Assembly (NCBI GenBank): GCA_014871385.1
Contig: CM026429.1
Location: 11,267,409-11,331,408, forward strand
Length of the DNA stretch: 64,000 nt
Source: Ceratodon purpureus
Taxonomy: Eukaryota; Streptophyta; Bryopsida; Pseudoditrichales; Ditrichaceae
Direction of reading: 5' to 3'
Position numbers and translations under genes: made by a program. Every line of letters begins with the position of its first letter. Within the stretch, counting starts at the first letter, position 1. Of the stretch, positions 1 to 64,000 are shown piece by piece. The notes below the pieces were generated by a model. The model was not told where the DNA came from, did not search any database, and was given only the letters and a program-made list of their open reading frames with translations.

Positions 1-777
1 CAATGCATGTATCATCCACAATGCTTGATTTCCCATGCCTTGATACGTCGGAAGTGTGCAGTATGTAAGGCCCCCTTACACAAGCGTTTTTATGAGCAAT
101 TCGGCCTAGTGAATTGGATGCCACCGCATTGGGAGCTAAATAAGGAAAATACTCCTGACTTTCCGGACAAGTGGGGTGAAGACTTGATTTGGAATTGGCT
201 TATGGGAATGCACCAGTCCTATGTTAAACAGATGAGCGATCAGTGGAGGTGGGACCAGAAACCTGCGGAGATTGTACGGATCTGCCACGAACTCATCAAG
301 GGCGGGACGGAGGAGGAACTCGAGGGAAGGAGGAATTTCTTCTACCAAGTGCTACATGGGCACTGGGATATTCAAACTCGTACATTCCAGTACGGCCGCC
401 ATCCTCTTGGATTTAAGTGGAATTCCAAAGGGGAGTTGGTTGCGGATCAAATCAAGGAGTTGCACGACATGACTCCAGAGGATTTCCGGATCGCTGAGGA
501 AGTACAAACCGCGGAATCTGAATGGGATATATTGTTCAAGAATCAAGCCGTGGATTTCCTATGTGCGGAAGTGGCTCCGGAGGTCGTAACAGTGCTCCGT
601 CGGATGCGCAACAACAACTTCATGGAAGCAATGCTTGGAGGAGATGGCATAGCGAAGAGAACCCGTTCTGCCAAGCGGAAACTCATCGCCAACGATGGGG
701 CAGAAAGTAGTGCAGCAGGTACCTCTCGTGCTCGACACGATGAGGGTGGATCGAGTTCCTTTGCACCGGGCACGTGA
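1..777 (+). CDS. RING-finger protein, 5' end outside window
   Basis: The reading frame is open to base 1, so this is the 3' part of a longer gene; the first visible ATG is at base 7. The first residues show the second half of a RING finger. A Cys, then His-Pro-Gln-Cys, is followed after eleven residues by Cys-Ala-Val-Cys, which fits the distal zinc ligands of a C3HC4/RING-H2 domain. The remaining ~230 residues are rich in Trp and charged residues (NWLMGMHQSY, HGHWDIQTRTF) and match no family I recognise. A basic stretch (KRTRSAKRKL) near the C-terminus could be a nuclear localisation signal, and the tail is Ser/Gly-rich. RING proteins usually act as E3 ubiquitin ligases; that is inference here because the first ligand pairs are not visible. 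It lies 600 bp upstream of a GC array and shares the accessory block with the hAT and kinase genes. Confidence 0.6.
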   Translation, partial: QCMYHPQCLISHALIRRKCAVCKAPLHKRFYEQFGLVNWMPPHWELNKENTPDFPDKWGEDLIWNWLMGMHQSYVKQMSDQWRWDQKPAEIVRICHELIKGGTEEELEGRRNFFYQVLHGHWDIQTRTFQYGRHPLGFKWNSKGELVADQIKELHDMTPEDFRIAEEVQTAESEWDILFKNQAVDFLCAEVAPEVVTVLRRMRNNNFMEAMLGGDGIAKRTRSAKRKLIANDGAESSAAGTSRARHDEGGSSSFAPGT

Positions 778-1102
778 CGTCGTGGAGATCCATGAGTGAA
801 GACCACGTTTTGTAAAAAGATATCGGAATATAAATACATGTAGATGGCATAGGGGTATGGATAGGTTTGGGATTACATTCACATGTTTAATGTTTGTTAA
901 ACTCAAACAATGGATGATAATTTGCTTTTGTAAATCATTGTCGTGATTCTCAAGACGTTTTTTGCTCCCTTCATAATACATTGGCCTCCCTTTTTTTGAT
1001 TGCCAATCATGTTATTCATTCCGCCCGTTGTCTCATCTCCTTCCATCGTATGATAAGTGTATAAATATCTCTGTTGCACACCAAAATGTTTAATATGGAC
1101 AG

Positions 1103-1300
1103 TGGATTTAAGTCACGCTAAGGGTCCCTTCATACCTGGAGGTGTGTACCACCGGCTACCGACTGTCTAACTCCGGGCCCTCCAAAAAACCCGTTTCCGA
1201 TTCACAGGGTTCGAGTTAATTTACAGGGGGTTGGGTCTCGTGATAGGCCAGAGTCGGGGATCGGGGGCTGGGGTTCTTGCTGGATTTAAGTCACGCTAAG
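1103..1300. repeat. 158-bp insertion flanked by a perfect 20-bp direct repeat (possible SINE)
   Basis: The 20-mer TGGATTTAAGTCACGCTAAG occurs at 1103-1122 and again at 1281-1300. The 158 bases between them contain GGTTCGAGT at about 1208, which resembles a tRNA-type B box. The long exact flanking repeat looks like a target-site duplication of a short retroposon. I see no clear A box and no A-rich tail, so the SINE reading is tentative. A simple tandem duplication cannot be excluded. Confidence 0.35.
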
Positions 1301-1375
1301 AGAACTTAAGTTACTGTAAGTGTATTTAACTTATGGACTGAATTTTATGTTACGTGGATTTGAACTCTGATCCCG

Positions 1376-1980
1376 CCCGCATGGTCGCGCGCGTTTGCGC
1401 GCGCCCGTAGTGTGCGTACTCGCGCGCGCGCGAACCTGCCCCAGCAAGAATAAAACCAGGATTACGCCCGCCCGTGCGCGCGCGCACGAACTGCTCGCGC
1501 GCGCGCAAACTGCTCGCGCCCGTCGCGCCCACAGCGCGCGAACGGATACTGAAATGTGGAACACCCGACGGTGTCTCCGTCGTTTCGCGCGCGCCCGATT
1601 TCGCGCGCGCCCGACATTGCACGCGCGCGAGCACTGCAACCTGGGTGGGGACTAATTTTTCTCCCCAAACTCTCTTTTCCATTTGCACGCGCCCGTACGC
1701 GCGCGCGCGTCCTGATCGCGCCCGTCAAACCAACCGCGCGCGCGCGGTTGCGTGATTCTGAATCTCTTCCTCCCCCACAATGTCCCCCGCATTTCGTTCG
1801 CGCCCAATTTCGCGCGCGCCCGATTGCGCGCGCCCGTCAATACTCGCGCGCGCGCACTGCAACCATGTCATGGAGTAATTTCTCCCCATTCAGTCCCTCG
1901 TTCCATTTGCACGCGCCCGGACGCGCTCGCGCCCATCAATGCGGGCGCCCGTTTTGCACGCGCCCAAGCACTCCAACAAC
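1376..1980. repeat. GC array A1 (CGCGCGCCCG-type)
   Basis: This stretch is dominated by CGCGCGCCCG and CGCGCG tracts. A longer unit of about 223 bp is duplicated inside it: GCACTGCAACC occurs at 1631 and 1854, each followed by a TAATTT..CTCCCCA segment and CCATTTGCACGCGCCCG. The first unit contains TGGGTGGGG at 1642, the motif seen in the leaders of the hAT and kinase genes. Long Arg/Ala-rich open frames on both strands are by-products of the repeat. Alternating CG tracts could adopt Z-DNA. Confidence 0.75.
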
Positions 1981-2084
1981 ATCACTCAAATAAATTTTAT
2001 GATTCCACCACTCTCCCATCCTATCCCCTTGTTTTTATTAAATAATCCCACACTCTCTAAATTTTTAATTGTTTTTTTTCCCCC

Positions 2085-3270
2085 TCTTTGAACACTACGT
2101 TTTTATTTAACTCCTAATCTCATTTTGTCTGTTCATTTTTATAATATACTAAAGGTAGTAAATCTTCATGTCGACCCAGAGTCACAGGAAGATCCTCTAA
2201 GCGCCTGAGTTCAGCTGATATATATCCACTATTTTTTTTTCCCACTGTTTTTTTTTTTCCCCCTTCGTTGAACACTACGCTTTTATTTAATTCCTTCTCT
2301 CATTTCGTTTGTTCAATTTTATAATTCCACCTCTCCCACATCTTCCCGCCTTATTTTTACCCCTTACTTCTACACTCTGTAATTTGTTTTATATTTTTTT
2401 TTCCCCTTCGTTGAACACTACGCTTTCATTTAATTCCTTCTCTCATTTTGTTTGTTCATTTTTATAATTCCACCTCTAGTCTATCCTCCCGCCTTATTTT
2501 TATTCAATACTCCTACGCTCTTTAATTCCCCTTTTTTTTTTTCCCCTTCGTTGAACACTACGCTTTCATTTAATTCCTTCTCTCATTTCGTTTGTTCAAT
2601 TTTATAATTCCACCTCTCCCCCATCTTCCCGCCTTATTTTTATTCAATACTTCTACGCTCTGTAATTTGTTTTATATTTTTTTGTTCCCTTCTTTGAACA
2701 CTACGCTTTCATTTAATTCCTTCTCTCATTTTGTTTGTTCATTTTTATAATTCCACCTCTAGTCTATCCTCCCGCCTTATATTTATTCAATACTCCTACG
2801 CTCTTTAATTCCTTTTTTTTTTTTTCCCCTTCGTTGAACACTACGCTTTTATTTAATTCCTTCTCTCATTTCGTTTGTTCAATTTTATAATTCCACCTCT
2901 CCCCCATCTTCCCGCCTTATTTTTATTCAATACTTCTACGCTCTGTAATTTGTTTTATATTTTTTTTTCCCCTTCGTTGAACACTACGCTTTCATTTAAT
3001 TCCTTCTCTCATTTCGTTTGTTCAATTTTATAATTCCACCTCTCCCCCATCTTCCCGCCTTATTTTTATTCAATACTCCTACGCTCTTTAATTCCTTTTT
3101 TTTTTTTTTTTTTCCCTCTTCGTTGAACACTATGCTTCTATTTAATTCCTTCTCTCATTTCGTTTGTTCATTTTTATAATTCCACATCTCCCCCATCCTC
3201 CCGCCTTATTTTTATTCAATACTCCTATGCTATTTAATTTGTTTTTTTATTTTTTTCTTCATTTTATAAA
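2085..3270. repeat. ~142-bp tandem satellite, about eight copies
   Basis: The segment TTGAACACTA(C/T)G recurs at about 2090, 2270, 2411, 2551, 2693, 2834, 2977 and 3123, giving a period of 140-146 bp. Each unit runs from an oligo-T/CCCC tract through TTAATTCCTTCTCTCATTTC to CCCGCCTTATTTTTA. Variants with CTCTAGTCTATC and CTCTCCCCCATC alternate over four consecutive units, suggesting a ~283-bp dimeric higher-order unit. The first interval is longer because of an unrelated insert near 2150-2230. The last copy, before 3300, is degenerate and pyrimidine-rich. Confidence 0.8.
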
Positions 3271-3420
3271 TTTGAATGCCTATTCGTTTATTTTTTTTTT
3301 CTTTTTTTTTCTTTTGGGTACTCCAATCTCCCATACTAATGTATGGTATTTCAGTGTAGTCCATTCTCTCCCTTAAGCTTTATTTTTTTTCTTTTTTTGA
3401 ACTTACGACTTTTAAACTTC

Positions 3421-3672
3421 ATTGCGCGCGCCCTGTTGGATCGCGCGCGTCCGAACGCGCCCGCAGGCGCCCGCGCGGTGGTGTCCGCAGTCGACCCACT
3501 GAACCTGCCCACGCGCGCGCGCACACACTCGCGACCGCGCCCGCAAGTACGCGCGCGCGCCTGCTTGTTCGACGCGCACACGCGTCGTCCCCGACCTGCG
3601 CTCGCCCTGCTCGCGCCCACCCGTTCGCGCGCGCCTGCTCGCGCCCCACGCCGCCTGCGCGCGCGCTTGGGG
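3421..3672. repeat. GC array A2
   Basis: A 250-bp block of GCGCGCCC, CGCGCGCGC and CGCGCCCG motifs, C-rich on the + strand like A1 and A3. No gene starts directly after it. The following 340 bp (3673-4010) are AT-rich single-copy sequence in which I see nothing recognisable. Arg/Ala-rich frames here are artefacts of base composition. Confidence 0.7.
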
Positions 3673-4010
3673 TTTCAACTGGATTAGTGCAGTAACTAGT
3701 AAAATTTATCCAATATTTTAAGTTAACACTCCCTGAGGTTAGCTTAAAACGACTTACCTTCCAGTGGGTGGGCAGAAACATGAAAGGGCGAGATGACAGC
3801 CTGCTCCAGTTCTTAGACATGTGTGAATGGGATGGGTAGTCCTCCCGCACTCTCATGTTTCTCAATCTTTTCACTTAAATAGGATTCCTTTTTATGTAGA
3901 TGTGCACGTGTATGTAGTTTACACACTTTGATTTATTTAAATTTTATTCATTTTTCCCTCTCGTTGTTACTTCTTTTCGTTGAATTGAGGTGGCCAAATC
4001 GATCCCGGCC

Positions 4011-4330
4011 GTTTGATCGCGCCCGCACCCGACCGCCCGTGCGCGCCCGCGCCTGCATTCGCCCGCCGCTCTCCGCCCGTGCGCGCCCGCGCCGGCATTC
4101 GCCCGCCGCTCTCCGCCCGCGCCCGCCCGCTTCGCGATCCAGCGCTCGCGCCCGCATGCGCCCGCCCCCGCCCGTCTTCCACCGCGCGCGCTATCCGCCA
4201 CGCGGCCTTCAATCGCGCGCACCCACCTGCGCCCGTCCGTTTGCGTCGGAGCGCGCCCGATTTTCTGGTGCGATCGCGCCCGTTCGGTCGCGCCCGTCCG
4301 GACAGTACTCGCTCGGTCGAGGGCGGCAGT
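4011..4330. repeat. GC array A3 immediately upstream of the hAT gene
   Basis: An array of CGCGCCCG and CGCCCGCC words, C-rich on the + strand. It contains an approximately 41-bp unit in tandem duplicate between about 4034 and 4115. It stops at the TATA box of the hAT transposase gene. Array A4, downstream of that gene, has the opposite orientation, so the transposase gene is flanked by inverted GC arrays. GC-rich subterminal repeats are known transposase-binding regions in some hAT elements, so a cis role in transposition is possible, but I could not find terminal repeats. Confidence 0.7.
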
Positions 4331-4460
4331 ATATAAACTGCCCCCTTGATTTGACATCCACCTTACCTCCTTGCGTGCTTCATGTCCTGGGTCTCCTTGA
4401 GGGCTCCTTGCTTGAAACTGTTAGCTTGGGGAGACACTTGGTTTGGGTGGGGGGAATGTA
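4329..4460 (+). promoter_or_regulatory. TATA box and conserved leader of the hAT gene
   Basis: TATATAA at 4330-4336 directly follows array A3. The downstream leader contains GCTCCTTGCTTGAAACTG and TTGGGTGGGGGG (about 4442-4453). The kinase gene has the same ordered parts after its own array: ATAAAA, GCTCTGCTTGGAACTG and TTGGGTGGGGGGG. Both start codons are preceded by an ATTC(C)A(A)CT context. The shared order of unrelated motifs supports a common promoter-leader module. Confidence 0.6.
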
Positions 4461-4580
4461 AAAATTCTTCTCTCCATAAATCAATGTTTCAAGCACTTTT
4501 CAGACACACTAAGTTATTCAGATAATAATCTTTTGGTACTACTGGTCCTATTAGTCCCGATACTTCCCTAATCATTCACT

Positions 4581-7500
4581 ATGGATCCGGATGAAGCGGA
4601 TGAACCGGTTGAAGTGGTTGCTCCGGCTAGAGCCATTCCAAGACTCGGTACGAGAGAGTGGGCACCATGGTTTTCGATCAAGTTCCAGGAAGGGTCACTG
4701 TCACATAAGGTAGCCCAATGTGTGTATTGCAGGACCAAGTTTTCGTACGTGAGGCATAGGTGCTTTCAGCATTATGGTTGGGACCAGTCCAATCTCTCGA
4801 GGGTTTGCCAAAAGGCACCTACCGTAGTGAAGAGGAAGTTTCATTTTTGCGCTGGAAAGATTCCCGGCCCTTTGACACAGGAGGAGGTGGATGGTATCAG
4901 GCCAACGTTCCCCGCGTCAGTTCAACGTGGAACATCCAGTGCTTCCACACACGGCACTCTGTACGGTGGATCCGAACCCTCGTATAATGATTCCGAAGAG
5001 GACCGAAATGTCTCCAGTGTTGCACCTAGTAGGGCCGGTTCGAATACCACTAGGAGCTTGCGGCAACAGGACATGAGTGAAGTACTCCAGATCGCCAAGC
5101 GGAAGGAGCTGGACATGTTGTGGTCATCCTTCTTTTACGAAGCCAACGTCGCATTCAACGTGGCCAAGCACCCAACATTTATTAAGGCGGTGAGCACAAC
5201 CGCGGCTGCCGGATTTAACTACGGTCCTCCTTCCTATGACGCGATGCGAACAACGCACATCAAGGAAAAAAAGAAGTTAATCAAGGCAAAGATTGATGAA
5301 CGTAAGAAAACCTCGACCGAGTTATACGGGGCTACGATATGCTCCGATGGCTAGGATAATGTGAATCGCCGACCGTTGATGAATGTCATGCTAGTATGTC
5401 CGGCAAGCGATGTATTTCTTGATTCTGTTGATACGACTGGCGAGAAGAAGTCAATGGGATATATTGCCGGGGAGATGAAGAAATATATTCAAGAAATTGG
5501 CCCTCAGAATGTTGTCCAGATTTGCACGGACAATGCAGCCAACATGCTTGGAGCCATGGATAATATCCTGGAGGAGTTTCCTCACATGTACAAGCAGGGC
5601 TGTTGTGCCCATATTCTAGATCTTCTTATGGAGGACTGGGGCAAGGAAGTCTTTGTGAAGGATTTGGTCGCCAAGGCTAAACACGTGTGTCATTACATTC
5701 GGAGACATCATGTTCCCATGGCCCTTTTCCGCAAATTTGAACCGAAGTTGTCCTTGGTGGTTCCTGCTGAAACCAGATTCGCTTGTAACTATCTGATGAT
5801 AGAGCGCCTTATGGAGGTTAAATTTGCTTTCGAGCAAGTGGTCATGGCACAGGAGTGGTACGAGTATGTCGACGGTTTATTCAACCAAACCGAGGGGGTG
5901 CGTAATCATGCACGCGCAAGCGTAGTGCGTCAAACAATTCGTGACGATGGGTTCTGGCATCAGTGTGACAACTTCACGCACCTAGTGAAACCAGCCCTAG
6001 TAGCTCTCAGGACCTTCGATGGAAGCCAGCCGGCAATGGGCAAGGCATGGATTACAATGAGCAACCTAAAGGATCACGTGTACAATCTCCGAGGATCCCC
6101 TTGCTTTTTCCCACCTGTCATGGCAACAAGGATGGAGCTGCGGTTCGACCGTAGATGGGACATGATGCATACCGATCTTCATTATGCCGCGGCGCTCTTG
6201 AACCCTTGGGTTAGAACGCATAAGGGCTTACAAGTCATAGGAGAAGCGAAGGCGGCTCTCAATCGGGTGTTTCGTCAGGTGGGTGGCCAAATGGGAATTC
6301 CATTTGGCGATCTTATGAAAGAGATGATCGAGTTCGACGAGGGACGTGGCCCTTACAGCCCCGAAGTGACCATCGATATCAGAGGTTTGAATCTGGAACC
6401 CCATCAATGGTCGCAGAGGATTGGAGGGGGACCATTGGCAGTCATTGCGAAGCGCATTTTATCTCAGGTCTGCTTTGCCTCATCGTGTGAACGGAATTGG
6501 AGCATGTATTCGTTTGTCCACAACAAGGTACGCAACCGCCTGGGGTTAGAGAAGTCTGAGGCCTTGGTGTACATTTATACGAATAGCAGACTCCTCCGCG
6601 AACGCCCAAAGCCCAACCCCCTCAGATGGTACGAGAACAATGCATGGTCAGAGGAGTCAGATCTGGAGAGAGATCCAAGCGAAGAGGAAGGAGATGACGA
6701 CGATCATTACATACCAGTTGACCACGCAGGCAGTGGGGATGATGATGTCTGGGGACATGATAACGTCGACGTTAACACGAATGGGCAAAACGACGGTAAT
6801 GGCAACGGACGCGGTGACGCTAACCGCAACAATCCGCGTGACCGCAACAACCACGATGATAACGGTGATGAGTACGACTTCAACAATGAACCAGAATATA
6901 GTCAGGGAAACCCGGACATGAACATCTATGGAGACGAATTACCCACGCTCCAGGTATTTGATGAAGCGGCTAATGCAGAAGGAAGAGGCGCTCGTGACGA
7001 AAGAGATGCTATTCCAGTCCAAATCAATCCTGAGAACAATGACGGGGTTGCAGATGATTCATCCAGCGAGGACCATCTAGGCAACGATATCCATGCTGGC
7101 GATGATGATGAGGACAGTGACGAAGGGGGTGATGGAAGTCATGGACGGGCTGTAGATGGACCTCATTGGACCGGCCTCGTTAGTGGGGAGGGCAACTGGG
7201 GAACCGTTCCGGCACAAGGCGACTCAAGCTTGTTTCAAGAGATTCCTCCTGCTCACGAGAGAAGGACCGTGCACGCAATCCCCGCACAGACTGTGGCTCC
7301 ATCGCAACCCACTGGTACGGGGGGTATCGAACCAGATACAATCGTGGATGGAGGCCTGGCTCGGAGGCCCACAAGTTCAATGGGCGCAAAAATAGCTCGA
7401 CTCCTTAGATCATCAGCAGCGGCGAGGCCTCCACTCAATCGAGCTAGTGGTAGTCGGCGTGGTGCCTCCACCGCCAAGCTAGTCCCCGTGGCGCCAGCTA

Positions 7501-8027
7501 TAGACGAAGCCGTACAGAATGTGGCCCAACGTGGTGCGAAGAAGTCCACAGCCAAGGTTGTTAGGAAACTACCATCACAAGAACCCCGCGGAGGAACACG
7601 AAAGTCAAGCAAAAGAACTAGACCTGATCCCCTTCCATTCTATACAGGGTACACTGAAGGGGGGCCTTCTTCTGGAACTGGGGTTGTTCGCACACGCATA
7701 ATCAGTGAGGATGGCATCACAGCCATCGGTAATTCCGGAAAGGAGAGGCCTATGAAGCGCCTAGTAAGTGCCAGAGATGGCAATACGGGTGAAGTTTCCG
7801 TGCAAGTGCGCAATCTTACATCGGAGGTGGAAGGAGAGGTACAAGCTCCAGTGGTCGGAGCTCCTGAGGATGAAGGTGACAACGAGCACTCAGAGGAGGA
7901 AGACCCCGATTGCGATGAGGCGCCAGATGACGAAGATGTGATAATCCGGCACGAATTGGGGCCCACTGTGGCTCGGAAAAGACAATCTTCACGCAAGAAG
8001 AAGCCCCGCAAAGCAAGGAGAGTCTAG
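4581..8027 (+). pseudogene. hAT-family transposase with one internal stop codon and a long acidic tail
   Basis: One continuous frame of 1149 codons (including stops) is broken only by TAG at 5352-5354. It falls in the DGW motif of the DUF659 domain (SDG-stop-DNVNRRPLMNVM), so the lost residue is almost surely the conserved Trp (TGG to TAG). The N-terminal ~100 residues look like a BED-type zinc finger (CVYC, then HRCFQHYGW). DUF659 follows at about residues 245-330. The C-terminal hAT dimerisation region lies near 6400-6600 (SSCERNWSMYSFVHNKVRNR). The next ~430 residues are an unusual Asp/Asn/Gly-rich low-complexity tail ending in a basic RKRQSSRKKKPRKARR stretch. hAT transposases cut and paste DNA. 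I found no terminal inverted repeats or 8-bp duplication. An unspliced annotation would start a second product at a GTG just after the stop. Confidence 0.8.
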
Positions 8028-8359
8028 ACTGTGGTCACCTTTTTAGCGCATGAAGTAGCAGTAAATCTAAACATACAATCTACCGGCTAAAAACCAAAAA
8101 AAATACTATGTTATTCTTAATGTTTTTTTTTTTTTTTTTGGTAGCACCTTCTTATTACGTAGGCTTATACTGTTACTTAGAGTCAACCTAGTTCATTATC
8201 TCACACTCGAAGGAATTGTATGGTTGTGCTCTGTATTAATTTTTGTGCGCTAAATGCGGTTAATATATCTCCATTGAGTAATTTCGCAGTGAATTTTTTT
8301 GGTATTCTGTTCAATATACGAGTATACCATAACCGAACCTGTACAGTGTATGTAACGCT

Positions 8360-8716
8360 GCCTATCCGGGCGCGTGCACTGGGACGGGCGCGTACAGGAA
8401 GGCGGGCGAGTGCACGGAGTCGGGCGCGTGCGCGGGGACAGGCGCGTGCACGGTCACGGGCGCGTACAGCGTGCTCGCGCGTACAGATAACCGGCGCGCG
8501 CAGGGGTACGGGCGCGAGCACGCGGGCACGGGCGCCTGCGGCGTCGGGCGCGCCCGATGTGGGCTGACGGGCGCGCACGTGGGCACGGGCGCGGGCAGTC
8601 CCCCGCGCGAACGCGGTGGACGGGCGCGTGCAGACGGGCGCATGCGGACGGGCGCGTGTGGAGGCCCTGTGCGCGCGCGTGTACGCGCTTACGGGCGCGA
8701 ACAGCGGAGGGGAGCA
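8360..8716. repeat. GC array A4 (inverted orientation) upstream of the kinase gene
   Basis: GGGCGCG words recur about every 12-20 bases (GGGCGCGTGCAC, GGGCGCGTACAG and similar), G-rich on the + strand, so this is the reverse complement of the A1-A3 motif. It ends two bases before the kinase TATA box. The 330 bp between the hAT stop and this array hold no gene, only an oligo-T run near 8130. Frames through the array are Arg/Ala-rich artefacts. Confidence 0.75.
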
Positions 8717-8852
8717 TAAAAGGCGCCCCTTAACCCTTATTTTCTACTTTTCAAAGTCTCCTCTTCCAGGTGGCTCCTTGTCCTAGCCCGTGACTCCACG
8801 TGCTCTGCTTGGAACTGCAGGAAGTGGGAGCAACCAGATTGGGTGGGGGGGA
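8715..8852 (+). promoter_or_regulatory. TATA box and conserved leader of the kinase gene
   Basis: CATAAAAGG at 8715-8723 abuts array A4. The leader then has GGCTCCTTG, GCTTGGAACTG, GAGCAACC and TTGGGTGGGGGGG (about 8839-8851). These parts occur in the same order as in the hAT leader, and GCAACC..TGGGTGGGG is also present inside array A1 at about 1636-1650. Confidence 0.6.
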
Positions 8853-8898
8853 TTTTTTGGTTCTTTTTTTATTGTGTGTCCAGTTCATTATTCCAACT

Positions 8899-10467
8899 AT
8901 GTCGGTCTCTCGCGGATCCGGGAAACGCCCTGCCTACGTAGATCTTGATGCTCCTGTAGAGGATGTGATGGCAACCTCCACAGCACCGACCGTTACAGGC
9001 TCAAACCCGTCATCAAGCTCATCGGGAAAGAAGAACCGGAAGTCGGCGAGTGAGAGGGACCCGGACTACCCACCTCCTCGGTACCAGGAATTCGTTAGAG
9101 AGCTAGCATTGGAGTGGTACGGATGTCGGAAACGGGAGATGATTACCCGTACGTACGTTGAGAAGGGGGAGACCGGAATTAAGGACTTAAAGACCCATTT
9201 GGAAGAGTATTTGTGGAAGAAGCTGGACCTTTCCGAGAGATATAATGATTGTATTCATTACTTTCATTTCCCTAAGTGGATGGAGCAACAAATAACAACA
9301 AACACTACGAACATTGTGCATGTCTTTGAGTGTGTCAACAAGAAGCCAAAGGAGGGCTACTCGCGGGCGCAGAAGGAGGAGATAGAGAAGCTCAAATATG
9401 TCCAGGATTCGTGCGCGAGATTCTCGAATAATAAGACGAGGGCGAGGCCATGGCTTGAAGCTGGACTGAAAAGCGCAATGGAGAAGTACTTGTGGGGAGC
9501 AGTGGTTGGAGTTCCGAGAGGGGTCAAGTTGGTTCCGCTGTCAGGCACAAAGGAAGGCGGTTATGGTAAAGTCCGAAAATTACGTATTGTTGGCATGCAA
9601 ACCATACATGAGACTTGTGTCTTTGCGGGGAAGACGTCCAAGGCTCCTGACGAGACCCAGAAGCGGCACGAGACATCAATAGAAGCCATGGTTTGCAGAA
9701 TTGACCATCCCGGCGTTATTAAGTTTTTTGCGGTCAATGACTGGACGATGGAAGCCTACACGCTTTGGTGGAATGGGGATTGCCTGCAGAATTTTCTGCA
9801 CAAGTTCAATTCAAATATCGGTGAGGGTACTCAGAACCGTAACATCCACAAGCAGATCGATATGCCCATGGAAACACGTGACCGTGTTAAGGCCTTCCGC
9901 ACCCATAGGGCCAAGCTAGCTTGGGCACTCATCTGTATTATGGACCGGGTCCATAAGGGGTATTTGCTGCATAATGACATCTCCCCGGGAAATGTCTTGC
10001 TTCACTTCCCAGAGGATAAAGTGAGCGAGGTTTACATTGGAGTATGCGACTGGGGCCTTGCAAGTCGGGTGTGTGAGACAACTCCTTCAAGGTACGGTTA
10101 CCCAAGTGATGAGGCGCGTACGGAAGCCTTCAAGGAACGTGGTAGTTTTGTGGCTCCGGAGTTGTGGTACACTTATGGTAAGCCAAATTCGGAGACCTCT
10201 TATGAAACTGTAAGGAGGAGACATCTATATACGCAGGCTGCCGATGCGTACTCGGTTGGAGTGGTAGCAAATAAGATTTGGGATAACGAGGACGACTTCG
10301 ACCTTTTCAAGGATACAGCGGGGAAGGCTAGATTTGCGGTGGCGTTGAAGGAGCTCACAAATCCCGATCCCAAGAGCCGCTCCACCTTGCGTTTGGTCCA
10401 CGCTACTCTAACAGCCCCTCCCTACAATTTCCAAATCCCAGAGTGTTGTTATCGCAAACATATTTAG
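8899..10467 (+). CDS. Single-exon protein kinase-like protein of the accessory block
   Basis: The frame is open from 8800, but the first true ATG is at 8899, in a context like the hAT start, giving 522 residues. The N-terminal ~230 residues are charged with a Ser-rich basic segment (SSSSSGKKNRKS) and match nothing I know. The kinase domain covers roughly residues 235-510. Visible parts are a glycine loop GGYGKV, a Lys in FAGKTSKA, a candidate helix-C Glu in SIEAMVC, the catalytic loop HNDISPGNVLL, DWG in place of DFG (CDWGLAS), VAPELW for APE, and ADAYSVGVV. The catalytic Asp and Asn are kept while the loop Lys is Ser, as in some atypical eukaryotic kinases, so activity is plausible. The lack of introns contrasts with the host genes to the right. 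The shared promoter and flanking GC arrays tie it to the hAT gene; whether both belong to one mobile unit is inference. Confidence 0.75.
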   Translation: MSVSRGSGKRPAYVDLDAPVEDVMATSTAPTVTGSNPSSSSSGKKNRKSASERDPDYPPPRYQEFVRELALEWYGCRKREMITRTYVEKGETGIKDLKTHLEEYLWKKLDLSERYNDCIHYFHFPKWMEQQITTNTTNIVHVFECVNKKPKEGYSRAQKEEIEKLKYVQDSCARFSNNKTRARPWLEAGLKSAMEKYLWGAVVGVPRGVKLVPLSGTKEGGYGKVRKLRIVGMQTIHETCVFAGKTSKAPDETQKRHETSIEAMVCRIDHPGVIKFFAVNDWTMEAYTLWWNGDCLQNFLHKFNSNIGEGTQNRNIHKQIDMPMETRDRVKAFRTHRAKLAWALICIMDRVHKGYLLHNDISPGNVLLHFPEDKVSEVYIGVCDWGLASRVCETTPSRYGYPSDEARTEAFKERGSFVAPELWYTYGKPNSETSYETVRRRHLYTQAADAYSVGVVANKIWDNEDDFDLFKDTAGKARFAVALKELTNPDPKSRSTLRLVHATLTAPPYNFQIPECCYRKHI

Positions 10468-10665
10468 AAGTAGGCAAGTAGTGACAACAATGTGATATTC
10501 TCAGTTCTCCATAAGAGGGGACATTTTTTGTAAGTGGTTTACTGCCACAATTTTGCAAAACTTTTCAATAAACATTGCACTTCCCAATTGCCCTCTTCTG
10601 AAATACATGCCCTCTCTTGTCATTTATGATTTTGCCCGATGTCGCTCTTTCCCTACTAACCTGCA

Positions 10666-10972
10666 GCGCTCGCGCCCGACCGCCGGCGCCCGATGCAGCG
10701 CACTCGCCCGAATGCACGCGCCCGATCCAGGCTCGCGCCCACATGACCGCGCCCGATAAGTGTGCTCGCGACCGTCAACTGGATCGCGCCCGCAGCGACG
10801 CTCGCGCCCGTTCGCAGGCGCACGCGCGCGGCCGGAACGACGCACGCGCCCTCGCTCTCGCGCACTCCAGCGCGCGCCCGTGACATCGCGTTCGCGCGGA
10901 CGCTCGCGCCCGTCGTCCTGCTCGCGCCCACCCGCTCGCGCCCGTGATCGCGCTCGCGCCCGCACTAATTCA
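10666..10972. repeat. GC array A5 downstream of the kinase gene
   Basis: CTCGCGCCCG and CGCGCCCG words recur about every 15 bases in the A1-A3 orientation. The kinase gene therefore sits between an inverted pair, A4 and A5. The next 1.6 kb (10,973-12,570) has an A-rich tract at 11,330-11,410 and short GACGGACTAACG and ACGGTACGGT repeats, but no gene I can support. Confidence 0.7.
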
Positions 10973-12572
10973 GCGCTAGGTAAATTCGTTTTACCCTTAC
11001 CGTGAGTCAACTGGTCAACGCCCTTATGTGACGGACACGGGGGTCTGTCTTGTCACCATGACGGACTAACGGACTAACGGACGGTCGGTCCATTATGACA
11101 ACCATGCTTCTTAGTGATCATATTTTGCACTTTGTGGTCCACTTTATTGTGCTCTCCCCTAAAACACTTTGAAAGAAATGATATGTTTTGATTGAAATGA
11201 ACGTAGAGCTCCCGCTTTTGGAGTCTGGACTAGTGAATTGCCTACTTGGCATTATCTATATATTTTGCAATAATTATTGAAATTGAGCCCTGGGCGTTTG
11301 GTTTTTCTTCGCAGTAACAAAGATATTACTTGTGTCCCACACCAAAAACAAACACACAAAAAAACAAAAAAAACAGAAGGAAAAGAAAAGAGAAAATAAG
11401 GAAAAGTCCAGAGCCTTGAGGTTAAGCGTGCAAACTCAGACCTGCAACCAACGTGATCAAATATCTGGGTTGATAATCTTTCCGGTGGAAGATTTGATGA
11501 GCAGATTGAGCACGCCGTGGTGACGAGGTGGTGACCAGTGCAGTGAAGTGCAGACGACCCGACGAGAACAGCGGTGGGAGTGGGAGTGCGGGGAGGGGGC
11601 TACCCGGGGTAGGCACTCAGCGCATCGATGGCTGCGCACAGCGCTCTCCGTTGTTGTTGGCAGTTGGCACCATGCCAGGCATCATTCCCCGCGGATGCTT
11701 CCGCCTCAGTTACGGATAGGACAGTCCCGTGTGCAGAACGTACCAACAGATTTCATGCGACGCGGATATTCGCTCCCCTGCCTGAATATCCTCCGCGCTC
11801 CTTGGCTCATCAAAGTAGCAATAGGTGACGCTTTTCATGTTCGTCAACTAGGCCTACACATTAGCCTACCGAGAGGGCCACTATGCCGTGTTTGGTTTTC
11901 TCGGACTTGCTCCACACCAACTCAGCAAACGTGCCCATTATTTGTGATTTTTTTAATATTCTTTACACAACTTATCTGTCTTTTCTATTATTTGATACTG
12001 TATCGACCATCGACAACATTTTGTTTTATAATATTAATTAACATGTTAGATAGAAGGGATAACTTCATAACACTGATTTTCGTGCTGTAGAATAAGCGAT
12101 ACATGTAATATATTCAGTTCACCATGAGTCACTGTTACTACACCTGTAGTTATGCGATGGTTGATGCTCAGAGATATTATTGTTATGTTGTAAATGAAAA
12201 GATGTATGGTTAATAAGGTGGATGAAGAATTACTACACCGGTGATATTCAGCCCAATTCCAGTACGGTACGGTGACTGTCACGGTACGGTGCCTGGCAAT
12301 GGCACGGTACTGCATACCGGTACTTTCAGGCGAGACAATCAGATAAGTAGCCCACTTCCCAAAATCAACTTGGATCTTAATTTTCTCTTTCTAGTTGGAC
12401 ATTTCGGTAACCTTGGCGACAAACCATGAAACCGACGAACGACGCGGCTCTAGAAAGGGAAAACCCGGCGAGTGGGGCGGGGAATGATTCCGATCCTTGA
12501 GGTATAACTTATTATTCGGAGAGTGGTCGTTGTTGTTGAGGCAACTGATTCCAGCTCAGTGCCTCGCCGTCG

Positions 12573-12580
12573 TTTATATA
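12573..12580 (+). promoter_or_regulatory. TATA box of the phosphate transporter gene
   Basis: TTTATATA lies about 150 bp upstream of the ATG, in GC-rich surroundings, and would place transcription start near 12,605. Confidence 0.5.
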
Positions 12581-12730
12581 GCGCGGCGACGTCCGCTAAA
12601 TTCCTCAGAGCTCACTGCGCCGCCTACGTACCCAGGGCCTGGGCCTCGGTCGGACCCTTCTCTCGAACAGTTACAATCATTCTCTCACACCTCGAGTGCG
12701 AGGTTGCACTCGTAGCTTGGCAGATTCATC

Positions 12731-15493
12731 ATGGCCGTTCTTGAGGAGTATGTGTGGCTGGTGGTCGTGGGCGCCTTCGTGGCCTTCGGATTTGGGTTCG
12801 GAACAGGTAGGTCACGTCGCGTTCTGAGTTCGCAATCAAGAGTTGAGGAAACGCTGGGTGCATGTTGCTGGCATGGACCTTTTACTGTGCAATTCATTTG
12901 AGGCTCGTTTGATGCTGGTCAAATCGCAGATTCTTGACTGCAAGTATATTGTGGTATCTGGTTTTGAACTGGGTAGATTGGAAGCTCAAACTAAGTTGCA
13001 GGAAATGCTTAGGGACTGTGCGGGACAGAGGGTAGGAAGTTTTAATTACGCAATACAATCAAGAGCAGTAACCAATAGAGACATCAAAGATTGTAACAGG
13101 CGAATTGCGAGAATTGGGAGGATTGCACTCCTGACCGTCTAGTTTGTCGCTGTTGGCAGGTTCCAACGATGTCGCTAACGCCTTCGGTACGTCCGTCGGG
13201 AGCAAGACGTTGACGCTCCGGCAAGCTTTACTGGTAATGCACATGCGTGTATTTATGGGCTAAGTTTCGTGAGTTTTGGTATTGACTTGGAATTTGAGAG
13301 GAAAAATAATACTTGAACTAATGTGACAACGCCTCTACCAGATCGCCGCAGTATTTGAGTTCACGGGAGCGTTGCTTCTGGGTCGTGTTTCGACCAACAC
13401 CATTGCGGGAGGTATCGCCGACATCAACGCGTTCGAGGAGAGTCCCGAGGTGTATGCTTACGGAATGGTGTGCGCTCTGTTTGTGGGGACGGTATGGCAA
13501 ATCTTTTCGTCGTACATGGGTCTGAACACCTCGGCTACTCACACCATCAGTGAGTCCTCCAACTCAAGCCTTATCTATTGCGTCTCGCACATGTATTTCC
13601 AAAATTGCGAATGTTGTTTCTAACGATAGCCCTGCGGTTGGCAACGATGTGCAGTTGGCGCAATCATCGGGTTCGCGTTGGTGTGGGACGGTGGAAACGC
13701 AGTGGTGTGGGCGCAGAAGGACAAGGGTTCTTTCCCTCCGTACAAGGGTGTGGTGTCGATTGTGATGGCGTGGTTCGTGGCGCCGGTCCTCACCGGTGCT
13801 GCTTCCGCCCTCATCTTTGCGACTGTGCGGTTCTTGGTGTTGCGGCGCAAGAACGCGTACACGCTGTCTTTCTGGTGCCTGCCCCCGATGGTGCTGGTGA
13901 CGGTGTTCATCAACATCTACTTCGTGTTCACCAAGGGCGCGAAGAAGTCGCTGTCGAGCGCGGGTGACTGGTCGGATGCGAAGTCGGCGTGGATCTCAAT
14001 CTTGATCGCACTTGGGGTCGCCGGCCTGACCGCGATAATTGTGCTCCCTTTGCTGAAGCGACACTGCGAGAAGCTGTTTGATTCCAACGGTCGGCCGATT
14101 GCGCACGTGGATGGCACGAGGATTGAGGAGGGTGAGCCCAAGGGCACTGAGTTGCGAGGTGAGGGCGAGCAGGTGGCCATGGATACCTTGGAGCTGGGTC
14201 CTGGCAACGAGCCCCTGAAGGGCGCATGGCACCAGAGGGCGTGGAAGGGCGCCACTCACGGGTTGAACGTGGACATCCACAAGGTGGTGAAGACCGACGC
14301 GAAGGTGAACGCCATCCACGAGAGGGCGGAGGTGTTCGAGCCGAGAGTGGAGTATGCGTTCTCGTACCTCCAGGTAAAGACCGAAACGACGCTGCAGCCT
14401 TACACAGTGTTCATGATTTTTGCTTGCAATTCAGAGCAATGTATACGTCGCTCCGTGGACTAATTTATCAACGGTTGGATGTAATGGTGCAGGTGTTCTC
14501 TGCCATCTGTGTGATCTTCGCCCACGGAGCTGGTGAGGTTGGGTACATGGCTGGACCCCTGGCAGCCATCTGGGATGTGTACCAGACGGGTAAGCTTGCG
14601 AAGAACGTGTCTCCCCCGGTGTGGATCGTGCTGATTGGAGCAGTGGGTCTGGTGGTCGGTCTGGCAACATACGGATACAATGTGACGAGAGCCATGGGAG
14701 TGTCGCTGGCGAAGCTGACCCCGACCCGTGGATTCGCTGCGGAGTTGGCGACGGCGCTGGTGATCATGATTGCGGCGCAGTACGGGCTTCCTCAGTCGTC
14801 GAGCCAGTGCGTGACGGGTGCGATCGTGGGAGTGGGGCTGCTTGAGGGGACGGAGGGTGTGAACTGGAAGCAATTCGGGCGGCAGTTCGCGTCATGGGTG
14901 TCGACTCTGGCGGTAGTGGGTCTTGGAGTGGCGGCTTTGTTCGCGCAGGGCGTGTATGCTCCCGGTGCGATCGAGTCCCGGCATGTGCAGACATACAAGA
15001 TGGAGGTGGGGACGATCAACAACGCGCTGTACAAGGACTTCAACGCTACGTTGCAGCAGTACCAGGCTGCCGCTGTGGCGGGAGCGATCCCGACCTTGAG
15101 CGCGACGGAATGGGCGGTGCTGAACGCGACGGTGGCGAAGAACGCGAAGACTGTGAAGACGTACATCGACCCCGCCAAGCCCGTGCCAGGTACACGAATC
15201 GTGACACATTATCATGCTTGATAGTTTTTGAAGACTGATCTCGTGACCATCAAGTTATGATCACATATGAGAGTGCTGACTGAGTTATGGTGATGGATTG
15301 ATGTGCAGTGCCAGTGAAGGATGTGACATCTACTTTCAAGCAAACTCTGGGCCTGATGCAGAACTACACGTTGTTCACGTTGGGTCAAGTGAACCTGTAC
15401 CCGGGGGTGCCGTTATGTAACAGCCCGAATCCGGCGTCGATTGCAGCGCAAAATTTCACGGAGGCTTGTAGAGCTCCGAAGCTGTTGCCGTAG
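12731..15493 (+). CDS. PHO4/PiT-family sodium- or proton-coupled phosphate transporter
   Basis: Six exons join in frame: 12731-12806, 13160-13233, 13342-13549, 13655-14373, 14493-15189 and 15309-15493, giving 652 residues. The N-terminal half has the PHO4 signature GSNDVANAFGTSVGS, split by intron 1, then several membrane segments (GALLLGRVSTNTI, TIIGAIIGFALVW). A long hydrophilic loop (about residues 260-350, rich in Glu and Lys) separates the halves, as is usual in PiT proteins. The second half begins FAHGAGEVGYMAGPLAAIWD, where the canonical second signature would read HGANDVANA. It continues with segments such as WIVLIGAVGLVVGLATYGYN. PiT proteins import inorganic phosphate across the plasma or plastid membrane; the location cannot be told here. 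The start is set by a short Met-Ala-Val N-terminus running straight into the first membrane segment. PHO4 proteins of this kind are known from algae, fungi and bryophytes. Confidence 0.9.
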
Positions 15494-17028
15494 GAAGTTT
15501 GAAGAGTAGGGTACATAGATGATGTAGGCGATTGTTGCCATGTTTTCATGATAGCAGTGAAGGTTTAGTTTCGGACGATTTTCACCAATGAGGGACTCTT
15601 CGTGCAGCAAAGGTTTTAATCTTGGAATAGAGTTGTGGGGTTTGATCGTGGCGGAATGCTGCGGTCAAATTCTTGGAAGGGTGGGTGGATGTCTCGATCT
15701 GGAGTTGGCGACAATGAAATATAGCTTGTGTAGAGAAGGGTAGAGGAGCGGAAAAGTTCCTGAAACAATCACAGAGTGTACTTGTAACAATCTAGGCAAG
15801 GAAGATATTAATGCACGTCATTGTTATGTACCCCATATTCTGGTCGAAGGTAGTTTGTGCTAGTCCAGCAAGGGTTATAAAATGACTTGGTTACAAGCAT
15901 TGTCGGAGCTGTCTCTCTGTTTTTTGGTTTTTGGTTTTGGTTTTTATGGAACTGCTCTAGGTACTTTTTGCTGTTATGAGAGGTTTTATTACTATCATGG
16001 TGTATGCTTCGATGTAGAATCTGATGTTTGATTATGTAGTTTCTACTTGTTTTTACTAGGTAGGGCGAAGTTTGATATTATTGTTGGATTTTGTTGGCGG
16101 TCCAGTTGATTATTATACTGGCCATTCAGAGGTCGGTCCTTAGCACAGGTACAGATCCTCTGTGTGGGTTGTAGACTTCCCGGCCTTCTCCGTAGACAAT
16201 TGCACTCTCTCTGTTGCGCAGTTGACCTTCTCTTCTGAGCAGAACGTCCGGACAGTTATGTCCATGCTTTCTCAGTCAAGTTAACTCACACCACGGCGGC
16301 CAATATTCAGACTTGTCACTCAGTTTCCTTTTCGATTGTGAGTCTAAATAAGATTTCGTTTCCCTTCCTTCATCGCGAATCGTTTTTCAACTGCTGGCCC
16401 AGGATCATGCCCGATGGTTTATACGCAGCTACAACATTGGAAGGTTTGATTTGGTCTCACCGAAGTGAATACCTGCAGCCCTTACAAGCTCTGAATCGCA
16501 TCCGCAAATGGAGCTCCTATTTAGATGACTCGAATGGCCACACTGAACGTGGAAAGAAATTTCAGACATTTATTATTGATATACAATGTTCACAAAATCC
16601 ATTGAAAACACGTATTAATTACAATAAAAGGGACTTGATCTTGAACGGAGCCATGTATATACGATTATAATTCTATCCACCGTAATCTAAGAAATGCATC
16701 AACTACCTCCATTCGTAAAGCTCCAGTCGACACCACGCTGACATCAGCATTCGCAAATCGATCTATGGCTAGTACGTGCATAGACTTTGAAAAGTTGCAA
16801 CTATCATCCCAGAAATCATTTGGCAAGATTTATCAGACTTTTTGCCCACAACATCGCCTAGACTTCCAAGCTTCAAGCGATTTACTAAAACATAATTTGA
16901 AGAACTTTTACGGTACATATATTTACGTTAGCATAGATTTGTAGTGGAGGTATATTTCGACCGGCAGTGCCTTGTTGGTGAGCTATATTGGTGACATAGA
17001 GATTTATGCATCAATTTTGAATTTTTGT
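15494..17028. other. Intergenic stretch without a recognised gene
   Basis: The first part is presumably the 3' UTR of the phosphate transporter. A 110-codon open frame at 16338-16670 has no recognisable domain and weak coding character, so I do not call it. Confidence 0.5.
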
Positions 17029-18082
17029 TCAAGGGCCACCGCCACCGCCCCCTCCATGACTTTTGCTGTTGTGAACGTAGAGCTTGTCCATGATGACGAT
17101 GAGGGAGAAGATGAAGGCTGTGTCCACACCCGGCTGCACCAGCACGTGGAATATGCTCTTCTCTATCAAGACATTCTTTAATGATGCATCTCTTACGACC
17201 TGCTCAACCATAAAGATGGATTATTTATCCTATGTCAGTTAGTGATGAATGTTTCGTCACGCAATTGATCAGCTGATGAAAGGCAGATCTTGTACTACTA
17301 GGTCAGACGAGCCTAGTGCATGTCCGAATTTTCCCATCAACTATCAAATTAAGGAAAATTGACATGTTGTGACGTATCAAATTAAGGAAAATGGACGGAG
17401 TCGATTTGTGACGTACCTCTGCCACCTTATGTTCGCCCAAGAAGATCGTGCATTTTTTACATAACCACTGGCCTTTGATGGTATAGTCGGGGATCTCGCG
17501 CTCTGTGTTAGAAGGGAGAAATATTTGCAGTTGTGGCCCGAAGCTGCAGAAACTGGATTTCTTCATTGTCCAAAGCGGCTGTTCCTTGTTGTCAGGTTCA
17601 AACGCTCTCCAAACACCCATCAACGACCATGGCTGCACACAATCAAGGTAGACGTACGTAGATTCAGCTAATCGAACAGTCATATCGAGTCGCAGTAGAA
17701 ACGCTCGCTTTGCATTCAAAATTAGAACCCTAAATGCATGCTGCAAGTGCAGAAGAGAAAATTCTAGTCAAATTGGATCTAAAGAAGTACTACAAGAATA
17801 GTATTGTACAGTCACCTTTTGTTCCATGAGGACGATGGTGTTTCCGTCCATATCCACTAACTCCCTCTTGGCTTTGCACCAATCCACTAGCTTACCGCGA
17901 ACGCGATAGACTTCCTGACCATTGGCATTTGTGATGGTCCAGTCCTTGGAAAAAACCGCATTCTCGAGAGTGAACTGCTCCGCTTTCTGCAAACAGTACT
18001 GTGCTCCTACCACAGCACCTGGTTCAGGGCTCTGAAACGGCTCGGTCAGGTCACCGAAATCCTTTTGGGGCTTGTAGTCCAT
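17029..18082 (-). CDS. LURP-one-related (LOR) protein
   Basis: Three exons on the minus strand, 18082-17816, 17632-17417 and 17199-17029, join in phase 0 to give 217 residues, the usual LOR length. The product follows the Tubby-like LOR fold: VVGAQYCLQKAEQFTLENA, then FSKDWTITNANGQEVYRVRG, then VDMDGNTIVLMEQK. Exon 2 carries PLWTMKKSSFCSFGPQLQI and PDYTIKGQWLCKKCTIF. Exon 3 ends VDTAFIFSLIVIMDKLYVH, the typical C-terminal strand and hydrophobic helix. A short Gly-rich tail follows. LOR proteins are cytosolic or membrane-associated proteins; the Arabidopsis founder is needed for defence against an oomycete, but the biochemical role is not settled. No regulatory signal is evident. A ~38-bp imperfect tandem repeat (AAATTAAGGAAAAT) sits in intron 2 near 17,340-17,410. 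Confidence 0.88.
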
Positions 18083-19201
18083 CGTTACGCCGATATGCTT
18101 TCAGATACTCAAAGTACTTGCTTTCACTTGTTTATCCCTTTTCAGCTGCATTGAATAGAGACGACCGAAGCAACGTTAGATCAGGATGATTCTTTCCTGA
18201 TGTGATGCAAAACCCTGCTAGTACAAACACGAAACTCGATAATGAAACCAAAGACGCAGCCCTGACGTAGGCACTCAGTGTAATCGTTAAAACGAAGTTC
18301 GAGTCTACAGAGGACAAACAGATCTAAGCAGCAAATAGAGCGTAGCTACAATCGCTTCATATCCAAAAGAAAGTGAAAGAAGCAACTGCTCCGAAACGCC
18401 AACCATTATCAACAGCCGAAGTACAAAAAGTACTAGAGCCTGAACAAAGCTCGCCGGACTGGACAGTCATACTCACCTAGTCTTCTCAGTCCCTTGCACA
18501 TTCAGGTGAGTCATCTGACGGAGATGCAGCAGGTGGAGTGCATTTATGTACTAAAGCAGTAGCTTAAGCCTCTGTCCACGCTCAAAAACTGCCGTGAGAG
18601 ACAAGTAATAGGGAACCAACGATCAACGGACAAGGCAAACGTCAAGCAGTTTCCGGAACTCGGTCATCCCTCGAACCCCAGCCCCAAGTCAGAGCTTGTC
18701 ACTGCATTGCCGACTGGTTTAACTGGCTGATACTTAGATGCCGAGTCTAGTACCGCCAAGTGCCATTCAAACTTCGCAGAACAGTAATTAGCAGATCATA
18801 CATCATGAAATATCTTTGCAAAAATTCGGTACAGTCTTGACCAGCAGTGCTTCGACTTGGCAAAGAAGAGCGGAGATTGGTGAAGTGAGTGGAAAATTAG
18901 TTGCTTCTCCGGCTGAAAGGCAAGCAGCGTCAACAGACATAAATAAGTTAGTTTATAATTTGAGCGTGCACCACGAGGAACAGCACTAACACGGTCGTCC
19001 ATATCTACTATGTATTCAAGGGGCCCCCTCCTTGGCACTAACTTAAGTGCTGTGGACGGTGCCTGGACATCAGGCAACAGCGCCTCCCTTTCACGCCTGT
19101 AGAGCAATTCATGCTAAAGTTGACAATAAAATGGATTTTTATGGATGATTTCATTCTACGAGAAGGATGATTTTTAGGTGTGTCATGTCCATTGAGTGGA
19201 G
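18083..19201. other. Intergenic stretch upstream of LOR
   Basis: This holds the presumed LOR promoter and single-copy sequence. I see no gene, RNA gene or clear repeat in it. Confidence 0.5.
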
Positions 19202-19595
19202 TAAGGTATACACACCTATGACCGATCACTTAAGCATTTCAGCATTGTAAATCTTGGGTATTCAATAAGGGGTTATTTTTCGTGCATAGTATCATGAGGT
19301 TCCTGAAGAATGAGCATTTTTTCAAAATTAATTCAGTAAAATTTAAATTATTACAAATTTTTTGGTCCAAAAGTGGCACTGACCCATGAGTAACATATAG
19401 GTGTACCAATGACCGACCATACTCAAATTAGTGAACAACAACATGTCCATAACATTGATAGAGGCATTCTATTGGAGGATGCATTCTAAATCTACCGTTC
19501 ATCAATTATCAATCACTAGTTTCCCATTGCTCTGGAATGGGGAAGCCTACATATCAGTCATGGGTAAGTGATCCCTCACGGGTGTGTATACCTTA
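19202..19595. mobile_element. MITE-like element, ~394 bp
   Basis: TAAGGTATACACACC at 19202-19216 is matched by its perfect reverse complement at 19581-19595. A weaker match extends inward (GATCACTTA on the left, TAAGTGATC on the right). The ends fit a TA target duplication with AGGTATACACACC terminal repeats, as in Tc1/mariner-type MITEs. No coding capacity is present. Confidence 0.5.
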
Positions 19596-19824
19596 AGTAG
19601 GCTTTGAGGGAGGGCGACTCGAGCGTCCCATAGGACGCAAAGCCCATTCCATCTTCTAAAACAACAATGGCGGGGAACCAGAGTTGATCTCATTTGTTTT
19701 TGGGATTTATAGCTCAATTATGTCCTACCTGTAATGAAGATTTTACAAATCAAACCCTTGAGTAAAGTGAGAAGGATTTGATACAATAGAGTTATTTGTG
19801 AAGGCATCCGGTATTTGACTTAGA

Positions 19825-20109
19825 TACCATGAGTTTTGTTTTATTGTATTATTTTTTTTATTTCAAATAGTTGGGAGGCATGGAAGAACTTGGTGCTCAT
19901 TAACTTATATTTGGTGTGTAAGAGCTTGGTGATTTCTAAACTCAAGGAAAACTAGTTTTGCCGTCATTCCATCCTTAAAAACTAGTTTTCTTTGAATTTA
20001 GAGACCATCACATTTTTACACATTAAATGTAGTGAGACCACAAAGTTCTTCCATGCCTCTCAGCTATTTGAAGTTAAAAAAATAATACAATAAAGCAAAA
20101 ATCATGGTA
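19825..20109. repeat. Near-complete foldback element
   Basis: A left arm (19825-19959) and right arm (19977-20109) are imperfect reverse complements over about 133 bp, with only 17 bp between them. The outer ends read TACCATGA and TCATGGTA, and the inner ends are the self-complementary AAAACTAGTTTT. It is either a foldback MITE with a TA target or a long hairpin locus. The transcript of either strand would fold into one long stem. Confidence 0.6.
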
Positions 20110-20654
20110 CCTTTTTAAAACATAAGCCTTGACTTTAAGGATAATTCTAATGGCGAAGGCTATATATGAAGCATTTGAAGGCAATATTGTTAAGTTTAAG
20201 AAGATAAAAGAAAAGCATACAAAAGAAAAGATTTACGAAAAAAAATTGAATCGCCTATGAATTCTAAAAGTAGGTTGTGTGGTAGAAAAAGAAGAAAGAA
20301 AAGAAGGGCACCAAAAGCTCGCATGTAAGCTTGCTCGAGGGAGCTATTTCTACCCAATGGTTAGACATTGTCTCTATTCTAAATAATTTTTAGTGACAAT
20401 AGGAGCGCCACTTTTTAGTAGATAATGAATATACATAAGAATATGCATCTACACCCATGAAGGTGATGTTCACTAATTCTTCTCAAAATTAGGCTTTAAA
20501 ATGATTTTATAAATCTTTAGATCATTGAGTTATTGCACAAGCTCTGCATGGTTTTTATTAGGAATGATAACTTATTAACTCTATACAATAATATTTAAAT
20601 AAAAATACAAAATCTCATTGTAAAGCATTTTTATAAAAATATTAACTTCTAAAA
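20110..20654. other. AT-rich intergenic stretch
   Basis: AT-rich sequence left of the Mutator-like element. I see no gene or repeat that I can support. Confidence 0.45.
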
Positions 20655-20664
20655 GCCCGAGGGA
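20655..20664. repeat. Left target-site duplication of the Mutator-like element
   Basis: GCCCGAGGGA directly precedes the left terminal inverted repeat. The identical 10-mer directly follows the right end at 34120-34129. Ten bases fits the 9-11 bp duplications of Mutator-like elements. Confidence 0.85.
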
Positions 20665-20732
20665 CAGCGACGCTATCTTGTGAGCGGTGAGCGGTGAGCA
20701 GTGAGCGGTGAGCACTAAATTTTCAAATTTTT
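20665..20732 (+). repeat. Left terminal inverted repeat
   Basis: It begins CAGCGAC, continues GCTATCTTGTGAGCGGTGAG and contains four GAGC(G/A)GT heptamers in tandem before CACTAAATTTTCAAATTTTT. It pairs with 34052-34119 reversed, with three mismatches near the tip and two in the heptamer block. Confidence 0.85.
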
Positions 20733-21001
20733 AAGTAAAAATTTGATTTTTTATTTTTTTTTTTTCAATTTTTTGGAGAACAATCAAACAATAATGAGCA
20801 ATTTAGGACACTTCGTTGGAATATATGAATGCAAATAAAGTATACCCTATAACCGTGGAATCAATAAAATGTGAATGGTTGGAGGAAAAATCTTACTGTT
20901 TAAGTCGCATACAGAATGTATATCCAATCCTTTTTTTTTTTTTTTTTTAATTGCATTTCTGCGGACGCTGATATGAGAGAAGAATATTTCCGAGGTATGA
21001 A

Positions 21002-21039
21002 GGAATATTCCTCTCTCGGATCCGAGAGAAGAATATTCC
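21002..21039. repeat. 38-bp near-perfect palindrome near the left end
   Basis: GGAATATTC at each end surrounds a core of CTCTCGGATCCGAGAG, and all but one base pair of the 38 bp is symmetric. A further half-site (GAGAGAAGAATATTTCC) lies just upstream at about 20978. The core 12-mer CTCGGATCCGAG recurs in the large intron of the cargo gene. It may be a protein-binding site. Confidence 0.6.
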
Positions 21040-21244
21040 CTACTATTGGAAGATGTTTTTTATTTTGCATTCATTTTACTACAAACACATTCGAGAGGTG
21101 GACAATATATAAATAAAATGACCTTTATTTATGTTCTGCGGATTCCAAATCCATCACAAAGCCAAAACAAATCAATTCCGCTATTCATATAATGTATTCT
21201 TGAACTGTATTGGTCACTTAATTTCACAGTCTAACCATAAGAAA

Positions 21245-24200
21245 CTACTGAAGCGGTTCAGCAACTTTGGCCATCTCCAGAACACGCATAACTTCGTTGA
21301 AGCTGAAGCTAGGGGCGTGCATAAAAGTATCAACCTTGTAATCCATCTCACATAGATAGCGGAAGATATAATAAACATGTTTGCAGTACTTCCACTGTCC
21401 TCTTTTGCCAAGGGTTTCCGAAGTCATTTTCATGAAGTCGGGGCAAGTACATCCAGGGAAGTCCGTAATGGTGATACAATATATCGTTTCACTTGGACTC
21501 TTCAAGGAGATGACGCAGCCAAATCCTGGATATGGAATCGATGTGACATTTGTAATCCAATAGTTGTTCATGAGACCCGCGCTGCTCCACTTGTTGCGGT
21601 GGTCGGAGGTAGGAGCGTCAGAACTTCTCCTGATGGCATATCCGTTTCGAGTCGTCGAGTGTGTATCCGGATCAACAGGAACCGGGAAATGACTCCTTGG
21701 AAGCGGCATATTAGCAGAAACCTGGAACTGACGACGAGGTGATAGTACTCCACGTTGTTGGAGTTGGAACCCGGCCTCTTCAAGAGCCAAAATCTCTTTG
21801 ATGGTCAAGTTCGTGCCCATTTTCACAGGCCAAGTCTGCGGGATAGATGGCCAATCGATCACAAACGACTTCTTTGTGCCCTTCACACATCTATTAATGT
21901 CATCGGCACAAAACCAGAAGTCAGTAGAAATGTGGCGATCGGTTCTGAACTCCTTCTTCAGCCCTACATAGGTAGGAGCAGGCGTACCATGCGTACCTCG
22001 GCGCACTCGGGTATCACACTTCTCATTCGTATGAGCCTGCATTGCTTGGCATTTTCGGTTAGACTTCCCGGACAGTCTGGCAATGTGCCACTTAGAGGGG
22101 TCGCAATCTGTCTCCTGCACTGAAGTAGTGTGTTCAACACCGGAGTCAGGTTGAGAAAGAGCCTCCTCAATGCGTGCTCTGGTGGATCTCGTGCCATCTC
22201 GAGGAATGGAATAATTCACTGTATCATAGCGATGTGAGTCATGACTCGAACCAGGCGGCAAATCTAACTTCCGTTTCGTAGATCCAAAAATCTCTGCACC
22301 TTCCAAGCCTCCTTTCTTCGTCAGTAAATCCTCGGCTCCCGGGTACAAATTCACTGCCTCAGCAATCAACTTGGGGTCACCAGAGCGTTGAGCGTGGCGT
22401 AAACGAAGTTCTGCTCTATCCGGACCTTTACCGCCCTTTCCTCCCTTCAGCCAAGACCGGTAACTTGTGATCTGCATGAATGCTCGGATCATATCATCCA
22501 CTGTTGCCTCGTACAAACAGGTCATTGTATTTCCTGATTGTTGAAGCCATCTGTTATGCACGGTTTCCGCAAGGTTGCAGGAAGGCATGTCGGCTCTCTC
22601 GTCGAGGGTAAGATCCTGGGAAATACAATAAAACAAATCATATCATTTTCACGATTATAGATAAAAAGTAAGGTTTAGGAATACCTCATGGAAGATTTAA
22701 GGATGAATGAACTTACAAGCTGCATCAACCCTCCCCATTGTCTATACCGATAGTGCCAGAAAACCATCCAATCATTTAGATGACGCCTTCCTTCTTCAGT
22801 TGTAGCGCCTGACGAAAGCCACCACCCGCGGATGACGTTGTACTGCGCTTCTGCTTCCTCCTGGGTCTTTGCATCCTTCCATACTTTGCACAAAGCTTTG
22901 TGTTGGTCTTGATAGCTTGGCAAGATATTCCGAGAAGTAGCTCTTTGAAGGCACTTTGTCCAGTGGAAAAGACAAGTGCGTTCCCGTTCTTCCATAGGAT
23001 CATTGGGGTCTCCGTTCCCATACACCTTCCGAACAGCGTGCCAGTTCGCTCCAGCATTGTCAGCCATGAATCCTTTGAAATTTGTATTTTCAAGGCCATT
23101 CTTGCGCATAACTTCATTGAGCTGGAGCCAAAATAACTCCTGAGCAGCAGCATCTTCGGATTGCATGTCACAAAGAGCAATCGTCATAACTTTACAATAC
23201 TTACTGTCATAAACGTGGCATGCCATAGTGGTCCAGTCAGCTACACGCCTAACATGGTCAAACATGATCCAGCAGTCTTGAAGATCACCGCCAGGCTGCA
23301 TGCGCTTCACCAGATCCACACCGCTTCCTGGACGATCAGTGGACATCTTGAACAGAAACACCTTGCCTTCATTCTGTCCAGGGAACTGATTACGGTGGAT
23401 GAAATCAAAGTTCGAGTAATCCTTCAGCTCAAGGATGCTATCTGTGACTCCTCTCCCTTGACGGAAAAACCTCTTCGACCCAGAAACAAAATTGCGTATA
23501 TTCGGTGAAGAAAGAGTCTCAAATTGGTCCATTACAGCATCCATAGATGCTCCCCGAAGATGACTGCCTCCTGCAGTAGGACGGATCAGAGCATCGGCAA
23601 GGTACTGCTTGCTGGCCGCTAGAACAATAGCAGAGTTTTTGGCGTTAGGTGTCCTCTGAACCTCCTTAGCTATGCAGTCAAACATGATATCCATAGAATC
23701 TTGACATCTGCCTTGAGATACAGGATGTCTATGACGTCCTAAATGAATGGCCGCACGGGTCATATCATTGTCTGAAGACGACACATGATAGATCCTAGCC
23801 TCGCACAATGCTAGACAAGTAGGAGGTGTCTGACATACTTTGCATGCTAAAGTAGATTTCTCTGTGGGGGAGCCTCCCACAGTGAAAGGTACTAAAGCTA
23901 CGCCTGACCATTCAGTGCTATTTACCATCCCATTATTCCTGCAGATGTAATCACAACTCATATTGGGACATTGTAAGTGTCCAGTACATGAAGACTTACG
24001 ATATGTGAGGCCGTACTCGTTCTTGATGTTTGTGGTCATGGTCTTGCACCAGGTGTGGCCATCATACTGCTTGCTCATCCCGTCCATTCCACCTCCAAAT
24101 GGATTTAGAACTCCTTCTGGTACAGGGGGCAGCTCGAAAATCTTGTCTCCATCGTAAACTGGCGGTAAGTACCTCACTTGTTCATGTTCAATAGTATCGA

Positions 24201-24861
24201 AATCAATCTTCGATAATTCTGATCGGGAGCCCCTTCTTGATGCTGTCATTCTGATGGAAAACATAATGCTCCTGCTTTTTTTTGAAGCAGGGTGAATAGG
24301 TGGACGCCCTGCAGACAATGACGCAGACATACTAGAACGACTACCCTGTCGAGATGGACGAGAGTCTTGGGATCCACAACTCTGAAATGGATTTGACCTA
24401 GTGTCCCCTAGCTTGATCTCACTGTGAGTGTCATCATCCGAGTCACTCAATAAATGTACTGAGTTGTCACTGGGTTCAATTTTGACAGACGCTAGACCAG
24501 GAACTTGAACTGTTGACGTGGAGGGGGGAGGGGTCAAAAGAACAGTAGACTCAGACATCTGTGCATGTGATAACCCGTAAACCTTGAAAGTGCCAGTGCT
24601 AAGAGTCCAGACGTAACCATCAGGTGTACTATCCTTCACTTGAAATACACACTCAAGAATCTCACCATTATCATCAAAGATCTCTTCTTCCACGTAAATA
24701 GTCCCAGCTCTAAACCCAAACCTGAGGCTAAGTAATCGCTCCTCCACAACTACCTTATTGTCTGGACCTACAGACATCACAAAAGGAATACCTCCATCAT
24801 GAGATCGTAGAGAGGCCATTCTAAGTGTACTATAGAAGATAGAAGAAGTACAATCATGCAT
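21245..24861 (-). CDS. Mutator-like transposase with zinc fingers and SWIM domain
   Basis: Two exons, 24861-22717 and 22615-21245, join in phase 0 across a 101-bp GT-AG intron to give 1171 residues. The first ~250 residues are Ser-rich and probably disordered. A Cys/His cluster around residues 270-330 (WCKTM, TGHLQCPNMSCDYIC) resembles a GCM1/FLYWCH-type finger. The catalytic core shows Asp535 in IMFDHVRRVADW, Asp601 in GFMADNAGANW and Glu732 in SCNLAETVHNRW, placed as the DDE triad of MULE transposases. A SWIM finger is at Cys1104, Cys1106, Cys1126 and His1128 (GCTCPDF ... YCKHVYYIF). The intron falls between the second Asp and the Glu. It would catalyse cut-and-paste transposition from the terminal repeats in the nucleus. 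No stop or frameshift is seen. Residue roles are inferred from spacing, not from an alignment. Confidence 0.88.
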
Positions 24862-25563
24862 TGGAAGAAAACGTGTGCAAGCAGAGTGTATGAAGATGTG
24901 CTTGGTGTGTTCCAGGTTGTAGAGATTATATAGTTGTTAGTGGTTAGTGTGGTGGGTCAACTAACATACTCTAAAATAAAATAGAGTGTACTGGCGAATT
25001 CAGCATGACCTGTATAGCTTAATTTAAGTTCGAATGTATCTGACAGACTGAAATGCTTAGGCGGCTGAGACCGCCAACCACATCAGGTTTAGGTAATACT
25101 ATTATATCATTCAGCAGTGAAATTGAAACGTCACAGATGTACACTAAGACGTTTATAACAATTAGCCGTCAATGTGAGCGTGATCAGGGCAACTTTAATT
25201 TAAATCATTATTCTGTTCGGAGGCAGAGTTCCATATCTTACTTTATATTAAGGAGAGATATCATACCAGACCTTGTATTTAGTTGTCACCATTTTCAACA
25301 TAAGATCATGTCATTCGCTTTACATAGATTTCGTGGTCATTCTAAAATGGTCTGCACCTAACAATTTAAATATATGCTACTATTATATATAACCATGACA
25401 CTGACACGAACATTAGTAATCACAGGATGCTCATTCATGTTCTATAGGTCTTCAAGGTTTAGGGTACTAAGAGTCCACTATAAAACTGGTACTAAGCACT
25501 TGTCGATTTCAAAGCATACGTCTTAGTTAGAATTATGCTTACGGGAGAGCGTTACTAAGACCT
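24862..25563. promoter_or_regulatory. Divergent promoter region between transposase and cargo gene
   Basis: This 700-bp interval separates the two start codons. For the transposase, the minus-strand TATA box CTATATAA is at 24926-24933, about 65 bp upstream of its ATG. For the cargo gene, CTATAAAA at about 25478-25485 lies 80 bp upstream of its ATG, with a second TATATATAA farther up near 25385. The arrangement would allow joint expression of both products. Confidence 0.5.
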
Positions 25564-28500
25564 ATGAGGGAAGAGGAAGAGCCAAGCCCAAGAGTAGTGA
25601 GGGCTCCTAGATCATGTACGACTAGAGGTAGAGGGAGAAGGCGAGGTTCAGGTTTTAGTAATCCGAAGCAGGTGGCGGCCCAGAAGAGACGGAAGGAGAA
25701 AGTCGATCTTGCTCGTATTGCAGAAGTGGATTATAGTTCAGATGATCCCAAGCATCTCAAAATCAAAGCATTGGCCAGTGTATGTCAGGTATACTATACC
25801 ATTCAGTATGCATTCTGTAATTGACTAAGTGTAAGTATGTCATTTTTTTTTAATGGATTCTCAATGGATTCAGCCGCGGCCTTGTTTATTTAATCTAGTT
25901 GTCAATGACATTGAGAAGCACTGCACACTGCTTTCACAAAATATTAATTAACCGATCATACAATCTAGATGAATGTTAATTTTTGAATGTACGGAGATCA
26001 TGAATGTCGAGATTTTTTTGGAACCGGGTTGATTTTTTCGTTACTTGGTATCTTCGGTTCGCAGGTCGGGTTGCCGTCAGGAGAGGGAGGAGGCGACGGA
26101 GTTGAAGCTGGGGACCCCTCTCAAGTCGACTTCGACACCAGCAATCACCCTAAACTGGTAATGACCTTCGATCTCTTGTTTGAATTTTGCCTTCGTTTTC
26201 TTTTTGCGGTAGACTGATTGGGTATGAACCGCACCTTTGGATTGAATGCGCATTCTCAGAGGAATGTTGTATGAAAAACCTAAAATGAAGTATGCAGGAG
26301 TTTAAATTCGTAAACGATTGGTTGGGTCGGTTTGCAGAGAACCTCGGCGCCGGGGAGTGGTGTTGTCGACGAAGTCCACCGCAACGACCCTCGTCGGTGT
26401 CTGCGGAAGGAGGCTTCGCTTGAGTCTGTACGTGCTGCTCGAACGACTGGAATACGAGCTGGGGTTTTTTATTTTCTAGTGAGAGGCAGTTGGTGTGTTG
26501 CCGAATGGAGATGGTATATTGCAATTCACTTAGCTTGTGTCGATTCTAACCGAAGCAGAGTGATTGATTCAGGAAAAACAAGTGGGAGGATTCGAGGGAG
26601 AAAGAATTCTTGGAGATGTCAACGAAGTAGACAATTCGGTGAGTCTTGGATTTGAGAGGTTTAGGGTATTGGGAGATTGGGGGAAAGTGCGAACTCATTG
26701 GTTTCAAATAGTGCATGCAGGAACGGGAGGGTTTCCTTGAGGGCGGAGAACAGACGGACATATCTGCAGCTGTGGAACCGCAAGCTTTTGCTACGAAGGC
26801 AGTTTTGGTAAGTGTCCATGTCCCATATTGAAATAACTTGATCATTAATTTTTTGGACAGCTCGCACGAAGCAGCCATGTGTCTACAGGATCCTACCTGG
26901 TCCACAATCTCATATCCTCTACCTTAATTGCCTTTGCAACTTATTTCTTATTAAATGTAATGAACTGGCACGCAAACTTTGTGCTTGCAACCCATTCCGC
27001 ATGGGAGCATGTATTCAGTCGGCAGATCAACAGAAGGCAGCGTAATTTACTGCACAGTTGACGTGAACCTTAATATCATTAGCCTTTTAGTAAGGCATCC
27101 CGGTATATGAGCCAACCCTGTGTGAATTCACCTGAGAATATTTCGTGTTCAATTCTGACGACACATTGAATCCATTTCTTTGATTTCTGCATTTGACACT
27201 TGACACGTGAGTACAGAGTTAAGACTGAATAATTCACTGTCACTGCTGCAGGAAATTCATCTTGAAAAAAAAGCGAGAGAGGAGCGCATTGCTTTCCAAG
27301 TGGTGGAGGAAGAGAAGTCTAATTCGAACTCCAATTCAGTGAAGGTACATCTGATATGAGTTTTAACTACCACCTCTGTTTTGTCTTTGTAGTTTCTTTG
27401 CTCAATGCGACATGATCATGAGCGTGGCCTGATTTATATAGACTAATGAAAAGGCAATGAAAGTATAATTAGAATTGTGAGCCGAAGATACTGTGCTGGC
27501 CCAACCTAGGTTTGGACATTTGCTAACCTGGTTTCTTGTTTTGCTTGCAGATGAGCTCCGACCAGGGCATGGAGGAGGTGCAGAGCGCGTCCACAAGCAT
27601 GGATTGTAACGATGGCGGTTTGGCGGAGATGGAAGATCAGCTCCGCAAGGCAGTGCAGGGTAGCTCACATCTTGCACTTCAAGAAGCAATTGACATACCA
27701 GGCATGGAGATTGATGTGCCACTTTGCAGGATGATTCCTATGAAGGATGTGAGGGAGCCGTTGAAGACCGACATACAGAAGCTGAAGGCAGAATTCAGCC
27801 ATGGTTACAAGCGAGGTTCATCAAGCTTCTATCTATCACTGAAGAGCTTCAGAATGGAAGAGTCAACTGTCACGGAGGCTGACAGGTCTTCCTGGTCCGA
27901 ATTATGGCGCAAGGAGGACAGTGAGTTTGAAGCACGTTTGCTGTCAAATCCAGACTTGAAAAAATACTCCAACTGCTATTTCTATGTATGGGACGGCAAT
28001 CATCGCCATATTGCTTGGTCAGAATTGATCAACACTCTCCACAAGCATGATGCTTCTTTCCATGTTTCAGCCCGTTCAATCATCATCAACGTCACTCCTG
28101 AAAATTGCAACATGTTGTTGCATGCCATGACAGATTGGAACAAGTAAGTAAAGTATTCAGTTTAAACTCATAACTTAGTAAAGAACATAAATGTCTTGAG
28201 TTTAATTCATTTATTTCATTTATTTCATTTACAAATGCTTGATAATTCAACTAAATGGATTGACTGTCAACTGTTTGCAGAAAAAATGAAGTAGATCATG
28301 TTGTTCAACATTGGACGCATGAGGTGAAGCGGGTCCAACAGCTAGGTCTGTTGGACTTCGACCAGCTAAAGGGTCTGGTGAAAGATGAAGATTTGCAAGC
28401 AAGCATTCTAGAGTGGGGGCGTATGAAGAATAGGAAGTGGTATCACCTGTTATATGATGCGTTCATTGACTTCTTATATGAGGTGAGAATTTTCAATGGA

Positions 28501-31500
28501 TTTAATTTGTAAAATATTCATCCGTGATGACTTCATTTATTATTCAAGCCAATACACTAACAACCAATTCTCGTATTTTAGAGAGAGATATCAGCCGCCC
28601 AAGAGGAAGCTATTCGGATCTATAGGGACACATTAGTCACAGGTCGTGGAGAGGACAGGGTAGGAAGTCCCTCAGAGCTCCTTGCCGTTGCAAAGAAAGC
28701 GGTGGCAGTGAAGAAAACATCCCTTTCAACTAAATTGGACCGATACTTGGCCATTGCCAACCCAGCTAATGGCGAAGGTTTCTTGAAAGAGGTATGAATA
28801 TTTCCATAATACATCTCACGGCTCCTGTTGTTATTTTCTTTAATCCATGGTTTGTTAATCACATTATCGTCTCTTGCTCCAGTAGTTGACTCCTGTAGCG
28901 TGCAACCAGGACGCAGCTTGGTAAATTGCTTCGGTGCTTGCTGCTTGCTTGCTGCTGCGTGCTGGATGCACGCAGCAATGGTGTTTTTTTTTTATATTAA
29001 AATGCATGTTGTGTACAGCTGCGTGCATCCAGCACGCAGCGTCTGTCTTGAATTTCATGGTCGATGCTTGGTGCCTGGGGTGGCTGCGTCCATTTGGAGG
29101 GGGGTAAGTCAAAAAAAGTGAAAGTCTACGGCACCCCTGGACCTTCCCTCGGATCCGAGGGGTGCCTGGACCTCCATCCGTGACGACGCTTTTTTTCAGA
29201 AAGGGCCTCCGGAACCTGGCTCGATTTTTTTTTTTTTTTATTTTGTTTGATTTTCGGGGACTCTGAACTGCTCATGCTCACCGTCATGGAGAGTGGTTGC
29301 TTGTTGTATTGTTTCGGAGCTTGCTGCTTGCTTGCTGCTGCGTTGATGTTTACAGACGCTGCGTGCTGGATGCACGCAGCAATGATGTTTTTTTTTTATT
29401 AATATGCATTTTGTGTACAGCTGCGTGCATCCAGCACGCAGCGTCTGTCTTGAATTTCATGGTCGATGCTTGGTGCCTGGGGTGGCTGCGTCCATTTGGA
29501 GGGGGGTAAGTCAAAAAAAGTGAAAGTCTACGGCACCCCTGGACCTTCCCTCGGATCCGAGGGGTGCCTGGACCTCCATCCGTGACGACGCTTTTTTTCA
29601 GAAAGGGCCTCCGGAACCTGGCTCGATTTCCTTTTTTTTTTATTTTGTTTGATTTTCGGGGACTCCGAACTGCTCATGCTCACCGTCATGGAGAGTGGTT
29701 GCTTGTTGTATTGTTTCGGAGCTTGCTGCTTGCTTGCTGCTGCGTTGCTGCTTGCTTGCTGCTGCGTGCTGAATGCACGCAGCAATGATGTTTTTTTTTT
29801 ATTAATATGCATTTTGTGTTTGATGGTCGATGCTTGGTGCCTATCGTGGCTGCGTTCATTTTCTGCGTGTTATTTTATTGTGATGTATTCTTTGTCGCTG
29901 TGTGGTGGAGGCACGCAGCATTGGGCGGTTTCTGTGTTTTGTATTTCTTCACTTCTAGGTTGTGTTATTAATTCCATCTTAATTGAGGCTATAATTATCG
30001 CTGACTATTTCTTGCTTGCTGCTTGCAGGCTATTTGCATTGTGTATTACTTCTTCCTGCGAGAAACCTTATTATGCTTATTGAAATGACCTTAGATATTT
30101 AGATTTCAAAGCAACTATGTTTTTGTGAGTGTGCATGTTTTAGGGATCTATTTGACTCAAATGACGGTATTCTTTTATGCAGATCATTCGCCATTTTGAT
30201 GTCTATCAGAGCGATGCAGAAATGACCCCAGAGAAGTTGCAACTTTTTGCAAGCGCAAAGGTTGCTCCCAAGTACAAAGAGAGATGGCTAAGGTGGTGGA
30301 ATATGAGCAAGCAGAGTCGGGTGGAGTACAACTTTCCTCCAACACCAGCTTCAGATTTAGTTCTTCGAGTCTGGATTGATCAAGCAGCCTTCTGGGCTGG
30401 GGTAAGTTCAATCATTATTTCTCCTATAAATTGAATTGATTTATGTCTTCTAATGTTGCTATTGAAATTAATACCACATTCTTTCTAATGTAATGGATTC
30501 TAATATTTTTGGTTTGTTTGTTATCCCGCAGTTAGAAGAAGAGGCTAGCCTTCGTTATACCAAGATTGTAGAGGAGGATATCATAGTTTTGAGGACAGAG
30601 AATTTACCTAATCCAGTAGATGATATTGGCTCCTGGATTGAGGCTCATTCTCTCACTCTTTGGGGGAAGGCCTTCACTGGTTTCTTCCCTAAGGCTGGCA
30701 CTTTTACCAAGAAAGAGCCATTTCTCAACCAAGCAGGGGCTGAGAATGCTATGAAGAGGGTTATATTGAGGTACTTTTGGAGGGAGTTGGTTGTTAAGGG
30801 TGCCATTGATAGGAATGATATTCCACAGCGTTTTAAGAAATGGGTGGATATTTCTAGCTCTGAGTGCATTTTTACAGATTATCAGAGGAGGCATTTTCGA
30901 GCTCCACATCTTGTTCAATGTCCCTGGTACCTTGAATTGAAGGAGAATGAGAAGTGCCCTGGGGATGAGAGAGCTTTGAAGGCTAGCTGTGACAACTTGG
31001 TGCTGCAGCTTGGGGATGAGAATACCATGAATTTGGAGGAGAATGCCTCGGAGGTTGGTGATGATGCTTCTCTTTCTGAGAAGCAAAGGAAGAAACTAGC
31101 AGAGAGGAGGGCAAAGGCTGAGGCAAGGATGAAGGAGAAGGAGGACAAGAAGAAGGAGAAGGAGGAAGGAGTCAAGCTCAAGAGAGAATTGGCAGCAAGG
31201 AACAGGGAGCTGGCCAAGCTTGTTTTGAAGGAAGGGCCAGAGAAGATGTTGACTCATGTTGGCATTTCACCTTCAGGCAGCAGCATGGCTGCTGCCATAG
31301 TTCCTATAGCTCCTCAGGTGCCTCTTTTTTCTACCCCCATGCCTTCTCAGACTATCTACACTATTCCATGCTCGCAGATGGATGAGGTAGACACTAGGGT
31401 TGAGATCATCAATGACTCCCCTATGGGCATTTTGGAGCTGTTTAATGATGTATCAGAGGGGGATGAGCCTGAGGTTTGGATCAAGGTGAAGGACTGGATC

Positions 31501-32840
31501 AAGGAGAATCTCGGTATCAAGGCTAGGAAGTTTGGAGGTGAAGAGGCTGAGGTTGCTGTGGACCTCATCATTTTTGATGTTCCAGAGGATTTACCAGTTC
31601 CAGGTTTAGGGCAGGATGGTGAGATTCCATTCTGGAACAAGCACCCCAAGATTTCAGCAGGGAAGAAAATGGAGTCTTCATGGATTAAGGCCCATTTTGA
31701 GTTTGCTATGCAGTTTCTGCAGGATGATGGGGCTTTGATTGTATTCTACCCTGATTCAAGGTTCATTTCGAATGAGCTTATTTCCTGGGCAGAGTGGGCT
31801 AACTTTCAGGAGGAGGCCAAGTGGTTTGCAATCAATGGCCTGCCATTGACTATTCCAGACCGTTATCCACGGGAGCACAAGACTTTTATGGTCAAGTGCT
31901 TCATCAAGATGGAGAATGCGGAGGAGGGTGTTCCAAGGTCTAAGTTCCAGTTTCATGACAGGGCTGAGCTTGGTGCCCAAGGCATCAAGCTCTCCACTGA
32001 TGGTCATTGTACTAATTTGATTACTGCAGATTCTCTGACTTATAATTCAGAGACAGGTTTGCCATTCAGAGGTCCTAGAGAGAAGACTTCTAACCTCTTG
32101 CAGGCTCTGATTGATCTCTGCACTGTAGAGAATGACATTGTCATGGATCTCACAGCTTCTACAGGTATTTCTTAGTCTTTCTGATTGTTATTTTTTGTAT
32201 TTCTTTTTATTCTATAATGTCATGCAATTGAGCTTCGATTTGTCTGCAGGTGCTTCCATTCGAGCATCGAAGAGTCTCCGGCGCCATGTCATAGGCTTTG
32301 AGTATGACACCACCTTGTACAAGCAGGTGTTGTTGCCTCTTCTTCCAAGCGCGGAGGAGGTTGAGTCTGCTCCAATTCCTGTGCCATCACCAAAGAAGAA
32401 ACGTGCCATTGATTCAGATGATGAGCCTGAGAGGAAGACTGCCCCCAAGCGTTCTTGTAAGTAAGTCTCTACATTCTTTTGACATTTGCATAATTGTTTA
32501 AAATAATTTAGTTCAATATTTATTGAACTGTGAAATTGTCATGTGCAGTCGGAAGAAAGCGTTGAAGAATGACATTGGTGGCTCTATTATCTCGCGCCAT
32601 CTTAGCAAGATAAAGAGTCCAGTTAGACCTTTAGAGCTTCCACATTATGCAGAGATGCAGGCTCAAGCTTATTTAGTTGCTCCTTCTCCATCTATTTCAT
32701 CTGACAGAGATAGCATTTGTCGTGATGCTGAGATTTATCTTGACATAGCTGCAGAAGTAGCCAGAGTGGTATTATCTAGTGATAGCGATTCTTATGATGG
32801 TTGGATTGATACTGGTAGTGATGACGAGATGTCTACTTGA
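25564..32840 (+). CDS. ParB/Srx-like domain fused to a beta-class DNA methyltransferase-like domain
   Basis: Likely exons are 25564-25788, 26065-26157, 26338-26427 (donor uncertain), 26573-26638, 26721-26807, 27252-27344, 27551-28143, 28281-28482, 28582-28791, 30183-30401, 30532-32164, 32250-32460 and 32549-32840; one more may lie near 26861-26970. They join in frame to about 1340 residues. The start is basic (RGRGRRRGSG). A ParB/Srx-like domain covers 27,680-28,140: VPLCRMIPMKDVREPL, then YFYVWDGNHRHIAW with the GNHR core at 27995-28006. A Lys/Glu/Arg-rich coiled coil is at 31,070-31,230. The methyltransferase-like part has VDLIIFDVPEDLP (motif IV position), DGALIVFYPDS, then REKTSNLLQALIDL (motif X) and DLTASTGASIRASKS...HVIGFEYD (motif I and the next strand). 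This IV-X-I order defines beta-class amino-methyltransferases. Canonical DPPY reads DVPE here, so catalysis is doubtful. Bacterial and phage ParB-methyltransferase fusions are the nearest known architecture. Confidence 0.78.
28918..29850. repeat. Tandem ~390-bp repeats with hairpins inside an intron
   Basis: Two full units and a partial third (TTGCTGCTTGCTTGCTGCTG at about 28936, 29321 and 29723) fill much of the large intron 28792-30182. Each full unit carries a 23-bp self-complementary segment starting GCTGCGTGCTGGATGCAC. About 40 bp later comes its exact reverse complement, so the RNA could form nested stems. Each unit also has the 14-bp palindrome CCTCGGATCCGAGG (29147-29160 and 29549-29562). 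The third unit is truncated and has lost the second hairpin. Confidence 0.75.
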
Positions 32841-32999
32841 TCATTGCATATTTCCTCTATATTGTTATGTTTTCCCTACTTATATATTATATGATAGCTT
32901 TGGCTTTGGATTTTATATTTTGCCTTACCCTCACTTTACCATTAGGAGCAGTTTGGGGTCTCCAACGGGCCTTTTCCATGCTTTCCGTGCCAAAGTTTT

Positions 33000-33330
33000 G
33001 GGCATGCCCGTGCACTTTACCTGCTGGCACCAACTGTGCCAGCAGGTCGCCAAATGCTGCCAGCAGTGACAGCAGTTGGCATTTGGGGGGTCCAGCCAAT
33101 CGCTTCCCTTCCCCACCCCACCCCACCCCACCCCCCCATTGGACAATATAAGCAGTAATGACACTGTCACCGACCGTGTGCCCACTGCTATCACCCCATT
33201 GGACAGTACCGGATCCTGTTGTCAGCGGATCCTCCTGTCAGCGAATCCTGCTGTCAGCGAGGCGAATTTTGTTGTCAGCGGGCAGGATATCGACCAATGA
33301 GATTTCGAAGAGAAGTGTCAGCGGGCAGGA
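33000..33330. repeat. Short repeats in the right subterminal region
   Basis: A CCAAATGC...GCATTTGG hairpin is at about 33048-33084. CCACCCCACCCC runs lie near 33111-33135. CCCCATTGGACA occurs twice (about 33135 and 33193). A cluster of TGTCAGCG words spaced about 15-20 bp lies between 33217 and 33325. The rest, up to 33,850, is very T-rich low-complexity sequence. Subterminal repeats of this sort may bind the transposase, but nothing proves it. Confidence 0.5.
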
Positions 33331-34051
33331 AGCTCACCTAATCCGGGCTGTCTTACAAGGCCCGTTGGAGACCTGATTTTTCCCCTAATGTATACTTTTG
33401 TGTATTAATCTAGCGGCCATATATTTTAAATTGACTTCATACATGATTGAATTATAAAGATGGTACTCATTTTTTAAGAAGTTGAACATTCCTTGGTTAC
33501 AGCTTGAAGGCATCAGAATATAATGTGGTTTTCTTTAAACCTTTCTCATGTATTTTTCCCTGCCCTTTTTCTCTCTTATATGTATTCATTCATTTTATTA
33601 TTTATTTTTATTTTTTAGTTAATTCCTTTTTATGTTTTATCTTCTTTTTTTTTTTAAATTTTTAATCGTTTTTGTTGTTTTTTATCTTTCGTTATTTTAT
33701 TTATATTTCTTTCTTTTCTTCTTATTTTCCTTCATTTTTTAATTTTTTTCCCCTATATTCCTTTTCATTATTTATTTTTTTTCTATTTCTTTTTTTCATT
33801 TATTTATTTTTTTCTCTTCTCTTTTTTTTCCTTCCTTTTTATTTTTTCCTCTTGGTCTTCATGGCGTGGGATTGATAGGATATATGAAAATATAATAACC
33901 CTTTCTTGGGGTATGAATTGGGTGAAAATTTCTACATTTATCAATTCAGAAGCCATTCTTTTTAGAATATACCCTAAAACGCTTTCCACGGTCATAGGTC
34001 CCTTATATGCCATGTCATGCAAAATCGTCTCAAAATATCAAATAAATAGTC

Positions 34052-34119
34052 AAAAATTTGAAAATTTAGTGCTCACCGCTCACCGCTCACTGCTCACCGC
34101 TCACAAGATAGCATTCCTG
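34052..34119 (-). repeat. Right terminal inverted repeat
   Basis: It reads, reversed, CAGGAAT then GCTATCTTGTGAGCGGTGAG. The variant GAGCAGT heptamer is in a different position from the left end, so the two ends differ in the order of heptamers as well as in three tip bases. The target duplication follows directly. Confidence 0.85.
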
Positions 34120-34129
34120 GCCCGAGGGA
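34120..34129. repeat. Right target-site duplication of the Mutator-like element
   Basis: GCCCGAGGGA, identical to 20655-20664, in direct orientation and adjoining the right terminal repeat. Confidence 0.85.
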
Positions 34130-34190
34130 TAGAAATCAAAATCAAAATGTGTTATAATATGTAGGTTATTAGTCAATAATTGACTAGCGA

Positions 34191-34260
34191 GTCTATCTTG
34201 TGAGTGGTCGGAGTGGTGAGTAGTGAGGAATGAGCGATGAGCGGTAAATTTTTTTTGAAT
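34191..34260 (+). repeat. Degenerate second copy of the element's terminal repeat
   Basis: TCTATCTTGTGAGTGG, followed by degraded GAGTGGTGAGTAGTGAG and GAGCGATGAGCGGTAAATT, matches the left terminal repeat in direct orientation, 70 bp outside the right end. It is more diverged than the intact pair. It probably marks an older related insertion, whose other end I could not find. Confidence 0.55.
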
Positions 34261-35472
34261 TTTTTTTTGAATTTTTTGTTGATTTTGGTTTTTTTCTTAC
34301 GCTGTCTAAGCTTGTGAGGGTACTTTTCTAGAAGATGTGATAAATTTTGTTTTATTAAGGCCCTTATACCACTGGATTGAATTGTAAACGAGATTTTGTT
34401 TAGGTGAGTCTCAATTATGTCAAAATGATTGGTAATTATTTTCGCCTACATATACAAATTAAATGGCAAAACTTTAATCCAACGGCAAGAATTGTTTTTC
34501 CATCAGACAAGTAGTTCTCAAAACATATTATTTATTTATACTTGTGGATTCATATACAAAATAAATCAACTCTGCTATTTTGAACTCAAAAGCACTAAAA
34601 ATCCAAATCACTGCCCACACTATCTCCTTCACCACACTCCATGTCGTGTTCAGCGAGGTAAATGGGGGCCAGGGCCAACCCAGCGCCCCCACTTCCAGCG
34701 ACAATGTGGATTGTGGCGTTGAATGTGCTGAAGTAGTGATCTTTCACAGTGCTCATTGAAATTTGAGGTCACGTCTAGACTAACATATAACTGATTCGAT
34801 CACTCGAAGTGCAATAGAGTGAGATATCTCGCGCCTCAAGAAATTGGAATGCCATTGATTTTGGAGCATGGAATTATGCAAGAAGTTGGAATCGCGAGTT
34901 GCTGAGAGAATTATATTGCACCCAAGCTTAGGGTACGTCATTTGCAGTCGATTTAGTCACGGATTGTATAATGATTCTTAATGAAGTCATTCTGAATGAG
35001 TTGGTACACTCTCTGTCGATTGGTCGAGCGGAGCAATTGGCCATTCACATAGAGGGATATTAATTTCTAGAAATACTTATTTCTTCTCGAAATTCAAATT
35101 TCCTTGTGTCATCTGAATGTTCATTTAGACGCACTTTGAATTGAAATGTACATTCGGGCGATCAAAAAACATGAAATCAAGCGCCTTCCATAGTTATTCT
35201 TAAAAACAAAACAAAAAATCCTTGTAAACTGTAATCAGCTTCTTTTCACGGATCATGGATGGTACTAATGGAGTGTTTGTGCATTCCTAAAATGGATCAT
35301 TTCTCCATTTATGAAGAGAAAAAACCACAAAATAACATTGAATTTTCAAACAAACCTTTCAGCAAGGCAGCATCCTCATTGAGATTACATCAAGCAATCC
35401 TAATCTAGACCCTAACACTGTTCTAAGAAAGCAATTCATCCTTCATCACATACTTGCACAGCTCAATAAGTT
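34261..35472. other. Intergenic stretch without a recognised gene
   Basis: AT-rich single-copy sequence between the Mutator-like element and the UGT stop codon. I see nothing further in it. Confidence 0.45.
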
Positions 35473-38235
35473 TTATGCAATACCATCCAACTTGTTGACA
35501 CCATTGAATGCCGCCGCGGAAGCTTTCGCTCTCAAAAGCTGAACATACTTTTCAAAGTTGGTTCTCGATGACCCTCCCAATGCCACTGCTCTCTCAACGT
35601 TCCGTTTCATATTTTGCATGTTTTCTCGAACAATTCGACCTTCTTCTTCTTGCATGAGTCTTCGAACTTGCTTTTCAATTTCCGATCTTTTTACCCTGCG
35701 GAAAATCCTGTCGTATTCTCCGAGGTCTTGCTCGGGGTCAATGGGCTCTCTCTTCACTTCAATTGCGAGTTTTGCTGTGTCCACCAGGAACCTGCAGTTA
35801 GGACACACATTCAATCTCAGAAGTGCAACATATTGAACCAATCACATCCACCAAGCTTGAGGTTCGTAGCATTACTAGCCTTGGGGGTGATTCAATGGAA
35901 AGAAAAGCTAATCATGAGAAATTTGAGTGTCAAGACAGAAACTATAAACAAGGAATGGTTATGGCTCATCACCGAGCTCCAATTCTCAATGATGGCCCGC
36001 CACTTTTGTGTTTTCAGGTCCAAACAAAACAAATCCTAATCTGTAGAGCTCTAATATTAAGTGATGCAATGGACAAGATCTGGATGAATTAAGTTGTGAT
36101 GGCCACTTACCTGCTGATGAAATTTTGGTCCAACCAGAAGGGCCAAGTGAGCATGGGGACACCCGCACACACGCCTTCCAAGGTTGAATTCCATCCACAA
36201 TGGCTCAGAAAGCCCCCAGTTGAAACATGCTCCAAAATTCTTCGTTGCGGCGCCCAGCTAGAGTAGCACATTCCTCTTCCCTTTATGCGCTCCTCAAATC
36301 CTACAGCAAGTGGTACCAAACAGGATATGCTGATCCAAACAGGACATCGATCCCATGTCGAAAGAATTATTGCTTATATTGGTAGAAAACTTGATACCTA
36401 TTTCATTGTTCAGAGCTCTGAAAGCTAAGATTTTCGAGGACTAGATGTGTATTTGATGCCAAGTCTTTCTATGGTATCTACAATTTCCACATCTGTACGT
36501 TTTGGTGGAAATCGATCATTTGACTGAGATCCTTCCAGAAACAAAGCGTTCCAAAATTCATTACCAGGCTGGAATCACAGATCGATTTTTCCATGGCCAT
36601 GGCTAGGGTAGATTCCGACATGTGTGACTTTGCAGCTCCAGTACGACGAGCTGAACATTAGTCAGGAAACGTAAGTTAAAACTCAACGTACCAGGGGGCA
36701 GATATTGAGTCATTGGTGGAATTGGTGCTGCCAAAGCCGACGCATCGATATGCACCGAATTCGGAGGCCGCAAGATCCACAGAAACGGCTGTCCACTCGC
36801 TTCAAGCCCCGATGCCAGCTCCAACAACTGCGGAGCATGGTGCGTCGAATGGCTTCCGAAGCAGACGTACAGCACCGACGCGGGCTTCTGCGTGTTCAGC
36901 CAAAGAATGCACGGATCCTTCTCCTCAAGAGCAGTGGGAGTGGGAGACTGTGGCAGCAATGGACCAACGTCGAGCAGATATATCGTCTGTTCACGTGCCA
37001 CAGATTGCAACATCAGAAATCCTAGATGAGCATGTGCATGACCACATAAGAATGAGTTGTACACTGTGTATTTTCTTAGACGGAGGGATTTCTGAGGTGA
37101 AGGAATTGCTAAGGGAGGCTGACCTGCACGCCCGGAGTACCCATCACTTTATTTCGAATTGCGTCTATTACATGCTTCTCCAAATCGTAGAAGCTGTTCG
37201 CCACAATCACGTCTGCCTTTCTGTTTCTGTGCTCATGGTACTTGGCCCATTCAAACGACTCGACAGTTTGGTACATGGAGTGGAGGTCCCCTGGTTGGAG
37301 TGGAGGCAGACCGGGAATGTCCGTTATTGGAATGTCTTGGTTCTCTGGGGTCACCGGAGCTCGACCTTCTCGAACCAGACGTTCCGACTGCCAACACAAT
37401 CACAATAGTTTGCAATCACAATCTCCATGAGGCCGATTAATGTACGAATAGCGTTCCGGTAGCCATTGCGGTTGAGGAGCCGTGTTTCAGCCATAGCCAT
37501 TCTCCTTATTTCGCATCAATTATATTTTGACACTTAATTTCAAGAACAGCAAGATTGGGGCCTCGGCATTAAGCTTCTTCTAAGAACGTAGCTCAAATCT
37601 GGATCCTAGTTGTGGAAAATAAAATCCTCCGCCACATGCGCAGTTCTACAATGTGAACTACTTTCCACAACTGGGCTCCAGGTTCGATCTCACTTTGAAA
37701 CTCGAATTGAAAAGTAAAGAGCTAACGACTATGGAAAGAGCACACTCTCAGTACCGAAATCGAAAGGAATCAATTACTATACCTGCAATCCAATGGAAAG
37801 GGTACCCACAGGCGATAGATACAACATATGCTTCTCAACTCCCAGCTCCTCAGCCGCGTCTTGCGCCCAGCACGTCACCATATCGTGCATCACACACACA
37901 GGAAAATCCACGGTCGGAACGCCTCTCAACGCTTGCGCATTCGGGGAGCTCATGTCCCTAACTGCCTCCACCAAAAGCCGACTCGCCTTCGCTTTCCCAG
38001 CGTCAGTCTTCCATTCCTCGAGAAGCTCCACGGACAGATGCTCGAAGCCATCTCGGAGCTCCACAAACCGCAGGAACTCCGCAGCCTGTTCGCGCAGCTT
38101 GACTTCAGCGATGTGCACGTCGATGCTGACGATGGTGACGGTGACGCCTGCCGATGCTAAGCGCTTGGCGAAGATGAGGAACGGCGTGAAGTGACCGGCT
38201 GGGAAGATGGGCATCATCACCACGTGAGGCCCCAT
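35473..38235 (-). CDS. Family-1 UDP-glycosyltransferase
   Basis: Five exons, 38235-37783, 37387-37124, 36986-36692, 36300-36111 and 35791-35473, join in frame to 506 residues, normal for plant UGTs. The N-terminus MGPHVVMMPIFPAGHFTPF has the catalytic His at residue 15. The C-terminal half carries a complete PSPG box: WAPQRRILEHVSTGGFLSHC, then GWNSTLEGVCAG, then PMLTWPFWLDQ, ending in Gln as in glucose-using enzymes. Exon 3 has VLYVCFGSHSTHHAPQLLEL, close to the usual VLYVSFGS. These cytosolic enzymes move a sugar from UDP-sugar to small molecules such as phenolics or hormones; the acceptor cannot be predicted. No stop or frameshift is seen. Several introns are more than plant UGTs usually have. 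The upstream region is tandemly duplicated. Confidence 0.9.
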
Positions 38236-39055
38236 CGATCCACTACTGGTAAATTCTCACGACCCAAGTTGCAACAAACAACGTCACAGCCTATCAGAAA
38301 CAACAAATGAAGAAGCTTTCTAGTTTCCAACTAACTAATTCTGCCTCTCTTCTCTTCTTATTTACCTCGTAGATTCATGCAAGCGAGCCCGATCGACTGC
38401 AAGCTTCTGGCACCCTACAGTCACGAGACTCACACGCATGTTTATACGTTCATTTTGTCTGTAATCGAACTTGGTTTGCAAGCCTGATTCGATCCCGGCA
38501 CGTGGCTAGCATTCTAGCTCCGAATGTGGAAATACCGACAACGACGATCGAGTTCTTAAAAGTTGGTGAGGATAGAGATGAGGACGTCAGTCTGAGCGCC
38601 GTCGTGAGTGCACATGCAGCGACTTGAGGCACAAGTGAGATCTGCAGCTGCTACGTGAGGCCCCATCGATCCACTACTGGTAAATTCTCACGACCCAAGT
38701 TGCAACAAACAACGTCACAGCCTATCAGAAACAACAACTGAAGAAGCTTTCTAGTTTCCAACTGACTAATTTTGCCTCTCTTCTCTTCCTATTTACCTCG
38801 TAGATTCATGCAAGCGATCGACTGGCACCCTTATACAGTCACGAGACTCAAATTGCAAGAGATATCTTACGTTCATTTTGTCTGTAATCGAACTTGGTTT
38901 GCAAGCCTGATTCGATCCCGGCACGTGGCTAGCATTCTAGCTCGGAATGTGGAAATACCGACAACGACGATCGAGTTCTTAAAAGTTGGTGAGGATAGAG
39001 ATGAGGACGTCAGTCTGCGTCGTGAGTACACATGATGAAGCGACTTGATGCACAA
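38222..39055. repeat. Tandem duplication of the UGT upstream region (~430-bp unit)
   Basis: The segment beginning ACGTGAGGCCCCATCGATCC at 38222 recurs at 38652 with the same following sequence (AAGTTGCAACAAACAACGTC, GCCTATCAGAAACAACAA). It continues to GTCGTGAGT near 38,606 in the first unit and 39,030 in the second. The copies differ by small indels and substitutions. Both include the first codons of the UGT, so the distal copy has an orphan start codon that leads nowhere. The gene may thus have two promoter copies in series. Confidence 0.8.
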
Positions 39056-40198
39056 GTGAGTGAGAAATATATCTGCAGACTGCAGCTGCTACGACAAGTA
39101 CTAGTGCTACGGAGGAGACAATTTTTGCAACCGTGCCTACAAAGTCTGGGATCTACAAAGTCTGGGATCTTTTGAGGTGCATGATCATACAATGTAGAGG
39201 TACCAAAAACCGAGCAGCTCCAAAAACTGTGCAGTAATTTCAGATTGAGACCATTATCTTAGAATGGACTTTTTTAAATTTCAGGCATGTACCTATGATC
39301 TCAATTTTAGATGTTTTTTTGAATTCTTTTGTAGACCATATTAAGAACTTTTGAGGGATATTATTTTTTTTAATTGGACATTTATAAAAATAGTACCTAA
39401 GAAAAAAAAAATGGTTTATCAAGCTAGTCAAAAATCTTGTCAAAAAATTTGTTTTCAAATTTCAATTGCTATAATCTTCTAATCTCTACGGTGGATTATG
39501 ATGAAAATTATTGAGATATCTATTACAATAATCTAGTTGAAAATCTTTCGGTTAGAATTAAAAATAATAATAATAATTTCGTCATTTATGCTTTTTACAT
39601 TGGAAATGGCAGTTTTGGAGCGTTTTTTGGTGAAACATAGTCTAAGAACTTTAGGGTTAAAGAACATGTGATTGGAATCCCTTGTGCATGCTTCAAGGTT
39701 GAATTAAGTCCACCATTGCAACCTTTTGGGGTTTGATTTTTGAGACACTGTGACTTGTTTTAGTGAAGAGAGGCACAGTCTTTGACATGTGGGAGCGTGG
39801 ATTTAGCACTAGTTTCTCTTGGTGATTGAGGGCAAGGATGGACACATTAGAGGAGGGGGTGATGGCTTCATGCGTGATAAAGATGTGGTACAAGAGACCC
39901 AAGCACCTATGTTTTCTCAGCACTTTTCAGTACAATATGGATATGGACAAAGGGTAGTGGAGAGTTTGGAATTTGATGATCACATGACATAAGTAGAATA
40001 TAGATCTAGAAGGAGATATAGAAACTCAACACCTACACTACACATAAATTCCACTAGCAATTCAAATTAGCAAACACATAGGAGGATGTAGGAGGGTGAA
40101 GGAGGGAAGACATCAGCTGTGAGGAGTTCGTCACCTTTGGTGCACCAAGGCATCTCTCAAGTTGATTTCAATAGTGAAGGAGGTGATGCAAACCTCCT
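39056..40198. other. Intergenic stretch without a recognised gene
   Basis: AT-rich sequence between the UGT upstream repeats and the pogo-like remnant. Part of it may belong to that transposon, but I could not find terminal repeats. Confidence 0.4.
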
Positions 40199-41290
40199 AT
40201 GGGGCTTAGGAGTGCTGTAGCTGCACATACAGGGACTCAATATGGCACTTGCACAACAACAAGGAGGGCTGCAATAAAGAAGAATGGCAATTGGATAAAT
40301 GTCCAATTGACAAGAGCTATAGATGCAATTACAAATGAAAGGATGAAGGTCAGAACAATGGTCGGTACCTATGGAGTTTCTGCAAGTTCAATCATAGATG
40401 ACTTGTATTGCATAAGAATAAGGAGAAGTAGGGGAGTAAAGTTAGTTTTGAGAGAGGATGAAGAGAAAAAATTGGTTGACTATTTATTCAAGATGCAAGA
40501 TTTGAGGCACCATTTAATTCCAAGCCAATTGAAGTTGAAGATGGCCCAAGCTATATAAGCTAAAGAGACACCATGGAGTGATTTGGGAATGCTTAGAAGG
40601 AGTTGGTTGAAAAATTTTAAGCATAGACATCATGAACTAACCTCTAAGGAAAGTCAACCACTAGATGTAGCAAGAGCAAGAGGCTTATGTCCTTCTATAG
40701 TAACTACTCTTTATCAAAATTTGGAAGATCTATAAAATACCTTTAAGTATACATCTCACACATATGGAATTGCTATGAGAGTGGTGTGCAAGCTGGAAGG
40801 AATGGAGGTGCAATTTTTTTGGCTAGAGTTGGATCCAAATCTGTACACACAATAGAACCAGACCAAAAGGAGCACTTATCAGTCTTGTCTTGCATCAGTG
40901 CTGATGGAGGCAAAATACCAAACTTTTATGATTCTAGAGGGAACATACTTCTTGCAAGACTATATCAAAAAATGTGAAGAGGATGCAGTTATGCCAATGC
41001 AGCTCAATGCATAGATGACTAATTGGCTCGATTAGTCATGGATATCACATTTCATTGGAACTTTAAAATAGCAAGCATAGACAAGAAAAACATGCAATTA
41101 CTAATTTTAGATGGCCACAATTCGCATGTGACTCTTGAAGTGGTCACATTAGCCATAAATTCTAACCTAGACATTGTCACATTACGGCGTGCACACACAT
41201 CCTATACCTTGTAGCCATTAAATGTGTCATGTTTTAAGCTCTTTAAATCTAACTTTAGACAAATAATAGATTTATGGACTCTAGATTAGG
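40199..41290 (+). pseudogene. Decayed pogo/Tigger-like DDE transposase
   Basis: Fragments read in order as a plant pogo-like transposase. A psq-type helix-turn-helix comes first (LTRAIDAITNERMKVRTMVG, TYGVSASSIIDDLY). A CENPB-like middle part follows (PWSDLGMLRRSWLKNFKHRH). Next come pieces of the DDE_1 domain: VLSCISADGGKIPNFYDSRG, YIKKC, and LLILDGHNSHVTLEVV, where the Asp is a catalytic residue. The frame is broken by several stops and shifts (at least four between 40,556 and 41,220). The final LPSHTSHALQPLD-type motif is degraded to a short RRAHTSYTL. No terminal repeats or TA duplication were found. Confidence 0.7.
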
Positions 41291-41513
41291 TTAACTTTAG
41301 TTTAATTTCTTAGATTAGGGCTATTACTGCAAGTGTAGGGCAAAGTAGATTAGGAGGTGTTGCCGCAAGTAAGTGCACCCCTTGAATTCTAGATCCAGTA
41401 AAAGAAAGTGTCGAAGTGGAATTGCGTGCTTTTGAATCTGTATAGAGACAAGTGGACTCTACAGATGACTTAAATTTAGTTTTTAAAAGCAGCAAGGAGT
41501 TAAAAAACAAAGT

Positions 41514-42265
41514 GGTCTGCGGATTGTACAGGTGCGGGGCTTACCTCGACAGCCATTGATGTTACAAGTGAGTGTCAAATCGCAACTCCCTGCTCTCAAA
41601 ATTGCACAGACAAGAGTCGGTTAAGGCGACTAAAATTTCAGTTTTTAAAAGGAAAGAAATATATCCAAGCGATCTCTGGGCTATATAGGTGCGGGGCTAA
41701 ACTCGGCGATAACTACTCCTCAAGGTGAGTCTACTCACCGTCTGCATCAGTGTCACCAATCTGATTCGGATGTTCTGCAATGTTTCAGTAAAGCAAAACA
41801 TTTATTTTGGTGAAAAAAATTAAAATTAAAAAAAAACTGTAAAGGGAGTCTACAAAATGCGGAACTCACATAGGATAGGGAAGGACACCGAAGACTGAGA
41901 TTCAGTTCTAAGAAGGAGCAAAAAAAACTTATGAACTTGTCTGTGGGCTGTGTGCTGGCGGACGGCTTACCTTAGCAACGACTACTCCTGATGGACAGAT
42001 CTCTTCACCAACTCCTCTAGATCAATCTCTCTCCTTCTTTACATACCATTTCTCAAATCTTCACATGATAACATCAGCCAGAGCAAAAGTTTATTAAAAA
42101 TAGAAAGACAACAACTAATCAAAACAGTAGGCTATGTAGGTGGAGGGCTTGCCTCACCGACGACGACAACTTTGCCAGGTCAATCCTGAACCAAAACCTG
42201 CATAGACAAGAAATGGCACCGATGATTAGTATACAGCAACTTCCTACATCATTGAATGCCATGGG

Positions 42266-42311
<46 letters not shown>

Positions 42312-42400
42312 GAAGCAAATCTGTGGGTTGTATAGGTCAACTTACCTTGGCAACAACATCTCCAGGTGAATCTCAAAACCTGTACGTACGATGTCGCCCC
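41514..42400 (-). repeat. Five degenerate exon-like tandem repeats
   Basis: Five related units lie at about 41514, 41672, 41940, 42128 and 42320. On the minus strand each reads roughly as a coding-like segment (S-P-x-G-V-V-V-A-K/E), mostly followed by a splice-donor-like GTAAGC or GTAAGT and a conserved CCCCGCACCTATATAGCCCA-type stretch. Units are 40-60% diverged by eye and spaced 160-270 bp. This looks like a decayed gene with repeated exons, or an old tandem repeat; I cannot assign a family. A 45-base A run lies between units four and five (42,266-42,310). Confidence 0.5.
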
Positions 42401-43990
42401 CCTGCATACATAGACACAAGACCAGCAACATCATTCATTGAACTAGAAAAATAAAATTATGACAATTACGTTGCGATTAATGCTGCAGATAATCCATTAG
42501 AAAATAGCAAATGTTTACACACTTTAGAGTTCTCAAGAGAGGTTGAGATAGGTTGTTGGATTTTTGTCTTGCAAAAGTCTGGATTGGAGGACCAGAGATG
42601 ACGTGTTTGGAAGTTAATTGATTCTTGAAAGGGTGATTGGATCTTGTGACATCCAGGGGCCAATTCATCCCATGCCATGCCTAAAATGGTTTTCATTGTG
42701 TATCTAGTTGTTACAACCATGGAGCAATCATATTGCCAACATTACGTTTTAGAATGGACGTTATATTTCACCATGACAATTGTGTTGTAAGTTTCAAAAG
42801 TAAATCCACAAATCTTCATCGAAGTCACCTAAAAATATATATTTTTGTTTCATTGACAGCAAGCCTAATATTATTCATTCTAAATTTGTCGCTTCTCACT
42901 GACCAAAATTGCGGTAAAGGTCACTTTTCCTTGTCCATGGTATCCATTTTGACTCTCAAACTTACCAGCTTCTCCAAAGGCTCAAAATAAGAATTGAAAG
43001 CATCAAGTTTGCTACCAATGTTTTCATACTCAGATTTTTACTTGCATCTTATTTAATTTTATTCTGGAATAATTTATGCATACAATTGTCATTGAAATGA
43101 GCTGTTAACACAGAGTAAAAATAGAATTCCCCAAACATTTATCACAACTTACTCGTCACCTAAGTTACACTAACCCAGTAACCGATTCACAATTTCCTAT
43201 CACTCACTCCCAAAGACCGGAAACAAGCGATTCCATCACCAACGAAGTCAGATCCCAAAATCGCAACTCACAAGAACAAGAGCGACGATGGTGAAGACAT
43301 GTCAAGAGAAAGCTGCACTTGTCCCGAACATCTCACAGAAAAGCATTTAGGTCTTAGAAAATTCGAGTTCAAAAATGGCCGACACACGCACAACCTGCAA
43401 AATGCAGCGACTCATCATCATGTCATCTCACAACGAGCATAGAATTTCTTGTTCACAAGCTAATTCGGAACACCCAGGAGTGAAACCAAGGCCCAAAAAC
43501 AAACACACACGTGACGCCATCTTCCAAAAAACTTGATGACACACAAGACCATCACCGGAACTTCGGCACGGTGCAAAGAATAAGATATTTATGTTCGTGG
43601 GACCCAAGCTCGCGGACGAACTCCGTCCCGTGGATGCAAATCATAGATGAAGGCACAGAACGTGGGGGCAAGGCAGCCGCTCGTTCCACAATCAGCCTCT
43701 TAAAACCCCAATCCCCTTAAACCCTAAACCCTACCTTCGTCAGTCACTGGCACGGCCATCGATCTCGCGCTCCGTCGAACTTGATCTCATGCACATGGAC
43801 GCAGGGTAACGTATTCTCAACCAAGGGATGTCAGTTGGCCAAGTTCCTGATCTTTCCCTGCAACCCATTTTTGATTTCCCCTGTTTTGGGTCCGAATTAG
43901 GGTTTGGGGTTGGGGTTTGGGAGGTTGTGGATTGGGGGATGTTGGTTTTGTTGTGGAATTGAAGGTTGTAGGTGTTGTGTTGTGGAGCAG
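42401..43990. other. Intergenic stretch upstream of the helicase gene
   Basis: Mostly AT-rich single-copy sequence. The last ~300 bp is the presumed helicase promoter and leader, with CCCTAAACCCTA near 43,717 (a telo-box-like word common in promoters of housekeeping genes). A GA/GGT-rich tract (43,998-44,040) lies just before the start codon. Confidence 0.45.
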
Positions 43991-44056
43991 GTGAGGGGTT
44001 AGAGAGAGAGAGAGTGGAGGAGGAGGTGGTGGTGGTGGTGTTTACAGTTGAATTGC

Positions 44057-47000
44057 ATGGCAGGGGCGAGGATTCTCTCTCGTGCTATGCCCGGGCCGTT
44101 TTTGGTGCCCAAACCCTACCTCACGCGGCGACCGCCTCCGAGTTTGGAGCACTTGGTGTCGCGTCTGGCAATTCAGGGGCCGGTATCTAGAGCGTCGCCG
44201 CTGCAGAGCTCAGGGGGGTCGTTTTTCGGAGGTGGGTTTTCGTTTCCGAAGCTGGAGAGGGAGGGGGTGATGGGTGACGAGATGCCGGGCGTGGAGGGGG
44301 CGCGAGCGATGGGCGGGGGGCCGAGGACGTTCCCCGGGGGGGTGAGTAAGTGGCAGTGGAAGAATGCGCAGAGGAAGAAGGAGAAGATGGCGGAGAAGGC
44401 GCGGTTGGCGCGTGAGAAGCAGTTGTTTGATGAGCGGCGCAGGAGTGAGGCGATTGGGGCGGGTCCGTTGCTGGAGAAGCCTTGGGAGCCGCGTGCCCCG
44501 AGTGGCGCGTCGCCGTTGCCGCCCGTGCATCGTGATCCCAAGATTAAGGCGCTGGCTGATAGGTTTCAGAAGCGGGGGGCTGAGGAGCTCTGGACTGAGG
44601 AGGATGGTCCTGTGTCTCAGAGTCGTGCGGAGGCTCGCCCGTCTGCGCGGTACTTGCCCAAGGCTGGAGGGGCTGGGAATTCGATGGGGGGGAACTTTGG
44701 GGGTTCTTCTTCGAGCAATGGCAGGATGAATGGGAATGGTTAGTGTTTCGTAGCTGTGTGCTTGATCACGAATTTGGTTCAGACTCTGTATCTGTTGAAA
44801 TGCTGTTGTTCTGCTTCCAAAATGATTCGTGTATGAGTGGTTCGTTTGTTACCGTGATAGTTATGTCTCTCTACTTTTAAGGTTGAATTCTCGACATATT
44901 CTATGAAATCTGATAGTCAGTAATATGTTAGGTTGATCGTCCATGGGAATGTTAATTGGGTTCGACATTATTCACAGGTACTGGCAAACGACGTGGACCT
45001 CCCCAATCAGCAGCTGTAGACACGGATATGCCCCTTGCCGAGGAAGTTGTTGTTCAGCGCAAGAGGGTGAAGGAGTCGCCTGAAAGCAGTGATGAGGAGC
45101 CATTGGTGATCGGAGCAACCTTCAAGAATGCTTCTCATTTATCGAAAACTAGGTACGTTGAATCTGACTATAGGAACGAGAATTTCTGGTCGGGTGTAGC
45201 TTTGCCTTTCATCTGAATATTTTATTTACTTTTGGTTCACGTCTCATATGGAGAATTGTTGTCTGAACCTAAGAATTGTGAGCCATTTTTGGGAACATCA
45301 GATTAATATCTTGGTTTTTATTTTCTGCTTTTGGCGTACGACAGGTTTGATAACTTCAAGATTTCTCCACTTTCTCTCAAAGCCTTGCATGAGGTGGCTG
45401 GGTTTGACACCATGACAGTGGTTCAGAACGAGACGTTACCTGTGATTCTTAAAGGTATGACATTACCGGGTGCTCAATTTTTCAGCTGGCAATGTGGATC
45501 GGTTACTGCCCTGTATTGACAGTGTATGAGTTGCCGAAATTCTCTTCCTGAAGATTTATGGTGTCTCCGTTCTGATTTCTTTATACTTGGGTGAGGCAGG
45601 ACAGGATGTGCTAGCTAAAGCAAAGACGGGCACAGGCAAGACTGTTGCTTTTCTGGTAGGTTTTTTTGTAATCCTGCTGACTGCATATTTATGTGAATGC
45701 ACTTGACTGTTGTTTCTATATCCAAAAGCTCCTAGCATTGGTAATCGCTTACGGTGGATATGCATATTACAGCATGCGTTCGTGTTAACAACTTCATGAA
45801 TTTTAATTTTTAATTTTTAATTTTTGAACTACTAAGAACAATTCTTAATTGTTCTCTGTTGTTCTCTAATACATCTTGCATGCCGACATTTTGCAGTTGC
45901 CGGCTATTGAAGCCATTCTAAGAGAGGATTCTCATAATGCGAAGAGAAGTCCAATCAATGTTCTGGCTATTTGTCCAACTCGGGAATTAGCCTCTCAAGT
46001 TGCGGCGGAAGCTAAGATGTTGACTACATTTCAACGTGGTCTAGGTGTACAAGTTGTGATTGGAGGGACGAACATGGCCACCGAGACTAGAAGGCTTGAG
46101 AAATCACCATGCCAAGTAAGTACAGTCGTTAAAATTTACTGCACTGGAAGTATATGAGTCGGAAGATTCTTAACTACACATGGTATAATGGTCCTTGTAC
46201 CATCTAAGACTCGTCAACACCAAACGACTAGGCTCTAATATGTGCGACTTTGCTCTTTATATATAGATTCTGGTTGGAACTCCGGGAAGGCTACTTGACC
46301 ATATTCAGTCGAATCCAGATGTGCGGAGGCAATTGCAAGACTTGAAGGTCCTGGTCCTTGATGAAGCAGATCAATTGCTGGATATGGGATTCCGAAAGAG
46401 CTTGGATGGTATCATCAAAGCGTTGCCGAAGGAGAGGCAAACGCTCCTGTTCTCTGCAACTGTGCCAAATGAGGTTCGCTTGTGTGTTCCTCTCTGTTAT
46501 GATTTAATAGTAGATTTATACTAGAGCCGGCTGATTTTTCAATTTCCATGTAGTGTAAAGAGTTGCATTTAATTAAAAGGGCTGGCACAGTACGCAGAAC
46601 AACTACGAGCTAGATTGTACTGCTGAATTGGGGGCATGCAAGTTTGTTAATAGCAAGGTTTATACACAACTTATACTAAGTCCCTAATCTTGTGGTGATT
46701 TAGGTTAAGAGCATGTGCAAAATTGCTTTAAAGAGCAATTACGCCTACATTGATACTGTTGGTGAGGATGACGAGGAGACTCATGTCAAGGTTTGTACTC
46801 ACACATATCCTACTTTAGAGTTATTGAAGTTTTCTATTCTGTTTGCGTTTAGTATGAGATGATGATTTTACTATTTATGCTTTTATTTTCCATATTAGAT
46901 GTATCCTATTTTTAAGCACTTCTTTGTTTGTGGCCCTGTTTTTTTTCCCAGGTTGATTAGTAATTTTCATTTTGCTTGAAGCTAGTATTTAACGTTATTA

Positions 47001-48386
47001 TGTATCTTCGCTGACTTTCTTACCCATTTTCAGGTTAAACAAGAGTACCTTATTGTACCTTTGGAGAAGCAGTTGACCGCTATCTATGCTTTGCTCAAGC
47101 AACATGCTATGCAAGATCCTAACTTTAAGGTTCATCCTTGTCTACTGCAACCTTCCTACTTGCTCTTGGATATGTTATGCGTTAGTGTTTAATGACATCA
47201 TTAGTTCAGGTGTTCTATGGCTTCAGGGTTCTGTTGAAAGTGTAATCTACTCCCTTGTGTCTATCATGGTGTAAAACATGCAGTTCTTGCTTAACTGAAC
47301 CCGTGTTTAAATTCCGTTTCAGGTGCTAGTCTTCTGTACAACAGCTCGAGTTACTGCCTTGTTTGCAGAATTCTACAAGAAACTTGGCATGAACACTCTT
47401 GAGATCCACTCTCGGAAGTCGCAGTCATTCCGAACCAAAGTATCAGACGAGTTCCGTAATCATCCTGGTGGGGTTATTATGTTCACTTCTGATGTTTCAG
47501 CTCGAGGGGTTGACTACCCAGACGTGACGCTTGTTCTTCAGGTACCCGTTTTTAGATCATATTTGGGTTCTCTATGTTGGGTCATGTCTGAGATTTTTTT
47601 GTAGTCTTGTCTGGCTTCAATTACATTCGTTCTTCACTTTGCGAGCAAATGAGCATCTGTATTGATTACAGTCGATGCTGATGATATATGCAGATCGGAA
47701 CACCAGCAGGACGAGAGCAGTACATTCACAGGCTCGGCCGCACAGGTCGAGCTGGTAAGGAAGGGCGAGGGCTGCTTATCCTGATGCCCTGGGAGGAAGT
47801 TTTCCTGCGGTCTTTGAAGGACATCACAATTCCTCAAGCAATGGATATTCCCATTACTCCAGATGTTGAGGCGAAGGTTTGCACTTGGACCTTTCCATAG
47901 TTTTGGGTCTCCCTAGGTTTCTAATGTGCTGTACAAGACTGTTTGATGTGGTTTCAAGGTCAACATGCAGAGGTCTTTGTCTCCAGTTGTTTATTGAATC
48001 GTAGTTCATTAAATCCGTTTCATGTGCTTGTGATAACCTGATTGGTGCAGTCTGCCAAGGTCTTGATTATGTAATCCATTCTATTTGAGCTTTTGTACGT
48101 CCAAATCATCATCGATGCATGTTTTCTCGCAGACCTCTCATATTAGATGTACATGCAGGTGAACAAAGCAATGCAGTATGTCAGTGAAGATGCGAAGGAG
48201 AAGGCCTACCAAGCATGGTTGGGCTACTACAATTCATGTACAGTCTTGAAATGGGACAAACCGACACTTGTGAAACGGGCAAACCTTTTTAGCACAACAT
48301 TGGGACTACACCAACCTCCAGCCTTGATGAAGAAAACAGTTGGCATGATGGGGCTGAGAAACGTTCCTGGTTTAAGGATTGCTTAA
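44057..48386 (+). CDS. DEAD-box RNA helicase of the RH25/26/31 type
   Basis: Eleven exons join in frame: 44057-44738, 44978-45152, 45345-45454, 45600-45655, 45897-46115, 46267-46473, 46704-46790, 47034-47129, 47323-47541, 47694-47876 and 48159-48386, giving 753 residues. All core motifs are present: [22 protein letters not shown] ([13 protein letters not shown]), SAT (LLFSATVP), [20 protein letters not shown] and [10 protein letters not shown]. The C-terminus, [10 protein letters not shown] ... [20 protein letters not shown], is diagnostic of the plant RH25/26/31/33 group. The N-terminal ~230 residues are basic and disordered; the first ~45 are Arg/Ser/Pro-rich with few acids, suiting an organelle-targeting peptide, though not proving one. 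These enzymes unwind RNA with ATP. I chose the ATG at 44057, since the frame upstream begins only with TTG. Confidence 0.92.
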
Positions 48387-49420
48387 CTTCGTTGCTGTTC
48401 AATCATTTAATTAGTTGTTGTAGTCACGAAATACCAACCACCTCTCCAATTTCACAATGGGCCACGTGTCACTGGACACGTCCGTCGATTTGGACTGTGT
48501 CTCTTGAGGGCCTTTACGAAGCCTGCTCTGAAACTCATGCTCAGGTTACAACCGTTATAGGTGTCAAGGTCGATCTTCATATTTTAGTAGAAGCCATCCT
48601 AAATTTTTAGCATGAGGTTGTACTATTTAGACTCTGTGTTGTGCAGCTTTGCTGAGCTGGTGTCTAGAAACAATTTTTACCTCGGCCTTGGTCAGGTGAG
48701 AGGATGCCAATTGTTAGAATCAGTTATTCAATTTGATTTACATGATACACTTCGCATTCCATAACGATGAAGCTTAATTTGTACGTCTCCATGACTTCTA
48801 TATCCAGCAGCTATCTCTATGGATATTTCTAAAGCTCAGTGGAATGAGTAAAGAACTAGTCACTTAGAACAGGATGTTATATTCACATTTCCTTCAATAG
48901 AAACGATTGAACAAGGGCTACAAAATATGCACAACACTCAAAAAATCTAGTAAGATATGAAGGAGTTGCAGATTTTTAGGATTTTAAAACTTTTGAAGTT
49001 AATTTGTCCTTCATGTCAGAAGTGTGGTGTTCTTATGTTTTTTGGGAATGGCATGTTGAAGGCTATGAGATGGATACCTTGTCTGCCTAATCTGAATAAG
49101 TTTTGAGAAGTCTTTTACATTTTTGGTTTTGGTAGTTCTCGAACCAATGTTATTAGAGTTGAATTCATGAAATTGGAAATTGGTGGTCTTTTATATAGAA
49201 ATATTGGGTTTGATTTACTAAAGATATCCTTGTTGTTCCAAATATATTTTTTCCCTAATGTTTTCTTTTGCAGCACATTGAGTAATGAAGTGGGGACTTT
49301 CCAACATAGATCTTAATCTTCAAGGGAAACCTTCATGAGTTGTATTCTTTGTCGCCTCTCATCCCTTCTCCACTTCGTATTGTGTGTCCTTAATATTGAT
49401 TTTTGCTATTGGTGGATCAC
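48387..49420. other. Intergenic stretch downstream of the helicase gene
   Basis: Presumed 3' UTR and AT-rich intergenic sequence. I see no gene. Confidence 0.45.
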
Positions 49421-49950
49421 TACCGTAGGTTCATAGCAGCTTGGGCACTCTTTTGCCCAATAATTAATTAAAGTGGAAAAAGTGGTTAGGCAGTTTGAAA
49501 AATAATATCTCAAAAGTTGGGCAACTCTAAAGTATAAATAAATATAAGTTATGCATTCATCTAGTTTTGTAACTAGTTAGGGTTACTTTCGAAATGGATG
49601 ACGGCTGCTTATACATTTGACTTTACCCTAATCACTTGCATTAGTAACCTTAAGCAGACTTATTGTAATGTATGCTGTAGTTTTATCGTGTATCAATGGT
49701 TTTTGTATATAGGGAAGTGATTGTGTGAGTTAAAGTATGTCATTTGTGACCCTTGTGAGCTTCACAGTGTGAAATATATTTGGCACTATTTTGTTGAATT
49801 TTCTCTCATGCCACTTGAATTTACGTAAGTTTGGGTAATTTTGTAATTTCATTTATTCATTTTTGGGCAATTACAGCCATGAATTTCCGGAAAATTTGGG
49901 CAGTCTTGTAAATAATTATTTTCTGCCCAAGCTGCTATGAACCTACGGTA
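49421..49950. mobile_element. 530-bp MITE with perfect 27-bp inverted ends
   Basis: TACCGTAGGTTCATAGCAGC at 49421, continuing TTGGGCA, is matched exactly by its reverse complement at 49924-49950. The outermost TA on each side fits a TA target duplication, leaving 25-bp terminal repeats starting CCGTAGG. Several TTGGGCA words recur just inside both ends. There is no coding capacity. Perfect ends suggest a recent Tc1/mariner-type non-autonomous insertion. Confidence 0.8.
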
Positions 49951-50828
49951 CCTGAAACATTGTTCGCAATAAGACTTAAAATTGCAAAATGCCATATTGT
50001 AGGGCAAAAGAACCTTTCATTTCCTTCACCACTTCTTCATCCAACACGCTTGAGGTTGTCACTCTTGATAACTTGTGGAATAGTAATGTATATCTATGTC
50101 TATTTGGCACTAAAATGTTGCCCAATAGAGAACAACTTTGAACATTGATGATGAAGAATTCTGGTAATGGAGATATATCTAGTAAACTTTACAAATGGTC
50201 ATAGGTAATGTAGTACAATTCTTGTAGTTTCAATAAATATTCAACTACTTTTGAATTCTACAATGTCAATTCCAGACATTGAAAGATGATAAAGATTAGG
50301 AAACTAATATAATCGTGTAGCAAGGCCAAATTTCATAACCAACACACAAGTCTCACCCACTTAATGGAATCAATTCTTGTCGTGTCTTCTTTTGCCAATG
50401 TTTTTCATGCATCTGACATTCACTTATGCATTCCCTTAACCTTTAAGGCAATGACATTCAATTCATAAATCATAGGCAAAATGTTCTATTGTCCAATATA
50501 TGTGCATATTTTTTTTTTGCAAGTTCTAACATGAAGATGTTTTTTCTAACAAAACCATCACTACCACACCACACTCTCTCATAAGTTGAAATATGCCTCC
50601 GTGGAACTTCTAAACCTTGTACAAGCATGCATGATCGCTATGGAAGAGCGGCAAATATCCCTTATTTTACAAGTCCTCATTGAGTTATTTTACAAAACAT
50701 CCTTCACAGTTTAGTTCAAGAAATATTTGCTTATCGAGTGGACCTTTGCAATTTTTGCTATGCCCTAAGAATTGCTAGTCTTTGACAAGTGGACTAGGTT
50801 GATTTTTCCCGCTGCATAGGCAAAAATA
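49951..50828. other. Intergenic stretch right of the MITE
   Basis: AT-rich sequence with no gene that I can support. Confidence 0.4.
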
Positions 50829-50915
50829 CACTTCAATGCACTCACAATATATTTCGACACTTCAATGCACTCACAATATATTTCGACACTTCAATGCACT
50901 CACAATATATTTCGA
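50829..50915. repeat. Three exact copies of a 29-bp tandem repeat
   Basis: The unit CACTTCAATGCACTCACAAT plus ATATTTCGA is repeated three times head to tail with no spacer and no mismatch. The identity suggests a recent expansion. It lies in the AT-rich interval between the helicase and F-box genes. Confidence 0.9.
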
Positions 50916-51547
50916 TCATATCCATATACTTAATATTCAGACATCTTTAACAATTACATGTCTAATTAGAAATGTCAAGTGATGAATAAGCTAGCGTCAT
51001 CTTGATTTGAAATGGTCTCACCCTACGACTTTCCACTTTAGTCCTGTATCACTAGGAATATAAATCCTCAACTCTTGAGTTGTTTTGCCAATTGGCGAAG
51101 TAAGAGGCTACAACTCTGAAAAGAGACAAAGATTGGAAATATTTTTTTCAGCAGCATTTCACAAATACCCTCATTCATCAATATTGACGCATCTAAAGAA
51201 GAAAAAAATAAACTTTCAACAAGGAATTTTACAAATAAGTTCAACAAGAGATTTTTAACTATGAGTCTTTACATAAAACATTAATGGACTATACTTTCAA
51301 CCTATGAATGGAGTATTATTTTTGCTATCTTCACCCCTTTCAAGGACTCAAAAGCATGCATTCTCCACACACTCCAAAGCCATTCACCAAATTAGTATCA
51401 CCACACAACCGCAACACTACATTGAGACAGATGGAACTAACCCACAAGCCAACATCATGACACAAGCTGCTATCACAACACAACAATTGCTGCTCCCACC
51501 TTCACCCCCCAAGCTTCCATACTCTTCATCTTCATCACTGCATCTCA

Positions 51548-51760
51548 TCAACCATCACCAAACCATCACCAAACCATCACCAAACCATCACCAAACCATC
51601 CCAAAACCATCACCAAACCATCCCAAAACCATCCCAAAACCATCCCAAAACCATCACAAAGCCATCACAAAGCCATCACAAAACCATCCCAAAACCATCC
51701 CAAAACCATCACAAAGCCATCACCAAACCATCACAAAACCTTCACCAAACCATCCTGAAC
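51548..51760. repeat. 11-bp minisatellite upstream of the F-box gene
   Basis: About 18-19 copies of ACCATC(A/C)C(C/A)AA run head to tail. Because the unit is 11 bp, every frame cycles and none is stopped, which creates a long spurious open frame (51304-51951) rich in Thr, Ile, Lys, Pro, Ser, Asn and His. Confidence 0.85.
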
Positions 51761-51802
51761 TCAGTCACAGTGATATCCAACCCAACCCAATTTGTGGGGA
51801 AG

Positions 51803-51963
51803 TAGGGGAGAGAGAGAGGGGAAGAGAGGGGAAGAGAGGGAGAGAGGGAGGAAGGATTGTGGGAGAGAGGCAGAGAGTAGAGGAGAGAGGAGGAGTTGGG
51901 TTAGAGAGATTGAGGGGAGGGCAGTTTTGTTTTGGTGGGGTGTGGATCTGAGGGGTTTTGGGG
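51803..51963 (+). promoter_or_regulatory. GA-rich leader of the F-box gene
   Basis: GAGAGAGAGGGGAAGAGAGG and related purine tracts (51,808-51,880) precede the start codon at 51964. Such GA tracts are common in plant core promoters and leaders; the helicase gene has a similar one at 43,998-44,020. Confidence 0.4.
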
Positions 51964-54900
51964 ATGGAGCAGCTGCCGGGCGCGCTGCTGCAGGAGGTTC
52001 TGGCCAAGGTTTCAGCGACCGATTGTGCGCGGGCGGCGTGCGTGGCGCGTCTTTGGAAGCAGGTGGCGCACCAGGAGGCTCTGTGGGAGGCACATTGCTG
52101 TGCCGACTTCCCCGTCACTCGGCAGCTTGACCCCTTCAATCGCCCCTGCTTCACTTGGAAGGTACGTGGGAGGGTTTGGTTTGCCTTGACTTCTCCGTGA
52201 GCCATTTTGTTGGGCTGTATGGAATGGGTTTTGCACTTGAACATGGAGAATTTGTGTAAATTACTTGTTGCGCTTGCACAAGTTGAGACTGGTGGCGCCC
52301 TGTTCTTGGAGAATTTGGAGCTTAGGGTTGATGTATGCAATTCGTTTCGTGTTTTGGGCTCCTATTGTAGCATATGCCGGATCAGAATATGTTTTGTGGA
52401 TGTGACGATTGGTGCTTACACAAAATTGTGTCGAGATCACTACGAAGAATTATTCTGGAAGTGAGGCTATTTGTTCTGAAACCAGATGTAATCACAAGAT
52501 ATTTGTTTCTTAATAGCCGAAGAGATCGGATGAGCTCTAGGGTTTGATGAGCTCGTGAGTCCAAGGCTACTCGTGGCGGTGTTTCTGGAACAATCCTAAT
52601 TAAGGGGGTACACCGTGAGAAATTCAGGGTTCTTTCTGTGGGATCACGAGACCATGATAAGATGGTCGATATGAGTGGCTTCTACTGCCTATTTGAGTGC
52701 ACATGAGAGGAGTGTATAGTTGCGGTTTCACGTTACTGCGTGTTCTGCTGGAGGAGATCGGATTGTGATATGTAGACTCAGCTCATCTGGCTTTAGGATG
52801 GTCGATGGTGAGATGAGCTCTACGATTATTCACTTCCCTTGGTATATTGCAGTATGCAAGCAGCAGATATTCCGAGGGGAGTGAGTATGGTATTTTTCGT
52901 TAGCGCCGAACCTCTGGGAATATATCTCAATTTTCTTCTTAAGCTACCAATTTTGTCAGAGGCGACTATTGATATTGTTGCTGGACAATGGTTGAACGGT
53001 GAAGCGATCGAGCATATCATAACCCTTGATGTACGTTGTATGTCAGGAAACTTATGAGAAATGGAAAGTGTCGCGTTTAGTTCAACGCAGCAAGCTTTGC
53101 TGGGATTCGTTACGCACTTGGACGGCAAACAATTTCAAAGAACTTGCCAGTTCATTGGCCCCAGGTATTTACATGCTGCTGCATTGTGCTTTTCATTTCT
53201 ACTTGCACTGTAATGAAGGGGTTTAGTTTTTGGCGCTCGGTTTCTTTGGTGACCAGCTTATTGAGGAACTTGCAATGTATACCACGCTAGTGGTTTACAC
53301 TTGCTAAGATTTCTTCCGTCAAGATTTCCCAGTATGTCACTACTGCCTGTGCAGCTTTTCATTACGTGTTCACTGTTGCAAACTTATCCGGTTACTGCTG
53401 AATCAGGTGCTACGCTGGAGGAGCTCGATGAGGCAGAGTCAACTCTAAAGTGCAAATTTCCTCCTGCTGTTCGTTTGTTGTATCGTTTTTGCAATGGGCA
53501 AAGAGGTGAAGCGCGTGATGTTGGCCTAATAGGAGGCTATAGTTTCTCACACCACTTCGTTAACGTTCATCTATTATCTTTACGACAGGTAAGCTGATAA
53601 TCTTTTCTCGGCATACCGTATTGAATGGGGATGATGTTTGCTTGGTCCAAGTTCTGGGATGACTGATATGTCCTGTTCATGCTTGCAGGTGGTGAACTTG
53701 ACTGATCGCATCTTGCCTCCATTGACACGAAATCGCCGTATCATTATTGCTGCCTCAATTAACTTGAACAAGTTTTTTTTTTTAGACTGTGAGGATGGTA
53801 ATGTCTATGTTGGCACGAGAAACTTGCCTGTAGATGGAGAGATGATGGTCTGTGTACCAGAGCAAGCCAGCGCTTCAGAGGAAGAGTCACAAGATGGAAT
53901 GCTTCGGTGGCTGGAGAACTACGCTCATTGTTTGCAGTCGGGCATGTTCCAAGTTCGCACAGAGCAAGGAAGTCGAAGCATTAGCCTTTATCCTGACACG
54001 GAGCCTTATTGCACTACTGCTGTTACTCGTGGTGTTCAGGTCTGCTTGATTCGAACCACTAGCAGAATTATGGTCAATCCAAACAGTTTACGTAATGAGC
54101 CATTAGTGCATGCTGTTGCACAAAGTATAGTGAATCACTACACCTGCCGTAAAGATTTTGAGTTTAGCGCTGAACTTCGTTTACTTATTCATGACTCGGA
54201 TCTTCTATCTCAACGACTCTTACTCATTTGTCTTTTACCTCATCGAATATCCCTTCATGGCATCGGCTATTTTCATTGGAATTTTCACACTTTATTGAGC
54301 AAACCCTTTTTGTTGCAAATCGGAGATTGCATGTTACTCTTCATTTTGTTTATTGCCTTCCTATAGACCGATGGGTGGTTACTTCATTTCTGATCTTTGA
54401 TGGTATTCAACAGGTCCGCTGCTCAGGAGTTTTTGTGCCAGAGCTGTCACGAGTGGAGGAAATGGACGATAGCTACTGGTTTTCTTACTCGGTTCGAATG
54501 CGTCTGCTGGATCCGGCACCTGGCCAAACTGATGCACTCACCACCTGCCAGCTTTCAGACAGACACTGGGTCATCCGTGCCAATGATACTGTTGTAGCAG
54601 AAGTGCGTGGAAGGGGAGTTATTGGAATGGTATGTGGCTCTTGCGCATTTTGTCTCCAAGTTGCTAAGTCTAGGGAATTATTACTCAAGATCCATCTCAT
54701 TCTGTTCGTGGTATTGACGAGCTAACCTTCGAGAGTTGTGTCCGTCTCAGTATCCCTTGCTAGAGATAGGAGACGAGGAGTTTGTATATGAGAGCTGCAC
54801 CGGACTTCGTGCCAAGAAGGGCTCAATTGATGGCGATTTTACTTTCATCAATCGATTTTACTCTCCAAGGTGTGTATTTCATCTGTGACCTCTGTGTATC

Positions 54901-55112
54901 TTACATAAATCACGTCCTCTGTGGACATGTACGTGTGAAGTGCTTTTTGGCTCTGTACAATAATCTACTCTGACAATGTTTTGTTTGGCGTTATTCTTCC
55001 TAGCAGGAGTCCACAAGATTCTGGCGCTGGCCATGTTTCTTCGTCGAGAGGGCCTCCTTTTCAAGCAAATGTGGCTAGATTTCCTTTGGAGGTGCCTCAG
55101 TACATATATTGA
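51964..55112 (+). CDS. F-box protein with ApaG domain, SKIP16-like
   Basis: Seven exons, 51964-52161, 53047-53164, 53407-53588, 53689-54039, 54414-54629, 54751-54869 and 55007-55112, join in frame to 429 residues, close to Arabidopsis SKIP16. The F-box is at residues 4-50 (LPGALLQEVLAKVSATDCAR, then VARLWKQVAHQEALWEAHC). A SMI1/KNR4-like middle domain covers about residues 85-230 (ATLEELDEAESTLKCKFPPA, LLYRFCNGQ, GLIGGYSFSHHFVNV). The C-terminal ApaG/DUF525 domain holds GVQVRCSGVFVPELS, YWFSYSVRMRL, RHWVIRANDTVVAEVRGRGV and EEFVYESCTG. F-box proteins choose targets for SCF ubiquitin ligases. The ApaG fold is a ligand- or protein-binding beta-sandwich whose partner is unknown. The 885-bp first intron is the longest. 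I see no damage. Confidence 0.92.
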
Positions 55113-55715
55113 TGCGTAGGAGGCGAGTTGAGATATTGTGGATGCTGTAAATATATCCTACTATGTAAGATGGCTCTCTGGTTACCTTTTTTATCACGAC
55201 ACCATGTTTTTGGGCATTTTCCTCGAAGGGCCTCTTGGTCCCCCCTGTGACGTAGGCAATTCATTAGTCCAGCGCATTAGCCTGGAGAAAGAGATTTATG
55301 GAGTATCTACTGTTACTGAAGCATGTATGTTATGACCCACATACTGTAGATTTGTTCTCTGGGAAATACTCCACCAGAAATTCGTTTCATCTGGCCCAAA
55401 TTGCGGATGCATTTGCGACCTGGATCAAATTGGTGACGGGTGTAATTCTCTGTCATATTGTTTGATTAAGTCAATGGAATTAACCATAGTATTTCAACCC
55501 ATAACTTCAAAACAAATATTTCTTAAAATTGATTGAGAAACAAGTTTCTTCTTCACGTACTGTTTCCAAACGTATCTGTATGTTCAAAACAATAAAAATC
55601 ATATACGTTCTACCGGTGCAAATTTAGTAGTGTGCGACAAATCCAAGCTCAACTTGCAAAAACGCCCGAGAAAGCCCAAGAGTCCATTCGGACATTGCCA
55701 TGGGACCAACGTCCT

Positions 55716-55763
55716 GCAAGTTGGGATGCAAGTTGGGTTGCAAGTTGGGATGCAAGTTGGGAT
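55716..55763. repeat. 12-bp tandem repeat, four copies
   Basis: GCAAGTTGGG(A/T)T is repeated four times with one substitution. It lies just downstream of the F-box gene and has no evident function. Confidence 0.8.
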
Positions 55764-55785
55764 GTTCTTAGATGCTAAGGCTCAC

Positions 55786-56060
55786 TCAGGGTTCTCCGAA
55801 GACTTTGATGAATATTCGTTCTGGAGGAGCTGCTACAGTCCCCAACTTGAACTTCACCTTCACTGAGACGGGGATGGTGAGGGTTGTCAGTTTGAGACGG
55901 TGAGGGTTCTCGTTTGCATCCGACTGGTTGTCGATCCTCACAAGGGATGCATCAGTGAGGATCTGTAAGCTTAGTCCTGCGGTAGTTTCCTTCTTCGGGA
56001 TGAAACTGTCGGTAGGAGCTCTTCGCCACACTGAAGCAGCGGTGCATCTGCCTGAGTGGC
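55786..56060 (-). pseudogene. Fragment resembling a LEA_2/NHL-type domain
   Basis: The minus-strand frame reads SVWRRAPTDSFIPKKETTAG ... VRIDNQSD ... LTIPVSVKVKFKLGTVAAPP and then stops. The closing VKVKFKLGTV pattern resembles the last strands of LEA_2 (NDR1/HIN1-like) domains. No convincing start or upstream domain is visible before about 56,060, where an acceptor-like TTCAG lies. It is a gene fragment or a single exon of a gene I cannot complete, and the family call is weak. Confidence 0.35.
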
Positions 56061-56088
56061 TCAGGTGAGTGAGTTTCCTCGTTTGCAA

Positions 56089-57036
56089 ATCAACTTTCGT
56101 TTAAGAGCATGCTAAGGGGAGTCGTTCTGCATAAGATACAGTTTGATCCGACTCATGTAATACGAATTCTGTTTATATGTTTGTGATTTGTATTTATGGG
56201 TTATTTACTAGCCGGAGGTAACCATCTAGTGGCCATCTTCTGGCATCTCTCTTTCGAGTTCTGTCAATCCTAGGAATGACGTCGTGCTGCCTCTGTTGGC
56301 GACTTCCACCGCTGTCGGTGGCTTGGCGCTGTCTGTGTTCTGTCCTCTCGAAGGACATGCATCGAACAGGGTTTTCTACAATCTAAACCTAATTTGTCAA
56401 CTATGGGAGAGGAAGAGAATTGGCGGAAGCAGTCAGTGGAGTTAGATACGTTTCTGCACATGTTGATCGAAATATATCTCACTGTACATGTTAGGTACCG
56501 GTACAGTGGAGGTGTACTTTTTTTTGGATTTGTGTCACACAAATTAGTTGAAACTTGACAGCAAGTATCAGCCACTTAGAGCAGTATGTAACTAGTCGAA
56601 GTATGAAATGTGCATCGCAGATACTGGAGACAAGTCTTAAGTCTAGGTACTCGTCAACAATTTAAGAGTGTACTGTAATCAGGTCGAGGAATGATCTCTA
56701 CAATATTCTACACCGGTCTCACTTGATAGTAATCACGAATTTATCTGTAGTATATTGCAAATTGTTGCAAGAATGCCCATCAATGAACTGAGCAGTTTGC
56801 CTGCAGATTGATGATGCAAACAGAACTTACCGAATCAACATCAATTTCAAATTCACTGTTCAGTTAGGGAATAGGTTATCCAGCGAAGAAGGTTTATCTT
56901 GCCCGTCTTGCGAGGAGTGTACATCATACTATGGGCAAGCCTTGGTGTTAAGTGCAATTTTATGACCAAAGACGCACTTTACATAATCTCTTACCTCCCG
57001 AATTAATGATCTTGAGTGGACCCTAGTACACTACTC
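56089..57036. other. Intergenic stretch upstream of the TNL gene
   Basis: Single-copy sequence holding the presumed TNL promoter. I see no gene. Confidence 0.45.
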
Positions 57037-60000
57037 ATGGATGACCAGGCTCTAGAATTGTGGCGACCTCCCAAACGTCGGCGAGGTCAATGTTCTTCTT
57101 CGTTTGCCGCGACGGACGTGGATTATGACGTGTTTCTGAACCACCGCGGGCCTGATGTGAAAGCTGGCTTCGTTGCCCACTTGGATGAAGCACTTCGGGC
57201 CGCTGGGTTGAATCCGTTTCTGGACAAGGCGTCCTTGCGGAAGGGCGACCCTGCTTTCACATCGATGCCGCTTTGAAAGTGGCAAAGGTTCACGTTGCAA
57301 TTGTCTCGAAAGGGTTTGCAGATTCCAAGTATTGCCTGAGTGAGCTGGTGGACATGGTGAAGAGTGGAAAACCAGTGATTCCTGTGTACTACGAGGTGGA
57401 GCCTGCGCAGCTGCGGTGGGTGGTGAATGGGCCGTTTGCAGCGGCATTTGAGAAGCACAAGTGCAAGAGACCACCGGAGCAAGTGCAGGAGTGGACACTT
57501 GCTCTTCGGCATTTGGCAGATATCACCGGGTTTTGCTTTCGCTTGTCTGATTACATGGGGTAAACCCTTCTTCACAAGCTTATGAAGTCGATGATGTCCA
57601 AGTTTGCCTTATGATGGGATCGCACTCCTTTTTGGTGTAGCTTGACTAGCTTATGAATTTCTTATTGAGTTGCGGTGACAACGGTGGTGATCTGATCAGT
57701 AGTAATCTGCTTTGTCGTAGAAGCTAGAGTTTGAAAATCAGAGATTATTTTGTTACTTGGCAAGCACCTGTATTTGTGTGGAGTAAGTAAGATAGTGAAA
57801 TACCTCCAAAATGGTTATGATAAATTTCAACTATTTTGTATAATGATAATTTTGTATTAATGAATGTCTCATTTGGTAATTTTTAATTTAGTTCACTTGA
57901 AAACCATCAATTTAGGCAAGTAGAATGAGAAAATTTGTATTTGATGAAGTGAAATCTTCAATGCTCATGAAGTACTTATCACTGGATTTGTGACTGTAGC
58001 GATGAAGCACACTTGAAGCGGGAAGTGGTGGATGCCATATTGAGCAAGTTGACACCTACATTTGAGGCAATACAAGTTGATCATCGCATGGTGGGTGTTG
58101 AAAAACATGTGATCACATGTGTGAAGCAATTGGAGAGGATGTCCTCTTCCACATGTTTATTGGGCCTTGTCGGTATGGGTGGAGTTGGCAAAACATCTCT
58201 TGCCAAAGTCATTTACAACCATTTTGGTGGTCAAAGGAAATTTCAAGCTATGAGTTTTTTGGCAATTGATCGCAGTACACTTTCAAGCATGGAGGTTGGA
58301 TCAAGTCTATTGACAAGGTTGCAAAGGCAACTACTTCGGAATTTATTGCATGTGCCAAGCAGCAATGAACAAAGCTTTAGTTATTGGTTTCACAAGCTAT
58401 CAAAGAAGGGTCCAATGCTTATTGTTTTGGATGATGTCTATGAAGAAAACCAATTTCATGAACTCATCTTAAATTCAAGCCTTCTTGCACAAGGAAGTTG
58501 CATCATTGTTACATCTCAAGATAGACATCTTTTGAAGCTTATTGGTGGGGAATCCAATTTTTATATCCATGAAGTTACACCATTGGGGATTGATGATTCT
58601 CAAAAGCTTTTCAATTTGCATGCTTTCCGCAATGAAGAGACTCCGCAAAGCTTCAAGGCCATAGCTGAGGATGTAAGCAATGCATGTGGTGGTTTGCCTC
58701 TGGCATTGAAAATAGTTCGCTCTAGCTTGTATGATAAGAGATCCAATGAAGATCTTGAATGTATATGGCCTGAGGCAATAAAAGCATTAAAAAAGGACCG
58801 TAATCTTACACATGCGCTAAGGTGGAGTTATAATTGTCTTTCAGAAGAAGAGAAGATGATGTTTTTGGACATTGCTAGTGAACTTTATGGTTGGGAAAAG
58901 AAATCGGCCATGGAAATTTGGAGAAGTTGTAAGAACTGTTCATCATGTTCTGGATATGAAACACCTAATATGACTTTAAGAGAGCTCATTGACAAGTCAT
59001 TGGTTATACTTGACAATTCTCAAGGGTTCAATGTCTTGGCTATGCATAGACTACTACGAGATATGGGCCAAAGTATTGGAATCTCCAATGGAAGTCATTT
59101 ATGGGGAGATAAAGCAATAAAAGCATTGGAAGATGGTTACAAAGTGAGTTGTTACATTTTTTTACATCGATGAATGTTGTTGTATAATTTGGAGATTATT
59201 TTGTTATTGAAATTATACCTTAATGTTTTGTATATATGTAGTTGTTAAATTAATTCTTTTGTTTTTCTTTTCAATGATTCAGAGCCAAAACAAAGTGAGG
59301 GTGCTAAATCTTGCAAATAGCCGCATGCGCAAATTCAAATATGATGACTTTGGAAAAATGACCAACTTACATTACCTCATATTAGATGGATGTGATGTAA
59401 GTGGCAATATTGGTTGTGTTTCTAGAGAGATACGATGGTTGCAATGGAGGAACATGCCATTGACTTATATACCTCCTATGCTAGACTTTTCCAACTTGGT
59501 ATCATTGGACTTTTCTGATAGCACCCACTTGGCAAATGCATGGATTGAATCAAATCCAGCCTTGGAGGTAAATTTTCTTAATATTTTAGATGTTGAATTT
59601 AGGTTTGTGCTTAAGTTTAAGAAACATAATATACAGAAAAATTAAAAATTATTATCATTGAAGAATGGTAAATTACTTTCTCTTATTCAATACTATATTA
59701 TCACATTTCTTTAGTTTGATAAGAAATCTAGATTTATTTAGATATTATATTGAAATCAAGGTTTTGATATGATTTATCATTTGGATAGGATTACTAGTTT
59801 TAAAAGGTAAAGTTGTAATAAGTTCTTGTGCAGGACAATGCAAAGCCAATTATAAAATCACTTTTTGACATGGTAAATATTATGCAATATATTAAATTTT
59901 AAGATTCTAAAATAATATGGAATGAGAAATAAATATGATAAACTTGGATTTGGTGGTTGACCTTAGTGGAATCCTTTCCAATATTGAAGACTAATTATAT

Positions 60001-61253
60001 TGAATTTCATCAACCACCATCCACAATTTTGCCATTAATCAATCCTCTAAGGCTTCAATCTTTATAACATTGTAGTTCTTGTTATTTTGCAGGCTTGCCC
60101 AAACTTGCTCAAGCTTAATCTCAAGAACTGCACATCAATCACTACTCTACCACATTCCATCGGGCGCTTATCAAAGCTTCAAACCTTGTATTTAAATTTT
60201 TGCAAGAACTTACAGGAGCTGCCAAGTTCTATTGGACACCTCACAGGGCTGGTGGAGCTCTATCTGAGTGGGTGTGAAAACCTGAAAGCTCTGCCAGATT
60301 CCATCACTACTCTACCTGGGTTGAATAAGCTGTACATGTGGGGATGCTCATCCATGTCCAGGATGCCCCCATCGCCAATGACAGGCCTTAGCAGAGTGTA
60401 CATGGAGCTTACTGCAGAGTGGCAAGCACTTGCTGTTGGAGAACTCATGAATGCGCTCTCGGTCCTCATTTTGTGTAAGTGCACTGACGACGCAATCACT
60501 GTACTCGATAGTTCGGGAGCATTCGGGAATCTGCACCAGCTTTCCTTCATTCGGATTGCATGGAGCCCGGGCATGACCAAGCTCCCGCAGACCATGGGAC
60601 TGTTGACGAATCTGAACTGGCTCGTATTATGGGATTGTGGGAGAGTGCGGGAGCTTCCAGAGTGCATGGGACATCTCAAACTGCTCACGGGGCTGCGCCT
60701 GATAAGATGCGGTAGACTGGAGGCTCTGCCCGACTGTTTGGGTGCACTCACAAGCTTGCGACACCTATGGATTCAGCAGTGCACATCCCTGACCAAGCTC
60801 CCACAGTCCATCGGTCTCTTGTCGAGTCTTCGGGGCTTGAGGATCGAGGGTTGCCCTGGGCTGCAGCCACTCCCGGATTCGCTTAGGCAGCTCAATGCGC
60901 TGGAACGATTAGATGTTCTGGATTGTGGCAGCCTGGAGGGTTTGGGTGTGTCGAGACTGTTGGCAGATGTTCGCTTTTTTGGACGGAGAGTGTTGCCAGG
61001 CCTTCGCATTTGGGGATGCACTTCCGTCACCGAGCTTCCAGGATCGTGTCTCATGGTGGTGGACAGTAATTTCTCAGATCCTTTTTGGTTCGCATTCGAT
61101 GATAATTACGGTCTCATCAGCGAAGATTTGAAGGAATTGCAGCTGGTTGAAGAAAATGACTGTGGGCTTTTACGCCATGTTCACGATACTGGCACAGGAC
61201 GGTTCATAGTGCAACGGATCTACGAAGTGCCCTGTTGTAAGTCAACCCTGTAG
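57037..61253 (+). pseudogene. TIR-NB-ARC-LRR resistance gene, frameshifted in the TIR domain
   Basis: Exons: 57037-57559 (with a frameshift near 57,260-57,275), 58000-59143, 59283-59567, 59834-59872 and 60093-61253; without the shift the product would be about 1,050 residues. TIR: YDVFLNHRGPDVKAGFVAHL and LRKGDPAFTS. The frame then runs into a stop, while DAALKVAKVHVAIVSKGFAD continues one frame over, which fits loss of four bases or an equivalent change. NB-ARC: P-loop GMGGVGKTSLAKVIY, kinase-2 LIVLDDVYEE, GSCIIVTSQDRHLL, CGGLPLALKI and MHD-like AMHRLLRDMG. The LRR part has about ten LPxSIGxLxxLxxLxLxxC repeats. All other junctions are in phase and the rest of the coding sequence is clean, so the break is recent, allelic or an assembly error. 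TNLs are intracellular immune receptors; the TIR domain hydrolyses NAD+ on activation. Reading may restart inside the gene, giving a TIR-less product. Confidence 0.85.
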
Positions 61254-62299
61254 AATATATAGAAGCAAATCAAGCTAACAGAGTGGAGGAGCAGAAGGTT
61301 TGTGTGGTTTGAGGACTGTCCAGAGAATGCCCACCACCAAAGATTTGGCAAGGGCGAGGTCCTTGAGAAGCCAATTGCTGTTTGCAATGCAAAGAGAACT
61401 TGGCGTTCATACTGTTAATGTGATCTTTCGATGGAATTCCCCGGAATCCTCTCCATGATCGAGGAGGCGACTAAATCGAAGCTTGAAGAAATTCTCTGAT
61501 AGAAGCCCTTCGTTTACAGGCAGGCAGAGCATTCTTAAGTGTGTGATTAGCCGCTCGTTGGGGTTCCAGTTGTCTGGGCTGATCATGGAGTTATCAGCCT
61601 TTTGCATTTGAAACTCTGCTTCAGCTGTTGTACTCATGTGCATAGTGGCATTCGGATTTCAACAGAGTGGACAGATGAGCTTTGCTTCCTTTTCCCTCAC
61701 TTGTTCAGGCAGTTCCAAATGTTAACGCTAAGGACAAAAGTATAGGAATCGATAACGGAGAGGACCAAATTGGTGAATGGTTATATCGATCTCTTCTTGA
61801 ACTTTGGTCCAAATACTACTCATCGGGCATGTGTTAGACTTCAGTATGCTCATCTCATTGAAACTCTGGACGGTTGGAGGCAAACAGGGGCGATTGAGAT
61901 TCTTTGACCTGTTCTGTGGGGTTAGGTGGAGGTTGTTGGTTTGGTATTTGTGCATGGCAATTCAGAGAAGATGACTATCACAATGTTAAGAGAACGCGTT
62001 TCAGGCCAGACTAAGTACAGCTTGAGGTCGCAAAGATTAGACAGTTCTTGCTGCTTAGTATTAGGCTGGTCACTTTGATCTGCGGTTGCTTGCTTGAGCA
62101 GGTACTTGCGCAACTCCCACGTCAGATTCATAATAATATTGCGGAAAGATGGAGTATCTTCTCCGAGTACGTCCACTGTAATGATTTTCGCAACTTGCAC
62201 CAGCATCTCTTGCATAAATTCATAATAAACTGCCTTCTGCTGGCCACAAGTATTCCATTTCAGTGTTTCAGAAGAGAGAACTTTAATGTTAGTGATGTG
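61254..62299. other. TNL 3' flank
   Basis: Sequence between the TNL stop and its truncated copy. No gene is supported. Confidence 0.45.
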
Positions 62300-62319
62300 A
62301 TTATTTCACTACAAGCAGG

Positions 62320-62745
62320 GGCTCTGATGGAAGCAGCCACCCCCGGATTCGCTTGGGCAACGCAGTGAGCAAGAGCATTTGGATTGTGGTAGACTAGAAG
62401 GTTTGGGTGTGTCGAGAGTGTTGACATGCCTTCGCGTTTGGGATGCACTTCCATTACCGAGCTTCCAGGATCGTGTCTAATGGCAGTGGTTAATAACTTC
62501 TCCGATTCTGCTTCATACCTCTACAACAGCTTCTTTGAATGGGTAGTACCCGTCCGCGAAAATTTGGAGGAATTGCAACTAGTTGAAGAAAATGATTGTG
62601 GGATTTTACGCCATGTCCACCTAACTCACACTGGACGATTCATTCTGCAACGGGTCTACAACGCTGCAGAAGAGACCAGATGCGATTTGATTTCTCCATG
62701 CCCCGTACTCATAATTCAGCAGGCTAGAAGAATAGAGTGGTTCTA
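62320..62745 (+). pseudogene. Truncated duplicate of the TNL 3' end
   Basis: GCAGCCACCCCCGGATTCGC at about 62333 matches the TNL at about 60864. From there LEGLGVSR, ITELPGSCLMAVVNNFSD, ENLEELQLVEENDCGILRHV and GRFILQRVY follow the TNL tail (TELPGSCLMVVDSNFSD, LKELQLVEENDCGLLRHV, GRFIVQRIY). The leading LRRs are missing and the frame is shifted early. It is the remnant of a tandem copy, about 1.5 kb downstream of its source. Confidence 0.75.
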
Positions 62746-64000
62746 AGTTAGTGTGGATTAGGGAATGCACACTGCATGTGTGCTACCAGAGGTGTGACAT
62801 GTGTAATGCAACATAGTGTTGATTGTCAAGTCCTACATTTCAAGACTAGCATCAGTAGTGTCATAGGACATGATACTTAATGACCAGGTGCACATTGCAA
62901 GGATGTGAAGTTGGAGCAGAAGCTGCTGAACAAAAAGCAGGTAATTTAGCTCATCGCAAAATAGAAGCTAAGTTGTATGGCATCATGTTCGAACAAATAA
63001 GCAAGTGCCCAAGTCACGTCGAATGCTGACATCCGTTATGTCAAATGAAGAAGGTGAATCAAAGAACAAAATGATTTATACTTTGTGTAACCATCAATGA
63101 AGATAATTTCCAGACCGAGAGCCCAAATCTTTACAGGCCGGTGTCAATCACTCCATAATTGATATCCCTGTGCTCATGTAAAAAAAAAGAGCCGGTCTTT
63201 AACAAGTGCATAACGATCGGTGCCAGCGGAATGTACTTCCATCGACTATCGACTAGATCAATCGGCTTGTTGTTTGCACAATCAATCGTACACACTTGGA
63301 CCTCGACCATGTGGAGAAAACAAACTGCCCCCTCAATCGTCCTCCCAGCTCTCATCTCCCACTCATACGCATATCCAAATAACAGATCCTTAATAGACCT
63401 TTGGACTACTCCACTGTCTGTCCCGGAGTACTGTGAACTCCTGAAATTCGCACAATTTCAGTGGGTTATCAAATAATGTGATGCTAAATGAGCAGGGTGC
63501 ATATCAAATTTACCCATGATCTCAAATGATGTGGGTTTAAAATCTGCTTAGGGACACATTCTAACTCAAATAATGTGAACAACTGTTGAAAGTGCAGTTG
63601 TGAAGTAGTAACAGGTCGCAATGGTGCGATTTTGCCACTTCTAGTCCATACATACTACTGGATTGCAGATAAACAATTGAAAGCCTTGCAAGTCACTTCA
63701 TCTCATTTGGAATCTTCTTCCTAGCTTGCTCGCGGTTCTCGGAAACATTGTGAAAGGCAATATGAAATATGGTAACCGACTGATGCAATGAAATATTGAT
63801 ACTTTCAGGGGTGTGGACTATCTTTAAACAACTGTAATATGCTGTATTTGAAAAACAGTACTTCCTAGCACCTTGCAGTATACTCTATGTATAAAACCGT
63901 AAGGATCTATATATCATGACTCATTATTGTACTACCCTCAAAATATGTCCCACTAATGTGTTGTGTAACATAGTACTGTCTACACTGAATGCATTTTTGT
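62746..64000. other. Intergenic stretch at the right edge
   Basis: No gene, RNA gene or clear repeat seen. A 105-codon open frame at 63159-63476 shows no domain. Confidence 0.45.

Follow-up and report, generated by a model that had tools for sequence, protein, structure and literature searches.

Mutator-like elements (MULEs) have target site duplications of 8-11 bp and carry extra open reading frames, among them mudrB, mutB, vanB and vanC (PMC6446971). Two of these elements are useful points of comparison for the locus described here. Maize MuDR unites a transposase (mudrA) with a second gene, mudrB, which has been described as being of unknown function (PMC6446971). VANDAL21/Hiun, which encodes VANA, VANB and VANC, likewise is a plant element with a transposase and an intron-bearing accessory gene, and it shares with the present locus the tandem repeats in an intron of that gene (PMC5735166, PMC6446971). 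In VANDAL21, the motifs bound by VANC sit in tandem repeats within the VANC21 and VANB21 introns (PMC5735166).

Here, we characterize an element found in a 64,000-nucleotide stretch of the Ceratodon purpureus genome, referred to as the window. We propose, with a probability of roughly 40%, that it is a complete and probably autonomous MULE-like transposon, which would encode a transposase together with a methyltransferase-derived, DNA-binding accessory protein that recognizes repeats of the element and either counteracts silencing or aids the transposase.

Results

The element spans 13,455 bp (20665-34119; approximately 13.5 kb) and is known here from one copy only (Table 1). It is flanked by a perfect 10-bp target site duplication, GCCCGAGGGA, which is present at just these two sites in the window and is absent from its opposite strand, and it is bounded by 68-bp terminal inverted repeats with five mismatches. 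Both features had been proposed in an initial annotation of the sequence and are borne out. Together with their flanks, the inverted ends form a 97-nt pair (86%), one of only two inverted pairs of at least 60 nt in the window when a 14-base seed is used. Each end contains an array of GTGAGC units, which are candidate binding sites for the transposase or the accessory protein. Within the single target site duplication lie two divergent genes: the transposase gene, which is located on the minus strand, consists of two exons and is open over 1157 codons, and a second gene, hereafter referred to as the cargo. The region between their start codons is a possible promoter common to both genes. The two genes of MuDR, in contrast, converge. 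A 34-nt inverted pair was also observed inside the element; it is possibly a nested small element, and a flanking duplication was not recognized by eye.

Table 1. Features of the element, in window coordinates.
Feature	Position	Strand	Remarks
Target site duplication, left copy	20655..20664	.	GCCCGAGGGA
Terminal inverted repeat, left	20665..20732	+	68 bp
GTGAGC array, left end	20680..20713	+	x5, 7-bp spacing
Transposase exon 2	21245..22615	-	aa 702-1157; putative E718; SWIM-like CxCx19CxH, aa 1090-1114
Transposase exon 1	22717..24819	-	aa 1-701; putative D521, D587, C616xxH619
Region between divergent start codons	24820..25563	.	744 bp
Cargo exon 1	25564-25788	+	tentative
Cargo exon 2	26065-26157	+	tentative
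Cargo exon 3	26338-26427	+	tentative
Cargo exon 4	26573-26638	+	tentative
Cargo exon 5	26721-26807	+	tentative
Cargo exon 6	27252-27344	+	tentative; exons 1-6, aa 1-218
Cargo exon 7	27551..28143	+	WDGNHRHIAW motif; starts with ATG itself
Cargo exon 8	28281..28482	+	
Cargo exon 9	28582..28791	+	
Tandem repeat, cargo intron 9	28954..29819	+	402 bp
Cargo exon 10	30183..30401	+	
Cargo exon 11	30532..32164	+	charged region and methyltransferase part; motif IV DVPE, aa 975-978
Cargo exon 12	32250..32460	+	completes motif I DLTASTG, aa 1165-1171, and GFE
Cargo exon 13	32549..32840	+	stop codon included
Inverted pair within element	32940..33390	.	34 nt, 79%
GTGAGC array, right end	34071..34104	-	x5, 7-bp spacing
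Terminal inverted repeat, right	34052..34119	-	68 bp
Target site duplication, right copy	34120..34129	.	GCCCGAGGGA

The cargo gene (plus strand, 25564-32840) comprises 13 exons and is open over 1337 codons, and all 12 introns are of the GT..AG type, in agreement with the divergent multi-exon gene described initially. Its exon boundaries were set by eye using the splice consensus, and exons 1-6 are tentative, being without homology support. An origin of exons 2-6 by tandem duplication was considered and found unconvincing (10 exon pairs with 200 shuffles each; smallest p 0.01). Outside the methyltransferase fold, Pfam searches at E up to 10 detected no known DNA-binding domain in the cargo product. 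The middle of the cargo gave no matches in phages by tblastn, single-sequence scans of viral contigs with the GNHR region or the exon 11 part yielded no relative, and a search of ten prokaryote genomes with the GNHR region returned chance-level matches in three of them (best E 0.149). A viral-contig scan with a 21-base pattern from the element ends and an Rfam search were likewise without result.

Because MULEs take up host genes and gene fragments (PMC6446971), the cargo might be a passenger, i.e., a whole host gene, or one acquired horizontally at an earlier time, that was captured and plays no role in transposition. Its richness in introns and a coding sequence longer than that of the transposase would fit such an origin, and with a single copy, joint travel of the cargo with these ends is not seen. 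However, its reading frame is uninterrupted and the splice sites are consistent, unlike in a fragment, and its divergent orientation, with the 3' end facing the right inverted repeat, mirrors the arrangement of the transposase gene. Both counterarguments are only suggestive, and we consider passenger capture somewhat unlikely.

We then compared the cargo product with known methyltransferases, motifs of which had been reported initially in the order IV-X-I. The family assignment held: the product matches the Pfam profile N6_N4_Mtase (PF01555) at aa 1008-1195 with an E-value of 5.3e-9 and 36.8 bits, above the cut-off of 26.7, and its motif order is permuted, with motif IV (aa 975-978) preceding motif I (aa 1165-1171). 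The best phage methylase showed 23.9% identity across 94% of the methyltransferase domain (E 1e-5). The part of the claim that needs qualification concerns motif IV itself, which reads DVPE and lacks the tyrosine. The PF01555 match starts after this motif, and its register rests on alignments with CcrM and phage enzymes, in which DVPE lies in register with the DPPY of CcrM.

To place these residues, we used 147 relatives, of which four were fetched individually, 70 came from genome contigs and 73 from viral contigs; a methyltransferase ORF was present in 162 of 164 loci, and identical ORFs and those below 200 aa were removed. Most relatives originated from scans with patterns containing D[VI]P (219 relatives, 80 kept) or D[VI]P[YE] (at least 439 relatives, 80 kept), so that DPPY enzymes are under-represented among them. 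Those in viral contigs were retrieved only by an alignment-based scan and are prokaryotic or phage-like. The fourth position of motif IV is Tyr in 147/147 relatives (112 DIPY, 33 DVPY, one DLPY and one DILY, hence 145 D[IV]PY) and Glu in the cargo, which thus has no aromatic residue in its catalytic motif ([DNS]PP[YFW] or D[IV]PY). In the AdoMet loop, DLTASTG replaces DPxxGSG, with Pro changed to Leu and the first Gly to Ser, two positions that are again identical in all 147 relatives. The cargo retains the Asp and Pro of motif IV, the Asp and last Gly of motif I and the acidic residue of GFE. Across the columns invariant in the relatives, it keeps 13 of 21 and differs at eight, and across those conserved at ≥80%, it keeps 37 of 128, six being gaps in the cargo. 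Judged from these columns, the changes in the active site fall within a broader divergence that runs through the whole methyltransferase domain.

Since the tyrosine of motif IV has been replaced, as have two residues of the AdoMet loop, we predict that the cargo product methylates weakly or not at all. The same changes weaken the earlier suggestion that the product marks element DNA, and an active methyltransferase was given up as the leading reading. An enzyme that adds methyl groups to adenine (N6) or cytosine (N4) of the element, either as a self-mark or against silencing, would agree with the clear N6/N4 methyltransferase homology, with the retained residues and with the DNA methyltransferases carried by dinoflagellate LINE/DIRS and charophyte retrotransposons (PMC5890265). 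Yet besides the substitutions at otherwise invariant positions, a change of SPPY to APPA abolished the activity of the rotifer enzyme N4CMT (PMC8885841), and we regard active methylation as very unlikely.

A ParB/Srx domain, which the initial annotation had also assigned to the cargo product, shrank to the resemblance of one short motif, WDGNHRHIAW. With a ParB model built from 24 sequences (14 phage, 10 genome), VWDGNHRHIAW was the sole stretch of the segment to be aligned, and it fell on the GxxR box of the model; the segment scored -1.3 bits, a value reached by 228 of 336 scored shuffles (500 made). Searches of Pfam, PHROGs, NCBIfam and the PDB that admitted E-values up to 10 gave no match to ParB (PF02195), and a single-sequence structure model of exon 7 had a mean pLDDT of 38, which is too low to support a comparison of folds or to place the GxxR box between a strand and a helix. 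We dropped ParB as a firm label because the profile tests did no better than shuffles. A joint import of ParB/Srx and methyltransferase from a bacterial or phage source would be in line with the position of the motif on the GxxR box and with the occurrence of such fusions in phages, where 442 records match a ParB domain excised from a fusion protein and one carries the annotation 'domain ParBc, AdoMet_Mtases'. The profile results argue against it, as do the distance between GxxR box and motif IV, which is 608 residues in the cargo vs 139 in the L188 ParB-methyltransferase fusion, and the finding that three phage methylases retrieved from the top matches stand alone, with lengths of 250-269 aa, which leaves this origin a slim chance.

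The transposase shows a putative catalytic triad of D-65-D-130-E spacing with a CxxH (C616/H619) between D587 and E718, residues that were picked by eye in a single sequence. This arrangement resembles the MULE Muta1, whose catalytic triad is D214/D283/E419 (PMC5225508). In combination with the SWIM-like tail, the inverted ends and a duplication length within the MULE range, it points to a MULE-like identity. No Pfam transposase family, including PF10551, matched either the entire protein or fragments of it with an E-value of 10 or below, in a search whose HMMER filters drop most weak matches. Of the Mutator-like element with an intact transposase proposed initially, the open frame, ends and duplication therefore stand, whereas a profile match is lacking; since a divergent MULE could escape PF10551, we use the label "MULE-like" rather than "MULE". 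A model of six prokaryotic MULE/IS256 proteins, built from six of ten loci, gave a weak score of 3.2 bits, which 28 of 1000 shuffles equalled or exceeded; two cargo segments used as a control scored 2.2. The single-sequence structure model of the core had a mean pLDDT of 41, again too low to support a comparison of folds. Viral-contig scans with the single-sequence core or an N-terminal piece found no relatives, and tblastn of the core against plasmids returned four records only, each with E ≥1. Membership in another or unnamed DNA-transposon superfamily with duplications of about 10 bp would be in line with the missing Pfam match. Against it stand the duplication length, which lies within the MULE range, the fit of the DDE spacing, CxxH and SWIM-like tail, and the weak MULE/IS256 score, and it is improbable.

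Intron 9 of the cargo contains five perfect copies of the 23-bp palindrome GCTGCGTGC-N5-GCACGCAGC at 28954, 29018, 29358, 29420 and 29761. Their number has been multiplied by the tandem duplication itself. The array recalls the VANC-bound repeats of Arabidopsis VANDAL elements; alternatively, it may have arrived by a nested insertion that has nothing to do with the cargo.

Discussion

The best reading of the cargo product is a DNA-binding accessory protein encoded by the element, possibly with an anti-silencing role. According to this model, a bacterial- or phage-type N6/N4 amino-methyltransferase with permuted motifs would be the ancestor of the product, and this part would have been fused to an extensive N-terminal region that bears the GNHR motif. 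Given the changed catalytic motif, the protein most likely acts as a sequence-specific DNA-binding partner rather than as a methylating enzyme. It might recognize the terminal GTGAGC arrays, the intronic palindromes of its own gene, or both, and thereby relieve host silencing, as VANC does for VANDAL, or assemble or target the transposase. The more far-reaching proposal that a plant DNA transposon has made a bacterial or phage methyltransferase into a non-catalytic, repeat-recognizing accessory, i.e., an independent pseudo-enzyme counterpart of VANC with sites in its own intron and in the ends, is doubtful and clearly less probable.

To our knowledge, anti-silencing by plant transposons is understood in detail for few proteins, VANC included. 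If our reading is correct, a methyltransferase fold borne by a structurally complete element and altered in its active site would represent a second, apparently unrelated solution; alternatively, the element would illustrate how bacterial-type amino-methyltransferases move between eukaryotic genomes. Among the best-ranked entries of the open-licence literature, we recognized, in titles or the first parts of abstracts, no ParB or N6_N4_Mtase gene carried by a DNA transposon of plants, which is weak evidence for novelty.

The accessory proteins themselves appear to differ, since a figure legend on VANC names DUF1985 among the domains, and the VANDAL descriptions considered here mention no methyltransferase fold. 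The cargo resembles the free-standing phage and bacterial D[IV]PY methylases Lrm1, CHPC925 and phiRM10 in its permuted motif order, and the homology extends across the entire domain, but the cargo lacks the motif IV tyrosine, is spliced and is fused to approximately 960 further N-terminal residues. Element-borne DNA methyltransferase genes also occur in protists and plant relatives, namely in SymbioLINE-Dnmt, SymbioDIRS-Dnmt3, the Klebsormidium Dnmt3 elements and DIRS with Dam-like enzymes; all of these are retrotransposons, and their enzymes are of the C5 or Dam-like type (PMC5890265). The present element, a DNA transposon, instead encodes a relative of N6_N4_Mtase in which the catalytic motif is altered. 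Finally, the 4mC methyltransferases of Marchantia and bdelloid rotifers are likewise bacterial-type amino-methyltransferases gained by eukaryotes, but in contrast to the cargo they have been described as active host genes, and the rotifer enzyme carries SPPY (PMC8885841, PMC12344493).

Anatomy of the insertion

The anatomy is that of a complete insertion, with ends and a target duplication that are well past chance. The duplication GCCCGAGGGA is exact on both sides of the 13,455-bp segment and has no third copy in the window on either strand, while the 68-bp inverted ends differ at five positions, three of them within the outermost 7 bp. With flanking bases, the ends form a 97-nt inverted pair (86%); searching the window from a 14-base seed gave two pairs of at least 60 nt, this one among them. 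Because the duplication is perfect, we infer that the insertion is recent. The start codons of the two genes are divergent and 744 bp apart, and each 3' end points to an inverted end. The ends, the duplication, the open frame of the probable transposase (1157 stop-free codons over two exons) and the divergent multi-exon second gene of the initial annotation are all confirmed.

Its assignment to Mutator-like transposons holds in part: the transposase is MULE-like, but it matched no transposase family, and hence no defining profile, in NCBIfam or, searched whole and in pieces, in Pfam (E up to 10). Picked by eye, its putative catalytic residues are D521, D587 and E718, with C616xxH619 ahead of the E, and a SWIM-like CxCx19CxH lies at aa 1090-1114. 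A comparison of the transposase core with six prokaryotic MULE/IS256 proteins gave 3.2 bits, in an alignment lying between the putative first and second D; 28 of 1000 shuffles equalled this score, and two cargo control segments reached 2.2. The triad of the MULE Muta1 is given as D214, D283 and E419, with a CH motif between the second D and the E in most MULE transposases (PMC5225508).

Coordinates of the features discussed (window positions; methylase ORFs by position in their own loci)
Feature	Position	Strand	Details
Target duplication	20655-20664; 34120-34129		10 bp
Inverted ends	20665-20732; 34052-34119		68 bp
GTGAGC units, left end	20680-20713		five, 7-bp spacing
GTGAGC units, right end	34071-34104		five, 7-bp spacing
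Transposase gene	24819-22717; 22615-21245	minus	in-frame join
Cargo gene	25564-32840	plus	1337 codons
Tandem repeat	28954-29819		402 bp, cargo intron 9
Inverted pair	32940-33390		34 nt, 79%
Inverted repeat	19822-20112		77 nt, 88%, 137-nt gap
hAT-type transposase frame	4572-8027
Kinase frame	8794-10467		557 aa
NB-ARC and winged helix (predicted)	57971-61253
Duplicated frame segment	60863-61223; 62333-62659
Tandem array	1993-3397		~140-nt repeat, C/T-rich tract
Minisatellite	51517-51802		11 nt
D[IV]PY methylase ORF, locus L001	2462-3271
D[IV]PY methylase ORF, locus L002	2432-3184
D[IV]PY methylase ORF, locus L003	2426-3184

Other repeats and genes in the window

The inverted repeat immediately left of the element is a possible small foldback element close to the insertion site, and the inverted pair between the cargo stop and the right end, with GC-rich repeats inside, is perhaps a nested small element. 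Further left, an hAT-type transposase frame matches DUF659 (4.4e-25) and, short of the cut-off, Dimer_Tnp_hAT (0.0016). After it comes an open frame that contains a protein-kinase domain (Pkinase, 2e-8). GC-rich degenerate repeats surround both frames, and the two may make up another cargo-carrying element; the 25 inverted pairs listed, out of 101, include no clear terminal repeats for it. A predicted NB-ARC domain (8.5e-28) and its Roq1-type winged helix precede a frame resembling leucine-rich repeats, part of which is duplicated; the NB-ARC gene suggests that the window is plant DNA.

A methyltransferase-related cargo with a doubtful active site

The cargo is most likely a DNA-binding accessory protein (probability roughly 0.4). 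An old methyltransferase fold would still contact DNA and no longer modify it, and the protein would act on the element's repeats, relieving silencing or assisting transposition. With one copy of the element to go by, a captured passenger gene is a less likely but realistic alternative. Readings of the superfamily and of the cargo are mutually compatible.

The cargo has 13 exons, with boundaries set by eye from splice consensus, and all 12 introns are GT..AG. Exons 1-6 are short and without homology support, and exon 7 opens with ATG, so translation may begin at that exon. No family matched the middle region (aa 484 to ~960) convincingly (DUF4407, E 0.38; an unnamed PHROG, 0.15; both below a useful threshold).

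The proposed methyltransferase stands as domain homology and as an order of motif IV before motif I, but the motif IV Tyr and the motif I Pro and Gly are replaced. N6_N4_Mtase (Pfam) matches aa 1008-1195 (5.3e-9), a stretch that begins downstream of motif IV in this permuted order; PHROG DNA methyltransferase families match at 7e-9 and weaker, and the top phage methylase aligns at E 1e-5 (tblastn, 23.9% identity, 94% covered). The cargo DVPE lies opposite DPPY of CcrM, in an alignment with an E of only 0.015 with which the phage alignment concurs. Since all three phage enzymes compared have D[IV]PY, the V looks inherited, and Tyr to Glu is, on these alignments, the striking change. Motif IV Tyr is present in 147/147 relatives (112 DIPY, 33 DVPY, 1 DLPY, 1 DILY), which are distinct ORFs from bacteria, phages, one plasmid and viral contigs, biased by search patterns with D[VI]P; motif I Pro and first Gly are likewise present in all, where the cargo has Leu and Ser. 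It retains motif IV Asp and Pro, motif I Asp and last Gly, and GFE, with 13 of the 21 columns invariant among the relatives and 37/128 of those conserved at ≥80%. Because the changes spread past the active site, the cargo is, by sequence, a distant relative with a doubtful active site rather than an otherwise conserved enzyme with a single lesion. An active writer, i.e. a working methyltransferase, is accordingly improbable despite the homology, and ranks with a true ParB-methyltransferase import below the accessory protein and passenger capture. Rotifer N4CMT is described as inactive after SPPY to APPA (PMC8885841).

Free-standing methylases with D[IV]PY for DPPY form a large family (145/147 aligned ORFs); going by the genome titles listed, most come from Bacillota, and Bacteroidales, Synergistales and Sulfuricurvum are among the remaining sources.

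A ParB/Srx-like motif in exon 7

The ParB label of the initial annotation is not supported beyond a resemblance in one motif. Its sole support is WDGNHRHIAW, aligned to the GxxR box of a ParB model; the exon 7 segment scored -1.3 bits, reached by 228 of 336 scored shuffles (500 made), its single-sequence structure model had a mean pLDDT of 38, and none of the libraries searched (Pfam, PHROGs, NCBIfam, PDB) gave a ParB match. The segment is better called a ParB/Srx-like motif than a ParB domain; a true ParB-methyltransferase import is unlikely.

Comparison with known elements

MULEs with additional ORFs are known (mudrB, mutB, vanB, vanC; PMC6446971), and the text of that 2019 eukaryote-wide survey has no words beginning methyl, moss, physcomitrella or bryophyt. 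DNA methyltransferases are reported in retrotransposons of dinoflagellates and charophytes (PMC5890265), and bacterial-origin amino-methyltransferases in rotifers (PMC8885841) and Marchantia (PMC12344493). Among the literature matches listed, we recognised no DNA transposon with a transposase and ParB/methyltransferase gene pair.

For a DNA-binding accessory protein, the array in intron 9 may be a candidate binding array; alternatively, it could represent a foldback element nested in the intron. The palindrome GCTGCGTGC-N5-GCACGCAGC occurs five times in the tandem repeat with mismatch-free arms, a count for which the tandem duplication itself partly accounts. Two decayed copies adjoin the array, and the palindrome is absent from the rest of the window and from five mononucleotide shuffles of it. 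In Arabidopsis VANDAL21, the accessory protein VANC21 is described as binding short motifs in tandem repeats within the VANC21 and VANB21 introns and upstream of VANA21 (PMC5735166), and cargo intron 9 likewise holds its palindromes in an intronic tandem repeat.
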